Source: Gracilaria vermiculophylla
Lineage: Eukaryota > Rhodophyta > Florideophyceae > Gracilariales > Gracilariaceae
DNA length: 64,000 nucleotides
Direction of reading: 5' to 3'
Assembly: GCA_019155205.2 (NCBI GenBank)
Contig: JAHNZQ020000181.1
Location: 3,047,999-3,111,998, forward strand
Shown here: positions 1 to 64,000 of the stretch, piece after piece
Position numbering within the stretch: position 1 is the first letter of the stretch
Layout of the letters: every line of letters starts with the position of its first letter
The notes under the pieces: generated by a model
The model's input: the letters and a program-made list of their open reading frames with translations, nothing else
Database searches by the model: none
Told to the model about the DNA's origin: nothing
Position numbers and translations under genes: made by a program

Positions 1-36
1 TTTAGGAACTGTGACCTTCTAAGTCGGGAGACCAGT
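1..36 (-). mobile_element. Gyp1-a leader with primer binding site
   Basis: These 36 bases match, in reverse complement, the leader just downstream of the 5' LTR of Gyp1-d (54316-54351), and a diverged form occurs in Gyp1-c. On the minus strand the LTR end is followed by AC and then a TGG-starting stretch, whose plus-strand complement is bases 16-34 and ends in ACCA. It is read as the tRNA primer binding site. The element body lies to the left of the window. Confidence 0.7.
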
Positions 37-588
37 TGTGGTACTGTCAGCCCTCCTGTCGAGGTAGTAAAGCACAACGTCCGTTAGGAGTTTTTGTTGA
101 CTCCAAAGGCGCGTATTCCTAAAGGTGGTCTCCGGTATCCGCTGTCGCGAGCCGGAGGAATTCTGAAAGGGATCCGCAAACACCAAGCAGAGGGAGAGGT
201 TCACTGGGCGGACAATGCTCCTACAGGCGCTGCTATGATGCGACCTGGGGATCGGCGGCTTAGAAACCTGCGTAGATAGACAAGAGACTCCAACCGGAAA
301 AGTAAAAGAAGACTCAAGGGTGTTTGTCTTTACTTCCCCAGAGGTGGAGCTCAACCGGCAGATTAAGTATCAAGCCGAGAGCCCGCCTCGGCAGGTCTCG
401 CTTCTGTACTAATTACCTGCCTAAGTTAACTAAAATAAATAATATTTCTACCGTTCCTCAAGGATACTGTAGCGCACGCGGGCGAGCTTTTCCACCACGT
501 GGCCGATCTAATAAAATGCGAACCCTCCTTAGGAATATTATAACTTAAGGCCAAACCACCCTACTGCCGTAGGAGCCACTGTACTACA
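37..588 (-). repeat. Gyp1-a 5' LTR
   Basis: This 552-bp copy of the Gyp1 LTR is the cleanest reference copy in the left half. On the minus strand it runs from TGTAGTAC to GTACCACA, an imperfect 8-bp inverted terminal repeat of the TG...CA type. Seven other copies occur in the window. Because leader sequence follows its 3' end on the minus strand, it is the 5' LTR of an element extending left. Its outer flank is TTCCG (589-593); the matching duplication would lie outside the window. Short ORFs across it have no coding support. Confidence 0.85.
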
Positions 589-1097
589 TTCCGTTAGCTT
601 TCAATTGCACAATTTCAAGCTGTTCGAAGCGCGAAAGAGGTGATCCTCGAGCCATATTGATGGATTTTGATGATGTAGTATCATGATTATGAAACGGTAT
701 TCCTTATATTTTCTGCAAAAGGCGCACTGCATTACTACTTCGGCGCGTTTTTAGGCGTGATATGATTTTGAAACGCACTGTATGTGTGAAGACACACAGA
801 ATGTTTCAAGAACATACGACATGCTCTGAAATCTCAAAAAAACTACCAAATGTATACTTTGTACCTACAAAAATAGGATTCAGAAAAAAGTAAAGTCAAA
901 AAACCGTTTCAAAAGCATATGATTATCAACAACAAATATTTACTGCTCGACGTTCAATAGTTTATTTTGCATCTCTTTTGATGTATATCGTTAATGCAAT
1001 GTTTTAGCATCGAATTGATGTACTTTTCTAAATTTGAGACTGTTAAAGATTTACAGCCAGTTTTAATTCAGTTTTCCAGTTTTAAAAATGTCTGAAA
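589..1097. other. AT-rich spacer, no gene seen
   Basis: No reading frame with coding character and no repeat shared with the rest of the window was found. The sequence is AT-rich with scattered short A and T runs. Confidence 0.5.
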
Positions 1098-1560
1098 TTA
1101 CCTTCCACGCGCATAAACGATCCTCGTCAGCAGTCCCCAAACGTTTTCGATTTGGTTCAGATCTGGTGAGCGCGCCGGCCACTCTAAAACAGATACGCAT
1201 GACTCTTGTAGCCAATTTTTGATTAAAGATGCAGTGAATACAGGCGCAATGCTCTGTGGAAAAAAGAAATTATCATCATGAATTCATAAACCAAAGATAG
1301 CAAATAATTCTATAAACCTTCTTATTACTTTTTCGCGTTCATAGTTGATTCAATAAATGCAATTTCAGTCAAATATTCCTTAGAAATGCCAGTCCAGACC
1401 ACCACAGAGCCTCTACGTGAGAGACTGGTGTAAAAGTAAGGACGTTCCTTACGAAGATCGTGCGAAAAAAAGTTGGAGCAACCCGATCCATCTAAATTGT
1501 AGAGCAACGCCCGGTATCGGGGAACTTCGTGGCTTTGGTTCATAATCCCATTGGGGACTG
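1098..1560 (-). pseudogene. Tc1/mariner (DD34E-type) transposase remnant
   Basis: Read on the minus strand, this is a decayed Tc1-family transposase. The upstream piece (1325-1543) has the first-aspartate region NLDG, then HDLRKE and a GSVVVW block typical of the family. After a frameshift, 1098-1300 encodes FFPQSIAPVFTA and then WPARSPDLNQIENVWG, ending at a TAA at 1098-1100. Aligned to the family FQQDNAPxHTA motif, the second catalytic aspartate is replaced by serine (SI for DN). The catalytic glutamate of IENVWG is kept at the 34-residue spacing. The N-terminal DNA-binding part and the terminal inverted repeats were not recognised. It is a dead fragment. Confidence 0.85.
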
Positions 1561-1766
1561 GTACAGTATTTTATGATAATAACGGCGTCGCATGGTGCGA
1601 ATGGTACACGTGGACCATAGGATGGTTGCTAGAGGTGTGCCACGAATTGTGGGAATTTTACATATCTTTAGAACCCAAGTTTGGGATGCATGACACTGTG
1701 CACTGCACAGTGTGGCCGTACGTAACGCATCGGCCTCGCGGCCGGCGCGCACAGTAAAGTTCCCCA
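1561..1766. other. Spacer, possibly eroded transposon flank
   Basis: This should hold the N-terminal part of the Tc1-like element, but I could not align any frame to the family. It contains one near-palindrome around GTGCACTGCACAGTG. Confidence 0.3.
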
Positions 1767-2066
1767 CCAAGGGTCTTGGTCCTAAGCTTCTACGCCTTCG
1801 GACGCTCTCTACTCCTCATCGGAGGGATTGCCCGTTGCACACGGTAGCTTAGCCGCCTTTCGTGTTATAGAACCCAACCCTTGGAGTGTTTCTATCGTTG
1901 TCGCGTTCGTCTTCGTACGAGGTACATTTCATCGGATCTTCGGATAGCTCTACGCCCCTTTCCTTTTCCTCTTTCGCCCCGTGGCACCGCCACGCTCGCG
2001 CGACCCGCTACCTCAGCAGGCCCGCGCTCCCCATTAGCTGGGCTCGTAAGGCCAATATTGCCGTAG
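1767..2066 (+). repeat. Diverged dispersed repeat R2, copy 1
   Basis: The sequence aligns in the same orientation with 35475-35853. Shared blocks in the same order include CCAAGG, a GAGGGAT..CCCGT block, ACGGT.GCT, GCCTTT and CTTTCC/CCTTTTCC followed by GGCACCGC. I estimate roughly 60% identity by eye, with about 80 bp of net length difference. No gene is visible in either copy. It may be an old LTR or non-autonomous element. Confidence 0.45.
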
Positions 2067-2690
2067 GTAGGATAGTCACGGCCGGAATCTTGGTTGGTGT
2101 TTACAGAGATTGGCAGCGGTGATGCAAGCACCCTTAAGCAATATACTGTACATTAGAGCACGGTAGCGTAAACGAAGGTAACTAAATAAAAAAATGAGAA
2201 AAGGGCTCTGCCATCCTGTCCTTGCACCTTGCGTGTACTGTGAACTCTATCCACACTCAGGCCCTTACCGTGCTACGCACGTGTAGTGCAGACCTTTCCA
2301 AGCAGTAGCCGGGCATTTCGTCATAGATAGACACATACCGGAATCCCGGGAAACCCCGTAGGTCTACGATAGAATACCGAATAAGTGGCCTTCCATATAT
2401 TATCTATGCATAGGGGATGTACGACAGTAGTGGGTGAAGAAAAGCCACGAGGGCAGCTAACTGCAAAGCTGGTAAGAGAAATCTTAGAAAAGAGCGAGCG
2501 CAGTATAACTGGTAATTAATGTACCGAACCATGGGCGTTTTAAGCAGCAAAGGGAGATAAGCTACCGTTGGACACGGGATATCCGTCGATCAGAAGAATA
2601 TACCACCGCAGGGGGAAGGTTCAGAGTCGGAACATTGGTTGAAGCTTTTTGAAGGCCGTGGCGGCGACGCCGGTGCCTTTCAGTACTTTA
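2067..2690. other. Spacer, no gene seen
   Basis: I see no supported reading frame or shared repeat here. A TA dinucleotide at 2689-2690 abuts the left terminal repeat of the pogo-like transposon. Confidence 0.5.
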
Positions 2691-2717
2691 CTGTACCCTT
2701 ATCACAGGCTTGATTTG
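2691..2717 (+). repeat. Left TIR of pogo/Fot-like element
   Basis: Reverse complement of 4940-4966 with two mismatches, at positions 2 and 11. It is preceded by TA. Confidence 0.85.
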
Positions 2718-2872
2718 GGCAATGGTTTCTTTTGGGCATACCTATAACAAAATAGCGTCTGCACTCTTCCGCCTCCTGAAATCTACTCAATCTTCCTCAT
2801 TCGCGGACATCGTGTATCTGAACAGCCCATCCGTCCATCCACCTCCCCAGGTTCATATTGATCCGTCCATAG

Positions 2873-4532
2873 CAGTATGCCTCCGTCCATGAGAGCACAA
2901 ACGCTCACCCACAACGCAAGAATCAAAAGCGAAAAGAAGAAAAGGACAGAAGAGCAAAAGCCCTGTCGCTTATTCAAAAAGGTGTTAGTGCCTTAAAGGC
3001 GTCTACAAAGACAGGGATCTCCAGAACCACGACTACGCGCATTAAGAAATTCTTTGACACCTCCAACAAGGTCGAGCTCGAAAAGCTGCTTGACCCTGTG
3101 CTTCACCATGCTGGGCAGAAGACAGTCTTATCGCCACACGAAGAAGAACTCGTCGTTAAGCGCGCTTTACACGCCGCCGCGCATGGTTTCGCAGTGGATA
3201 ACACAGTCATGACCACTTTACATGCAAGGATAGCAGGTGATAAATGTAACGGATATGCTAACGGTGTGCCCTCCCCTGACGCCATTCGATCATTTCGAGC
3301 TCGCAACCGGGCCTTGGCGTACGGGGTAGCTGAAAACGTGACCGGGGCACGACTAGCAGCGCAAAACAAGACACATATTGAAAGTTTGAAGTACGCACTG
3401 CAGGAGGTGGAGCAACAACATCCGGGTATACTTGCCGATGCCAGTCGAATTTTGGAATTGGGATGAAACTGCCGTATCCGGAGAATATGGAAGGAAAGTC
3501 AGATGCTATGCTTCGGCGTCTACGCACAGTGGTGGTGCTGGGCGCAGTATCAGAGACGCTGGGAAACATGTGACAGCTGGAATCGCTATTTCGGCTGCGG
3601 GCAACATTGCCCCTCTTTTTGTTGTAGCTTCTGGAAATCGAATCGTTAAGACTTGGCGAGACCCGTTACAGAAGCAGGACTTTACTAATGCACTCGGAGT
3701 ACAACACTGGCTTTGCGAAGATAGCTATTTGCCGCCGGAAACTGCAATCCATGTGACAAAGTCTGGCTCCGTCGACCGCAGTGTAATTGTGAAAATCGCC
3801 GAACATGTAAATGCCCATGCCAGGAAAACCATCTCTTCCGATAAGCACATTTTGCTCTTGGTAGACGGACACAGCTCTAGAAAAGGCTTGGAGTGGATTG
3901 AGACATGTCAGCGATTGAAAATTATAGTCGTGCGTCTTCCCGCAAATACAACCCACATTTTACAGCCTTGCGATCAGCTAGTTAACCGAGCGTTTCAGCG
4001 CACAGTTCGAAAAACTAGAGATGCGTTGTTGGCCATGGCGCACCTCTTGTGGGTTAATACGTCTTACAAAATCAAGGTAGCAGTAGCTGGCCATCAAGCG
4101 ATCATACCAAGCGATGCCAGGATGTCTTTTGTGAAGTGCGGGATGTGGCCAATGGACTTCAGATTCGTTCGCTTCGCTATTTCTTCAAGACAGATCGATA
4201 ACCCTTTAACCGAGCACGTAGATGTAGGTCAGACCTCTGCCCAATCTGAAGCTATGTTGGGCAAGGTCACGGTCGCCAGGAGTCATAATATTGCGCTGGA
4301 GTCTGAAATACATCGCCTTACGGACGGAAGGTACCCCGCCTTTCGAGCTCTTTCCAAGGTTTCTGCTCTTATCCAGACCAAATATAGGGTCAACACGATT
4401 CTCCAGCAGGAGATACGGGCTCCAAAAAGTGCTAATTGTAGTCGTAAGGCTCGTAAAAACGGCGGAGGCATGCAAAAATCCAAGATACTGACGTCGAGGG
4501 GACTTAAAAGGTCGTTTCGGGATGCACAGTAG
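2873..4532 (+). pseudogene. pogo/Fot-like DDE transposase (frameshifted)
   Basis: The first frame (2873-3466) is basic, then encodes a helix-turn-helix-like stretch (KALSLIQKG, then SRTTTRIKKFF), then a second helical region. It has no in-frame ATG after the upstream stop at 2870, so the start codon is lost or lies in another frame. The second frame (3432-4532) carries the catalytic core: NWDET (first Asp), LLLVDGHSSR (second Asp) and LPANTTHILQPCDQ (third Asp). Counting between the second and third aspartates gives 35 residues, so DD35D, closer to Fot/Pot than to pogo proper. All three acidic residues are present. The frames overlap around 3432-3466, so a small indel separates the DNA-binding half from the catalytic half. 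The C-terminal tail is basic. Confidence 0.85.
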
Positions 4533-4939
4533 TCAAAGTCTAAGATGGAGGATGCCCGGATATTCGGCGTCGAAATCCCAGAGCTATCTGACAGGAGTGG
4601 ATTGGATAAGGAGAATGTTGAACCGGTAGGTCTCGAAAACGTAACCCGTTATGTAGAGTCCACAGTTGACGACTGCTTTGACGATATTCCAGTTTTTCAG
4701 TGGCGTAGGCGATTTGCGTCAGGTGCGTTGGAGAAAGGAATCGGCTGCCGCACAGATTTGCATCATGATGCTGCACGGTCTTTGCTGGGATTGTCACAGC
4801 TTTGATAGATATGTCGCTGCCGGGGTGCTCAAATTGAGCCGAATGGCGTCTGCTGCGCTCAGAAACAGAAAATTGGGTACCCCAAAAACGGCCTGTATGA
4901 GGGCTAAATGGCAGATTTTACATAAAATGTTAACGTGAT

Positions 4940-4966
4940 CAAATCAAGCCTGTGAGAAGGGTACTG
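4940..4966 (-). repeat. Right TIR of pogo/Fot-like element
   Basis: It ends in GGGTACTG and pairs with 2691-2717 at 25 of 27 positions. It lies about 400 bp after the transposase stop. Short ORFs between 4545 and 4938 inside the element are not conserved with anything I recognise. Confidence 0.85.
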
Positions 4967-7900
4967 ATGATTGAAAACAACAAAATTAAGTGAAGAACGA
5001 GTTACTTTGTTTTTCCACATACTGTGCACAATGCAATGGATCCAACATTGCGCCCAGGGCTGGCTCACACACGTTTAGCGCAGACCCTAGCCGACAATGG
5101 CTGTTGCACTTAATCATAATTTCGCGCAAACCGTTATCAAGCAAATCACAAGTAGAAGTGAATCTACCTCATAGAATTTAATCACTGCAATTTCCGTGGA
5201 GAAGGGAAATGGATTCTTTCAAAAGTTTCTCCTGATCTAGCTTCTGCTTGACTGACATCATTGAATTCTCTCTGACGTTTTCATGCTGTGTAAATGTCCA
5301 TTTCCGTCTTCCTGCTGATTGTTTTGCCCCAAAACAGCGGTTGATAATGTCAAAAATTTGTTTACAAAATATTCTTTCATATCTCAGCGCATTGATCCGG
5401 TCAAGTTTGAAATCAGAAGAATGAGGGCCTTTATTCATGTTTGGATCATCCAAAAAAAAGCTAAAGATGTCCAGTTACGAAAAGAAATTGTTTGTCTCAT
5501 AGAATTAAATATACAGAGAACTGTTACGTTGGTTTACATGTGGCTCGGTTCTTGCAGATATGTGTTTATTCTTGTTCCGTGTATTTTTCGCTGTTCCGTA
5601 AGAATACAATACTTTATTACGGCGCTAAAGTGACATTTGGCATTGTAGAGAGTGGTGTGTTTGGGGGTTAGTGGGGAATAAGTAACCTCAATGTTGTCCA
5701 AACTATATGTCCTCAAATGGAGAAAAAGAAGACATGCTTTAAAGAGAGTTGGCTGTATTCATAGTTGTTTCACACACTGTATGTGGTAGCAATAGCTGTC
5801 CCTCTCAGCCACATCCACCAAAATGAATCGCTTTTAAAGTATTCCATGGCAGAAAACAGGTCTCTCGCAGTTCAAACTTTGAAAGCATGGGAATAAAATT
5901 ACCTTTTACGTCGTACAGCTGAAAATTCTGTAACATGATCTAGTCAAAATTCACAGTCTCCGGTGCTAAGAAATGTGGTACTAATAAAGCCGCGTGAGTA
6001 GGGATTCCGATAATGGCTTCATTTGGCAGACACTTGTTTTTCTGTAAAACACATTGAAACAGAAGCGCACAGTTTGACCTAATTTTTCTACATAGGAAAC
6101 AACGCTGTCACAAAGGTCTCAAATCGGCAAGCAGACTCTACGCTTCATTTCTGTCTTTCAAAGATAATAGCAAATCGGCATCAATGCGGAAGCAGTTTCA
6201 TGTTAAAAATTTGACGCGAGACTGCCATTCACAGTAGTGTTGGTCTTGTTTGGCTACATTGCCATTTTTATTAGTCATTTCTTGTCTTAAAACGGTTTGC
6301 TTCCACCAAAACGAGATCGTTTAAGGCATCATTCTCAATATCATTCACTTCATCCTCTGCTGTACCCCAGCACCGAGAAGCACTACGACTGGTGCACAAA
6401 CCATAGAGGGAATTGAAAGAAAAACGTCCTTCTGTAAGCCACAGGGCAGAAATGCCTTCAAAAGTTAGTTTTTCATTTTTATTACGCAGACGTTGGTACT
6501 GGTCTTGGGCGCTCAAGAACACGAATCACTAACGGGTTTTGTTGCAAAACGATTTTCACTCGTCAAAACAGTGGATACAACACGTCATGCTGCGCAAAAT
6601 ACTTCTTTTTTCTGTTCTAATTGTGTAGTACAATGGTTCACAAAGAAAAAACACCAACAAAATGTTTGGGTTCTTTCTCTGCTGAGATAGGTTGGCGGTA
6701 GAGCCGTCTTAAAAAACCAGCACTACTATTACGTTTTATATCGACTGAACCCGTTGAACAATGCGCGTTGCACGCACAATTTATCTGTCGGTTCGAAGGA
6801 GCATGCAGATCTAAGGAGCCCAGATGTGGTCTAGCCCAAGAAAAGATACCACTCGGTCCAAAAAAATGGAAAGCATAGCACCAAGACGGGTGAAGGTTTA
6901 AGATGACAAGAAATCTAGCGGTATCCGATTGACAGAATGAAGACAGCGTCTAATGGACAGTGGCACAAATGTAATGGTTGGCTCTAAAACGAATGGAGTG
7001 TAAAAACTGCAGGCATCAACACTTTTGGCAAAAGTTGCTTATGACTACTCAGTAAGAAGCGAGGAGCTCGCGCACCTCCACAAAGTACGTTGCGAAAATT
7101 TTGGTCTTTCTAGAGTTTATCCACATGGGTACAGCACCGACGTTGGACCACCCAGCAGACTGCAAACTTTATCGAGCCGGCATCATTAAAAATCAACCCT
7201 TGCTACTTAGACTGGCGCTATTAACTAGAGTTCACGACACAATAGTCATGGCGCATCCCAAACGAATATATACCCTGTTCACCGTAGAAAAATTTTGCAC
7301 TATTCCTTTGGAGGTGCGAGAGCACAATAGGCGTCTGAGACGTCCTTCACTGAGTGTAATAGCAATAGGGAGCCCCACTCAGGGGGTGCATGGTGCCAGC
7401 CGTAACTCCGAAGCGCACCCCAGCTCGGTGTCAGGGCGTGTAGATAGAAGCAAAAAGAGTTGAGAACGTATGCGTGGCTGTACGACGACGTCACTTATAG
7501 TGACTCGGTATCGCGAGGCAAGTGGGGAGTGCGGTCTTTGAAGAAGGCTGTATCTGCGAAGAAACACCGGCGCCAAGGCAATACGCTTTTATGAAAAGGG
7601 AAGTAAGTAACACACACACATAATGAAAACGTATCACGCGACGCTGCGCATTGTTAAATAAATTCACGTAAGATGGATGACTAGCCCAACTGATGTGGGG
7701 GCGCTTCGCGAGGATTTATTCGTTCTCCTGAAGGTCAAGTCTAGAGCTCGCTAGTGGTTACCATTACCTGACTGAGATGATTGAGTTCATTCGCTGAGAT
7801 TTTAAGAGGTGCACGCGCCTCTACAGTAGGTAGCGTAAAAAACAAGATAGACCTATGTACATAAATCAAATAAATACTACAAAACTCCCAAAAGTACGTA

Positions 7901-8488
7901 CCAATACATCACACGTATACCGGTCCTGATACTTCCTATTTTTTTCTTTTTGATACGAATTCACACATGTATGGACCAGGCTAGCAGATCCCAATCTCAT
8001 ACTTCTACTTAACAGATCCTGCCGCGCAGTGGGTGTCATCCCCGAATCATAAGATGTCATCAGCCTTGGGCATCTTCCCATACAGACTAGCAAGTACTAA
8101 TTAGACTTAAAGCATCGACGGCCACGGCGCATGCTAAACCACTAAGTCCTGCTACGTATATACTGCAGATCAACCTCCCATCAGACGAACGAACTCAAGA
8201 CGTTTCGATCATCGACTGAGGGCAGTACAGAGGAAAGCATTGAAATCTTTCTTTTAGACGATTTTCAGTGTCTCCTAATCAGATTTGACCTCCTCCAACT
8301 GGTTGTTTCAGCTCGGGTGGCTTCTCCTGATCCGCCTTTATTTCCTTTTGTACGCACCTTTTTTCATCTTTTTGTCGTTGCGCCAGACGGGTCTCACCAA
8401 TTGCTTCTCCCTTTCAACATGTTTCTTGTTTGTGCACTTATCGGTCTCGCTGCGTCCATCCCTTTACCGAATGATATTTTTCATCGCT
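4967..8488. other. Long AT-rich spacer, no gene recognised
   Basis: I examined six frames over about 3.5 kb. The longest frames are about 120 codons, of low complexity, and resemble no family I know. A short AC run sits near 7612. The last 200 bp is T-rich flank of the Gyp1-b LTR. No tRNA-like or LTR-like structure was found. Confidence 0.45.
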
Positions 8489-9043
8489 TTTGGTACTGTC
8501 AGCCCTCCTCTCGAGGTAGTGAAGCACAACTTCCGTTAAGAGTTTTTGTTGACTCCAAAGATGCGTGTTCCTAAAGGTGGTCTCCGGTATCCGCTGTCGC
8601 GAGCCGGAGGATTTCTTAAAGGGGATCCACAAACACCAAACGGAGGGGGAGATTCACTGGGCGGACAATGCTCCTACAGGCGCTGCTATGATGCGACCTG
8701 GGGATCGGCGGCTTAGAAACCTGAAGATGATCGACGAGAGTCTCCAACCGGAAAAGTAGATGAAGATTCATTGGTGCTTTTCTTTACTTCCCCAGAGGTG
8801 GAGCTCAACCGGCAGACTAAGCATCAAGCCGGGAACCCGCCTTGGCAGGTCCTACTACTATAGTAATTACCTGCGTAATTTAACTAAAATAAGTAATAAT
8901 TCTACCGTCCCTTAAGGGTACTGTAGCGCACTCGGGCAGAATTATGCACCACATGGCTCAGTTAATAAAATATGGGCCCTCCTTAGGAATAGTATACCAG
9001 AAGGCCACACCACCATTTTTCCCTTAGGAGCCACTGTACTACA
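8489..9043 (-). repeat. Gyp1-b 3' LTR
   Basis: This 555-bp LTR is highly similar to 37-588. Read on the plus strand it starts TTTGGTACTG instead of TGTGGTACTG and ends ACTACA. The adjoining internal sequence, read on the sense strand, is purine-rich (TTTAGGAAACGCGG) and is the likely polypurine tract. The duplication partner is lost with the 5' end. Confidence 0.85.
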
Positions 9044-9663
9044 TACCGCGTTTCCTAAATTGTACCACGTCCTCGAGGTACATCTTATAAATTCCACGAT
9101 CCCCGGGGTGGCTCTTATTGGTGTTGATGCACGCGCGGCCTCCAGAGGTGTGACACATTCTTTCCTTCAGGCGTTCCTCCATATTTCCATTATCCTGTGC
9201 AGCTTACCGCCACGGGCTCGCGTTTCATTTCTTGCGGCGTTTGTGGGCCCTGCTCCTCCTTCACCCGGCTGCGTCTGCTCCTTCTTGGTGTTACCAGTTG
9301 GTGCTGCCGCGCCAGTCGGCGACGCGAGTGTCCGCGTCTCCCGGCGTACGGTGCGATGTGCAAGCGCGCAACTTCCGTGGATGGAGCGTGGGTCAGTCCC
9401 GAAGGGATACAGACCTCCTGGAGGCAATCATCACTCCGACTCCTTCGAGGCGACTTTTTCTGGGAACACCCGCTTCCTCGCGTCCGCTCATTTAATATCC
9501 GTGAAGATGCAAGACTCATAATCTTCTTGTCCCCAGCCCCGTCGTTCTCCGTTGGATATGAAAGCACGCCTCGCGATGGTGCTCCATAATTTGCCTGAAT
9601 CCGGTCGCCCGGCTTCTCCTCGAATTCCACGATGGCGGCTTGACGCGGCTCCCTCCTCGGTGG

Positions 9664-9674
9664 TGCATATAGCT
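9664..9674 (+). promoter_or_regulatory. TATA-like element of the Gyp1-b antisense gene
   Basis: TGCATATAGCT occupies the same place as the conserved GGTATATAACC of Gyp1-c and Gyp1-d. The distance from its first base to the A of the aORF ATG is 101 bp, identical in all three copies. This copy has drifted from the consensus. Confidence 0.55.
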
Positions 9675-9764
9675 ACGAATGGTTCCCTAAGTGGTATCAA
9701 ATCTCTCTCTTCAGGTGCTACCACGCGTTCCGTCGCCATCCACCCGGCTTCGTACAGGTTCAGC

Positions 9765-11647
9765 ATGTCTTCTCTGACTTCGGCGACTACATCTCTTTCG
9801 AATCCTGAGGTGTATCACACCTCGACCGGTGTACCGTTTCGTCCAGGGGAGCATATCGATCATCGCGCCACGCGGATTTTCTTCCCATTCCATGACAGGC
9901 GCGTGAGTCTCCCGTGTCCCGTGGAGGATTAAATTCACCACTTCGGCCCATACCTTCAGGCGATGCGATTCCGCGCCGGACCGGAGGTTGCGTGGAACGA
10001 CCAGAGGCGGAACCGCATGGATCCATATCGCGCTCACTGGCTTCACACTCCAGTACACGGTGACATTGCTCCAACCACGGTGGGACACTGCGATACTCCA
10101 TATCTAAGGTGCGCCGAGGAACGGGAGGTCCAGGCGCGACTCCAGGTACTGCTCCACAAGGAGAGCTTGCACCAGAGAGCGGGGCGACCGGGAAGCATTG
10201 CCAACTGGCGCTCTGCCCTCGCGGTGTTGCCCTTCGATCCTCCATACGATCGCCTCTACTGGCTCAATCGGAATCGATGGGGGACGCACCTTGCGGACGA
10301 GACTCGAGTACGCACAGCTTTTGGGTACTTCTATGGGTGGCATAACACGGAATTCCATGACATGCCTTCTGGGCAGCGTCCGAAGTACTACCTGAAGGTA
10401 AATGACTCCTGGAGGTACCACTGGATATCCCCGCATCTCTGCGTGGCGACGCCCACGACATTCGCGTATCACACCTCCGAGGTCCTGGATCCCCATGACT
10501 CCCTAGGGCGGTTTATCATGTTGTTCGCCTCGACAGAGTTTGCAGTCGGCACCTTGATGGCGTATCTCCAAGCAGCGGACGAAGGCGTAACCTCCTATAC
10601 TCGATGCCGCGACAGCCGCCTCTATTGGGACACGTCGTATCAGCCGACCGCCGGGCGTTTGCTCCCATTGTTGGCGTCCATCATTCAGTTTCTGCGCTCC
10701 TTTGCCATCCAAAACCTGATTAAGGGCACCGCATGGAGTGAATACGAGGCGGAGACGCTGTTGGAGTACAACCTCCGGATGGCGTGGAATGACACGCCGG
10801 GTTTCCTCTGGTACGACTACGGCGAGGACCAGTTCCACCCCATTGTGAGGAGTCCTAATGGAGATGATGACGGGCGAGCATACCCTGCCTCTCCCCGTCT
10901 GGCGCCTTCTCGGGTTCCTCAGGTGCCACGGCTCCGAGTACCCGACTACGACCCCTTCATGGAGAGCCTGGCGCATGATGCGCCCCGTCGGTTACCGGCT
11001 CCGTCCCAGGATATGGGCGCACCTCCTGAGGTGATAACTCCGCGGCCCGCCGCAGTGCCGAGTGCCCCCGCGGTGGTAGCCGCCGTGTCTCCTATGGAAG
11101 AGAACGAGATTGCTCCCGTCCCGGTACTTTCGGCCCCAGTGGTGCAACCTCGACTGTAGAGCGTCCCTGCGCCTATTCCTCGGCCTCGCCTGTGGAGCGT
11201 TCCAGTTCCCGCGCCGCCGTCACCTCCGGTGTCACCAACTCCGTCCTTAGCTTTGCCGACCTCCACTGCGGAGCCTGTGGTATCCCGTCGGGGAGCCCCT
11301 GTTTAGCTAGTCCGGCGTCCGCGGCTCCTTCCGTGGCGGTTGTTGCGCCGTCAACGGAGGTGGCCGCACCGGTTGTACCGTCGGGAGAAGTCTCCTCTGG
11401 GGCTCTGGAGGTTGCCTTTCAGGAGTTGGTGCAGTCGTGCCTGGTGACAGGCCGTCCTGCTCCGGCTTCTCCTATGGAGGCTCTGCGCGAGGCGCGTGCT
11501 TCGGTCGTAGAGCTCCACAAGGCACGGATATACCGGGCTTCGATGGCGGCCCTCAAGGAAAGCCTGTCGGAGTTCTTCGATAGCCAAGCGCTCACGGCAA
11601 AAGCGCGCCTCGAAGCGGAGTATTCAACACGCTTCGGTGACCTGTAG
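9765..11647 (+). pseudogene. Gyp1 antisense gene (aORF), copy b
   Basis: This gene lies inside the retrotransposon on the strand opposite to gag-pol, between the 3' LTR and the end of pol, and is convergent with pol. I do not recognise the protein. The ATG at 9765 aligns with those of Gyp1-c and Gyp1-d. The N-terminal region contains EVYHTSTG and FFPFHDRRVSLPCPVED, then a TAA (9930-9932) where copy c has TAC. From 9963 a 398-codon open stretch follows, rich in Trp, Tyr, His and Arg (NDSWRYHWISPHLCVATPT; YHTSEVLDPHDSLGRF; TSYTRCRDSRLYWDTSYQPT). A Pro/Ala/Val-rich linker follows to a TAG at 11157-11159. A C-terminal helical region (KESLSEFFDSQALTAKARLE) is encoded in another frame (11192-11647). 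Intact length would be roughly 600 residues. No membrane segment or catalytic motif is evident. It could be a captured host gene, a DNA- or RNA-binding accessory protein, or an envelope-like third ORF. Confidence 0.75.
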
Positions 11648-11664
11648 GTTACAGGACCATGACA

Positions 11665-11697
11665 AATAAAATATCCTTCGCGTGGAGCAGAAGCTCC
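11665..11697 (+). terminator. aORF 3' signal: AATAAA plus small hairpin
   Basis: AATAAA (11665-11670) follows the aORF stop by 17 bp. A hairpin GGAGC-AGAA-GCTCC lies at 11684-11697. Both are present in the same order in Gyp1-d (61087-61092 and 61060-61073, minus strand), although the protein-coding ends have diverged. The hairpin sits between the two convergent genes and could serve either strand. Confidence 0.5.
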
Positions 11698-11890
11698 ATG
11701 AACGGTAGTTCCAATATGACGTAGGCCGTGCCCACGTGCTCAAAAACACGAAGTGTTGCCGTGGGAGCATGCGAAAAGCGAGCAACAGCATTCTGGAGGC
11801 TTAAAAGATAACTCCAGGTAGAGGATAGACGGCTGAGACGAAAAACATCTCCGGTTGAGGGCCCCCTCCCCCTTTCCTAAACGGTAGCGC

Positions 11891-12304
11891 CTATATGGAG
11901 CGGCGTTTCTCGTCTAGATTAGCGTGGTATCGCCTAAGGACGTTCTCCAGGATATGTTCCGGAGGTTCTTCCGTGTCTTCCTTCGAGTTGTACTTATACC
12001 AGCGGACGTGGTACAGTACTCCTGCACGGGTTTGTCGATGGGAGACGATATGGTCCACTGCGTTGAGGATGTCACCTTCAGGGGTCAGGATGGCATCGGG
12101 AGTTTCCGGTAATGGTTCAACGAAAGCAGTGATGCGGTTCCCGGTATCCCGTGAAGTCGTCGTGCCTGGGATGGTCGGGTGTGAAAGTTCCGCGCGTTGT
12201 TCCTGAGGTGGGATGACGTGCATTCCTGAAAGGCTGGGCGTTGGGACTTTCATCACCCTATCACGGGAGACGACATCTCTGAGCCCGTTAACCTCAATGT
12301 CCAC
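11891..12304 (-). pseudogene. Gyp1-b chromodomain end of pol
   Basis: This is the C-terminal end of the integrase polyprotein. It contains an EVNGLRDVVSRDRV segment and a chromodomain: AVDHIVSHRQ, then VLYHVRWYKY, then EEPPEHILENVLRRYH. These match the chromo fold pattern of an aromatic cage start, a YxVKW-like strand and a C-terminal helix. In chromoviruses this domain directs integration to particular chromatin. The frame is separated from the upstream integrase by a small shift near 12304-12356. The stop lies about 195 bp from the AATAAA of the convergent aORF. Confidence 0.75.
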
Positions 12305-12355
12305 AGTATCCTTATGGGGAGCCGAAAATTTGTAGGACCCTGAGGTGGTAGACGC

Positions 12356-13853
12356 TTACTTGCGCGTGACGTCTGGCGGTTCGTCGGACGTTTCCATGGG
12401 TTTGTCTTGGAAACACTCGTCGCCTTCCTTCAGATGAGGGCCTTCCCGCACCTTTCGGTTGAAGTAATGTTTTTTTATGCTCGGCGAGGCGTTGAGTCTC
12501 TCCTTTGCAAGGGAGAGCGCGTTCTCATACCGCCTTAGGATGAAGCGTTTGGCTTGCGCCGCTGTTGGCGCCTGTGACCCATCCACCGGGTGCGCCGTGG
12601 CGCGTGCCGCAATGACGGCACTTGGCGGGATGCGCGAGAGCACCAGATTGAAAGGAGCGGTCCCCGTAGAGCGGTGCACCTGTAGGTTGTATGCATACGT
12701 GAGGGGGCCCACATATGCGTCCCGATCTTTTTGGTGGTCCGCGACGTAGTGCTTCAGCCTCGAGGCGATGGTCTTGTTAAACCTCTCCACTTGTCCGTTG
12801 GTCTGGGCGTGATATGCAGTTGTAAACAATTGTTTCATCCCCAGCATTCCGGAGACGGCACTGAAGAGCTTCGCGGCGAACTGGAGACTACTGTCCAGGA
12901 GGAGGTATCACATATGGGTACACCCAGTGCTCCAGAAAGGCGTCTGCAATCACTGCTGCTGTGGGGCTCCGGAGGGATATGGCACGCGTGATCTTAGAGA
13001 AACGATCCGTGATCACGAGGATAAATCGGTGCCCTCGCTCCGTCTTGGGGAGAAGACCCAAGATGTCCATGGCCAAGAACTCCAACGGCCCTGAAGGTGG
13101 GAATAGCGTGAGCGACGTCCGGTGTTTCCGTATATTCCCCCGAGTGGCGGCCCAGGAATAGCAATCCGCCACCGTTTGGAAGGCGTTATTGGACATTTTT
13201 GGCCAATAGAACTCCCTCCCCATCGTGAAATACATCCGAGATCCACCGGAGTGCCCGGCGAGGCGAGGATAGAGCGAGAGATACAACACTCTTGCCCGTA
13301 GCTTCGTCGGGACAACCTTTTGGAGAGCTCCATCCAGAGGGGCGCGGCGTACAAGCACGCCGTCTCGGTCGACGTCGAATGACGATGTCAAACTCCCCAC
13401 AGTGGCGAGGCAATCCTTGCAGTACGCATCCGTACTCTGTTCCTTCAGGAACTCCGCCACAGTCATGGGGAGAACTTCTTTCTCCTTCTCAACAAGAGCC
13501 ATAACTTCAGGGAGTCCACTATACTTTCCTCCAGGTTCACAGCATTCCAAACATTCTCCATCGGATACTTCTTTTAAGTCGGCGTTTTGGATGACCAGAC
13601 ACGGCATAGTATCCTCCAAAGGTTTTTTGTTCTCCCCTTCGGTGAAGATTCGCGAGAGCGCGTTTGCTGCCTGGTGTTTAATGCCAGTGCGGTGGACGAT
13701 GTCAAACTCGAACTCCAGGAGGCGTACCCTCCACCTTTCCAGGCGACCGGAAGCATCCGTCAGGGACAGTATCCACTTCAGTGGTGCTTGGTCCGTCCTC
13801 AAGGTGAGACACGAGCCTTCTAGGTACGGGCGTAAAAGCAAAACCGCCCACAC
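12356..13853 (-). pseudogene. Gyp1-b RNase H C-terminus and integrase
   Basis: Two reading frames together cover this part. The RNase H end includes LRTDQAPLKWILSL and FDIVHRTGIKHQAANALSR. The integrase zinc region has LAGHSGGSRMY and ends DCYSWAA, so the second cysteine of the HHCC motif is Trp here (copy c keeps DCRSCAA). The catalytic core has MDILGLLP (first Asp) and ITDRFSK. The central TDNG region is lost at the frame break near 12850-12890. The last frame continues with NGQVERFNKTIASRLKHYV, carrying the catalytic glutamate. At least one frameshift and a missing segment make it non-functional. Confidence 0.8.
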
Positions 13854-13952
13854 GATGGCAAGACATTCGCGCTCCGAGGTGGAGTAGTTCCGTTCCGTAG
13901 ATGTGAGGCTGCGACTCCAATACCCGATGGGTTGAAGTCCACCTTTCGGTTG

Positions 13953-14849
13953 CTACTGTAGGAGGGCCCATCCGACCTGGTGCTTACAGGCGTCAGTTTC
14001 CAGCACCATTCGGCCGTGCTGCTTCGGAAGTACCAAGATCGGTGGTTCAATTAGTCTTTTGTTAAGGGTGTCGAAGGCTTGAAACTCCTCATCCGTCAAG
14101 ATATCCAACTGCGTCGGCTTGTCCTTCTCCAAGAGGCGAATCAACGGCGCCGATATACGGGAGAAATTGGGTACAAACCTCCGGAAGACGTTACACAACC
14201 CAAGGAAGGAGCGGAGCTCCGTCTGGTTTGTGGGAGGGTGAACCTTCTTGATGGCATCATGAGGTTTTGTAGAAATCTGTAGGGGGGCTGGGAGCACAAT
14301 GTACTCCAATTAATCCATATAGGACTTGAAAAAGAAACATTTCTCCAGCTTCAAGGTGAGTCCAGCATCCATTAGGAGTTGGAGCACGTGCTTCACATAA
14401 ATGAAGTGCTCCTCCACGCTTTGGGAGTATATGATGACATCATCAATACATATCAAGGGGTTTCGTCACTGCATCTTTGAGAGGATTATGTCCATCGCTC
14501 GTTGGAACGTAGCGCGTGCATTCTTCAATCCAAATAGCATCCTTAGGGATCTGAAAATCCCACAGTGTGAGGTGAACATTGTATTATCCTTATCGGAGTC
14601 GTCGATCTCAATCTGCCAGAAGCCGCTGTTGGCATCCAGTGTGGAGAAGACGGACGCATCGCCTAAGGAGTCGATACATTCATCCATACGGGGTATCGGG
14701 TACAAATCGCGTACCGTCACCTCGTTGAGGCGTCTGTATTCGATACGGAACCTTAAAAAGCCATCTTTCTTCTTGACAAACACCACCGGGGAGGCCCATT
14801 TGGATTTGGAAGGCTCGATAACGCCCTTCTTCAGCATCCGGTAGACCAC
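13953..14849 (-). pseudogene. Gyp1-b reverse transcriptase
   Basis: RT motifs in order are VFVKKKDGFLRFRIEYRRLN, YPIPRMDECID, FSTLDANSGFWQIE (first catalytic Asp), FGLKNARATFQRAMDIILSK, a premature stop, and then LICIDDVIIYS. The usual YxDD box is CIDD here, as in Gyp1-d. Further down are the HPPTNQTELRSFLGL thumb region and the RNase H start (VLETDACKH). Frameshift and stop damage is present near 14310-14465. Confidence 0.8.
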
Positions 14850-14969
14850 ATCCCGTTCAAAATCGCGCCCATGGTGTCCGGCCCTCCTCGGGAGTTGATG
14901 TACTGGTTCCGCATCAGGTGTGAGCTGGATCCTGTGCTTGGTCAGGCTAACCTGACCCAGGCGACCAGA

Positions 14970-16454
14970 TCACATGTCCTCAAAAGCGGATTGCATCTCC
15001 ACTATCCTATGGCGATACCCTTCGAACTCTTCGCCAATTTGAAGCTTCTCCAGCCAGGTAGCAGGATTCACTTCCTCTGCAGCCGTTGAAGTCGCTTCAG
15101 CCTCCATGGTGGGGATTGCATCGCGATCCACGAGGTCTTCCATACGAGGAAGAGACGCCATTCCTGCAGGGGCGGGTAATGCCAATCCGACGTCAGTACC
15201 TATTTGGAGGCGTAACCGTGACTCCTTCAGGTTGGCGAGCACAACCCTGAAGGGAATGTTCGGTATTATTTCCATAACGCCGTTCGCCATCATGGAGCGC
15301 TGCTTCGTCGTCAGGTGTGTACTTCCCTGTAGGAATGAAAGGCCAGATGCAGAGTTCTGCACACAAACTTCGGCCTGACTCCTCGCGGGTATTTCAACGC
15401 TCTTCACCACTCGGAGCTTATTTGACTGCGTCTCCTTTAGAAGGTTAACCACGTGACGCGCGTTGGCGTCCGGTCCTAGAGATGCGGACAAAGTACCTAC
15501 AAGGGCGGAGTGGTGAAACGTCCCCTTCCACAGGCGTTGGTAGATTGCACGTACATACCGATCAACAAAGAAAGTGCCCAATATGCACTGTGCGGCCAAG
15601 TTGGTCGCTACGAGGAACCGCACTTTCACCTGTAAGGAGCCCAACCGGAGGTACAAGGGGGTTTCGTCGAGGATGGTCAGTGCTCGACGCGACGCCTCGC
15701 GCACCGTTAGGAGCTCGCCAGTCCTCAAGGAGCCGAGAGCAGACCGCGGGAGAACTTCAGCGTGCACCAGATTGGGCCCAGATCCGGTATCGAGGATAGC
15801 GTGCCCCGTGGTGGAGGCAAGCGGGGAACATACGATAGAGGCGAATAACTTGTAATTCTCATGGCGGAGTGTGCAAACAGAATCCACAAAGGTGTCGAAT
15901 GGGTCCAATGGGATTGGGGGGCCCGCCGATTCTGCGTCGGCGGCGCAGACGGCCTCTCCCCCTTTCCTAAAGGCGACCCCCGTGGAGCTGAGGCTCGATG
16001 GTAAAGAGCCAGGCAAAGCCTCTACGCGTGGCTCTGAGGGTTTTCCTGGTTGGAAAGGGGCTGAGTCCCTGTCAAGGGCGGCGTCTGCGGTTGTGCATCG
16101 CGATGCGACGTGTTCCCTTGAGGTGGAACCGGCTTGGGCACCGGCACCTGCGTTTTGGGTGCAAGAGACAGTGGGACAGGTTGCACTCCCGGTGGAGCAC
16201 GGTAACCGTAGTTTCCTTGAGGGGAGCGGATTTCGCGATTCGCGGTTCGATAACTTCCGCTCTCTGTTGGTGTGTCCTTCAGATCCTGGAAGGTTTTCTC
16301 TCGTTCCTGCAGAATGTCTGCCCTCATTTCTGGGGTGATAGTCGTACAGTGTACGGGTTCTCGTGACAGGAAAATTCTGCAAAGCGGTGGGAAGCCTCGA
16401 GGGTTCGCGAATCGGACGCTTCTGTAGGGCCTTGCCGAGGCGTATTTCAATCAC
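14970..16454 (-). pseudogene. Gyp1-b protease and start of pol (494 codons open)
   Basis: This is the longest open frame of the element. Its first part runs in the alternative frame over the end of gag. The aspartic protease follows, with the catalytic AILDTGSGPNLVHAEV motif intact, then a linker containing LGSLQVKVRFLVATNLAAQ and FRVVLANLKESRLRLQIG. Aspartic proteases of Gypsy elements process the Gag-Pol polyprotein inside the virus-like particle. The frame is -1 relative to gag, the same relation as in Gyp1-c and Gyp1-d. A stop at 14970 separates it from RT. Confidence 0.75.
16022..16452 (-). pseudogene. Gyp1-b gag C-terminal fragment
   Basis: The frame starts inside gag at KYASARPYRSVRF and runs to a TAG at 16022. 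It contains CRIFLSREPVHC, where the other copies show a short C-x2-C-x6-H-C motif; the second cysteine is Phe in this copy. The tail is Pro/Gln-rich (QPQTPPLTGTQPLSNQENP). It overlaps the protease frame by about 430 bp. The 5' part is lost by truncation. Confidence 0.7.
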
Positions 16455-16512
16455 TGCAGTGTCAATCTTGTTCTCAGTTGTGAAATAAATAACATTTATG
16501 AGTTCGTTTGCG

Positions 16513-16672
16513 TGTTGGTTAACAGATGAGCTACATTATATGCGTTATATTCACTTGTGACATAGGGCGTACAGTTCATTAATTGATTCATCAACACCCA
16601 TTTTCGCCGTGTGTTTCCTTACCGAACGAGACCTCGAGCTTACAATACCCACTTTGTACTTCTGCTGTAAAC
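16513..16672 (-). mobile_element. TRIM-like element copy 1, 3' half
   Basis: Read on the minus strand it carries the 3' half of the internal region and the 3' terminal repeat of the same element seen at 22323-22987. The outer end is CCAACA on the minus strand. It stops exactly at the target duplication TAAAC (16668-16672) of Gyp1-c. The other half is at 32638-32797. Together the halves make about 315 bp, so Gyp1-c inserted into this small element. Confidence 0.8.
16668..16672. repeat. Target site duplication TAAAC (left) of Gyp1-c
   Basis: It is identical to 32638-32642 and directly abuts both outer LTR ends defined by alignment to the other Gyp1 LTRs. Confidence 0.9.
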
Positions 16673-17226
16673 TTTGGTGCCGTCAGTTCTCTTTACGGGG
16701 GTGGTATTGCACAACGTCCGTAAGGAGTTTTTGGTGACTTCAAATGCGTGAGCTCCTAAAGATGGTCTCCGGTACTCGCTTTCAAGAGGCAGAGGAATCC
16801 TGAAATGGGATCCGCAAACAACAAGCGAAGACGGGGGCTCACTGGGTGGACAATGCTCCTACAGGCGCTGTTACGAGGCGACCTGAGGATCGTTGGCTTA
16901 GAAACCTAAGGATGTTCGACGAGAGTCTCCATCCGGAAAAATAGATGAAGACTCCAAGGGGCTTGGTTTACTTCCCCAGAGGTGGCGCTCGACCGGTGGA
17001 TTACGTAACACGCCGAGAGCCCGCCTCGGCAGGTCGCACTGCTACAGCAATTACCGGCACCAATGAACTACAATAAATCAAAATTATACCGTTTCTGAAG
17101 GGTACTGTAGCACACGTGTGCCGATTACTGCACCATGTGGCTCAAATAATAAAATATGAACCCTTCTTAGAAATATCCCGTCGTAAAGCCGCATGAAAAT
17201 ATCACCTTAGGATCCACTGTACTACT
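16673..17226 (-). repeat. Gyp1-c 3' LTR
   Basis: 554 bp. On the plus strand it starts TTTGGTGCCGTCAG and ends CTGTACTACT. The adjoining sense-strand sequence TTCAGGAAAGGGACTA is a plausible polypurine tract. Confidence 0.85.
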
Positions 17227-17869
17227 TAGTCCCTTTCCTGAACTTCACCAAGTCCCAGAGGTGCATATTTTCACCCATCAATCCTGAAGTGGTTTCTAAT
17301 GTCGTGGACGCCATAACGGTTCTCATACCATGCGACACACTACGCCTTCCGGGGATTCTTCCTGAGCATTCCGGCCTTGGCGAAGCGGACCAACCATGAG
17401 TTTGCGTATCTTCTTTGAGGCATTTTCGGGTTACTAATACTCCTGATCCTGCATCACCTTCTCCTTCTTGGTGCCACCTCGCTGTTTCCACAGCCTCAGT
17501 TGGTGGTTATATCTACCGCGCCCCCGAGCGTCGTGCGTACGGTCTCAACGTTCTGTATTCGTGGTTGGGGCATAGGCCGGTCTTGTCTGTTTGTCGGTCT
17601 CTCTCCGTGGTACGGTGCGGCGGGTATTCACGGCATCGAACTCTGCTATTATCTGGAAGGTCATTTTTGGGAAACGACCAAACCGTCGCGTCCGCTCGTT
17701 AACCCCAGTGTAAGCACCTCATTCATAATCTTTGCTCCTGTACTGCCGTCAGTTCCAGTTGGATATGAGCTAGACCCTTTTTATGGTGCTCAATACCTCC
17801 CCGCAGCTTTTTGTCGGTCCTCTCCGCGCATTCCGCGATTGCGTCTTGACGTGGGTCCCTCCCTTGTCG

Positions 17870-17880
17870 GGTATATAACC
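17870..17880 (+). promoter_or_regulatory. TATA box of the Gyp1-c antisense gene
   Basis: GGTATATAACC is identical at all 11 bases to the element in Gyp1-d (63113-63123, minus). It starts 101 bp before the aORF ATG, the same spacing as in copies b and d. Confidence 0.7.
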
Positions 17881-17970
17881 ACAGGCTGCTCCCCCTGTGG
17901 CGTTCTGTCGATATCCTTTGGTTCTATAACATATTCAGTCTCCATCATATCAACTACGTACGACTTCGAA

Positions 17971-18475
17971 ATGACCTCTCCAGCCCCGGCTCCAACTTCT
18001 TTGTCCATGCTTCATGTGTATCACACCTCCACCGCAGCGCCATTTCGGTCGAGGAAGCACTTCGACCATCGTGCTACGCGGGTCTTCGTGCCGTTCCATG
18101 ACAGATGCGTCAGTCTCCCTTGCGTCTTGAAGGACTACATTCATCATTTTGGACCGTACCTTCAGGCAATGAGGTTCCGCGGCGTAACGGAGATCGCTTG
18201 GAATGACCAAAAGCGGAACCGGTGGGACGCATTTCGTGCTTTTTGGCTCCAAATTCCGGTGCATGGTGACCACGCTCCGACCACCGGGGGGCATTGCGAC
18301 GCTTTCTACCTAAGTTGTGCCGAAGAGCACGAGATACAGAATCGACTTCAACTACCCCTACACAAGGAAAGCTCATATCAGCAAGCGGGTCAGGCCAGAA
18401 ACACCGCTGATGGACGCTCCGCCCGTGCAGTGTGGCCCTTTGATCCCCCTTACGATTGACTCTACTGGCTCAGTC
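17971..18475 (+). pseudogene. Gyp1 antisense gene (aORF), copy c, 3'-deleted
   Basis: The ATG at 17971 aligns with the starts in copies b and d, although the frame is open upstream to 17500 without conserved residues. It encodes HVYHTSTAAPFRSRKHFDHR, VFVPFHDRCVSLPC, then IHHFGPYLQAMRFRG without the stop seen in copy b, WNDQKRNRWDAF and WPFDPPYD before a TGA at 18457-18459. Past that stop a few more codons match copy b (LYWLSRNR). The sequence then jumps into antisense integrase because of the internal deletion. This copy shows that the b stop at 9930 is a late mutation. Confidence 0.75.
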
Positions 18476-18489
18476 GCAACCGATAGGGG

Positions 18490-21400
18490 ATAGTTTCATT
18501 AAACCTCTCCGCCTGTCCGATGGTCCGGGGGTGATATGCAGTTGCTAACAACTGCTTCATCTGCAGCATTCCGGAGATGGCACTGAGTAGCTTTGCTGCA
18601 AGCTGAGGTTCCTTCCTCATAAGAAGATACAACAGGATCCAATATGGGTAAACCCAATTCTCTAGAAAGGAGTCGACAATTTATGTTGCAGTGGTGGTCC
18701 GGAGGGGAATGGCGCTCTTGATCTTCGAGAACCGCTCACTGATCCCAAGGATAAATTGGTACCCCGCGCTCCGACTTGCGGAGAGGACCCAAAATGTCCA
18801 TGGCCGTGAGCTTCAAAGGTCCTGACAGCGGGAACAGGATGAGAGGCTTCCGGTATCTGCGGATATCCCTCCGAGTGGTGGCGCATGAACGGCAGTCCGT
18901 CATCGCTTGCAAGGGTTCATGAGCCATGTTAGATTAATAAAACTCCCTCCTCATAGTGATGTACATGCGCGATCCGCCGGGGTGCGCGGAAAGGCGAGAG
19001 TAATGGAAGAGATACAGCACCCTTGCCTGTAGACTTGTCGAAAACAGCTTTTCGAGAGCTCCGTCCAGGGGACCGCCGCGTACAAGTATGTCCTCGCGGT
19101 CCCCATCAAATGACAATTTTAGACCCCCCACGCTGGCGAAGTGCTCTGTCCAGTACGCGTCAGTACTCTGCTCCTTCAGGAACTCCGCCACGGTGATGGG
19201 GAGAACTTCTTCTCGTCTTGGAAGAGGGCCATCGCCTCTGAGAGTCCACTAGACATGCCTCCATGTTCACAGCATTCCAAGTATTCTCCTTCAGATCATT
19301 CTTTCCGGTCGGTATCCTCGATGACTGGACACGGAATTGTGTCCTCCAAAGGCGTTTTGTATTCTCCTTCGGTATAGATAAGCAACAGAGGTTCCGCCGC
19401 CTTATGTTCTATGCCAAAACAGTGGAAGATGTGAAATTCAAACTCCAGGAGGCGTAGTCTGCATCTCTGCAGGCAATCGCAAGCATCCTTCAAGGACATT
19501 GTCTTCTTTAGTGATGCGTGCTCCGTCCTCAAGGTGAATCGCGCGCCTTCCAGGTACGGGTGTAAAATGAACACCGCCCATACGATGGCGAGACATTCGC
19601 GTTTTGAGGTGGAATAATTCTGTTCTGTAGGTGAAAGGCTGCGACTCCAGTATCTAATAGGTTGGAGTCCACCTTCAGGTTGTTATTGTAGGAGGCCATG
19701 TCCGATCGGATACTGAAAGGCGTCTGTTTCCAGCACCATTCGTCCATTCTGCTTCGAGAGAACCAAAATCGGGGTCTCTATTAGTCTCATCTTCAAGTTT
19801 TGAAAAACTTCGAAATCTCCGTCCGTCAAAGGGGCCAATTTCATTGGTTTGCCTTTCTCCAAGAGGACATTCAACGCCGATACAATACTAGAAAAACTTG
19901 GAACAAACCTTCGAAGGACATTACACAACCACAGGAAAGAGTAGAGCTCCGTCTGATTTGTGGGAGGGTGTGCTCCCTTGAAAGAGTCTTGAGTGTTTTT
20001 AGAGACCCGTAGGTGGCCCGGAAGCACAACGTGTCTCAGGCAATCCACAGCGCACTTGAAAAAGTCAAGGTGATTCCAGCATCCATCTGGAGTTAAAACA
20101 CGGGCTTTACATGCATAAAGTGCTCCTCCACGATACGAAAGTATACAATGACATCTTCAAAAATTAGCAGGGCGTACTGCCACTCTAGTTTTGAAAGGCG
20201 TATGTCCACCGCTCGTTGGAAAGTAGCCGGTGCATTCTGCAATCTAGATGGCATTCTTCTCAATCTGAAAATTTCACAGAGCGAGGTGAACGTTGTCTTG
20301 TCCTTATTTGAGTCATCCATCTCGATCTGGATGTAGCCACTATTGGCATCCAGTGTGGAAGAAAACGAACGCATCTTTTAGCGAGTCGATACATTCATTC
20401 ATACAGGATATCGGGTACGAATCGCGTACTGTCACCTCATTAGGCGTCTATAGTCAATAAAGAACATCAAGGAACCATCATTCTTCTGCACAAACACCAC
20501 TTGGAAGCCCCGTTCAGAATAAAAGGCCTCCAGAACGCCCTTATCTAGCATCCTATGGATCTCATCCCATTCACAATCCCGTGCATGAGGCCCAGTACTC
20601 CTTGGGAGTTGATGTACCGATTTCGCGTCAGGTGTGAGCTGGATCTGGGGCTCGGCCAAGCTCACCTGACCCAGGCGAGAAGACCGCATGTGCTTTAAGT
20701 CAGATAGCATCTCCACTATCCTATGGCGATATTCTTCAAAATCTTCGCAATTTTGGAGCTGTTCTTGCCAATTGGCAGGTGTCTCTTCCACTGGAGTCGT
20801 AGATGCCGCTTCGGGTTTTTTTTGGCGATACTATCGTGTTCATCCCGGCCCTCCGTATGAAGAATATGAGCCAGTACTGCAGGAGCTGGTAATTCCAATC
20901 CGGCGACAGACTCTTTCTGGAGCCGTATAGGCGACCCCTTCAGGCTAGAAAGCACGAACCTGAAGGGGATGTCCGGTACTATTTACGTAACGCTGTTCGC
21001 CATCATGGAGTGCTGCTTCGTCGTCAGATGTGGACTTCCCTGTAGAGATGAAAGGCCAGATGCAGAGGTCAGCATCCAAACTTCCGCCTGAGTCCCCGCG
21101 GGTATTTCGATACTTTTCACCACCTGGAGCTTATTCGACTGCGTCTTCTCTGGAACATTACCAACTTGACTCTCATTGGCGTCCCGTTCCGGAGATACGG
21201 ACAGGATACCTACAGGAGTGGCGTCGTGAAACATCACCTTCCACAGGCGTGGGCATATTGCACGTACGTACCGATCCACAAAAAAAATGCCCAATATGCA
21301 TTGTGCTGCCAAGTTGCCCGCCACAAGGAACCACATCTTCACCTGTAAGGAGCCCAGCTGGAGATATAAGGGTTATACTCCGAGGATTTTCCATGCTGGA

Positions 21401-21734
21401 AGCTACGCGTCGAGCGCCGTAAGGAGCTTGCCAGTCCTCAAGGCGCCGAGAACAGACCGTGAGAATAGGTCAGCTTGCACTAGGTGTAGGCCAGCTCTAA
21501 TGTCGAGTATAGCGCGCACCGTTATGGAGGTGAATAAGGAACATCATGAAGAAGCAAACATTTTGTACTTCTCACGGCGGAGTATGCAAACAGATTCCTC
21601 AAAAGCAGCGAGTGGGTCCTAATGGATTGGGGGGCCTGCCAATTCTGCGTCATCCGCGCAGATGGTTTCACCCCCTTTCCTTGAGTCGACCTCCGTGGGG
21701 CCGAGGCTTGACGGTAAGGAGCTACGCCGAGCCC
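18490..21734 (-). pseudogene. Gyp1-c pol remnant
   Basis: Scattered frames match copies b and d. They include integrase zinc region and core start (SAHPGGSRMYITM, DCRSCATTRRD, TAMDILGPL), RNase H (FTLRTEHASLKK, FEFHIFHCFGIEHKAA), RT thumb (HPPTNQTELYSFLWLCNV), RT palm (STLDANSGYIQIEMDDSNKD), and a degenerate active site reading IFED in place of the family CIDD. The polymerase linker KMWFLVAGNLAAQCILGIFF is also present. There are many stops and frameshifts. The 3' end of pol is deleted at about 18490. Confidence 0.8.
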
Positions 21735-22317
21735 CTACGTATGACCCTGTGGATTATCTTGGTTGTAGTTATTCTGAGTTTCAGTAGGGGAAAGCTGCAG
21801 CGGGTGTGCATTAGGATGTGCCATGTTCCCCGGAGATGCAAATGGTTTGGGTGCCGCCCCTTGCACTGTCGGCGCAAATGCCAATGGAGCAGGCTGCACT
21901 CCAACTGGAGTGTGGCAACAGTAGTTTACTTGGGAGGAGCGAATATCGCCACTTGCAGTGCGATATCTTCCACCATCCGTCGTCGTGTCCTTTAGGTTCT
22001 GGACATTCTTCTCCCATTTCTGCTGGATCGCGGCCCTCATTAGCGGAGTGAGAGTGGTAAGTAGTGGCTCTTGAGACAGGCAAATCATACAAGGCGGTGG
22101 GTAGCCCCGAGGGTTTGCGAATCGGACACTCCTGTAAGACCTTGCCGAGGCGTATGAGGTAAAAGAAAAGGGTGGCCTCGTCCTAGACGCTGCTACCTGA
22201 GATGAGGCGTGTGTCAGAGCAAGGGCCTCTTGCTCTCCTTTGAACGTGAGCTCGTCAACTTCGCCTGAGGTGCGGGATTCCAACTTCAGGGCGGATGCCC
22301 GACGGTTCCTTAAGGTT

Positions 22318-22322
22318 GTTGG
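22318..22322. repeat. Target site duplication GTTGG (left) of TRIM-like copy 2
   Basis: Identical to 22988-22992. Both copies directly abut the TG...CA ends of the element. Confidence 0.8.
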
Positions 22323-22380
22323 TGTTGATAGTTCAAATGGTGAACTGTACGCCCTGTGTCACAAGAGAGTATAGCGCAAA

Positions 22381-22447
22381 TAGCTCATCTGTTTTCCAAC
22401 AGGTTATGGGCCCAGCTAAACGCTAGGACCCTGGGTTCGATTCCCAG
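22381..22447 (+). promoter_or_regulatory. tRNA-like A and B boxes in the TRIM-like element
   Basis: TAGCTCATCTG (22381-22391, in the terminal repeat) fits a Pol III A box. GGTTCGATTCC (22434-22444, internal region) is a perfect B box. It lies in a T-arm-like hairpin with a 5-bp CTGGG/CCCAG stem (431-435 and 443-447) and a 7-base loop. The boxes are 53 bp apart, longer than in an ordinary tRNA. I could not form an acceptor stem from the usual positions, so this is not a tRNA gene. Confidence 0.55.
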
Positions 22448-22582
22448 AAGTGACATGAGCCTGAGAAATTGTACAGGTGTACAGCAGTAGTGAAGATTGG
22501 CTACTGTAAGCTTGAGGTCTCGTTCTGTAAGGAAGTACAGGGCGAGGGGGCGTGTTGATAGTTCAAATGATGAACTGTGCGC

Positions 22583-22682
22583 NNNNNNNNNNNNNNNNNN
22601 NNNNNNNNNNNNNNNNNNNNNNNNNNNNNNNNNNNNNNNNNNNNNNNNNNNNNNNNNNNNNNNNNNNNNNNNNNNNNNNNNN
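22583..22682. other. Assembly gap of 100 N
   Basis: Exactly 100 N, a conventional placeholder length. The 26 bases before it (22557-22582) and the 26 after it (22683-22708) are identical and belong to the terminal repeat of the TRIM-like element. The real gap may be zero, a simple contig overlap, or a whole number of 230-bp units. Confidence 0.9.
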
Positions 22683-22987
22683 GATAGTTCAAATGATGAA
22701 CTGTGCGCCCTGTGTCACAAGAGATTATAGCGCAAATAGCTCATCTGTTTTCCAACAGTTTATGGGCCCAGCTAAACGCTAGGACCCTGGGTTCGACTCC
22801 CAGAAGTGACCTGGGCCTGAGAAATTGTACAGGTGTACAGCAGTAGTGAAGATTGGCTACTGTAAGCTCGAGGTCTCGTTCTGTAAGGAAGTACAGGGCG
22901 AGGGGGCGTGTTGATAGTTCAAATTGTGAACTGTACGCCCTGTGTCACAAGAGAGTATAGCGCAAATAGCTCATCTGTTTTCCAACA

Positions 22988-22992
22988 GTTGG
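22988..22992. repeat. Target site duplication GTTGG (right) of TRIM-like copy 2
   Basis: Partner of 22318-22322. Confidence 0.8.
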
Positions 22993-24650
22993 TCTGTCTC
23001 AGAGTGGGTCGTGGCTACGGCACGTGGCACAGTGGATATCCCCACAGTATTCCACGAAACGTGCTAGCTCCGTATAGGTTGTCTTTGGGTGTGTTGTCAA
23101 TGGATTACGCACCCTGGTGCGTATCCAGGGAAGCAGTCCTTCGACAAATAACTACTTAAGCCGCCGTTCGGAGTACACGTTCGCACAAAGGAAGGCCTTC
23201 GTCCACAGCTTCTTTGAGAACTCCGTTTCGGTCATTCCCGTATTCTGCCTATAGGAGGGGAATTTCGTATCAGCATCGGCTATAACCTCGTCCGTGGTGT
23301 ACCTTTTGAGGAGGAAATTCACCATCTCCGGATAGGTCGTCAAGATCTCCGTTCCAGAATCATCCACATTGGTGCTCTCCTCCGTGAGGCGCGGCTGCAC
23401 CACCGAGTGCGCTTGGCCTGCGAGGTAGAACTGAAAGCACCATACGGCGGCAACTTCATGGACACCATTGGTATTATACGCTGATCGGAAGCGCGTAAGA
23501 AAATTCAACACCGAGTTGGGGTCTTCACCTGAAAAGGAGTGCTTCTTCATTTGAATATCTTTGTGGCGCTGTATCTTTGTGAGTTGGCTAGCAACATACG
23601 AGTCGTAGAAAATGGAGCGATCATTCATCTGGTAGGTGTCATGATCCACCACTTTGTCGAAGAAGTAGTTAAGCGGGACGACCTTCCTGACCCTTCTACT
23701 TTTCTCTTCCGGAGTTATACTATCCTGTGACCTGGAGCTTTTCACGGACTCAGAATCTGAGCTTCTGTCCAATTCGGTGTCTCTCTTTCTATTATTCTCT
23801 CTTGGTTTCTTTCGGTGTCTTTTCTGTAGGTTGTCTGGGTGCCTGACGATACCCCTGGTATCGCGTTTCACTCAAGGAGTGTTCTGTCCTTCTCTTTTTG
23901 GGTGAAGTACTTTGCAACCAGTATCCTGTCTTCCTCCGTGGAGCGACAGGTCCAGACGGTTCGTGGCAACACTCCTGAGGTGTTCCCGTTTCCTTGAGGC
24001 AGTATTCTCTCCCCCTCTGGCGTAGGGGGCGATCTTATCCTGTCCTTCTCTACCCGAGGTCACCTCAGAGGTTGATAGAGAGAACCTCTCCTGTACGGAA
24101 GAATAAATTTAACATGCCTTTGCAGGAAGCAGCTTCGCGGTTTGGGAGCTAATCTCCGCACACTAACATCTGAAATCCATTTTATGAAGGAGTCTGAATC
24201 CAGCAAGGAATCCACAGCACGGTGACCACTCTGCGTTGTGACTTACTCCACAAGGACGTGAGGGTGCCCTCCGAAATATGCCTCAACACCTGCAGGTATT
24301 CTTTTGACCAGGTCAAATGAGAGCCAATCTGTAACGCACGGGGTGCGTGATTCGAGGATAGAGTTAGCCTCCGGGTTTTCTCGTCCCTGCAGCTCCTGAG
24401 GTGGCGGCTGCAATGCCGTGTGTGGTTCTTCAACGTCCACTTCGGCGGTCTTCAGAGGTATCGCGGGGTATTCCGCTTGCCTCCAATCGTGCACTCTCCT
24501 AAGATGATTCCTGAAACGCTCCAAAGATGAGCCAAGATTCCTTAAGAGACTTTCAGGGTCTTCCAATCGGACGGCCATCTCCTGGGGAGCGCTGCGCGTG
24601 CTGCGCCATTCAACGGAGGCACTTGTTGGAGGATACTGTAAAGAGGGTTC

Positions 24651-24655
24651 CATTG
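24651..24655. repeat. Target site duplication CATTG (left) of Gyp2
   Basis: Identical to 31907-31911. The insertion site is in gag of Gyp1-c, just ahead of its first codon. Confidence 0.92.
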
Positions 24656-25150
24656 TGTTAGGATTTACATTGTTTTATGCTTTTCTTATATAAATCATGA
24701 GCAATAGACTCGATATTTTATGGTTTACGTAGCCTAGATGCGTTCCTTGTGATATTGCAGTTTGATTCGATGTGCTGTTTGCCCTAAACAGGCTTTACAA
24801 CCACGTTTGACAATCCATGTAATCATGCAATGTTTGAAGTCATAAGCATTACAGGAACCTATTGTCACTCTTGTCCTCAATGTAAGCATCCGAATCGTGT
24901 CCACGACGGAATGTTCTAGAAGCATCTTGCGAAGGACAACCGTCCCCTGAAGGACATTCGTTTTGGCTTTGCATAGCTGGCAATAAGATGTTTCATAACT
25001 AGTGCATCTAAAGGGGTACCGTAGAAATCATTTATTGTGGACTCGTTTTCGAAGGTCTGATTCTCTATATAAACCCTGGTCGACCCGCCGATTTCTACTC
25101 GGCTGGTCACCATCGTTCACGTTCTCAATCATTGACCCAGTGTTCTGAAT
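24656..25150 (+). repeat. Gyp2 5' LTR
   Basis: 495 bp, beginning TGTTAGGATT. It contains the promoter TATA (CTATATAAA, 25065-25073). Its end aligns with that of the 3' LTR. Just inside, TGGTAGCATCGCAAG (25152-25166) is the candidate primer binding site, two bases after the LTR. Confidence 0.9.
25065..25111 (+). promoter_or_regulatory. Gyp2 LTR TATA box and downstream hairpin
   Basis: CTATATAAA is followed by CCTGGTCGACCCGCCGA, a short spacer TTTCTAC and TCGGCTGGTC. The arms pair except for one base. In the 3' LTR the same 10-bp stem is perfect (31838-31847 with 31855-31864). The hairpin lies about where transcription should start. Confidence 0.6.
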
Positions 25151-25242
25151 TTGGTAGCATCGCAAGTAAGTATTGCATGCACTTGAAACTAGTGACCAAC
25201 CAGCCGTAGTAGATTTTGCTATACGAAATTCTCTAGGTTTGG

Positions 25243-25912
25243 ATGAGCCAGAGAAATCCAGCTCTTTACTGTCTGTTGATTTCTGCCGCCTTGTGCGGGC
25301 TTCCAAGGAGCCCAGTAACCCGTTCTCAGGCACCGCCGACCTCGCCGTCGTTCTACACGAACACGGATTTATCCACTAAACCGCCGTCATCACCGCCACC
25401 ACCGCCACAACCACGAGTCAACACCCCAGGAACCCCCGTTGTCGACGACCCGATACCCGAGGAACCGGGCACACCACCACCGTACACAATGTCTCCACCT
25501 TCGTCACCACCCGTCAACCTTCGCTTACAGGTGACACTACCCCTGTCAACAAGTCTCTGACCACAGCTGGCAAATCTACTGCTACGGCTACTGAGGGTAC
25601 TAAGGGTGACAAACGTCGTGTACTTCCGATCAGCGACGCGGCCAGCATCGAAATATTACGCATGGCCACCGATCTCATCAAACGCCAGCGTAAGCGTACC
25701 CGCCGACGCCGCCTTAGAACTCCCCGCTGTGACGTTTGTGATCTTCGATTCAATAGTCGCGTACAACCTACGGAGCACCTATCCGGTAGCCGACATCGGA
25801 GTAAGGGTCCAAGGAGAAGGGCTCCACCTGGGTTGCTACGCTTGTGGCATTGTTTCATTCAATAACTGGAAGCAATACCAGGATCACAAAAGTTGACGCA
25901 GGCACCAAGATG
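25243..25912 (+). pseudogene. Gyp2 5' ORF with Pro-rich region and U1-type zinc fingers
   Basis: The ATG at 25243 opens a frame with a hydrophobic N-terminus (ALYCLLISAALCGL) and a Pro-rich stretch. It shifts near 25500-25560 into a frame encoding ISDAASIEILRMATDLIKR, an Arg-rich run (RKRTRRRRLR) and a C2H2 finger: CDVCDLRFNSRVQPTEHLSG then SRH. The spacing C-x2-C-x12-H-x5-H with NS..Q...H..G..H is characteristic of U1/matrin-type fingers, which bind RNA. After another frame change there is a second half-finger, CYACGIVSFNNWKQYQDHKS, whose last His follows a stop. This is not a normal Gypsy gene. It may be a captured host RNA-binding protein fragment or an unusual nucleocapsid-like protein encoded ahead of gag. 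Confidence 0.6.
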
Positions 25913-26174
25913 CGTTAAGAAGAGAACAACGTCGTCAACAGCAACACTTTTGAATAAAATACCAAAGTCGTACGTTTGTTTGACGAAAGGTTCCAAGAAT
26001 CGGCCGTTCTGCCCTTTTAGCTACCGTTTGTGGTTGTGTTCCAGTTTCCACTACGTTCATATTACTTGGCCTTGCCAAAGGAGAAGCTGCCGTACAGGGT
26101 TTAACATCTTCCGAATCGCTTGGCGCCTTGCAATTGAACTAAAGGAACCTTACTTTAACCACTCCGAACCTTAC

Positions 26175-26250
26175 AGCGAAAGGATTTGAACTCGGGGCCT
26201 CTTGGCTGCACTTCACGCCGCCGACCCACTAGGCCAGACGCGCTCCCCGA
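26175..26250 (-). repeat. tRNA-like Pol III promoter sequence (SINE-like remnant)
   Basis: On the minus strand there is an A box TGGCCTAGTGG (26226-26236) and a B box GTTCAAATC (26183-26191), both fitting the Pol III consensus with tRNA-like spacing. An anticodon-arm-like hairpin with loop GTGAAGT (anticodon GAA) can be drawn. The T stem and acceptor stem do not pair, so I do not call a functional tRNA. It lies between the zinc-finger ORF and gag of Gyp2. Confidence 0.45.
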
Positions 26251-26358
26251 TTTGGAACTACAAATATAAAACTCTGCATTTTGTTTGATGTGACCCTCGG
26301 GTGTGACCCTCGATTTTGGGCCCCATTTGCAGGTTTTTGATTCAAACCCTCGTGCGCC

Positions 26359-26928
26359 ATGGCAACTACTCCTGGTATTCCAAGCACAACTCCGCAAGTC
26401 CACGCAAACCAAATAATACAGAATATGGCCCGCGCCTTGGACGAAACCAGAGGAAAAATGGAAAGATTGCAGCTCGAGGCTCAGACAAAGATATCAGCAC
26501 TGGAGATTTCGTTGGCCGTTTTAGCCCACTCCGGTGGTTCATCCTCAGCCACAAAGATCAACAAGCCCCCTACATTCTCTGGAAAGTCAAATATCGACAG
26601 TAGGGTACCTCACGTCCGCAACTACCATGAAGGCACCTCTGACGAAAAAACCATCCCAATCGCTCTCAGTTACATCAGTGGCGCCACTCACTAGTAGTAT
26701 CTCGCTCAGAAGCGCAACGGAGTTGAGTTGAACACCCTTGATGATCTATTCGAACACTTAAAGAAGAGGTTTACTACTGTCAACAAAGAAAAGTTGGCCA
26801 GAGATAAGCTTAGCAACTGGAAACAGTACAAGGACGTTCAGCAGTACAACGAGGAACTCTTGAAAACTGTTCTTGATATTCAAAATATTAGTATGGAAGA
26901 ACAGCTTGATCGATATACCAGAGGATAA
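26359..26928 (+). pseudogene. Gyp2 gag
   Basis: The ATG at 26359 begins MATTPGIPSTTPQVHANQ, then a coiled-coil-like stretch (RALDETRGKMERLQLEAQTK). The retrotransposon gag core follows: KPPTFSGKSN, ALSYISGATH, two stops, then LNTLDDLFEHLKKRFTTVNK and EKLARDKLSNWKQY, ending EEQLDRYTRG. The blocks and their order are those of chromovirus Gag. A frame change lies near 26600-26730. Confidence 0.85.
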
Positions 26929-27059
26929 AGTAGCTATATTTGGAAATAACTCTGTACCAACGAATACAAGTTTTTAACTGAAGCCATGAAAGATGCTGAA
27001 CGAGTGGAATCAGCTTTCCGCAGGGGTTAACAGGTACGTTCTGGCAGGCAGGTGAGCAG

Positions 27060-27235
27060 CTCAGGATCTTGTCAAGGACCAGTACCCATGAACATTGGAA
27101 ATGCGAAATTGAAGAAGTTGACTAAGGAAGAACGAAAACATTGTCGAAAGCTGGGACTGTGTTCCCGCTGCCGACAAGCTGGACACATAGCGCGTGACCC
27201 GCGCTGCCCAAAAAGCTCCCAACGGAACTGATTTC
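27060..27235 (+). pseudogene. Gyp2 nucleocapsid zinc knuckle
   Basis: The frame reads KKLTKEERKHCRKLGLC and then CSRCRQAGHIARDPRC. This is a CCHC knuckle with six rather than four residues before the last cysteine, so it may be slightly degenerate. It binds RNA in the packaged particle. Confidence 0.7.
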
Positions 27236-27469
27236 TGGATTAACCATCGTACCTTCGTCAGTTCCATCGAATACCCATTGCACACCACTGAACTCCATTG
27301 AAACAAACCATTCGAAAGCACCAGTCACCAACGAACCCATTGAATCTGCAGACACCCTAGAAGCTCCCGGAACCCTACTTTTACATGGAAGACATAGACT
27401 ACTCACGTCTCATTTAGCGTCACCATTTGATACCCACTCCGTTGGATTACTCCTCACACATGTATTCAT

Positions 27470-27735
27470 GAACGACAGAAAATGCACTGCATTATTTGAC
27501 AATGGATCCGAATTTAGCTATTTGTGAAGAGCTTTCTGCAAGAACAGGAAAAGTACCGAAATGAAGCATAGTTATGAAGCCAAAATGGCCAACGGCTCCA
27601 TAACAGTCCTCCACAAAACCAAGAATGGAGGAGTACGTCTCCAAATTGGAGATTTTCATGAATTTCGACGCTTTGAAATATGCCCACTTTACGGATATGA
27701 CGTCATCTTAGGAAAAGACTGGATACCCAAATAAA
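27470..27735 (+). pseudogene. Gyp2 protease
   Basis: The motif CTALFDNGSEFSYL corresponds to the retropepsin ALxDxGA/S motif with Asn at the second position. Flap-like KMANGSITVL and the C-terminal YDVILGKDWI follow. A stop interrupts soon after the active site. Confidence 0.75.
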
Positions 27736-28019
27736 ATCTCTTTATCAACCACAGAACCAACGAAATATCATTCATGCATGAATCCCGGACCATTGTAATC
27801 AAAACAGACATCGAGCGCACTGAGAAACGCTTCTCAGCCAATGCTCTCAAGAAATCAATTCGAAGAAAACTACCAGTTTTCGTTGTGCTAATTAGACCAT
27901 CGGAAGAATAAAAACATGACTCCGAGAAAAACCCCAGACTTTTGAAACTACTCCAAGAATGTGAAGATATTTTCCCCAAGAAGCTACCCAGAAGACTACC
28001 ACTGCACCGAAGATAAGAT

Positions 28020-28970
28020 TTTAATATCGAACTTACACCCGATGCAACACTGCAGAAGAACGGAGTTTATCGCCTGTCTGATATGGAATTGAAAGAATTA
28101 CGAACCCACCCTAATTAACTCATTGAACAAGGATTTATCGGCCCTAGTATAAGCCCTTGGGGTGCTCCTGTTCTGTTTGTTCCAAAGAAAGATGGCGGAC
28201 GTAGACTCTGTATTGATTAGAGAGCCCTCAACAAGTTGACAGTCAAGAACAGCTACCCCATTCGACGGATTGATGGTATTTTTGACCGACTTCGTGGTTC
28301 TAAAATATTTACGAAAATAGATCTGAGATGGGGTTACAATCAAATTCGACGCACAAAGGACTCTATCCCTTTGACAGCTTTCAGAACTAAATACGGTCAT
28401 TTTGAGTTCCTCGTATTGCCCCATGGACTAACAAACGCACCTGCCAGCTCCATGAGTCTCATGAACGACGTGCTCAAGGGATATCCCGACAAGTTTGTCC
28501 TTGTATATCTCGATGATATTCTGATCTACAGTGGGAATATCAATGAGCATATGGATCATGTTAGACTTATGTTAAACCGACTTCGCTCTCACAAGCTGTA
28601 TGGGAAGCTTTCAAAATGTGAATTCCTGCGAAGAAAGGTTGAATATCTTAGACATGTCGTTAGCGCAGAAGGCGTATCTGTTGAATAAAACAAATTAAAA
28701 GCCATAAGAAATCGAGAAACCCTCAAGAACAAAACTGATGTACAAGCATTTCGTGGACTCGTGAACTATTACCGAAGATTTATCAAAAACTGTTTTTCCA
28801 TTTCTAAGCCTCTTACTATTCTCTGTAGTAAGAACCCATTTCAGTGGGGGAAGGAGCAGAGTTCTGCGTTTGAGAAACTCAAACATGCAGTTTCGGAATC
28901 CCCCGTTCTCCGTCACTTTGATCCGAATCTTTCTTCTGTTGTCACAACTGATGCCTCGCAGTACGCCTAA
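28020..28970 (+). pseudogene. Gyp2 reverse transcriptase
   Basis: Motifs in order: [39 protein letters not shown]-stop-RALN, YPIRRIDGIFDRL, FTKIDLRWGYNQIR (first catalytic Asp), TAFRTKYGHFEFLVLPHGL, and VLVYLDDILIYS with the canonical YLDD box intact. The thumb region (AFRGLVNYYRRFI) follows. Stops at the start of the palm and after VSVE disrupt translation. Confidence 0.9.
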
Positions 28971-29320
28971 GGAGCTGTCAAGGAACAAATAGAAAACTCC
29001 CTCGCACGACCGAATCCTTTCCATTCCAGAACACTGAACTCTGCAAAGCAAAGCTATGCCGCCCATGAACGAGACCTTCCCGTTGAAGATGACGCTCTAA
29101 GAGTATGGAGAGTGTACCTACATGCTCAAAAGTTCACCGTTTGCACTGACCACTTCCTCTTGTAATAACTCGAGACCCAGCCAAATCTGTCACAGCGTCA
29201 AGTCCGCTGGCTCGAGCGAATTGTAGAATTTGATTTCAAATTCCAGCCAATCAAAAGAAAATCCAATGTTGTTGCTGACGCTCTTTCGAGATATCCAAAG
29301 GACGCTGAAGAGAAAAAGAC
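28930..29320 (+). pseudogene. Gyp2 RNase H
   Basis: The domain runs from VVTTDASQYA through LNSAKQSYAAHERDL and FTVCTDHFLL to NVVADALSRYPKD. The first catalytic Asp (TDAS), the Glu of HERDL and the Asp of TDH are visible. Two stops lie in the middle. Confidence 0.85.
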
Positions 29321-29559
29321 AAGCAACCGCTCCTTATTTAAAGAATGCTTATCTCGAACAAGACCAATGAACTCAATTTTTTTCCTGAATGAGTTTCCCA
29401 AGAAAGATTTGCAAGCGTTCGTTGACGGTTATGAAAGAGATGAAGAATTCTCTACAGCCGATAAGAAACCAGACATTCCCTACTCCAGAAAATATCAACT
29501 ATTACTTCGAAATAATAAACTTGGAATTCCCAATGGAAAGATCAGAACGAAGATATTAA

Positions 29560-30226
29560 GAGATAACCACGATATTCCCGTTGCAGGTCATACGGGATTC
29601 AAAAAGACGTGGAAACGTGTTTAAAAGCTATTTACTGGGAGAATCTTAAGACTGATGTACACCACTACACGATAAACTGTCATAAGTGCCAAGAAACAAT
29701 GTCTTCTACCCAAAAGCCCCAAGGATATCTTCAACCTCTAGATCGACCGACAAAGAAATGGTCCCACATCACTATGGACTGGATCATCCCTTTGAAAACT
29801 AAGAAGAACGGCAACAGTGCTGTATATGTTGTGTTGGATCGCTTTTCAAAAATGATTCGCATCATCCCGACAAACAAGATTGTTACAGCAGTAAAAAGAG
29901 CCAGACTATTTGTACAGAATATTTACCGTCACCACGGACTACCCGATGTAATCATATCTGATCGAGATTCCACTTTCATGAGCAAGTTTTGGAAAGAGAT
30001 TTTCCGAATACTTCAAATATCTTTGCGACCTTCCCCAGCATATCATCCGCAGACAGATGGCCACACAGAAGTTGTCAATAAAAATATAGAAGAAATGATT
30101 AGATGCTTTGTTAATCACCGCCAGTCAAATTGGGATGACCATTTGGTAGAATTTGAAGTCGCTTATAATTCTTTCATTCATGCCACAACCTCCTTCATGC
30201 CGTTTTACTTGACATATGGGGAATAG
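29560..30226 (+). pseudogene. Gyp2 integrase core
   Basis: The zinc region has NHDIPVAGHTGF and NCHKCQET, an HHCC motif. The DDE core reads HITMDWIIPL (Asp), DVIISDRDSTFMSKFW (Asp) and YHPQTDGHTEVVNKNIEEM (Glu). All three catalytic residues are present. A stop after TWKRV separates the zinc region, and a stop follows LTYGE at the end. Confidence 0.9.
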
Positions 30227-30406
30227 CCTAGAACACTACCACTGGAAAACATTCTTTCTCAGAACCAAACCGCTTCTCATTTTTTAGAAAATATGGTCGA
30301 CGCAATAAAACTTGCCCGTCGCCAAATCATCAAAAGCAACAGGTATTCAGAGGAATATAATAACAAGAAGAGAATATCTTGCGACTTGAGAGCTGGCGAA
30401 TAAGTC

Positions 30407-30820
30407 ATGTTGTCTACCAAGAACCTTCGTATGGATGAGACAGAACCAAAGACAAAACTTGGCATAAAGTATTGTGGACCATTCAAGATTGTTGAACAAG
30501 TCAGCCCTGTTACCTTTCGACTAGAACTTGGAGCCGCAATGAAGATGAGAGGTGTACATGATGTTTTACACTGTCCAATTCTGAAACATTATCACAAAGA
30601 CTCATCAATGAGAGATTGTCCAGCCCATCCGACCCCTATCGCGATTGCCGATGACACACAAGAGTATGAGGCGGAAACAATCCTGAACCACAGGAAAAAA
30701 AGGAATCGACTTGAATATCTTGTCAAATGGCTTGGCTATGCAGATCATGAGAATATTTGGCTAAGAGAATCTGACATGTCAAACTGCTCGAAACTCCTCA
30801 ACCAGTACAAAAAAAATTAA
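30407..30820 (+). pseudogene. Gyp2 integrase C-terminus with GPY/F module and chromodomain
   Basis: GIKYCGPFKIVEQVSPVTFR is the GPY/F module. Then VHDVLHCPILKHYH leads to the chromodomain: YEAETILNHR, LEYLVKWLGYADHENIWL and a C-terminal helix. The aromatic-cage positions look largely conserved. Together with 29560-30226 this defines a chromovirus. Confidence 0.88.
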
Positions 30821-30860
30821 AGCCTCTGAATTCCTTGGGGCCCAGTCACGTCAACAGAGA

Positions 30861-31375
30861 ATGATGGAAAACAATCAACCTCCGACGCCCGCGATGAATC
30901 TGCAGCTCGACGCCGCCCGTTCGTTCTATTTTCCTATCTTCCTTGGAGGACTACGAATGTTCCTATGGTTTGACGATATATCCGACCATCTTTTAGTGAA
31001 TTTTTGCATAGCTTGGGAGTCTTGCCATATCTGTTATGCTTTCCCTCAACTCCGTGTTTCATTCTTGACGGAAGAGAGGGCTGAAATTCTGCAGAAATTG
31101 TTCAACGTGTACGATAATGGAATCCTGATCTCCATCGAAGAACAATTCATACTTTTCCTTTTCACCTACATTGTCTCCTAGTATGGTGAATTGGAACCTG
31201 AATCACGTGATTTTTTCCTGAACACTGTCAAACCTGCCTTGATCCAGATTTAAGAAGAGGGAGATACAGTTGACTTTTCCATGGAGTTTGAACCTCATGC
31301 CAGTGTGGTTATGTTTCCTAATCCGCCTGGTATTCCTGAACTCAACTCTTTATCTAGTGGAAACTCCAACCGGTG
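30861..31375 (+). pseudogene. Gyp2 extra 3' ORF, unrecognised
   Basis: An ATG at 30861, 41 bp after the pol stop, opens a 106-codon frame. It contains PTPAMNLQLDAARSFYFPIF, a Trp/Phe-rich stretch (MFLWFDDISDHLLVNFCIAW) and RVSFLTEERAEILQKLFNVY. Beyond the stop at 31179-31181 the same frame continues with ELEPESRDFFLNTVKPALIQ and EFEPHASVVMFPNPPGIPEL, so the original protein was about 170 residues. I see no signal peptide or clear membrane helix. It lies on the sense strand where some Gypsy elements carry env-like genes, but nothing shows that function. Confidence 0.5.
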
Positions 31376-31411
31376 ACGAGTCAGGAGGACTCTACTTTAT
31401 GGGGGAAGCGA

Positions 31412-31906
31412 TGTTGGGATTTACATTGTTTTATGCTTTTATTATATGAATCATGAGTAATAGACTTGGTATTTTATGGTTTACGTAGCCTAGATGCGTT
31501 CCTTGTGATATTGCAGTTTGATTCGATGTGCTGTTTTCCCTAAACAGGCTTTACAGCCACGTTTGACAATCCATGTCATAGTGCAATGTTTGAAGTCATA
31601 AGCATTACAGGAACCTATAGCCACTCTTGTCCTCAATGTGAGCATCCGAATCGTATCCACGACGGAATGTTCTAGAAGCATCTTGCGAAGGACAACCGTC
31701 CCCTGAAAGAAATTCGTTTTGGATTTGCAGAGCTGGCAATAAGATGTTTCATAACTAGTGCATCTAAAGGGGTATCGTAGAAATCATTTATTGTGGACTC
31801 GTTTTCGAAGGTCTGATTCTCTATATAAACCCTGGTCGACCAGCCGATTTCTACTCGGCTGGTCACCATCGTTCACGTTCTCAGCCATTGACCCAGTGTT
31901 CTAACA
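31412..31906 (+). repeat. Gyp2 3' LTR
   Basis: 495 bp, preceded by a purine tract GGGGGAAGCGA. It contains CTATATAAA and, directly after, the perfect palindrome CTGGTCGACCAG (31832-31843), which overlaps a perfect 10-bp stem hairpin (31838-31864). Confidence 0.9.
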
Positions 31907-31911
31907 CATTG
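31907..31911. repeat. Target site duplication CATTG (right) of Gyp2
   Basis: Partner of 24651-24655. Beyond it Gyp1-c leader sequence resumes. Confidence 0.92.
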
Positions 31912-32085
31912 CAGGTTCTCAGGGGTCCATATAGGAATTGGTTGAGGGTGACTTCTTTCCACTTCCGAATCCTCTTGAGGAAGAATTCCACTGTTGGGTT
32001 CCAATCGTTGCGAACAAAGAATGCTGTTCTGTCGTGCCTCTTGCGATTCCTCTAGAAAACTGATCTTCTAAGTCAGAAGACCAGT
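31912..32085 (-). mobile_element. Gyp1-c leader and primer binding site
   Basis: It aligns in reverse complement to the Gyp1-d leader (54316-54480). The primer-binding candidate is 32065-32083; it differs from that of copies a and d at two bases. Confidence 0.75.
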
Positions 32086-32637
32086 TGGGATACCATCAGT
32101 TCTCCTTGCGAGGTGGTAGTGCACAACGTCCGTTAGCAGAATTTGGTGACTCCAAAAGCACGAGTTCCTTAAGGTGGTCTCCGGTATTCGCTGTCACGAA
32201 CCAGGGAATCCTGAAATGGGATCCACAAACACCAAGCGGAGAAGGAGGTTCACTTGGCGGACATTGCTCCTACAAGCGCTGCTTCGAGGCGACCTGGGGA
32301 TCGGGGGCTTAGAAACCTAAGAATTTTTGAAGAGAGTCCCCAACCGGAAAAATAGATGAAGACTCAAAGGGACTTGTCTTACCTCCCCAGAGGTGGCCCT
32401 CGACCGGTGGATTAAGTACCATGCCGGGAGTCAGCCTCGGAAGGTCTCACTACTGTAGTAAGTACCCGCACTAGTTAACTAAAATAAATCTAAATTCTAC
32501 TGTTCCTCAAGGGTACTGGAGCACACGTAGGCCGAATAATGCACAACGTGGCTCAGTTAATTAAATAAGAACCCTCCTTAGGAATATCCCGTCGTAAAGC
32601 CCCATGACAATAACACCTTTTAATCAACTGTACAACT
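32086..32637 (-). repeat. Gyp1-c 5' LTR
   Basis: 552 bp, paired with 16673-17226. The outer end on the plus strand is TGTACAACT, directly followed by TAAAC. Confidence 0.88.
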
Positions 32638-32797
32638 TAAACCTGTACAATCGCTCAGGCTCAGGTCAATTATGAGAGTAGAACCCAGTGTGCTAGAGTT
32701 CAGCTGGGCCCGTAACCTGTACGTATAACAGATGAGCAATTTGCGCTATACTCTCATATGGCCCAGAGCACACAGTTCACTATTTGATCTATCATCA
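32638..32797 (-). mobile_element. TRIM-like element copy 1, 5' half
   Basis: It begins with the duplicated TAAAC of Gyp1-c (32638-32642). Read on the minus strand it then carries the 5' terminal repeat (TGATGATAG... with a TTGCTCATCTG A-box) and part of the internal region with a degenerate B box. The other half is 16513-16672. The outer flanks TTGCG and CTCCG match weakly, consistent with an old insertion. Confidence 0.8.
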
Positions 32798-34653
32798 CTC
32801 CGTTCATGGCTCGATCAGCCGTTTTACTCCATACTCATCCCCTCAGGAATCTATGTTGATCGGTAGACGTGCCACAAAATATGAATGAGAACTTTAAAAC
32901 CCACGGATATTTTGCCATCGAATAAGACTACCTTTATGCTTCCATACATTAAACTGTCGAGTCCGGTCATTACGTGTGTGTAGTTGATCTTACTAAGAGT
33001 CCAAAAAATACTACTAATGCTGTAGGTTCCAAATTCTTATCTGATCAAGGATTTGTTCTAACGAATAGACCTATATGTCGCAATCCGAAAACGTCACAAA
33101 GAACTAGATACGTCTTTGGAGTCAATGAAGATCCCAAATCGCATTTGAATTCCGAGAAGAGTTTCGAAAGTCTTTAACAGTACTTTTCTTTGGTCTACTG
33201 TCAAAATCTGCGTTGAGTGCGGGGGATTCAGCGCGGCTGAAACGCAATGCATTGCTGCTGCAATGTAATATATCGTCGATGCACTGTAATTATACAATTA
33301 AAGAGCAGTATGCAAGACACTCGCTCATCACCTGGAGCGTCTTGAGTCAAAGTAAAATTTTCATCTAAACTATATTCATGATCATATCGATCTCTTTATT
33401 TTTTAAAAAGTTTTCGAAAAATGTTAACATTTGAAAATCAATGAGTGAGGCATGTAATTGTTCATCTTTTAAAAATATTATTTTTGGGAGTGTTTTCAAT
33501 TCTTCAAGCTATGTGATATATTTAAAGTTCCTGTATTCCGTGGATATTGAGACCAGTAAGTGCGAAAACGGTTGCTTTTGTTCTAAATATACCTTTTTCA
33601 AAAGTACCGATTCTGTGATAGCTAGTCTAAAAGGTTGCCAAAAATAAGAAAGGCAATTAAAAATATAAAATGTTTAATTCGTTCACCATCATTTTGCGCA
33701 AAACACACCAAAAAGCAAAAGAAAAGAGTAAAAAAAGGAAAAGTCAAAAAGGTTTTAAAAACCTATAAACGTTTCATAAAAAGGTCATTAAAATAAGATT
33801 AGTAAGTGAAGAACATGTCTGAGCCATGAAAACCGAAATTTGGCTTCAACATCAGCTTGGTAAATGTGGCTTAAAAATTTTTCGTGGACCCCGTTTGTAT
33901 AAACAAAAATACTGATACAGAGGTAGAAGAATCAAAATTCTTGAAAATCTTTCATTATGACTATCCGCCTGACATATTATTCGATTTTAGTCTCGGTAGT
34001 AATTTTGCCCTCACGTGATTCTTCTTCTAATATATTCAAGAAAACTTCGCCATGAAGACAGACAAAAAGAGATACTTGTTACTTAACCTCGCTGTAATCT
34101 TGTACAAAGCCGATTTTTTAAAGATTGTTCTGGATAAAAACAGAGCATCACAAGAAGCATTCAAATTTTTTTTACCGGCGACAAATACCCAGTAAAGTTC
34201 TATATTTCTGACAGAACGAGGAACAAACCCAGACTTGTAAAGCTCTGCGACTTATGAAAACGCAAGCGAGAAAGAGGTCAAATCCAACCTGAAGTAGGCC
34301 GATGAAAGTCGTTTTGACGAAGGGAAAGCAACTCAAAGGATTTTAAATCTGTACAAAGATGTAACTTCAAAGCCTACAGGGGCCCTTAATCATTGTTTGA
34401 AGGAAGTTTTGCATGTCCTCATTGCGACCTCCGAGGAAAGTGATGTTGCTGAATTTTATTGTTTGGGGATGATGCGCCACTGCCTTCGCGGTAAAACCAA
34501 GCTGCTATTTTGTAGCACACATTCAAACTTAATAAGTTAGTTTTTGAGACACCATTAGGGTACATAAGCCCCATAGAAGAGTATGACAAGCTTCGCGGAC
34601 CGGGCTTTTCTGCTTGTTTCTTCGGGATTGAAGTGCACGCCTCTTTTTCCGGG
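32798..34653. other. AT-rich spacer, no gene seen
   Basis: There are only short frames of Lys/Asn/Ile-rich composition. Poly-A-rich stretches lie around 33700-33760. No repeat shared with the window was found. Confidence 0.5.
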
Positions 34654-35204
34654 TGTAGTACAGTGGCTCCTAAGGAAATAGGGTGGTTTAGCCTTATGGT
34701 ATAATATTCCTAAGGAGGGCTCGTATTTTATTAGCTGGGCCACGTGGTGCAGAATCCCTCACGTGCGCTACAGTATCCTGGGGGAACGGTAGAATTATTA
34801 TTTATTTTAATTAATTTAGGCAGCTAATTAGTACAGTAGTGAGACCTGCCGAGGTGGGCTCCCGGCTTGGTATTTAACCTGCTGGTTGAGCTTAACCTCT
34901 GGAAAGTAAAGACAAAGCACCCTTGAGTCTTCATCTACTTTTCCGGTTGGAGTCTCTCGTCGATCAACGCAGGTTTGTAAGCCGCCGATCCCCAGGTCGC
35001 ATCGTAGCAGCGCCTGTAGGAGCATTGTCCGCCCAGTGAACCTCCCCCTCCGCTTGGTGTTTGCGGATCCCCTTTAAGAATTCCCCTGGCTCGCGACAGC
35101 GGATACCGGAGACCACCTTTAGGAACACGCGCCTTTGGAGTCAACAAAAACTCCTAACGGACGTTGTGCTTTACTACTTCGCGAGGACGGCTGACAGTAC
35201 CACA
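34654..35204 (+). repeat. Solo Gyp1 LTR
   Basis: A 551-bp complete LTR in plus orientation with no internal region on either side. TCCGG at 34648-34652 and 35205-35209 looks like its target duplication, with one extra G before TGTAGTAC. It is a product of LTR-LTR recombination. Confidence 0.85.
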
Positions 35205-35474
35205 TCCGGTGTTCCCGCATATGGGCTCGGACTGAGTAATGCGCAGGAGAGGATTAATATGTCTAAGTCTTGCAGAAGCGGTCGGCGGCACGCGTTCTAC
35301 ACGTGTGGCACGGGGAACACCCAGATGGACCGGTGCCTGGTACAGTGCACGCGCAGAGGCCCAAATGACCAGGTATTTATTTATTTTCTTGTTTAGAATT
35401 TGTTTATTTATTTAATTAGCCCTAGAGTACTTTTCGGGCGCCGGCATCCCTGCCGCCGCTCTCAATAAACGTTA

Positions 35475-35853
35475 GCCAAGGTTCCGGCTCTGAGGCTTCC
35501 GCCGACGTCGGTATTTGTCTCTCGCGAGGGATATCCCGTAGCGTACGGTTGCTCATCGGCCTTTTTCGCTGAGAACGCCCATACTTGGGTATATTACAAG
35601 TCTTACTGTGCTCGTTCCTTGTATCTGAATCTTTACGGCTCGCCGTTGTTTGCTATACGGATACCTCACCGTTTCCTGTCTTGGTGGTACATCCTCCACC
35701 TTGTGAATCTCGCGACCCGCGCTCCCCCTTCCTTTTCCATCCTTTTCCCTCATGGAGGCACCGCTCACTCATACGCCCACGTAGTGGGGATCCTTCTCAT
35801 ACCTCTCCCACCAAGCGCTGCCGGGCAACCTCGGTCTTACACCCGACATTGCC
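35475..35853 (+). repeat. Diverged dispersed repeat R2, copy 2
   Basis: Aligns with 1767-2066 in the same orientation. An AATAAA lies just before it at about 35464. Confidence 0.45.
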
Positions 35854-38800
35854 GTGTTGTCTCTCGAGAGGGCTCTAACGCCGAACTACCTCTGCAGAGG
35901 AAGATTCGGACGTTTTCATGAGCTTTTCTCGCTTGCGGGCTAGTGCACTACAAGGGTAAGAAATAATATGCGATGCATATCCAATGCATGGAGAATTTTC
36001 TACTTTTCTTTCCTCGCCAAGTATGGCCGTGTAGTGCAACGCCAGAGGCGGGAAATCACCACGAAGACGTTCGGAATCTTCCTCTTCTTGGGTAGCAAAG
36101 CAAACAGAGCCACTCTGGGCGTGCCACGGCGAAGCCGGTTGGTAAGACCGAGGGCAGCCCTTCAGGCGGTTACCTAGAGTGTTGAGTCTGAGATTCCTCC
36201 AATACGAAGTTGCCGGAATCACGAGTAATCGGCACGGAGCCTCGCGAGCGAGCGAGAGTGAAGGGTACGGTAGGTACCCGGAGCGACAGCGTGTCCACTG
36301 GTGTGTGGGCACGGGATGAAAACAGCAACAAAAAACAGGACCCAATACTGGGGCGAGTACACGACAATGTCGGTAAGGGATAGACACAAGTTGTGGTGAC
36401 ACTCTGTAAGTCTCGAGGGAGGATGAACTGCCGTGCAAACGGGTGCTAACACGCAGCAGCGGTAAGCAACGCCGGAGGCGGAAAAGTTCAGAGCCACAAC
36501 CCTCTTGGGACCATCATCGGGTTTACTGGGCAGCCGCCGTAGCGGGGTATATATACTGTAGTCGGCGCGCCACCCTGACAGTGGGGCGCGCCGCCCAAAA
36601 ATTATCTGAGTAAAATATCTAATTTGTCCAGCAATGCCATGCACCCCTACTGTACCCACGTGTGTGACTCGGCAGTCCGGCGTGCACCTCAGTGGCCAAC
36701 CGCTGCGCTAACCATCATAAAATAACCATACCTCTTCGGAGTGCAAGTACCGACAAAGTCGTGAGAAATCCCCCAGAAGGACGTTGCACTTCAGGCCGGG
36801 ATGCTCTCGGTCTTACAAACCGACATAGTCATGCTGTGTCATTGAGAAAGTTTTATCGCCAATCTGTTTCTGTGAAAGACAATCCCGGTTTTTCTCGCAT
36901 TGTTTCCAGTTCACGAGCTATTTCACGATAAGTGGATTTTGAAAATACCGATGCAGATTTTTCCACCTTCAACACAGACGTTTTTAGAAGAGTTCTGGCA
37001 AATGGTCTACAGCGCTCCGTGGAGCCATTAGAACTAAGCAAACTCCATTTGCATTAGCGGACTTCAAAAATGAGCCAGTGGCTATTTGAGTAAGTGAAGC
37101 TTAGCTGCGAATCGTAATCTCACAAATTATATCAGTAAAGTTGCATAAAAAGTTTTGTTTTCGGACGTCAAGCATTCAAAAGAAGAGTGTCAGGATATTT
37201 GTACAATCTACGACAGTTTTTTTTGATAACTACTGCCGTGTTGACGTATCATTTTATTATTAATAATATGGCAGTTTGCTTTTTGTTCTTTGAATGACAA
37301 ACATCCCATAGCAAGAACATTTGTCCATGAAACATCATTAATTAGTAGACGAATTTTAAAAGTCTTTTTATTTTTGGGGTCTTTCAAATAGAGCTGCGTT
37401 TTCCCTATTCAGAGAGTCATTGAATCTTGAACTGGAGAAAAATTGCTTGAAATGTACAGACTTTTGCTTTTGACTAATTTTCATTTAATTCTATTTGTAT
37501 GGAGAATCAGATATGGCCTTATAATTATTTGCTGTGCGTTTTGTACCAGGATGTTCACTGACACCAAGTCACGTTTTGAGAATTAATCTATCTAGAAAAA
37601 TAAAGTTTTCTGTACAGAACTTTTGCATTTTGAAAGATTCCATCTCCGTTGTGATAATTGATATTGAGTATGAACAGAGGAAAAGTATTTAAACAAGAAA
37701 GTTTGCTTATGGTTGTATATTTGTGATGTTTATTTTGCTCGTTTTACTGTATTAAACAACGTTTGGTAGTATATCAACGTTTGGTAGTATATCAAAACCT
37801 TATTTTAATACTACACTACTCAGATTAATGCCAGCTACAAATAACTTCCACTTAATATTTTTCATTATGCAGTCTAGCATAATTGACAAATTGAATTGTT
37901 TTTTTAATTTTGTTGAGCGTCTTGGTATAAAAATCTAAATGGTTTCCGTCTTATACTTTCAATAAAAAAAACCAATTCTAGTTTTTGTTACATTTTAGGG
38001 GCCATGTCATGTATTGAAATGTTTGGAAAATGTATGGAGAGTTGAAAATTGTACTCTATAACTTACTGAATTCGTTTCTTAAATATTTATGCCGGTAAAG
38101 GTTATAATCATGAGCGCAAAATCACAGATTAAAATATTTACCACTCGTGTCTTTTTTCAAAAAAGCTATCAGCTGTTTACATCAGCATCCTCATCGTTTG
38201 AATTGTTGTATGTAATGTAATCGGAATTCAAAGTTTGCCTTGGTTAAAAATTAATACATAATATTTGATATGTAGCAACTTTGATTTATAAACCATTTGG
38301 ATGTTTACTGCGCTAAATTAAAAATTAGATTAATTTATGTTAGAAACAAATACAGGTTTGTTAATATTAAGTTTCCAAATTAGTATGTTTGTTTTCAATC
38401 AGAGATTAAAGTTCAATTCATATCAATACGTTGTCTGGAAAACTTTAATGGTTTTCTTAATCAAAATAAAAGACTTCAATAATAGCTGGGTTCTGTTCTC
38501 CAGTGTGTGCAGAGATAGTTTTTTCAAAGCTTAATTTTGTACTGTAAGGAGACTCATTGACAGCAAAGCTATATAACAAAGCTTTTTGCTTTTTCCATGC
38601 GCTGGCACGACTATTGCTTGGGTCGCTCAATATATTTTTGGGCTTTGTTATTGTTCTTCGCTGTTTTATTTTGATACGACGGCTTTTTGATATACAGAAC
38701 CAAAAGTATGGAAAGTACTGTTATTTTTCGTGCTCTTTTCCTGTTATTGATACTTCAGCTCTCATGAATGCCTGAACACGATTTCAACCGCAGAAGCACT

Positions 38801-39080
38801 GTTCTGGGGCTTAAAAACAACACCTGTAAAAAATACAGTGAAAATGCTTTTCATGACATTATTTCATTTACAGCTGTCGCAATGCGGTTGACACCGTGAA
38901 AGAACATGCGAGGCAGTCCACTGTGGTTGTGCATACAAACTGCGGGGGAGCGAGAGAAACAACCTTTTGCAGCTTGTTTTCACGGGTTGTGGATATAATT
39001 AGCAGGGAGGATGGAACATGGGGCGTTCCCAAGTGGAGGTTGATTTGATGGATAGCGTGGAAAGCGCCTGAGGTCAACGG
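35854..39080. other. Spacer: mixed then AT-rich, no gene recognised
   Basis: Up to about 36720 the GC content is moderate. The longest minus-strand frames (35875-36438, 36219-36659) overlap each other in different frames and lack any known motif. A GGCGCGCC pair (36564-36571, 36585-36592) forms a hairpin next to GTATATATAC (36548-36557). From 36720 to 38900 it is strongly AT-rich with short low-complexity frames. Confidence 0.45.
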
Positions 39081-39485
39081 TGTGCATGACGTTGCGAAGC
39101 GGCAGCTGCAAAGTCAACAAGGCTCAAGTTTGGACTGCGATCGGTGCGCTCCAGAAATCGTGGATGGTCGCGTCATGGAACTCGTTTACGGCGTGAACGG
39201 CTTACAGAAAGCGCATATGAAACGGCGTCGACAAGAGCGCGAGAGAGGAAACCGCGGGATGCGGGACATTGGCGTGTCTCAGAGGAGAGGCGGAAACTAG
39301 CGCGGCGGCTGCGTCGCGTCTGGCGCAGCTTTGAATTGACTGGGGCGATGTAAGGCGGCGCATACAGAAAGTGAAAGCGTATGTGTCGGGCGGAGGCGAC
39401 GCCGCGCGTAAGTGACGTCGGTGGAGGCGCGGCGCGCACTGAGCGCCGGGCGCAGCTACCGGTGGCCGGTGCAGCGCGCAGGCAA

Positions 39486-39605
39486 CGGCGGCGACGGCGG
39501 CGGCAGCGGCGACAGCGGCGGCGGCGGCGGCGGCGACAGCGGCGGCGGCTGCGGCGGCGGCGGCGGCGGCGGCGTGGGCGGCGGCGCGGTGGATGGCGGC
39601 GGGCT

Positions 39606-39638
<33 letters not shown>

Positions 39639-39660
39639 TGGGCGGCGGCGCGGTGGATGG
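39486..39660. repeat. Interrupted CGG microsatellite
   Basis: A CGG-rich tract with interruptions contains two near-identical blocks around GTGGGCGGCGGCGCGGTGG. It lies 570-740 bp upstream of the start codon of the 40227 gene. Confidence 0.9.
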
Positions 39661-39663
39661 CGG

Positions 39664-39795
39664 CGGGCGACGAAGGCGGCGGGCGAAAAAGGCGGCGGGC
39701 GACAAAGGCGGCGGGCGACAAAGGCGGCGCGCGAAAAAGGCGGCGCGCGACAAAGGCGGCGGGCGACGAAGGCGGCGGGCGACAAAGGCGGCAGT
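39664..39795. repeat. 15-bp minisatellite
   Basis: About nine tandem units of roughly AAGGCGGCGGGCGAC, varying at the tenth base and the last three bases. Long open frames across it on both strands are by-products of the repeat. Confidence 0.85.
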
Positions 39796-40226
39796 AAGGG
39801 TGGCAACAACGATCACTTTGCGCCAGCGGCGGCTAACATGACGACAGTGCATCGTTGCAGCGCACGGCCAACAAGCGCGCACGCGCACGCGGCGCGCTTG
39901 CGCGTGTAAACGGCGTGTGCTGCCCACACGCGCCAGCACGCGCACCTTCTCGCGAGTGTCCTCTCCACCGGCCGCCATCTCCACACTTGCGGCGCGTCGC
40001 GCGCTCGCCACGCGCCCGCTCATCCCTCCCGGCCCCGCTCGCCATACCCGCCGCCGCCTCGCCGCCTTTGCCTTCTCTATTTCAGGTGTTGCTCCCCTTC
40101 CCCACCCATTCCTTCCCCTCAACCATTTTGACAACCCACCCACCCTCACCGCCGCCAACGCCTCTCCCCGCCACCCCACCCACCCGTCGCCTCCCCCCCC
40201 CTCCCCCCTTCCACCCCCCTCGTCAC

Positions 40227-40952
40227 ATGTACAACCCCACCGATCACTCCAACCCCCCTTCTAAGCGCCGGCGCGGCCGCCAGCCGCGCCCGTCCTCGCT
40301 GTCGTCCTCAGTTAAGGCCGCCGTGGCGCAGTTCGCGCACCGCGTGGGTCAGCCGCGTGTCATCGAGCCCGCCGGCTTCCGCGACTTCCGCGGCTGGCTG
40401 TCATACGTCGGCAGCCACTCGGCCGCCACCGCCTGGGCGCCGCTGGTGGACGCCGTGCTGCGCGATACCAACGGCGACGCGTCGGCCATCGAGGCGCTCA
40501 AGAGCGACCTGGTGCGCGAAATCGTCAAGCGCGTCGTCATCCCGCGCGCCAGCGAGAGCTCCAAGCTGGTGAGCACCAACTGCGGGCGGCAGTGCGCGCG
40601 CCCGCCCAACGGCGTCACGCTCATGACCATTCTGGACGGCGTGTTCCACGATCCGGCCGAGTGGCGCCACTTCATCGACTCCATGCCGTCCGCGTCGGGC
40701 CACCGCTCGCAGCCCGCGTCAGGCCACCGCTCGCAGCCCGCGTCGTCGACGTCGCACTTGGCGCTGCTGTCGTCGTCCGCGCCGCCGCCGTCGTCGTCGC
40801 TGCCGCTGCACCACGCGCCGCACTTGCACTCGTCGTCGTCGTCGTCGTCGCGCCAGTCGCGAGCTGCCGCCGCCCCGCTGCCGTCGTTCCAGGAGCTGGA
40901 GGACTCGCTGCGTCACACGCCCAGCTCGCGCGGCAAGCGCTCCCGGCGCTGA
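40227..40952 (+). CDS. Unrecognised basic, Ser-rich, probably nuclear protein (241 aa)
   Basis: I chose the ATG at 40227 because it is the first in a frame that is open upstream to 39855 but Pro/Ala-rich and without ATG there. I do not recognise the family. Residues 11-22 are a strong bipartite-like nuclear signal (PSKRRRGRQPR). A folded, probably helical region follows (about residues 28-150): SVKAAVAQFAHRVGQP, FRDFRGWLSYVGSHSAATAW, IEALKSDLVREIVKRVVIPR, then a CGRQC motif and a TILDGVFHDPAEWRHF segment. Two copies of an SGHRSQPA unit lead into a long Ser/Pro/His low-complexity tail and a basic C-terminus (SSRGKRSRR). It is intron-free, GC-rich, bounded by CGG repeats on both sides, and convergent with the 41348 gene. 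A transcription or chromatin role is only a guess. Confidence 0.75.
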   Translation: MYNPTDHSNPPSKRRRGRQPRPSSLSSSVKAAVAQFAHRVGQPRVIEPAGFRDFRGWLSYVGSHSAATAWAPLVDAVLRDTNGDASAIEALKSDLVREIVKRVVIPRASESSKLVSTNCGRQCARPPNGVTLMTILDGVFHDPAEWRHFIDSMPSASGHRSQPASGHRSQPASSTSHLALLSSSAPPPSSSLPLHHAPHLHSSSSSSSRQSRAAAAPLPSFQELEDSLRHTPSSRGKRSRR

Positions 40953-41051
40953 GTCGGTGAGCCACCATTTTACGAGCCGCGCTCCCACGTAGCGAACTCA
41001 GCTAGCATTTGGCCTCAAAGTAAAGCTGCGGCGGTGTCGACGAAGGCGGCA

Positions 41052-41052
<1 letters not shown>

Positions 41053-41123
<71 letters not shown>
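41053..41123. repeat. Uninterrupted (CGG)n tract
   Basis: About 23 perfect CGG units lie between two convergent genes, 100 bp after one stop codon (40952) and 225 bp after the other (41348). It probably falls in one or both 3' UTRs. Confidence 0.95.
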
Positions 41124-41128
<5 letters not shown>

Positions 41129-41347
41129 TGGACGGCGGCGCGCCTCCCTCTGCTGCAGCCAACGGTGCCGCGCGGACGGCGCGTCGCGTCGCGGCTCACC
41201 GTCGCTCCCACCAAATTTTGTCGCTTTTACCGTTTGGTAACCCGTCGCGCTGAACGGTACGGCCGCTCGCACTCAACGGCTGCAACTTGGAGCAGTGCCG
41301 TCGCTGCTCCCTGCCGTGCGTATTCAACGCTACTCACCGCCTCTAAC

Positions 41348-44300
41348 TCACGGCGTCAAGTTCGTCGTTGCGCCGCCCCCGCCGCGCTCGGCATCACCCT
41401 CCGCCCCCACCGCCGCCCCGGCCGCTCCCGTCCCTTCCGCCGCCTCCGTCGCTCCCGCCGCTTCCGCCGCTCCCGCCGTCTTCGCCGCCCCCGCCGTCGT
41501 TCCTGACTGCTGTGCCGCCCCTGCCCCCGCGCCCGACGCCCCTGCCGCTCCTGTCGCCCCTGCCGCTCCTGTCGCCCCTGCCGCTTTGGCCGCCCCAGCC
41601 ACCCCCGCCGCGCTCTGCCATTGCTCGTCCACCAGGTACACCGTCCCACGCCCGTACACATCGCGCTCCACGAATGTCGCGTCCACGTCGATGGGCACCG
41701 CCGCCGCCGAAGCTGCCGCCAGCCGCGCCGCGACCATCCACGCCCCCATAACCGCCGCGCCCACCAGCACCACCATCAGCAGCACCATCCCCACCACCTG
41801 CATCACCAGCGTCAGCAGCCCCTCCAGCGAGAACACCCCGCCCGGCCACGCCCACCGCGTCGCCACCGTCAACACCCCCGTCGTCGAAAGCGTCACCCTG
41901 GCCGCCCAGTACTGCGCCTCCGCCCCGCCCCTCTCGATATCCGTGCTTATGTTGCCGAACACGGGCGCATACAGCGCCCGCGACGCTTCCTCGCCCCACG
42001 TCTTCCGCGGTCGCAACAGCAGCCCCTGAGGCACCTGATCTTCCGCTGTGCCCTCCGCCACGTCCGCCACCTCCCGTCCGATTGGGATCCGCGCCCCGTA
42101 GCAGTCCTTGATGTCCAGCGTCGCGTCCCGCAATCGATTGTCGCGCATCTCGCCCACCACCATTCCGAATAACCCATCCGTCAGAGTCACGTGCTGCCGC
42201 AGTCGGGACAGGTACACATAGTCCGGACTCTTCACCACCGCAAAGTACAACTTCTTCACCGAGTTTTCGTACAGACCTTTGCACCACGAAAACTCCACGG
42301 TCTGCTCCGCCCCGACATCCACCGACAGACTCAACCCCTGTTCCGAGTTGCAAAAGTGCGCCACTTTCATGCGGACCTCGCTTAATTGGCCTTGCGTTGG
42401 ATTCTCGTACGCCGCCGCTGTGCTCAAGTTTGAACTCTGCCGAAAAGCCTGCAATCTCATCTGTAACCCACCTCTCCCCTTCGCGCTCACACCGGTGCGC
42501 ACCTCCTCCACGCATCCGCACGGGCACTTCTTTAACACAGCCAGCATGATCTGTTCATTCATCACTTCGTAAACGTCTAACCAAATTCCAATGATTTCCG
42601 TCTCGTTGACCGCGGTGGCCTGACGAAGCCTCTGCCTCGAGCTGCCTTCAGAGTAGGAGGCCAGGATCAACTCTGGTGTGAGATCGTAGAAATCCAACAA
42701 GTCCTGCAGCTGCTGCAACGCAGCAGTGTCCGGTGTTCGTTGCACAGCGTTGATCGTGATGTTCACCAAAAAGTACAGCGTTTCCGTGCTGTATGTGATG
42801 CCGAGGTCCGGCGTTAGACTGGCCAGAGCCGCCGCCGTGCGCACGTACCCCGCACTCTGTATTGCGTTGGGCACCGAATTGCCAGCAATCTGGTTCAGAC
42901 CCTCCGTGAAGTTGGCGAGCGCCTCGGAGTCAAAGGAGGATGTGCTCCCTCCGGCAGACAGGATGAACTTCACCATGTCCGTTCCAACCTGATGATAATC
43001 AGAATGGTCACCGGCAAGAAAAGCGTCTTCGGCATCGACGGCAAACCCAGAGAGATCCGCATCAACGTCGCTAGTGCTCGCAACGATGATGTTCCCTCCA
43101 TTCGTTGAAGCAAGCAAAGTAAAACCGAGCGAGTCGTATACGTCACAGCGCACACTGTAATTACCCGCAGTTCCAAGCTGGAAATTCACAAACTCCGTGC
43201 CTTGACACCCTCCCACACAGCTTTCAAAGCCAAACTCGTCCGTCAACAGGAAGAAGAACTTGAAGTCCCCGTTATAATTTGCGTACGCAGACAAAGTAAA
43301 CGTGTCGTTTGTAGTCCCAAAATCTCGGAGCAGCTTGCTGAAGGTCACAGTCGGTCGCTCAACTGTTTTCAGTGTTATGATTTGCTCGTTCACGCTGAAA
43401 CCTGCACGGAACGTCCTGATCAAAAACGCATACTCGGTATTTGGCGATAACACATTTGCTTTGATTCCTAAAGAATCTCGTCCAGGTTCCGCTCCCGCAG
43501 TGAAGTATCCAGCAAAAGTCAACAAATTTTCGTCGGTAGCAAGAAGAGTTTGTGACTGAGAGGCCGGTAGGAGCGCTTGGTATGACCAAGTTGTTTCATT
43601 GGTTTCGGAGATCGGCGTTATCACAACATCTTCATAGTATTTGACATTTGACAGATCCAGTAGAGTAGAGAGGTTGTTGCTGACCGCAATATTTGAAAGA
43701 GACTCAAAGGCTTGTGGTCTGTTTTCAACAAGAATCAATGTTTGTATCACAACGTCCGAATTTCGTTCAAGCAGAGCCCCAGTGGCATTCTGCGAAGTTT
43801 TTGACACTTGGAGGGAGTATTCTATGTACATCGGACCGGACATGTTTTGCAAAGCTTCAAACGCGCTAGAAAGAACAGTAAACCCAATGTTAGTTAGCCC
43901 TTCTTCAGGCATTAGCTCCGTTTCACATTGTTCCGAAGAATCCATGGCGGAATTCCAGCTATATCGGCACGACCATAGATAGCGCAAACCTTCGGAATTA
44001 TCGCCAGAAAGTACATCTGGATCACGTGAAGCAGAAGCGGTCATCAGAAAATTTTGAGCAGAGGACACCAACTGCGATGCTTCTCCACCATTTATCTGAG
44101 CCAGAAGCTCCGCGGGACGGATCACAACGGTTGTCGAATCAGACGCCATTATTTCCGGCTGATCCGTGAAGTAGGCACGAAGGGAAAGCGGGAAAGATCC
44201 GTAGTCCATCGCGGATTGAGGTATATGAAATTCGCGGCCGAGAAGAGTGGGGCCCACTTCATCTCTCGGAGCTGTGGTGTTCAAATAAGAAAACTGATAA

Positions 44301-47017
44301 GCACGGCTCCGGTACTCCCACACAAATGTCATGGCCGTAGAATTGATCTCGAGTTCCGGATCCGAACACCCAGGAAGCCCAATGATTGATGGAACTGTCA
44401 GAGAAACATTTGGACTCGAAAACGATCTAGTCCGTGGATCGATTATTCGTACACTGATCGCCTGCGCAGTATGTTGAACCAAAGTTAGGTTGGTTTCAGC
44501 AGATTGCGAATCAGATTGGACCACCACTCGAAGCACATACGATTCATTCTGCGTTTGAAATACAGAGAAGGGAACAAGCACTGCGTCTGAGTCTGTAGTG
44601 ATTGAAGTAGATGACAGGACGTCTGTGACCCCATCTGGAGCGATTAGCGTCCATGCGTAAGTCACATTCAAAACTCTCAACCCTGATGAAATAAATGCGC
44701 GAAAAAGGCCGTCACTACACAGGCCCAAACGATATTGGCCAGTCGCAGAATCAAAATTTCCTCCGCTGCCTGAAATCGAAACTCGTGCGTTGATCTCTTC
44801 ATAAACGAAATATACGGTATTGGAAGTCAGGGAACCAACAGTTACGACCACTGGCTGAGAGTAAGACTGACCAACTTCAGCTAATGGAGGAGTTAAGAAT
44901 TGCACTTCACTGGTGTTGTAGAAGACAATCTCAGCTCTATCGATGGTCGTGGCGCCTACTAGAATAGACGAAGAAGAAGGGTCAAAATTGACGAACTGGC
45001 CGGTGAGTGTGACTAATGTTCCTCCCTCTTCCGTGCCGGTATTCGGTGAAATTGCGCTAATAAGGACAGGTGAGTCATAGAAGAACTGAAGTGGGTTGGA
45101 CGCGGTGCCGTCAATGTGAACCGTGACCTCGTAGGTGTAGACAGAAACTTCATTCAAACTATCCTGCGAGGGTGTGACAAAAGTTATGGCCGTCGAATTA
45201 GCAGATTGAATCAAAGATGAGTCGATCTTTGTGGAACCAAAATATATTCCAGAATTCTGCACAGATGCGTCAAAGTCAAAGAACTGCCCCAACAAGGTTA
45301 CCTGGGTGCCCCCTCCAGCAGGCCCGCGTGAAGGTGTCATTGATTCCAGCTTTACCACCGGTTCGTATGTGAACGTCACTCCGTTAGAATTGATGCCACC
45401 AACTTCCACTGTAACGGTTTGTTCAAAGTTGGTGCCACTGGTTTTTGGGGGTGTTGTGAAAGTTATGCTCGAGAAACTAATGTTAGATATTAATGAAGAA
45501 TTGATCACAACTCCGTCGAAGAAAACTTCCACAGTCGATAAGTTAAAGTTAGGGAACTCTCCCACTAGTGTGACCTCCGTGCCTCCAGCTTCTGGCCCTG
45601 AAAGAGGCGTGATGCTGTCGATAACGACTGTCTCAACAAATGAAAATAGATATGAAGGATTTGTCTCATCTACCCCGAGAAGGACTTGCCCAGAAGGTTT
45701 CTGGGTAAAGAACATCCATGGAAGATCTGTTCCAACACCTGCAGGTAGATTGAAAAGAATGGAAACTGTGCCATTCTCATTCAGCTGAATAGTATCCGTA
45801 TCAATTGTAGCGTCCTGTGAGCCTTGTGTAAAATTAATGGACAAGGAATATGTCCAGGTCAACAAAACATTTGGGTCCTTCGGCAAATTGGAAATTGTGA
45901 GGACAACAGTGTCCCCGCCAGTGCTTCTGAATGGTCCTTGTGGACTTATGTGCTGCACAAGTGGTGGAACTTCACCAACCACGGAGATATTGAAGAAAGT
46001 CGAATATCCGTCAGCTTCGAGGTCACTTCCCTGCACGATCTCGTCCCACAAAAAAGACGTGATCATAGATCCATTTCTGTGCTTATTGAAATCGAATCCG
46101 AACTTGGGTCCAACATATTCGCCTTCAAGATCGTTGACCGAGAAACTCATTCCACAAGGTGCTGAGAGCTGAACATCTTCCCCATCAAAATTTCCTGTCA
46201 CAGGAGGGCATGAATTCTCGTGAGTAACGAGAGTTGTTGATCCACTCGATACCACTTCTATGCTCGAGAGGGGAACAGATATGGAAGAATTTGTTGAGCT
46301 GCCATCGTAGAACTGTATAAACACCTCGAAGTTTTGATTTTGGTTGGACATGATGTCCTCGGTAGTCAGAAGGAAGGGAAAATTTTCACCGCCATATAAA
46401 GTTCTCAGCCCGTTTTCTGTTCTGAAGAACGAAATTCCAACCAAGATTATTTGTATTGACTGCGAAGTTGCTACTGTTTCCGATGAGGAGGTGTTAACCG
46501 CTCGTATCTCGAAAGAAGAGGTACCTGTCCATTTGTTAAAATCGAAGAGCGCTGTCACGTTGTATGCAAGGAAGCCCCTAGAATTGTCTTCAACACTAAA
46601 AAATGAAACGTCCTCCTTGGTGAAAAGATTTGTATCTTCGATCTGCGCTTCGAAAGTGTAGTTGGCCAGAGTAGTGCCTGGTTCTGGGATGAATATGTAG
46701 GATATTTCAGTCTCCGCTGTCCCGTTGATGAGAGCTACAATAGCTTCAGTTTCTGTGAAGGCGGGGATAAAGGTTGGAGCTTGTTCAATCTGTCTTTCAA
46801 GATAAGTTTCGCGGAATCTGTTTGGCTCCTCACACAAATCAGATCGGTGGACATGCGAAGGAGAGAAAAAGCCCGAAGATGAGGACGGTAAAAAAGGTCT
46901 GTTGTGTTGCGATGGAAGCGAGTATGTTTCTGAACCTGTCACAAGCCACATGAAAACAAAAGCAGTAATGAAAGCTGTGCGAGAGTGTCCGGTCACCGGG
47001 AATGCTGTTGGAAACAT
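41348..47017 (-). CDS. Large IPT/TIG- and REJ-like type I membrane protein (1889 aa)
   Basis: I set the start at the ATG at 47017. The frame opens 30 codons earlier without ATG, and the 47017 Met gives a good signal peptide (hydrophobic TAFITAFVFMWLVTG). The ectodomain is rich in N-glycosylation sequons. After an N-terminal region come four IPT/TIG immunoglobulin-like repeats (about residues 350-740) with openings ITPLSGPEAGGTEVTL, MTPSRGPAGGGTQVTL and ISPNTGTEEGGTLVTL. A REJ-like region follows (about 970-1315; SRDPDVLSGD, LRYLWSCRYSW, FGFESCVGGCQGTEF). A Cys-containing stretch has KKCPCGC near 1500. One membrane helix lies at about 1734-1768. The cytoplasmic tail is short and ends in Ala/Gly/Thr repeats. 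The architecture resembles polycystin-1/fibrocystin ectodomains, which act in adhesion or sensing. Here there is no polycystin channel domain. It is intact and intron-free. Confidence 0.88.
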   Translation of the reverse strand: MFPTAFPVTGHSRTAFITAFVFMWLVTGSETYSLPSQHNRPFLPSSSSGFFSPSHVHRSDLCEEPNRFRETYLERQIEQAPTFIPAFTETEAIVALINGTAETEISYIFIPEPGTTLANYTFEAQIEDTNLFTKEDVSFFSVEDNSRGFLAYNVTALFDFNKWTGTSSFEIRAVNTSSSETVATSQSIQIILVGISFFRTENGLRTLYGGENFPFLLTTEDIMSNQNQNFEVFIQFYDGSSTNSSISVPLSSIEVVSSGSTTLVTHENSCPPVTGNFDGEDVQLSAPCGMSFSVNDLEGEYVGPKFGFDFNKHRNGSMITSFLWDEIVQGSDLEADGYSTFFNISVVGEVPPLVQHISPQGPFRSTGGDTVVLTISNLPKDPNVLLTWTYSLSINFTQGSQDATIDTDTIQLNENGTVSILFNLPAGVGTDLPWMFFTQKPSGQVLLGVDETNPSYLFSFVETVVIDSITPLSGPEAGGTEVTLVGEFPNFNLSTVEVFFDGVVINSSLISNISFSSITFTTPPKTSGTNFEQTVTVEVGGINSNGVTFTYEPVVKLESMTPSRGPAGGGTQVTLLGQFFDFDASVQNSGIYFGSTKIDSSLIQSANSTAITFVTPSQDSLNEVSVYTYEVTVHIDGTASNPLQFFYDSPVLISAISPNTGTEEGGTLVTLTGQFVNFDPSSSSILVGATTIDRAEIVFYNTSEVQFLTPPLAEVGQSYSQPVVVTVGSLTSNTVYFVYEEINARVSISGSGGNFDSATGQYRLGLCSDGLFRAFISSGLRVLNVTYAWTLIAPDGVTDVLSSTSITTDSDAVLVPFSVFQTQNESYVLRVVVQSDSQSAETNLTLVQHTAQAISVRIIDPRTRSFSSPNVSLTVPSIIGLPGCSDPELEINSTAMTFVWEYRSRAYQFSYLNTTAPRDEVGPTLLGREFHIPQSAMDYGSFPLSLRAYFTDQPEIMASDSTTVVIRPAELLAQINGGEASQLVSSAQNFLMTASASRDPDVLSGDNSEGLRYLWSCRYSWNSAMDSSEQCETELMPEEGLTNIGFTVLSSAFEALQNMSGPMYIEYSLQVSKTSQNATGALLERNSDVVIQTLILVENRPQAFESLSNIAVSNNLSTLLDLSNVKYYEDVVITPISETNETTWSYQALLPASQSQTLLATDENLLTFAGYFTAGAEPGRDSLGIKANVLSPNTEYAFLIRTFRAGFSVNEQIITLKTVERPTVTFSKLLRDFGTTNDTFTLSAYANYNGDFKFFFLLTDEFGFESCVGGCQGTEFVNFQLGTAGNYSVRCDVYDSLGFTLLASTNGGNIIVASTSDVDADLSGFAVDAEDAFLAGDHSDYHQVGTDMVKFILSAGGSTSSFDSEALANFTEGLNQIAGNSVPNAIQSAGYVRTAAALASLTPDLGITYSTETLYFLVNITINAVQRTPDTAALQQLQDLLDFYDLTPELILASYSEGSSRQRLRQATAVNETEIIGIWLDVYEVMNEQIMLAVLKKCPCGCVEEVRTGVSAKGRGGLQMRLQAFRQSSNLSTAAAYENPTQGQLSEVRMKVAHFCNSEQGLSLSVDVGAEQTVEFSWCKGLYENSVKKLYFAVVKSPDYVYLSRLRQHVTLTDGLFGMVVGEMRDNRLRDATLDIKDCYGARIPIGREVADVAEGTAEDQVPQGLLLRPRKTWGEEASRALYAPVFGNISTDIERGGAEAQYWAARVTLSTTGVLTVATRWAWPGGVFSLEGLLTLVMQVVGMVLLMVVLVGAAVMGAWMVAARLAAASAAAVPIDVDATFVERDVYGRGTVYLVDEQWQSAAGVAGAAKAAGATGAAGATGAAGASGAGAGAAQQSGTTAGAAKTAGAAEAAGATEAAEGTGAAGAAVGAEGDAERGGGGATTNLTP

Positions 47018-50000
47018 GGCTTTGTGATGAAGTCTTGCGACGATCGTGCTCAGCAAGAAGATGTAGCTGCGAGCGATGTCTAACTCGGGACTGATGATTT
47101 GCCACACAACGAGAAGACTCTGTTAGCAGCGCGACATCAGTCATCTACGGGCAGTGTCAAGGGATTTGGAAGGAGTCAGAGAAGAAACGTCGTTGGAAGG
47201 CCAGGAGGAGGAAAACTAGTTTCGAGTGAGCAGCACTGCGACGGGAATGCTGACGCAGATGACTGTATACGATCAACAAGCCGTTGAGGCATAGATTGCG
47301 CTCGTTCTTTCTCAAGGAGAGAAGGGAAGCAGGAACACTCAAACATTTTCAGGTTTCTATGTGTCCGTGTCCGAACGAAGGAAGAGCTCAGGGACGTGAT
47401 GGGCGCATCGGTCTAGAGTACAGGAAACGGCTGTGTGATCGGAAGACCTTGCGGTCTGTGTGGGCCTGTCAGCTAGTACGTGGAGGGTGACTGAAAAAAA
47501 AAACAGATCGTGTCTATCACGTCGCTGTCGGTTGTGTCAGTCGCGCTGGATTAAACAAACTCAGCAACAACACCTCCACAATTAGCTGCGTTGAATAATA
47601 CATACGTGGCAGCGTCGAACGAGCGTGAACGCTTTCACCCTGTCCTTCTTGTTCTTTTGCAAACGTATCGGTACACTCTGATACTTCGAGACGTTATCGA
47701 GATGGAGAAGGTCTCACAAGTTGACCATAGTCATCTCCATCTCTGAGTTTTGTTTTTTTTTAGATGGAGCCTGTTCTGTTGATCAAATGCTCCGACTGAG
47801 TAGGCGGCTTGCAGATAAGAAAATCTTTGATTTTGGGAAACTTGTTTACTGCAAGCAGCACGATACGACTGTTTGCTTCTTCGTCGAGCAGTTTGTAACG
47901 GCTCCTGTTTCAGCTTGTCTTCCACATCATTAGTACATGGGTCGCAGCCTAACTATTAGGCCCTAACACAGTTTGCCATCATGGCACGATCGGAAGAATC
48001 TGTGTGTCGTGCACCAGGGCGATCTTGCTGCACTGGCGCGATGTACTATTTTTAATGCACTGTGCTCTCTATTTGATACCATTCTCACAGAAAGTGACCC
48101 GTGGCGTTCTTCTGTTTGTAGTCATCTACAACTCGCAACAACTGTGGACAACGAGGAAGCTCTCGAAGCTCAGCGCTGTTTTAACTCTCAAGAGAATGGA
48201 GAGATTCTGAGCGCTTGGTCTCGCTGAGCTGTGGTTCGACACATACGCACTGAATTTCGCCGGTCGACTTGATTTCGCGAGATTGTGATTTGAAACTATA
48301 AGCGGCATCCCGAAGCGTTTGGTGTTAACACTTCTGCCACTGGCGTATGTTTCGCTTTTGTGGTGAACGTCCTCATCAGCACAATTATGAATGGTGCAAG
48401 CTATTGATGTTCATTCCGCACGATTTTGGTTTGCATTTTGACAGCCTCATGGGAACCATGTTCCATTGGATGCGTACACGCTGACGATTTGAAAGCGTCC
48501 AATGGCGTGGAATGCGCGTTTGGTCCATATCCTGGGCTGAACGGCCAAGAAGAAAGGCTATGTCTCAACCGGAGACGCTTTAATGCTGCACACGGATAAA
48601 CAAAGGGAATGTAGCCGCTCCAGTCATGTTGCACGGAGATGTGCTTTTATAAACGCATTGTTGGTGGGTTCAAGACAGCTCAGGGTGGGTGCTTTTTGGT
48701 GGTTCAGTGTAAAGCGTAGATTTATCGAAAACGGGAAAACTGAACCTTTGACGGCGACGACCTTCACTGTCGAAGCGTTGCAGGCAGCGAAAATGAGCGG
48801 TGAGAGCGGATGGGGGCCAAACATTGCGAAAAGCAGCACAACTGTTCGTGCGGCAGCAGAACCGGCCGAGGCTCGTCTTCCGCGGCTCGCCGCCGCGCTC
48901 AGCGCCCTGTGGTTATTCCATTCCATTTGTTCTGCGTGCTTGCAAATTCCATCGCTGAGCACTTGACGTTAAAGAAATCGTTTATTTTATTTTAATGGCG
49001 ATCACGATTAATAAAGCATTTCCGTTTGTCGAATGACGGTTGGTCAGGTTGTGGTCCCGAGATCAACGGCAAATGGACGAGCCCAGACCCAAGTTGATCA
49101 TGCGGGGTGGTGGTGATCATTAGAAAACGGTTTCATTCGGAGTTTACCGGTGGAGCGTACCCACGTACCAGTACAGATATGTATGCAACAGTGCGCATGT
49201 TGAGACAGTTTGGATGGCAAGTCTTGCCCGCGGGTATTTTTGCAGATCTTGGTCGCGTGGTTTGCAGATTATTGAGAAGTGCACAAACTCCAATTCGAGA
49301 GCGGGAAGCGGCGATATGCGTATCGACGCGCCTGACTGCACGTTGAAACTCGAATGGACTGGAACTGCGGCCGCAAATTATCACAATTGCGTATGGTCGT
49401 AAGAAAGGAGAGAGTAAAATGGTTTTTAAGAAAGAAAAACTTGGCGCCCCTCGTCGGTCTCATTTAGAATAAACAAAACTGCGGACTCGGTACGCGCCAA
49501 GAATATTACAGATTACGGAGAGCCACAGGGGTCTTGGAAGCACGCGAGAACAAGTGGCGGTTCCACCAACCCTATTGGTGCGGCACAAACGTATTGGTAG
49601 TTGACGTTATGAGACGGTGCAGAAAACGAAGCACGTGGACGCGGGAAGGTCGCCTGAGACGACGACGGGGCTGGGTCGAAAAGAGCGACGAGATGTGCGC
49701 AACAGCGCGATAAGACGGTCAACTGTACGAGTTGGGCACTGTAAAACTGTATCGATGAGCGACAAGATATGCGGTGCGTTTGGGCGATTGAACAAACAGC
49801 CAGCGATGGACGTGGGGCGCACACACCGTCTGTGTTCCAATGAAGGCGTACGTTGTGCGAGGCACTCGCGATGAGAGCTCATATTTGGCGCATGGATGGA
49901 CCTTCGGGGCATCGTCGTTCCACGCGGGAGGCGTCATGGCCGGTCAGCAGCGCGGCGCGCGCCTGACGGCGCGCAGCCGCGCATACATGTCAGTCTTTCG

Positions 50001-50161
50001 CAAGTGTGCGCGAGCGCGACGGCGCTGCAGCGTCAAGTCGCGCGTGCTGTAAACCCGCTGACAAATTACAACGTACCTGCTCCCCCCCGCGTTTTTCGTA
50101 CGAGCTTGCGCTTGCCACAACTCACCGTTCGCTCAAACGCCCAGTTCTGGAGCCCGCCTCC
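47018..50161. other. Upstream intergenic region, no gene recognised
   Basis: This is probably promoter and 5' UTR of the large membrane protein gene near 47018-47600. The remaining frames (for example 48583-48966) lack conserved motifs and overlap each other on both strands. Confidence 0.4.
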
Positions 50162-50386
50162 ATGATGCCCGCAACAACCCCAACCAGCTCATCCCTTCTC
50201 ACAAGCCCTGTTTGTGCCCATCTGCGATCGGCCCGCGGCAGCCACTTCATTGTTCCACTCCAACCAAAGTTGATCCACCAACTTTCCCTTATTCTGGTTC
50301 TCGCAGTTTCTTTGACGCTTCTACTTTTACATCTACGGCAACAACCGTACTCTAAAAATTGCGGGAAATTATACGTATGCTTATAA
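50162..50386 (+). CDS. Possible small tail-anchored protein or first exon (74 aa)
   Basis: The ATG at 50162 opens 74 codons with a Thr/Ser-rich start and one strong hydrophobic segment (LSLILVLAVSLTLLLLHL), followed by a short Lys/Cys tail and a TAA. The upstream frame to 50006 has no other ATG. I do not recognise it. It could be a small membrane protein, a first exon, or chance. Confidence 0.25.
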   Translation: MMPATTPTSSSLLTSPVCAHLRSARGSHFIVPLQPKLIHQLSLILVLAVSLTLLLLHLRQQPYSKNCGKLYVCL

Positions 50387-50883
50387 TTTTGTCAGAATAT
50401 CAACAATACGAATAAAATGGAATGAACAAGAGTTTGTATGTTTCTTCTAGCATGCTCCTCTTCAACACTTTTCATTGTGCACATTCAAAATCTGTCCTGT
50501 ATCCCACTCCACACAATTAGCAAAGTACGAGCACTTGGTAACCTTGGGTCTCATTGAAACTATTTTATTTTTGTAAATATATACCTTTCTCTAATATCAT
50601 ATATACGAAACATATATATTATTGTGGTTTCCACAGATTTTTTCTCAGTTCTCCAAAAACTTAGAATAGTGTTCTACTACTGCAGAAAAACTATGGCTAG
50701 GGATATGTTTCCTATTTTTTGAAATATCGATCCGATATTTCGTACACCAAAAGAGTATTAGATAATAAATATCCAGTATTGCGTATTCTTTTTGCTTTCT
50801 TAATTTAAGAAATGACACCAATATCCAACCATTTATATATTCATTTACACAATTTTAAAAGTTTCTATTAAACGTATATATAC

Positions 50884-50915
<32 letters not shown>

Positions 50916-52506
50916 GTTTTGAAGACTTACAACAGCTCGGTTTTTTTTTTTGGTAGAAATATCGAAAGCTTTAGAACGTGAAATATATAAGGCAAAAAGA
51001 AAAACAAAATTTCTTAATTACCATTTCCTGGTATTCTCTTTAGCACTATCATGCATATACACAAGTAGTATCTTCATGTTTTTTAATAATTTTTATGAGT
51101 ATAATGCTTCATTATAACAAAATAGGAGACAAAGAAGATTATTGTGATGTGCATAAACTTTTATATATATATATATATATATGTATTTATATGCGAAATG
51201 ATTTAGCTCTTTGATTTTTTTACTTTTCTGAACCATGTAGAACGTTTAAAAACGTTTTAAAATTGTAAAACCAAACTGAAATGAAAACAATTATATTATG
51301 AAGTTTTTCAAACATGAAAAATCTATGAAGAACATTTACTTATTGTGATAGTTTTTCAAAAATTTGTTTTATGTAAGTCAATAATCAAAGTATTTACAAA
51401 TTCAAAAAAAAACTGTTTTTGCAATAAATTCAAAATTCAGAAACACTCATTTGTTACACTGAAGGCTTTAATAAATTTTATGTCGTCTAGTACGTAGTTT
51501 TATTTTATTTTTTCATTTAGATAGATTGCAAAAGAATATTTATATTCAAATTTTAAAATTAATGCTCGCTCTTGGAGGTGTGGAATGATGTAGTTGTGCG
51601 TAACAGTTTTTTGCTATTTTAAAAGTAAGGCCGGAGGTATATAATTGACTAATCCGTTATTGAATCTCACATATAATGGACAACGCAGACGTCAGACCTA
51701 AAATGTTTCTATACTACAAATAAATGATTTTTTTTTTCGTTTTCGTTGTACATTGCGTTGAAAACGAACAGTAACCTGCTTATCTAGTTTCTTGTCTCTT
51801 TCAAGGTAGAATCGAAATAACATATTCAACCAGCCTTGCTTACTCTCTAACGAATGACTAGTTTTTTTTATTAGCCTATGGAAATCTTTTTGTGGCATCA
51901 GAGTTTTGCACACGTATATATATTGATCTCCTTCGAACCGATTAGTTTACCTCATATGAGGTTATTGCATTATCAATTAAATTTTAGAAAAATAATTGAT
52001 ATCTGATCCGTAGGCTCTTACATTTGTAACGTTTTAATCTTGAATAATGCTCTACAGAGCTGCTTGTCAACATAAAGTAGGTGTAAAACACGCTCACTGG
52101 CATCAAAACAGCTCCGTTGTCGATAGACTATATTTTAAAACCAAACCTTAAGTTTGAATCTAGCTGAGTTTCTTGAACTACAGCACCTCCTTCAGGAGCT
52201 CGACAAACCCCAAATATATTTAAATCCTCAGAAAGCTTCCAACATCTTCTTGAACAAGAAAAATAATAACGTTACATATGTCAAAGTGGCGGTTTTATTA
52301 AAGTTTAAATAATGGAACAAATCTAAATTACATGTATTGAACTAACATAGGGCTTCAGATAAGAAGAAATTTTAGATAGATGTTTGCATAAAAAGATGGA
52401 GTTTTACTTCGAAAACGAATATCAAAACCGTGCTTTTCATTCGCATCAGCTACCAATATTTACTACACCGTGACACTTCTTAATTTGTTCTGTATAGAAA
52501 TCTCTA
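50387..52506. other. AT-rich spacer with (TA)n tracts
   Basis: This is strongly AT-rich. TA dinucleotide tracts lie at about 50875-50917 and 51162-51184. No supported gene or shared repeat was found. Confidence 0.6.
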
Positions 52507-53024
52507 TGTAGTAGAGTCGGCGATGTGTCTAGATGTTTGGCATGCGACGAGACCGTTTAGCTCCAAGTCTAATTAGTAACTGGTAGTACAGTACTTCAAA
52601 AGAACTATAGAATTTAAATATATTTAATTTAATTGTTGCAGGTAAATAGTACAGTAGTAAGACCTGTCGAGGCGGGCTCCCGGCATGGTACTTGATGTGC
52701 CGGTTGAGCTCCACCTCTCGGGGAGGTAAACCAAGCACCCTTGAGTCTTCCTCTACTTTTTCCGGTTGGGGACTCTTGTCGAACGCCTTCAGATTTCTAA
52801 GCGGCCAATCCCCAGGTTGCCTCATAGCAGCGCCTGTAGGATCATTGTCCGCCAAGTGAACTTTTTTCTCCGCTTGGTGCTTGCCGACCCCCTTTCAGGA
52901 TTCCCCCGGCTTGTGACCGTGATGATTGGAGACCACCTTCAGGAACCCGCGCCTTTGGAGTCACCAAAAACTCTTAACGGACGCTTTGCGCTACCACTTC
53001 GAAAGGAGAACTGAAGGTACCACA
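52507..53024 (+). repeat. Degenerate solo Gyp1 LTR
   Basis: About 518 bp, beginning TGTAGTAGAG and ending GGTACCACA. The 3' two thirds align well with the other LTRs; the first 130 bp are strongly diverged. The flanks CTCTA and CGTGG do not match, so no duplication is recoverable. Confidence 0.75.
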
Positions 53025-53761
53025 CGTGGCGCGGTGAGATAAAATAACCCGCTCTGCCGACAACTTTCCGCAAATTCATTGGTAAACAGACGTACAGAGG
53101 ACTCATGTCCACATAGAATTCCTACGAAAAACCATGGGCAAAAGTTGATTTGCCAGCTACAGTACATGTTTGTTATGTTAACTGGGATGTGGCTACAAGT
53201 TATGCATCTCAATTGGTGTCTCAAAAGCAGCTTCTTCCGCATTTTAGATATTAAGAGACTTTATTGCAGTAATAGATCTTTCTAAGCATCTAGATCCTCG
53301 TCAACATCGGCGCAAATTTTGATACCGGACATCGGTAGACGGGCTTCTTCTCCGGGTTTGGTACTTTAAAAACTACTGTAAAAATGTGAGATTTTCAAGG
53401 TTGGCTTTAAGAACATCAAAATTGATAATTGAACCTGGCAACGTAGTCGAATTCTCTTCTATTAAGGTCTATGATTGCGCTTATATCGGCGCCTATCATA
53501 ATGAGGCAAGCTCAGCTGTGAACGGTTGTTCTGACAGTTCGGAGAGTATCTGCAAACGAGGCCATAGATTTCGGATGTTGTAAAATTGGTTACTTACCCA
53601 TAAAAAGAATCTTAGCTAGCAGTTTTGGACACAATACAGCGCTACACGCATCGAGGATATAGTTCAAAGATGAAAACGAAATAAAAGGAGAAGTTTAAAT
53701 TTTTGGGCATAGTTCCAAATTAATAAAAATTGGTTTCATAAGAGAGCGCTGTTACAGTAAA
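53025..53761. other. Spacer, no gene seen
   Basis: AT-rich between two Gyp1 LTRs, with only short frames lacking motifs. Confidence 0.5.
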
Positions 53762-54315
53762 TGTAGTACATTGGTTCCTAAGGTAGTATGGTGGTGTGGC
53801 TTTATGGCGTGATTTTCCTATGGAGGGCACGTATTTTATTAGCTGATCCACGTGGTGCATAAGTCGTCCCGCGTGCACTACATAATCCTCAGGTGACGGT
53901 AGAATTTATATTTATTTTAGTTAATTTGTGCGGGCAATTACTTCAGTACTGAGACCTGCCGGGGTGGGCTCCCGGCTGGATCTTTAATCTGCCGGTTGAG
54001 CTCCACCTTTGGGGAAGTAAACGCAAGCACCCTTGAGTCTTCATCTACTTTTCCGGTTGGAGACTCTCGTCGATCATCCTCAGTTTTCTAAGCCACCGAT
54101 TCCCAGGTCGCATCATAGCAGCGCCTGTAGGAGCATTTTCTGCCCAGTGAACTTCCCACTCCGCTTGGTGTTTGCGGATCCCCTTTAAAAATTCCTTCGG
54201 CTCGCGGCAGCGACTACCGGAGACCACCCTTAGGAACTCGCGCCTTTGAAGTCAACAAAAACTCCTAACGGACGTTGTGCTCTACTACCTCGAGAGGAGG
54301 GCTGACAGTACCACA
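53762..54315 (+). repeat. Gyp1-d 5' LTR
   Basis: 554 bp, from TGTAGTAC to GTACCACA. It contains an AT-rich TTTATATTTATTTTAG stretch that may be the promoter. The left flank is GTAAA; the partner lies beyond the window. Confidence 0.9.
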
Positions 54316-54317
54316 AC

Positions 54318-54336
54318 TGGTCTCCCGACTTAGAAG
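54318..54336 (+). promoter_or_regulatory. Gyp1-d primer binding site (candidate)
   Basis: TGGTCTCCCGACTTAGAAG starts two bases after the LTR and is identical to the site in Gyp1-a. Its complement ends in ACCA as a tRNA 3' end should. It is not the initiator-Met site common in chromoviruses, and I cannot assign the tRNA. Confidence 0.6.
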
Positions 54337-54566
54337 GTCACAGTTCCTAAAGGATTCGCACAAGTTGCGGCAGAACCGTGTTTCTAGTTTGCAACGACCA
54401 ACCCCAACAGTGGAATTCTTCCTAAAGATGATTCGGAAGTGGAAGAAAATCACCCCCGACCTACTCCTCTATGGACCCCTCAGAACCCCAAATAGAACCC
54501 CTCCTACAGGACCCTTAAACAACCGACTCCATTGGTGGGCGCAGCCCGCGCAGCGCTCCTAAGGAA

Positions 54567-56727
54567 ATGGCCGTCAGACTGGAGGACCTTGAAAGTCTCC
54601 TTCGTAATCCTGGCTCCTCAGTGGAGCGTTTCAGGAATCGCCCTAGGAGAACGCATGATCGGAGGCAAACAGAATCCCCCGCAGCACCTCTGGAGAACGC
54701 GGACGTGCAGGTTGAAGAGCCACACACGGCATCACAGGCACCACCTCAGGAGCAGCAGGGACGGGAACACCCGGAGGCTAACTCTCTCCAGCAGTCGCTA
54801 GTCCCGCGCCTAACGGATTGGTTTTCACTATACCTGCAGGTGTTGAGGCACATTTCGGAGGGCTCCGCCACGCCCTTGCAGAAGAAATTGCGCGTAGAGC
54901 ACTCACTGTGCTTTGGATGCTTTGCTGGATTCCAACCGCTTCCTAGAGGTGATTTCAGATGCTATCCGTGCGGAGGTTTGTTACAAAATCACACTGCCGC
55001 TTCTCGCAGCGGTGTTTCAAAGTCACTATTCCGTACAGGAGAGGTTTCCTCTATGAACACCTATGGTGACCCCGGGCAGAGAAGGACAGGATACTGCCAC
55101 CCCCTACGCCAGAGGAGGAAAGGATTCTGACGTAGGGAAACGGGACCACCTCAGGAGTATTGCTATGCACCGTCTGGACCTGACGCCCCGCGGAGAGGGA
55201 CAGGATACCGGTCGCGAGGAAATTCTTCGACGGAAAGAAGGAACAGGGTACATCTTAGGTGGATCACGATAACGGGGGTATCGTCAGTGACCCAGACCAC
55301 CTCAAGGTAAGACACCGAAAGAAACGGAGGGAGAAAAGTAGAAAACAAGATACCCATTCGGAGAGAAGCTCAGACTCCGAATCCGTGAACAGCTCCAGAT
55401 CGGAGGAGAGTATACCTCCCAAGGAGAAGAGCAGAAGAGTCAAGAAGGTCGTCCCGCTTAACGACCTCTTCGCCAAAGTGGTGGATTATGACGCCTACAG
55501 GATGAATGGTGGCTCCATTCTTTATCAAGCGTCGGTCGCTAAACGACTCACGAAGATCAAACGCCTTATGGATATTCAAGTGAGCGAGCATTCCTTCTCA
55601 GGAGAAGACCCCATCTCGGTGTTGAAAATTTTCGCACGTTTCCGTTCGGCGTGTAATATCAATGGTGTCCATGAAAGTGCCGCCGTCTGGTGCTCTTAGG
55701 TTTACCTCACATGTCATGTGCACTCGTTGGTGCAGCCGCGCGCACGGGGGAGAGCACCATTGTGGATGACCCTGGAACGGAGATGTTGACGACGTACCTG
55801 GAGGTGGTGAACTTCCTCCTCAAGAGGTACGCAAGGGATTACGTGATAGCATATGCTGACGCTGAAGTCACCTCCTATAGACAGAACAAGGGAATGACCG
55901 AGACGTAGTTCTCGCAAAAGCTGTAGACGAAGGCCCTACGGTGTTGTGACGTGTACTCCGAACGGTGGTTGCCGTCATTGTTTGTCGAGGAACTCCTTCT
56001 TTCAATCCGTGCCAGGGTGCTTAATCACTTGACAACGCATCCAAATACCACCTATACGGCGCGAGAATGTTTTGTGGAATCCTATGGAGATACCCACCGT
56101 GAGGCTCCTCGCAACCATGCTTCAGTTCCGTATAAACCAGCGTCCTCAAGGAATCGTCGGGCATCCGCCGGGACGATGGACTCCAGTACCTCAGGGGAGG
56201 TAGACGAGCTCACGTTTATGGAAGAGCAAGAAACCCTTGCGCTCACATACGCCTCATCTCAGGGAGCACCATCTAGGATGAGGACACCCTCGTCTCCTAC
56301 TTCGTACGCATCGGCAGAACCTTACAGGAGTGTCCGATTCGCGAAACTTCTAGGCTACCATCCGCCTTGCAAGATTTGCTTCTCTAGAAAGCCAGTACAC
56401 TGTACTACTCTCATCCCGGCAGTAAGGGCCGCCATCTCGCAGGAAGGGGAGACGAACTTCCAGGACCTGGAGGACACACCAACAGAGAGCGAAAATTGTC
56501 GAACCGCGTATTGCGACACCGGCTAGCCTCAAGGAAACTACGGTTACCGCGCTCCAATGAGAGTGCAGCCGGTTCTACTGTCACTTGCGCCGTCAGCGCA
56601 GAGACCGGGATCCAAACCGGTTGCACCTCAAGGGAACACGTCGTATTTCGATGCGCAACCGCAGCAGCCGCTCCCTTCTGGAGCTCAGCCCCCCTTCAAC
56701 CAGGAGAACCCTCAGGGCCACGCGTAG
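54567..56727 (+). pseudogene. Gyp1-d gag
   Basis: The ATG at 54567 begins MAVRLEDLESLLRN, followed by a Pro/Gln/Glu-rich region. After a frameshift, 55259-55699 is basic and Ser-rich, then capsid-like (VVPLNDLFAKVVDYDAY, HSFSGEDPISVLKIFARF). 55690-55908 continues with VVNFLLKRYARDYVI. After two stops the last part (55951-56526) has SGEVDELTFMEEQETLALTY, YRSVRFAKLLGYHPP and CKICFSRKPVHC, a possible C-x2-C-x6-H-C zinc motif. The end overlaps the protease frame, which is -1 relative to gag. Confidence 0.78.
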
Positions 56728-57395
56728 AGGCTCCGCGTGGCTCCTTACCATCGAGCCCAGGCTCCACGAAGGTCGCCTTTAGGAAAGAGGGAGACGCCGT
56801 CTGCTCGTCGGTTGACTGTGAATCGGTAGGCCCCCCAATCTAGTTGGATCCATTCGACGGCTTTGAGGATTATGTTGGCACGCTCCGCCGTGAGACTTAC
56901 GAAGGACTCGCCTGTATCAGATGTTCCGCGCTGGCCTCTATCACGGTGCGGGTTATCCTCGACTCCAAAGCTGGCCCCAATCTGGCGCACACCGATGTGC
57001 TTCTGCGGTCTGCTCCAGGCTCCTTCTGGACTGGCAAGCTACCAACGGTGCGCGATGCGTCGCGTCGAGCATTGAGCATTCTTGGCGCAATACCCCTGTA
57101 TCTCCGTCTGGGCTCCTTACAGGTGAAGGTGTGGTTCCTCGTGGCAACCAACGTGGCCGCACAATGCATATTGGGCACTTCCTTTGTGGATCGATATGTA
57201 CGTGCAATCTACCCACGCCTGCGGAAGGTGACATTTCACGACTCTGCCCCTGTAGGTATCGTGTCCACATTTTCGGGACCAGACGCCAACGCGCGCCACG
57301 TGGGTAGTCTTCCAAAAAAGACGCAGTCGAATAAGCTCCGGGTGGTGAAGAGTATCGAAATACCCGCGAGGAGTCCGGCAGAAGTTTGGGTGTAG
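56496..57395 (+). pseudogene. Gyp1-d protease region
   Basis: The frame runs from the gag overlap, through one stop before LDPFDGFEDYVGTL, to the protease motif VILDSKAGPNLAHTDV. Copy b has DTGSG at this place, so the catalytic Asp is kept but the DTG triplet is broken. The linker QVKVWFLVATNVAAQCILGT follows. A TAG at 57393-57395 ends the frame. Confidence 0.75.
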
Positions 57396-57458
57396 ATCTC
57401 TGCATCTGGCCTTTCGTTCCTACAGGGGATTCCACACCTGACAACGAAGCTGCACTCC

Positions 57459-59078
57459 ATGATGGCGAAAGTTGATATGGAAATAGTGCCAAACATTCGC
57501 TTCAGGGTCGTGCTCGCCAACCTGAAAGAGTCGCCGTTACGGCTCCAGAAAGGAACTGTCGTCGGATGGGCATTACCCGTTCCTGCAGGACTGGCTCATC
57601 TTCCTCGTTCGGAAGACCTTGCGGACCGCGATGGAATTGTCACCATGGAGTCCGAAGCGACTTCCACAGCTTCAGAGGACGAGAATCCTGCCTTGTGGAA
57701 GGAGAAGCCTAAAAGTGGCAAAGATTTCGAAGAGTATCGCCATAGGACAGTGAAGATGCTATCTGGCTTTGAGAACATGGGATCTGATCGCCTGGGCCAG
57801 GTCATTCTGTCCAAGCACCTGACCCAGCTCACACCAAATGCGAAACCGGTACACCGACTCCCGAGGAGGGCTGGACCCCATGCGATCGATTTCGGACGCG
57901 ATGAGGTCCGAATGCTGGGCAACGGCGTTAGCGAGCCCTTTAATTTCAAATGGGCCTTCCTGGTGGTGTTTCGGAAGAATATAGATAGCTCCTTGAGGTT
58001 TTTTATTGACTATAGACGCCTCAAATAGGTGAGGGTACGCGATTCGTACCCAATACCCTGTATGAATAAATGCATTGACTCTTTAGGTGATGCGTCCGTT
58101 TTTTCCACGCTGGATGCCAACAGTGGCTACTAGTGAATTGCGATGGATGACTGCGATAAGGATAAGACAACGTTCACCTCGCACTGTGGAATTTTCAGAT
58201 TCCTAATTATGTCATTTGGATTGCAGAATGCATCCGCTACGTTCCAACAAACTATGAACATAATACTATCGAAGGTGAAGTGGAAGTATGCCTCGGTGTG
58301 TATTGATGATGTCATTATATACTCCCGCAGCGTGGAGGAGAACTTCATGAATGGGAAGCACGTGCTCCAACTTCTGAAGGATGCTAGACTCAGCATGAAC
58401 ATGGATAAATATTTCTTTTTCAAGTCCTTGGTGGACTACCAGCGGCACGTTGTGCTCTTGGGCTGCCTACAGGTTTCCAAAAAAACTCAGGACGCCATCA
58501 AGGAGGCTCACCCTCCCTCAAACTAGACGGAGCTCTGCTCCTTCCTGAGTTTATGTGATGTTTCTTGGAGGGTTTTCCCGAACTTCTCCTGCATTGCAGC
58601 GCCGCTAAATCACCTCTTGGAGAAATACAAGCCGACGCAATTGGCTCTCCTTACAGACGAAGAGTTTGAAGCCTTTAACATCCTAACGAGGAGACAAATT
58701 GAGCCACCGATCTTGGTACTCCCGAAGCGGCACGGCCGAATGGTGCTGGACACAAACGACTGTAAATGCCACGTCCGATTAGCCCTCCTACTGGAACAAC
58801 CTGAAGGTAGACTTCAGCATACCGGGTTTTGGAGTGGAAGCCTTACACCTGCGGAACGGGTTTTTTCCACCTTGGAGCGGGAGTGTCTCGCCATCGGCTG
58901 GGCGGTGCTGCTTTTATGCCCATCCTTGGAAGGCGCCCGTTTCACCTTGAGGACGGACCACGCACCATTGACCTGGATACTGTTTTTGACTGATGCTTCC
59001 GGCAACTTGAAAAGGTGGAGGCTACGCCTCCTGGAGTTCGAGTTTGACATCGTCCACCGAACTGGCATAAAACACTAG
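57459..59078 (+). pseudogene. Gyp1-d reverse transcriptase and RNase H
   Basis: Visible motifs are FFIDYRRLK, then a stop, YPIPCMNKCIDSLGD, FSTLDANSGY (first Asp) with a stop right after, FTSHCGIFRF, FGLQNASATFQQTMNIILSK, ASVCIDDVIIYS (active site CIDD), EAHPPSN, a stop, and the RNase H part with ERVFSTLERECLAIGWAV, LRTDHAPLTWIL and FEFDIVHRTGIKH. Most of the chain is alignable to copy b. At least four stops are present. Confidence 0.85.
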
Positions 59079-60609
59079 GTAGCGGACGCGCTCTCGCGAA
59101 CCTCTACCGAGGGCGAAGGCAAAACACCTTTGGAGGACACAATTTCGTGTCCTGTCATGCAGGACGCCGACGAGAAAAAAGGATCCGATGGAGAATGTTT
59201 GGAATGCTGTGAACCTGGCGGAAAGTACAGTGGGCTCCCTGAGGCGGTGGCCCTTGTTGAGGATGAGAAAGAATTTCTTCCCATCACCATAGTGGCGTTT
59301 GTGAAAGAGCATAGTACAGATGCGTACTGCAAGAAGTGCCTCGCCATTGTGGGGACTCTAACATCGTCATTCGTTGTCGACCGGGACAGCGTACTTGTAC
59401 GACGCGCCCCCCTGGATAGAGCTCTCCAAAATTTGGTCTCGACAAGACTACGGGCGAGGGTGCTGTATCTCTCGCACTATTCTCACCTAGCCGGGCACCT
59501 CAGTTAATCGCATATGTATTCAACCATGCATAGAGAGAGAATTTTGGCCGAGCATGGCTAGTGACGCCTTCCAAACGGTGGCAGATAGCTTTCCTGTGCC
59601 GCCGCTAGGGAAAATATACATAGACACTGGACTCCGTTCACTCTGTTTCCACATTAAAGACCTTTCGAGTTCGTGATCATGGAAATTTTGGGCCCTCTCT
59701 TAAAGACGGAGCGCAGGGTACCGATTTATTCTCGTGATCACTGATCATTTCTCGAAGATCACGGGCGCCATTCCCTTCCAGAGCATCACTGCAGTGGTAA
59801 TTGCCAACATCTTTCTGGAGTACTGGGTTTCCCCACATGGCATACCGCTATAACTTTTTACGGACAACGGGCACCAGTTTGCGGTAAAGCTATTCAGCAC
59901 CACCTCAGGATTGCTGGGGGTGAAACAGTTATTTCCAACTGCTTATCACCACCAGACCAGCGAACAAGCAGAGAGATTCAACAATACCATCGCCTCGAGG
60001 CTGAAGCACTACGTCGTAGACGACCAGAAGGATTGGGAAGCATATGTGGGCCCGCTCACGTACGCATTCAACCTGCAGGTGCACCGCTCCACTGGAACTG
60101 CTCCTTTCAATCTGGCAATCTCGCGCATCCTGCGTAGTGCCGTCACTGCGGCCTGCGCCAAAGCGCACCCGTCGGTGGGGCCACAGGTACTAACAGCGGC
60201 GCAAGCAAAAAACTCCATTTTAAGTCACCATGAGGGCACACTCCCCCTGGCAAAGAAGAGACTCAACGTCTCGCAAAAGAGATATAAACAGGACTTTGAC
60301 CGGAAAGTGAAGGAAGGCCCACACCTGAAGGAAAGCGACGAAATTTTCCTCGACGAACCAGGGGAGACATCTAACGAATCGCCGGACGGCACGCGCAAAT
60401 TAGCGCCAAATACCTCAGGGCCTTACAAAATCCTGGACATCTATAGGGACACTGTCGCCATTGAGGTAAACGGGCTCAGAGACGTCGTCTACAGCAATAG
60501 GGTGACAAACGTCTGGACGCCCAGCCCTTCAGGAATGCCCGACACCCCATCTCAGGGACCACGCGCGGAACTTCTTCATCCGACTACCTCAGGAGTGACG
60601 ACGCTGTGA
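59079..60609 (+). pseudogene. Gyp1-d integrase
   Basis: The zinc region keeps LSHYSHLAGH but is broken after it; the CxxC part is unrecognisable around 59570-59600. The core shows VITDHFSKITGAIPF, FTDNGHQFAVKLF (second Asp) and YHHQTSEQAERFNNTIASRL (Glu). From 59911 to 60609 there is a long open frame ending with a TGA. A Lys-rich segment and LRDVVYSNRVTNVWTPSPSG lead toward the chromodomain. Confidence 0.82.
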
Positions 60610-60645
60610 GATATTGGAAACCCCATCACCACTCTTGGTGAAACA

Positions 60646-60867
60646 TTGCTGGAGGTTCCAGACGCCTACGTGACCACTGAAGGTGATATTCTCTACGCGG
60701 TGGATAATATCGTCTCTCACCGACAAACCACCGCGGGGATACTGTACCGCGTGCACTGGTACGAATACCCCTCAAAAAACGACACGAAAGAACCACCAGA
60801 ACACATCCCGGAGAACTCCATTAGCAGATACCAAGCCAGTCCGGTGCGGAAGCGCCTCTCCACATAG
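60646..60867 (+). pseudogene. Gyp1-d chromodomain
   Basis: AVDNIVSHRQTTAGILYRVH, then WYEYPSKNDTKEPPEHIPEN, then SRYQ reproduces the chromodomain of Gyp1-b. The stop TAG at 60865-60867 follows, about 190-220 bp from the convergent aORF end. Confidence 0.78.
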
Positions 60868-61059
60868 GCGCTTCCGTTTAGGAAAGGGGGAGGGCGCCCT
60901 TAGCCAGAGCTGTTTTTCGTCTCCGCTCTGAAACCCCCACCTAAAGTTCTCTTTTTCGCCTACAGGACGCCATTGCACGCTTTTCCCATGCTCTTGCGGC
61001 TTCACTTAGTATGGCTGAGCGCGCAAGCATGGCCTACTTTTATTGCAACTACAGTTCAC

Positions 61060-61092
61060 GGAGCTTCTGCTCCAACTTAAGGATCTTTTATT
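61060..61092 (-). terminator. aORF 3' signal in Gyp1-d: AATAAA plus hairpin
   Basis: On the minus strand AATAAA (61092-61087) is followed by GGAGC-AGAA-GCTCC (61073-61060). The order and sequences are the same as in Gyp1-b, although the aORF stop itself is mutated here and the frame runs to 61077. Confidence 0.5.
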
Positions 61093-63022
61093 CCGCCGCT
61101 CCCGGGAGCTACCCCCCATCGCCAGGGTCCTTTCACCTTCAGGGCACCGAATCGCGTCGTGTACCCTGCGTCGAGGCGAGTTTTTGCCGTGAGCGCTTGG
61201 CTCTCGAAGAACTCCGCCATTTTTTCCTTGGTGGCCACCGTCGAGGCATGGTCCACCCGGTCCTTGTGGGGATCTGAGACCAAGGCACGTGCCTCGCGCA
61301 GAGCATCTACATAAAAATCCGGGGCAGGACGGCCCCTTACCAGGCACGCGTGCACCAACGTCTAGAATGCAGCACCCAGAGCCCCAGAGAACAACCCGCC
61401 CGATGGTGCAACCGAAGCGGCCGCCTCCGTTGGCGGAACAACAACCGCCACGGATGGAACCACGGACGGCAGTCCGGCAAGGACAGGGGCCTCCGAAGGG
61501 ATTCTGCAGGCACCGCCGTGGAGGTCTGCAGAGCCAAGGACGGAGTTGGCGACACCAAAGGTGACAAAGGTCCGGGAAACGGAACGCTCCGCAGGCGAGG
61601 ATGAAGAACAGGCGCAGGGACGATCCACAGTCGGAGTTGCACCACCGGAGCCGAGGCCGCCGGGACAGGAGTAATCTCGACCACTTCCATAGGAGACTCG
61701 GCGGCCACCACTGCTGGAGGATCCGGCATTACGGCGGGGCGCGGCGTTATGAACGCAGGAGGGGCACCCATATCCTGGGACGGAGCCGGGAACCGACGGA
61801 GCGGGCGAGTCGCTAGGCTCTCAATTAAAGGTTCATAGTCGGGAACTCGTACTGGTAGCACCTGAGTGACCGCAGAAGGCGCAAAACGGGGTAGGGACGG
61901 GTAGGCTCGCCTGTCATCGACTCCATTGGGATTCTTCACGATATGTTGGAACATATCTACGCCGTAATCATACCAGAAGATGCACGGCGTATCGTTACAT
62001 GCCACCTGCAGGTTGTAATTCAGCAGCTTTTCCGCCTTGGACCCGCTCCACGTGGTGCCTTTCCTCAGATTCTGAATTCCGTAAGAGCGCAGGACCCGGA
62101 TAGTCAACGCCGATCAGGGAAGCAAACTTCCGGCGGTCGGCTGATACGAAGAATCCCAGTAGAGCCGACCGTCTCGGCACCGAGTATATGAAATGAAGCT
62201 TTCGTCCGCTGCTTGGAGATACGCCATCAGGAGACCGACCGCGAACTCCGTAGAGGCCATCAACATGACGAAACGCCCTAAGGAGTCATGGGGGTCTAGA
62301 ACTTCCGAGGTGTGGTACGCAAAGGTAATAGTTGTCGCAACGCAAAGGTGGTGCAGGGATTCCCAGTGGTCCCTCCAAGAGTCGTTCACCTACAGATAGT
62401 ACTCTGGACGTTTCTCGGAGGGCATTTCGTGGAATTCCGTGTTATTCGAACCATGGAAGTACTTGAAAGCGGTACGTGCTCCTGTCTCATCCGCCAAGTG
62501 CGTCCCCTGACGATTTTCGTTGAGACAATAGAGGCGATCGAATAAGGGATCGAAGGGCAAGACCACGTGGGTTGAGTGTCCATCAGCAATTTTTTCGGGC
62601 CGCCCCGATCGCGGATGCGAGCTCTCTTTCTGAAGGAGTACTCAGACTCGCGCCTGAAGCTCCCGCTCTTCGGCGCACCTAAAGTGAGGAGTATCACAAT
62701 GTCCCACCGTTGTTAGAGGGTTGTCACCGTGCACCAGAGTGTGGAGCTAGTGAGCGCGATTGGCGTCCGCCCAGGTCCGCTTCTAGTCGTTCCAAGCAAC
62801 CTCCGGTACGGCGCGGAATCGCATCGCCTAGAGGTACGGTCCGAAATGGTGGATGTTGTCCTCCACGGGGCACGGGATACTGACGCGCTTTTCGTGGAAT
62901 GGAACAAAGACCCGCATGGCACGATGGCCGAAGTGCCTCTCTGGGCGAGATAGTGCACCGGTAGAGGTGTGATACACCTCGGAATTGGACGGAGACGTAC
63001 GCGCCTGAGTTGAAGAAGTCAT
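61077..63022 (-). pseudogene. Gyp1 antisense gene (aORF), copy d
   Basis: The ATG at 63022 aligns with copies b and c. The N-terminus reads SEVYHTSTGALSRPERHFGH and FVPFHEKRVSIPCPVED, then IHHFGPYL and a stop. The middle, with further stops, keeps NDSWRDHW, LCVATTITFAYHTSEVLDPH and YTRCRDGRLYWDSSYQPTAG. A long open stretch (62107-61337) covers IFWYDYGVDMFQHIVKNPNG and the Pro/Ala/Val-rich linker. The C-terminal helical region (61358-61077; KEKMAEFFESQALTAKTRLD) is in a different frame from the middle, as in copy b. No known domain recognised. Confidence 0.75.
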
Positions 63023-63112
63023 GCCGAAGGTGTATTTAGCTGGATGAATGGCGACTGAACATGTCGAAGCACCTGAAGAGAGTGATTTGACGCCATTTGG
63101 GGAGCAGCTCTC

Positions 63113-63123
63113 GGTTATATACC
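63113..63123 (-). promoter_or_regulatory. TATA box of the Gyp1-d antisense gene
   Basis: Minus-strand GGTATATAACC, identical to Gyp1-c, starts 101 bp before the ATG at 63022. Confidence 0.7.
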
Positions 63124-63729
63124 TAAAGATGGAAGGAGCCGCGTCGAGACGCCATCATGGAGTTCGGAGAGAGGATGGACGATCGCAGGCAGGCCTGGTA
63201 TGGAGCAGCATGGCCGGAAGCAAGTTTATATCCAGTGGAGACCAACCAAGGCGCAGAAGAGAAGTTCATGAGATGATGCACTTTCACGGAGATGGAACGA
63301 GCGGACGCAATGAATCGGATGTTCCCCAAAAGAGAATTCTCGAAGGAAGCGGAGCGTTGAGTGCCTTAAGGGATTCAGAAAACAGGCCGGAATGACTCAC
63401 GCTTCGGCCGCGGAGGCCATGTGTCTGCGCCGCACACGGGAGACTTTAGTTGTGCAGGATATCACCCCGCTGAATGGGGCGGCAGCTCTGACGGATTACA
63501 CCAAGAAAGAGAAGACGAGGCTGGATCAAGGAGAGCTAGGGCCAGCAAACGCCGCAAGGAATAAAACACGAGCCCGCGGTGGTACGCCGCGCAGGAGTAT
63601 TGCAGTATGGAGAAACGCCTGAAGGAGAGGATATCTCACATCGCCGGAGGCCGCGCTGGCATCAACAACGATAGGAGCCACCAAGGGTTCGAAATATTAG
63701 AAGATGCACCTCAAGCACTTGCTTCAATT

Positions 63730-63743
63730 CAGGAAAGAGGGTA
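63730..63743 (+). promoter_or_regulatory. Gyp1-d polypurine tract
   Basis: CAGGAAAGAGGGTA directly precedes the 3' LTR. It is the likely plus-strand DNA primer, similar to the tract before the 3' LTR of Gyp1-c. Confidence 0.6.
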
Positions 63744-64000
63744 TGTAGTACATTGGGTCCTAAGGTAATATGATGGTATGGCTCTGTGGCGTGATATTCC
63801 TAAGGAGATCTCTTATTTTATTAACTGAGCCACCTGGTGCAGAGGTTGTCACGCGTGCGCTACAGTATCCTTAAAAACGGTAGAATTTATATTTATTTTA
63901 ATTACTTTGTGCCGGTTATTACTACTGTAGTGATACCTCCCGAGGCAGGCTCCCGGCTTGATACTTAATCTGGCGCTCGAGCTGCACCTCTGGGGAAGTG
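63744..64000 (+). repeat. Gyp1-d 3' LTR, cut by the window edge
   Basis: The first 257 bp of the LTR, starting TGTAGTACATTGGG, closely similar to 53762 onward. Confidence 0.9.

What the first reader, a model, noticed from the sequence alone, without database searches (positions are those of the whole stretch)
61060..63123. Independent antisense gene (aORF) with its own conserved promoter and 3' end inside a Ty3/Gypsy family
Seen: three diverged Gyp1 copies (b, c, d) carry the same unrecognised protein gene opposite to gag-pol, between pol and the 3' LTR. GGTATATAACC is identical in c (17870-17880) and d (63113-63123), with a drifted form in b (9664-9674). In all three it starts exactly 101 bp before the aligned ATG (17971, 63022, 9765). 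b and d also keep AATAAA followed by a GGAGC-AGAA-GCTCC hairpin after the gene. Known: a few plant Gypsy elements carry antisense ORFs, but this protein matches nothing I recognise. Inference: a self-contained antisense transcription unit, perhaps a regulator of the element or a captured gene.
Basis: partly seen in the sequence, partly recalled or inferred. Interest (0 to 1): 0.9.

Follow-up and report, generated by a model that had tools for sequence, protein, structure and literature searches.

The report
Antisense accessory gene in algal retrotransposon
A large family of jumping elements in what looks like a red alga carries, on the opposite strand behind its usual genes, an extra protein gene of unknown fold that selection has preserved; such extra genes are known in plant elements, but this protein matches no described family.

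Summary
The finding holds as a gene; its "promoter" and "3' end" are weaker. The genome (44.8 Mb) looks red-algal. Gyp1 is a chromovirus (Ty3/Gypsy with chromodomain). Between pol and the 3' LTR it carries an antisense ORF of about 627 codons, scored at 104 places (capped count) and present in 6 of 6 sampled copies that the list had missed. It is under purifying selection: dN/dS 0.32 (0.24 for residues 1-400), pol 0.36 in the same 22 copies; four of the other five frames give 1.05-1.45. All three window copies are decayed. Three public homologues (38-46% identity); no Pfam, NCBIfam or PDB family, TRP28 included.

A TATA core (28 of 37) and AATAAA (25 of 36) keep their places but are no better conserved than their flanks; the exact 11-mer is in 2 of 37; the hairpin is not maintained. 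New: pol and aORF are tail to tail, usually 242 or 268 bp apart, and one polypurine tract recurs after the pol stop, at the 3' LTR and in gag/pol, bracketing the module. Best reading: an accessory protein gene with its own transcript, working like Grande gene23 or Retand aORFs, without detected kinship. Expression and function are inferred.

The parts
61137..63022 (-). aORF of copy d (decayed: stops and indels; aligned stop position reads AAG)
63113..63123 (-). TATA-like site of copy d, 101 bp before the ATG
   Evidence: core in 28 of 37 copies, not above flank conservation
61087..61092 (-). AATAAA after the aORF of copy d
   Evidence: 25 of 36 copies have one within 70 nt
61060..61073 (-). 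GGAGC-AGAA-GCTCC inverted repeat; not maintained across copies
60865..60867 (+). pol stop codon of copy d (after the chromodomain region), 269 bp from the aORF stop position
60877..60892 (+). internal polypurine tract (PPT2) just after the pol stop, copy d
56778..56793 (+). polypurine tract in the gag/pol region (PPT1), copy d, 1 mismatch
53760..54351 (+). 5' LTR of copy d
63740..64000 (+). start of the 3' LTR of copy d (runs off the window); an imperfect PPT3 lies just inside the element
9765..11647 (+). aORF of copy b (stops at codons 56 and 465, net indel), TAG stop 11645-11647
9664..9674 (+). TATA-like site of copy b (drifted)
11665..11670 (+). AATAAA of copy b, 17 nt after the stop
11891..12253 (-). 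pol C-terminus with chromodomain, copy b; stop 243 bp from the aORF stop
   Evidence: PF00385 E 5.8e-8
11866..11881 (-). PPT2 of copy b
15956..15971 (-). PPT1 of copy b
17971..18484 (+). aORF of copy c, truncated by a deletion that joins it to pol sequence
17870..17880 (+). TATA-like site of copy c, same 11-mer as d

Best explanation
The aORF is a real protein-coding accessory gene of a chromovirus in a probable red alga. It lies antisense between pol and the 3' LTR and moves with the element. SHOWN: an ORF of about 627 codons with position-conserved ATG and TAG; purifying selection about as strong as on pol; presence in every family member sampled; a tail-to-tail layout with a nearly constant gap to pol; public homologues; a polypurine tract on both sides of the module. 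INFERRED: transcription by the host polymerase from the TATA-like site about 100 bp upstream, with polyadenylation near AATAAA before pol is reached, so that expression does not depend on the 5' LTR. INFERRED more weakly: the protein has a W/Y-rich N-terminal part of about 400 residues, a proline-rich linker and a helical C-terminus, with an NLS-like basic tail in two homologues, and acts in the nucleus to regulate or assist the element, as proposed for Grande gene23 and Retand aORFs. The module was probably added downstream of an older 3' end marked by PPT2.
For: Selection: dN/dS 0.32 in frame over 25 copies; the other five frames give 1.14, 1.40, 1.05, 1.45 and 0.40, the last being the mirror frame, which has 3.21% stops against 0.34% in a run on 22 copies. 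With badly aligned blocks removed: aORF 0.32 (0.28-0.36), residues 1-400 0.24, pol 0.36. The frame signal ends at the TAG; TAG in 28 of 33 copies; ATG in 33 of 37. aORF and pol distances correlate over 22 copies, Mantel r 0.63, 0 of 2000 permutations as high. Presence: 104 scored places; 47 of 131 integrase places lie beside an aORF listed or among 12 places, 47 of 47 on the opposite strand; 6 of 6 fetched from the other 84 also hold it. Gap 240-244 bp in 22 and 265-270 bp in 7 of 38 measured rows of 40 (copy b twice among the 22), other values in 9. Homologues P0001-P0003. PPT2 within 3 mismatches in 35 of 45 copies, 17 exact; tract at the LTR border within 3 mismatches in 24 of 46 rows; 273 exact 14-mers in the genome, 0 for the pattern read backwards. 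Chromodomain in copy b, and RT, RNase H and integrase in one open frame of another copy.
Against: No RNA data: the TATA and AATAAA sites are no better conserved than their flanks, so a separate promoter is not shown. No fold: both AlphaFold models failed (mean pLDDT 33.6 and 31.2). No domain match. The last 227 residues are only weakly constrained (0.52), and the uninterrupted copy, which shares the TAG with most others, lacks the basic tail seen in P0001/P0002. Nuclear action rests on analogy. The unfiltered aORF-pol contrast (0.32 against 0.49) came largely from misaligned blocks; after filtering, the difference is not significant (6.6% of bootstraps). PPT2 is only modestly better conserved than its surroundings.
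Confidence: 0.72

Rival explanations
1. The aORF strand matters as RNA: the antisense transcript pairs with genomic RNA and damps the element (self-limiting dsRNA), and the protein is secondary.
For: The transcript would be wholly complementary to genomic RNA; such a role is discussed for aORF-3R transcripts in PMC7264820 (passages).
Against: Selection acts on codons (dN/dS 0.32), which an RNA role would not need; the TATA and AATAAA sites show no extra conservation and the hairpin is not kept.
Confidence: 0.1
2. It is a captured cellular gene that is now an accessory gene, with a molecular activity taken from a host.
For: The module lies between two copies of one polypurine tract, as if inserted next to an older 3' end; [quoted passage not shown]
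Against: No host single-copy relative was found: the 68 places scored with P0002 (of 515 candidates) are all 30-39% identical to it, and no closer, separate gene stands out; no family match. Does not exclude ancient capture.
Confidence: 0.3
3. The sense-strand mirror frame is the true gene, for example an env-like ORF downstream of pol, and the aORF is its shadow.
For: The mirror frame also has low dN/dS, 0.40.
Against: The aORF frame is lower in every third of the gene and has 0.34% stops against 3.21%; public homologues read in the aORF direction.
Confidence: 0.02
4. Fossil only: a once-useful gene now carried passively in dead copies, with no current expression.
For: All three window copies are broken; 92 of 104 places have a stop inside the matched stretch; mean aORF distance between copies is 0.13.
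Against: At least one copy has an uninterrupted frame, and the selection signal is averaged over dead time after insertion, so constraint on the moving lineage was stronger than measured.
Confidence: 0.2

Closest known systems
Grande gene23 (maize Ty3/Gypsy), as reported in PMC7264820 and PMC11963269 (passages)
   Same: [quoted passage not shown] there a promoter of its own and a nuclear protein are reported.
   Different: Probable red-algal host; element has a chromodomain; the promoter is not demonstrated here; sequence homology to gene23 was not tested directly.
Retand-lineage TRP28 aORFs (PF04195), PMC11963269
   Same: [quoted passage not shown]
   Different: No PF04195 match in the aORF proteins at E up to 10 (the search filters drop most weak matches), and none over the cut-off in the genome (best E 0.383); Retand is non-chromovirus and reported only from flowering plants.
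Boty (Botrytis/Sclerotinia) antisense aORF, named in PMC7264820
   Same: [quoted passage not shown]
   Different: Fungal; sequence not compared here.
HTLV-1 HBZ and related antisense retroviral genes (named in PMC11963269)
   Same: Works-like parallel: accessory protein from the minus strand, nuclear.
   Different: PMC7264820 places HTLV's antisense promoter inside the 3' LTR; here the TATA-like site lies outside it. Homology was not tested directly.

Membership tests
Chromovirus (Ty3/Gypsy) | RT, RNase H and integrase of the Ty3 order | tested here: met
   PF00078, PF17917, PF17921, PF00665 in one 799-aa open frame
Chromovirus (Ty3/Gypsy) | chromodomain at the C-terminus of pol | tested here: met
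   PF00385 E 5.8e-8 in copy b, over the cut-off; same region found by tblastn in 40 rows, copy b twice
antisense accessory ORF between pol and 3' LTR (aORF-3R) | antisense to gag-pol, between pol and 3' LTR | tested here: met
antisense accessory ORF between pol and 3' LTR (aORF-3R) | present in most copies and conserved like other element proteins | tested here: met
   presence by sampling (6 of 6 of the unlisted)
antisense accessory ORF between pol and 3' LTR (aORF-3R) | own promoter and transcript (shown for Grande) | tested here: inconclusive
   TATA core in 28 of 37 but not above flanks; no RNA available
Retand TRP28 proteins | Transposase_28 domain PF04195 | tested here: not met
Retand TRP28 proteins | non-chromovirus Retand-lineage pol | tested here: not met
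   chromodomain present; no RT tree was made
Grande gene23 | nuclear localisation of the protein | not testable with these tools
   only an NLS-like tail in P0001/P0002 (motif recalled)

The most novel reading that the evidence does not exclude
A new accessory-protein family was acquired by a red-algal chromovirus as a self-contained antisense cassette placed between two copies of its plus-strand primer (PPT2 after pol, PPT3 at the LTR). The internal tracts may also start plus-strand DNA, so that the cassette is copied as its own plus-strand segment. This would be a lineage-independent invention of the antisense accessory gene seen in plant Grande/Retand elements.
Probability: 0.35. Interest if true: 0.68.

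Novelty: new variant of a known kind. Interest (0 to 1): 0.52.

Why it matters
The review and the Retand paper read here (passages) call the function of antisense accessory genes of LTR retrotransposons unknown. A probable red alga, very far from flowering plants, with another element lineage and a protein of no described family under clear selection, suggests that the layout has been invented more than once and does something for the element. The many copies, the clear dN/dS signal and the tract-bounded module make origin and function testable.

Tried and rejected
Pfam, NCBIfam and PDB profile searches gave nothing usable. A viral-contig scan gave 16 pattern matches and no confirmed relative. 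The aORF profile does not match a gag-like piece of copy c. The idea that the ORF continues past the TAG into a coiled coil over the hairpin was dropped: all six frames there give 0.69-0.90 and the gap to pol is nearly constant. The idea that many family members lack the aORF (84 of 131 integrase places without a listed partner) was dropped after 6 of 6 fetched ones were found to hold it, three nearly whole and three in part; I chose the six, five of them from the upper part of the list. P0004 was discarded as a probable chimera of a bacterial DnaA and the P0001 C-terminus. Alignment A3 was poor and not used. A paper search on internal polypurine tracts gave listings only, none read. Rows dropped before counts: 5 of 30 loci for N runs; 1 of 23 pol pieces; 2 of 39 copies without an aligned ATG; 3 of 39; 11% of pol blocks and 1% of aORF blocks; of the 273 tract matches only the first 100 were listed, and 60 of those could be given a position (PPT2 31, PPT3 18, PPT1 11; 40 not).

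Full report
Setting. The window is part of contig C4 of a 44.8 Mb genome in 27 contigs. The genome has light-harvesting genes (10 matches) whose best solved matches include light-harvesting chains of entry 7y5e (that 7y5e is the red alga Porphyridium is recalled), and 11 phycobilisome-linker matches. I read the host as a red alga; the species is not identified.

The element. Pieces of pol are recognised in copy b (RT, integrase and chromodomain) and copy d (RT; chromodomain region by tblastn). A gag-like match in copy c is below its cut-off (E 0.0056). Another copy has RT, RNase H and integrase in one 799-aa open frame. It is therefore a chromovirus. Copy d runs from its 5' LTR at 53760 past the window end; c is interrupted by another LTR element; b is truncated on its gag side.

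The gene. Antisense to pol, starting about 0.7 kb inside the 3' LTR in copy b, lies an ORF that is open from ATG to TAG for 627 codons in at least one copy. It was scored at 104 places, of 726 first-look candidates; 12 of the 104 have no stop inside the matched stretch. Of 131 scored integrase places (of 1506 candidates), 47 lie beside an aORF place or one of 12, 47 of 47 on the opposite strand. Of the other 84, six were fetched and all six contain aORF sequence: three over nearly the whole length, three in part beside N runs or gaps.

Selection. Over 25 copies (300 pairs) pairwise dN/dS in the aORF frame is 0.32; four of the other frames give 1.05-1.45 and the mirror frame 0.40. In the 22 copies used for pol, stops are 0.34% in the aORF frame and 3.21% in the mirror frame. 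With poorly aligned 60-nt blocks removed, aORF is 0.32 (95% 0.28-0.36), residues 1-400 0.24 (0.20-0.28), residues 401-627 0.52 (0.42-0.63), and pol 0.36 (0.33-0.40). An unfiltered run had given pol 0.49, and a position-2/4-fold version made RT look unconstrained; both reflect misaligned blocks. So aORF is about as constrained as pol (aORF at or above pol in 6.6% of bootstraps), and its first 400 residues more than integrase (0 of 500 bootstraps). The frame signal stops at the TAG. aORF and pol distances correlate, Mantel r 0.63, 0 of 2000 permutations as high.

Signals around it. The ATG is kept in 33 of 37 copies, and a TATA core lies at -97..-94 in 28 of 37; the exact 11-mer of the finding is only in c and d among these 37. 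Conservation there is not above the surrounding non-coding DNA. The TAG is kept in 28 of 33. AATAAA follows within 70 nt in 25 of 36, where other windows average 0.14 copies, again without excess conservation. The hairpin is exact in 10 of 36 and loses its inner pair in 15, without compensation.

Layout. The pol stop and the aORF stop face each other with a gap of 240-244 bp in 22 rows and 265-270 bp in 7, of 38 measured rows (copy b counted twice among the 22; 9 rows have other values). About ten nucleotides past the pol stop in copies b and d lies TTTAGGAAAGGGGGAG, within 3 mismatches in 35 of 45 copies (17 exact); the best-conserved 16-nt windows after the aORF stop overlap its purine core and run on to the pol stop, while its G-run is near the mean. 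The same tract stands at the 3' LTR border within 3 mismatches in 24 of 46 rows, and a third lies in the gag/pol region of b (exact) and d (1 mismatch). The 14-base core occurs 273 times in the genome and, read backwards, 0 times. Of the first 100 listed places, 31 fit the pol/aORF position, 18 the LTR border, 11 gag/pol, and 40 could not be assigned. I infer that the tract after pol marks an older 3' end or an extra plus-strand start, and that the aORF module lies between it and the present 3' tract.

The protein. A search of 5.8 billion proteins gave three relatives: P0001 (39% over 95%), P0002 (38% over 85%) and P0003 (46% over 38%). A search with alignment A1 listed only P0003, and one with P0002 added only P0004, a probable chimera. 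No family matches; two PDB profile hits were at chance level (E 0.74 and 0.76). P0001 and P0002 end in a basic, NLS-like tail (motif recalled), which the uninterrupted copy lacks. The fold predictions were unusable.

Known kinds. [quoted passage not shown] Grande's is reported to have a promoter of its own and a nuclear product. PMC11963269 (passages read) reports TRP28-bearing antisense ORFs in 97% of Retand clusters, a non-chromovirus lineage found only in flowering plants. The present protein has no TRP28 match. Search listings for red algae, chromoviruses and antisense ORFs showed no title or opening abstract lines reporting such a gene in a red alga or a chromovirus; only the first 7-15 papers of each search were listed, these papers were otherwise not read, and subscription journals are mostly missing from that library.

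Verdict. A real, selected antisense accessory gene: a known layout with a new protein family in a new host and element lineage. Independent transcription is likely but not shown; the role in the nucleus is an inference.

Noticed in passing
window 11866-11881(-), 15956-15971(-), 56778-56793(+), 60877-60892(+): The same polypurine tract occurs in gag/pol, after the pol stop and, in 24 of 46 rows, at the 3' LTR border; 273 exact 14-mers genome-wide, 0 for the pattern read backwards. Possible multiple plus-strand start sites.
   Followed up: partly
window 24656-25146 and 31412-31902: A 491-bp direct repeat, 95% identical, with an integrase piece at 29699-30223 between: a second LTR element inside copy c, apparently younger than Gyp1.
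   Followed up: no
window 41348-47017(-): 1889-aa uninterrupted ORF with REJ and three IPT/TIG domain stretches, apparently a host gene.
   Followed up: no
window 3438-4532(+): 364-aa ORF matching DDE_1 endonuclease (PF03184, E 6.9e-11), probably a DNA-transposon piece.
   Followed up: no
G000:C1:64826-78210: Three integrase copies spaced about 6.24 kb apart on one strand, with matching tract spacing, look like a tandem array of one element unit.
   Followed up: no
P0004: Public protein fusing a bacterial DnaA N-terminus to the C-terminal part of P0001; probably an assembly chimera.
   Followed up: partly
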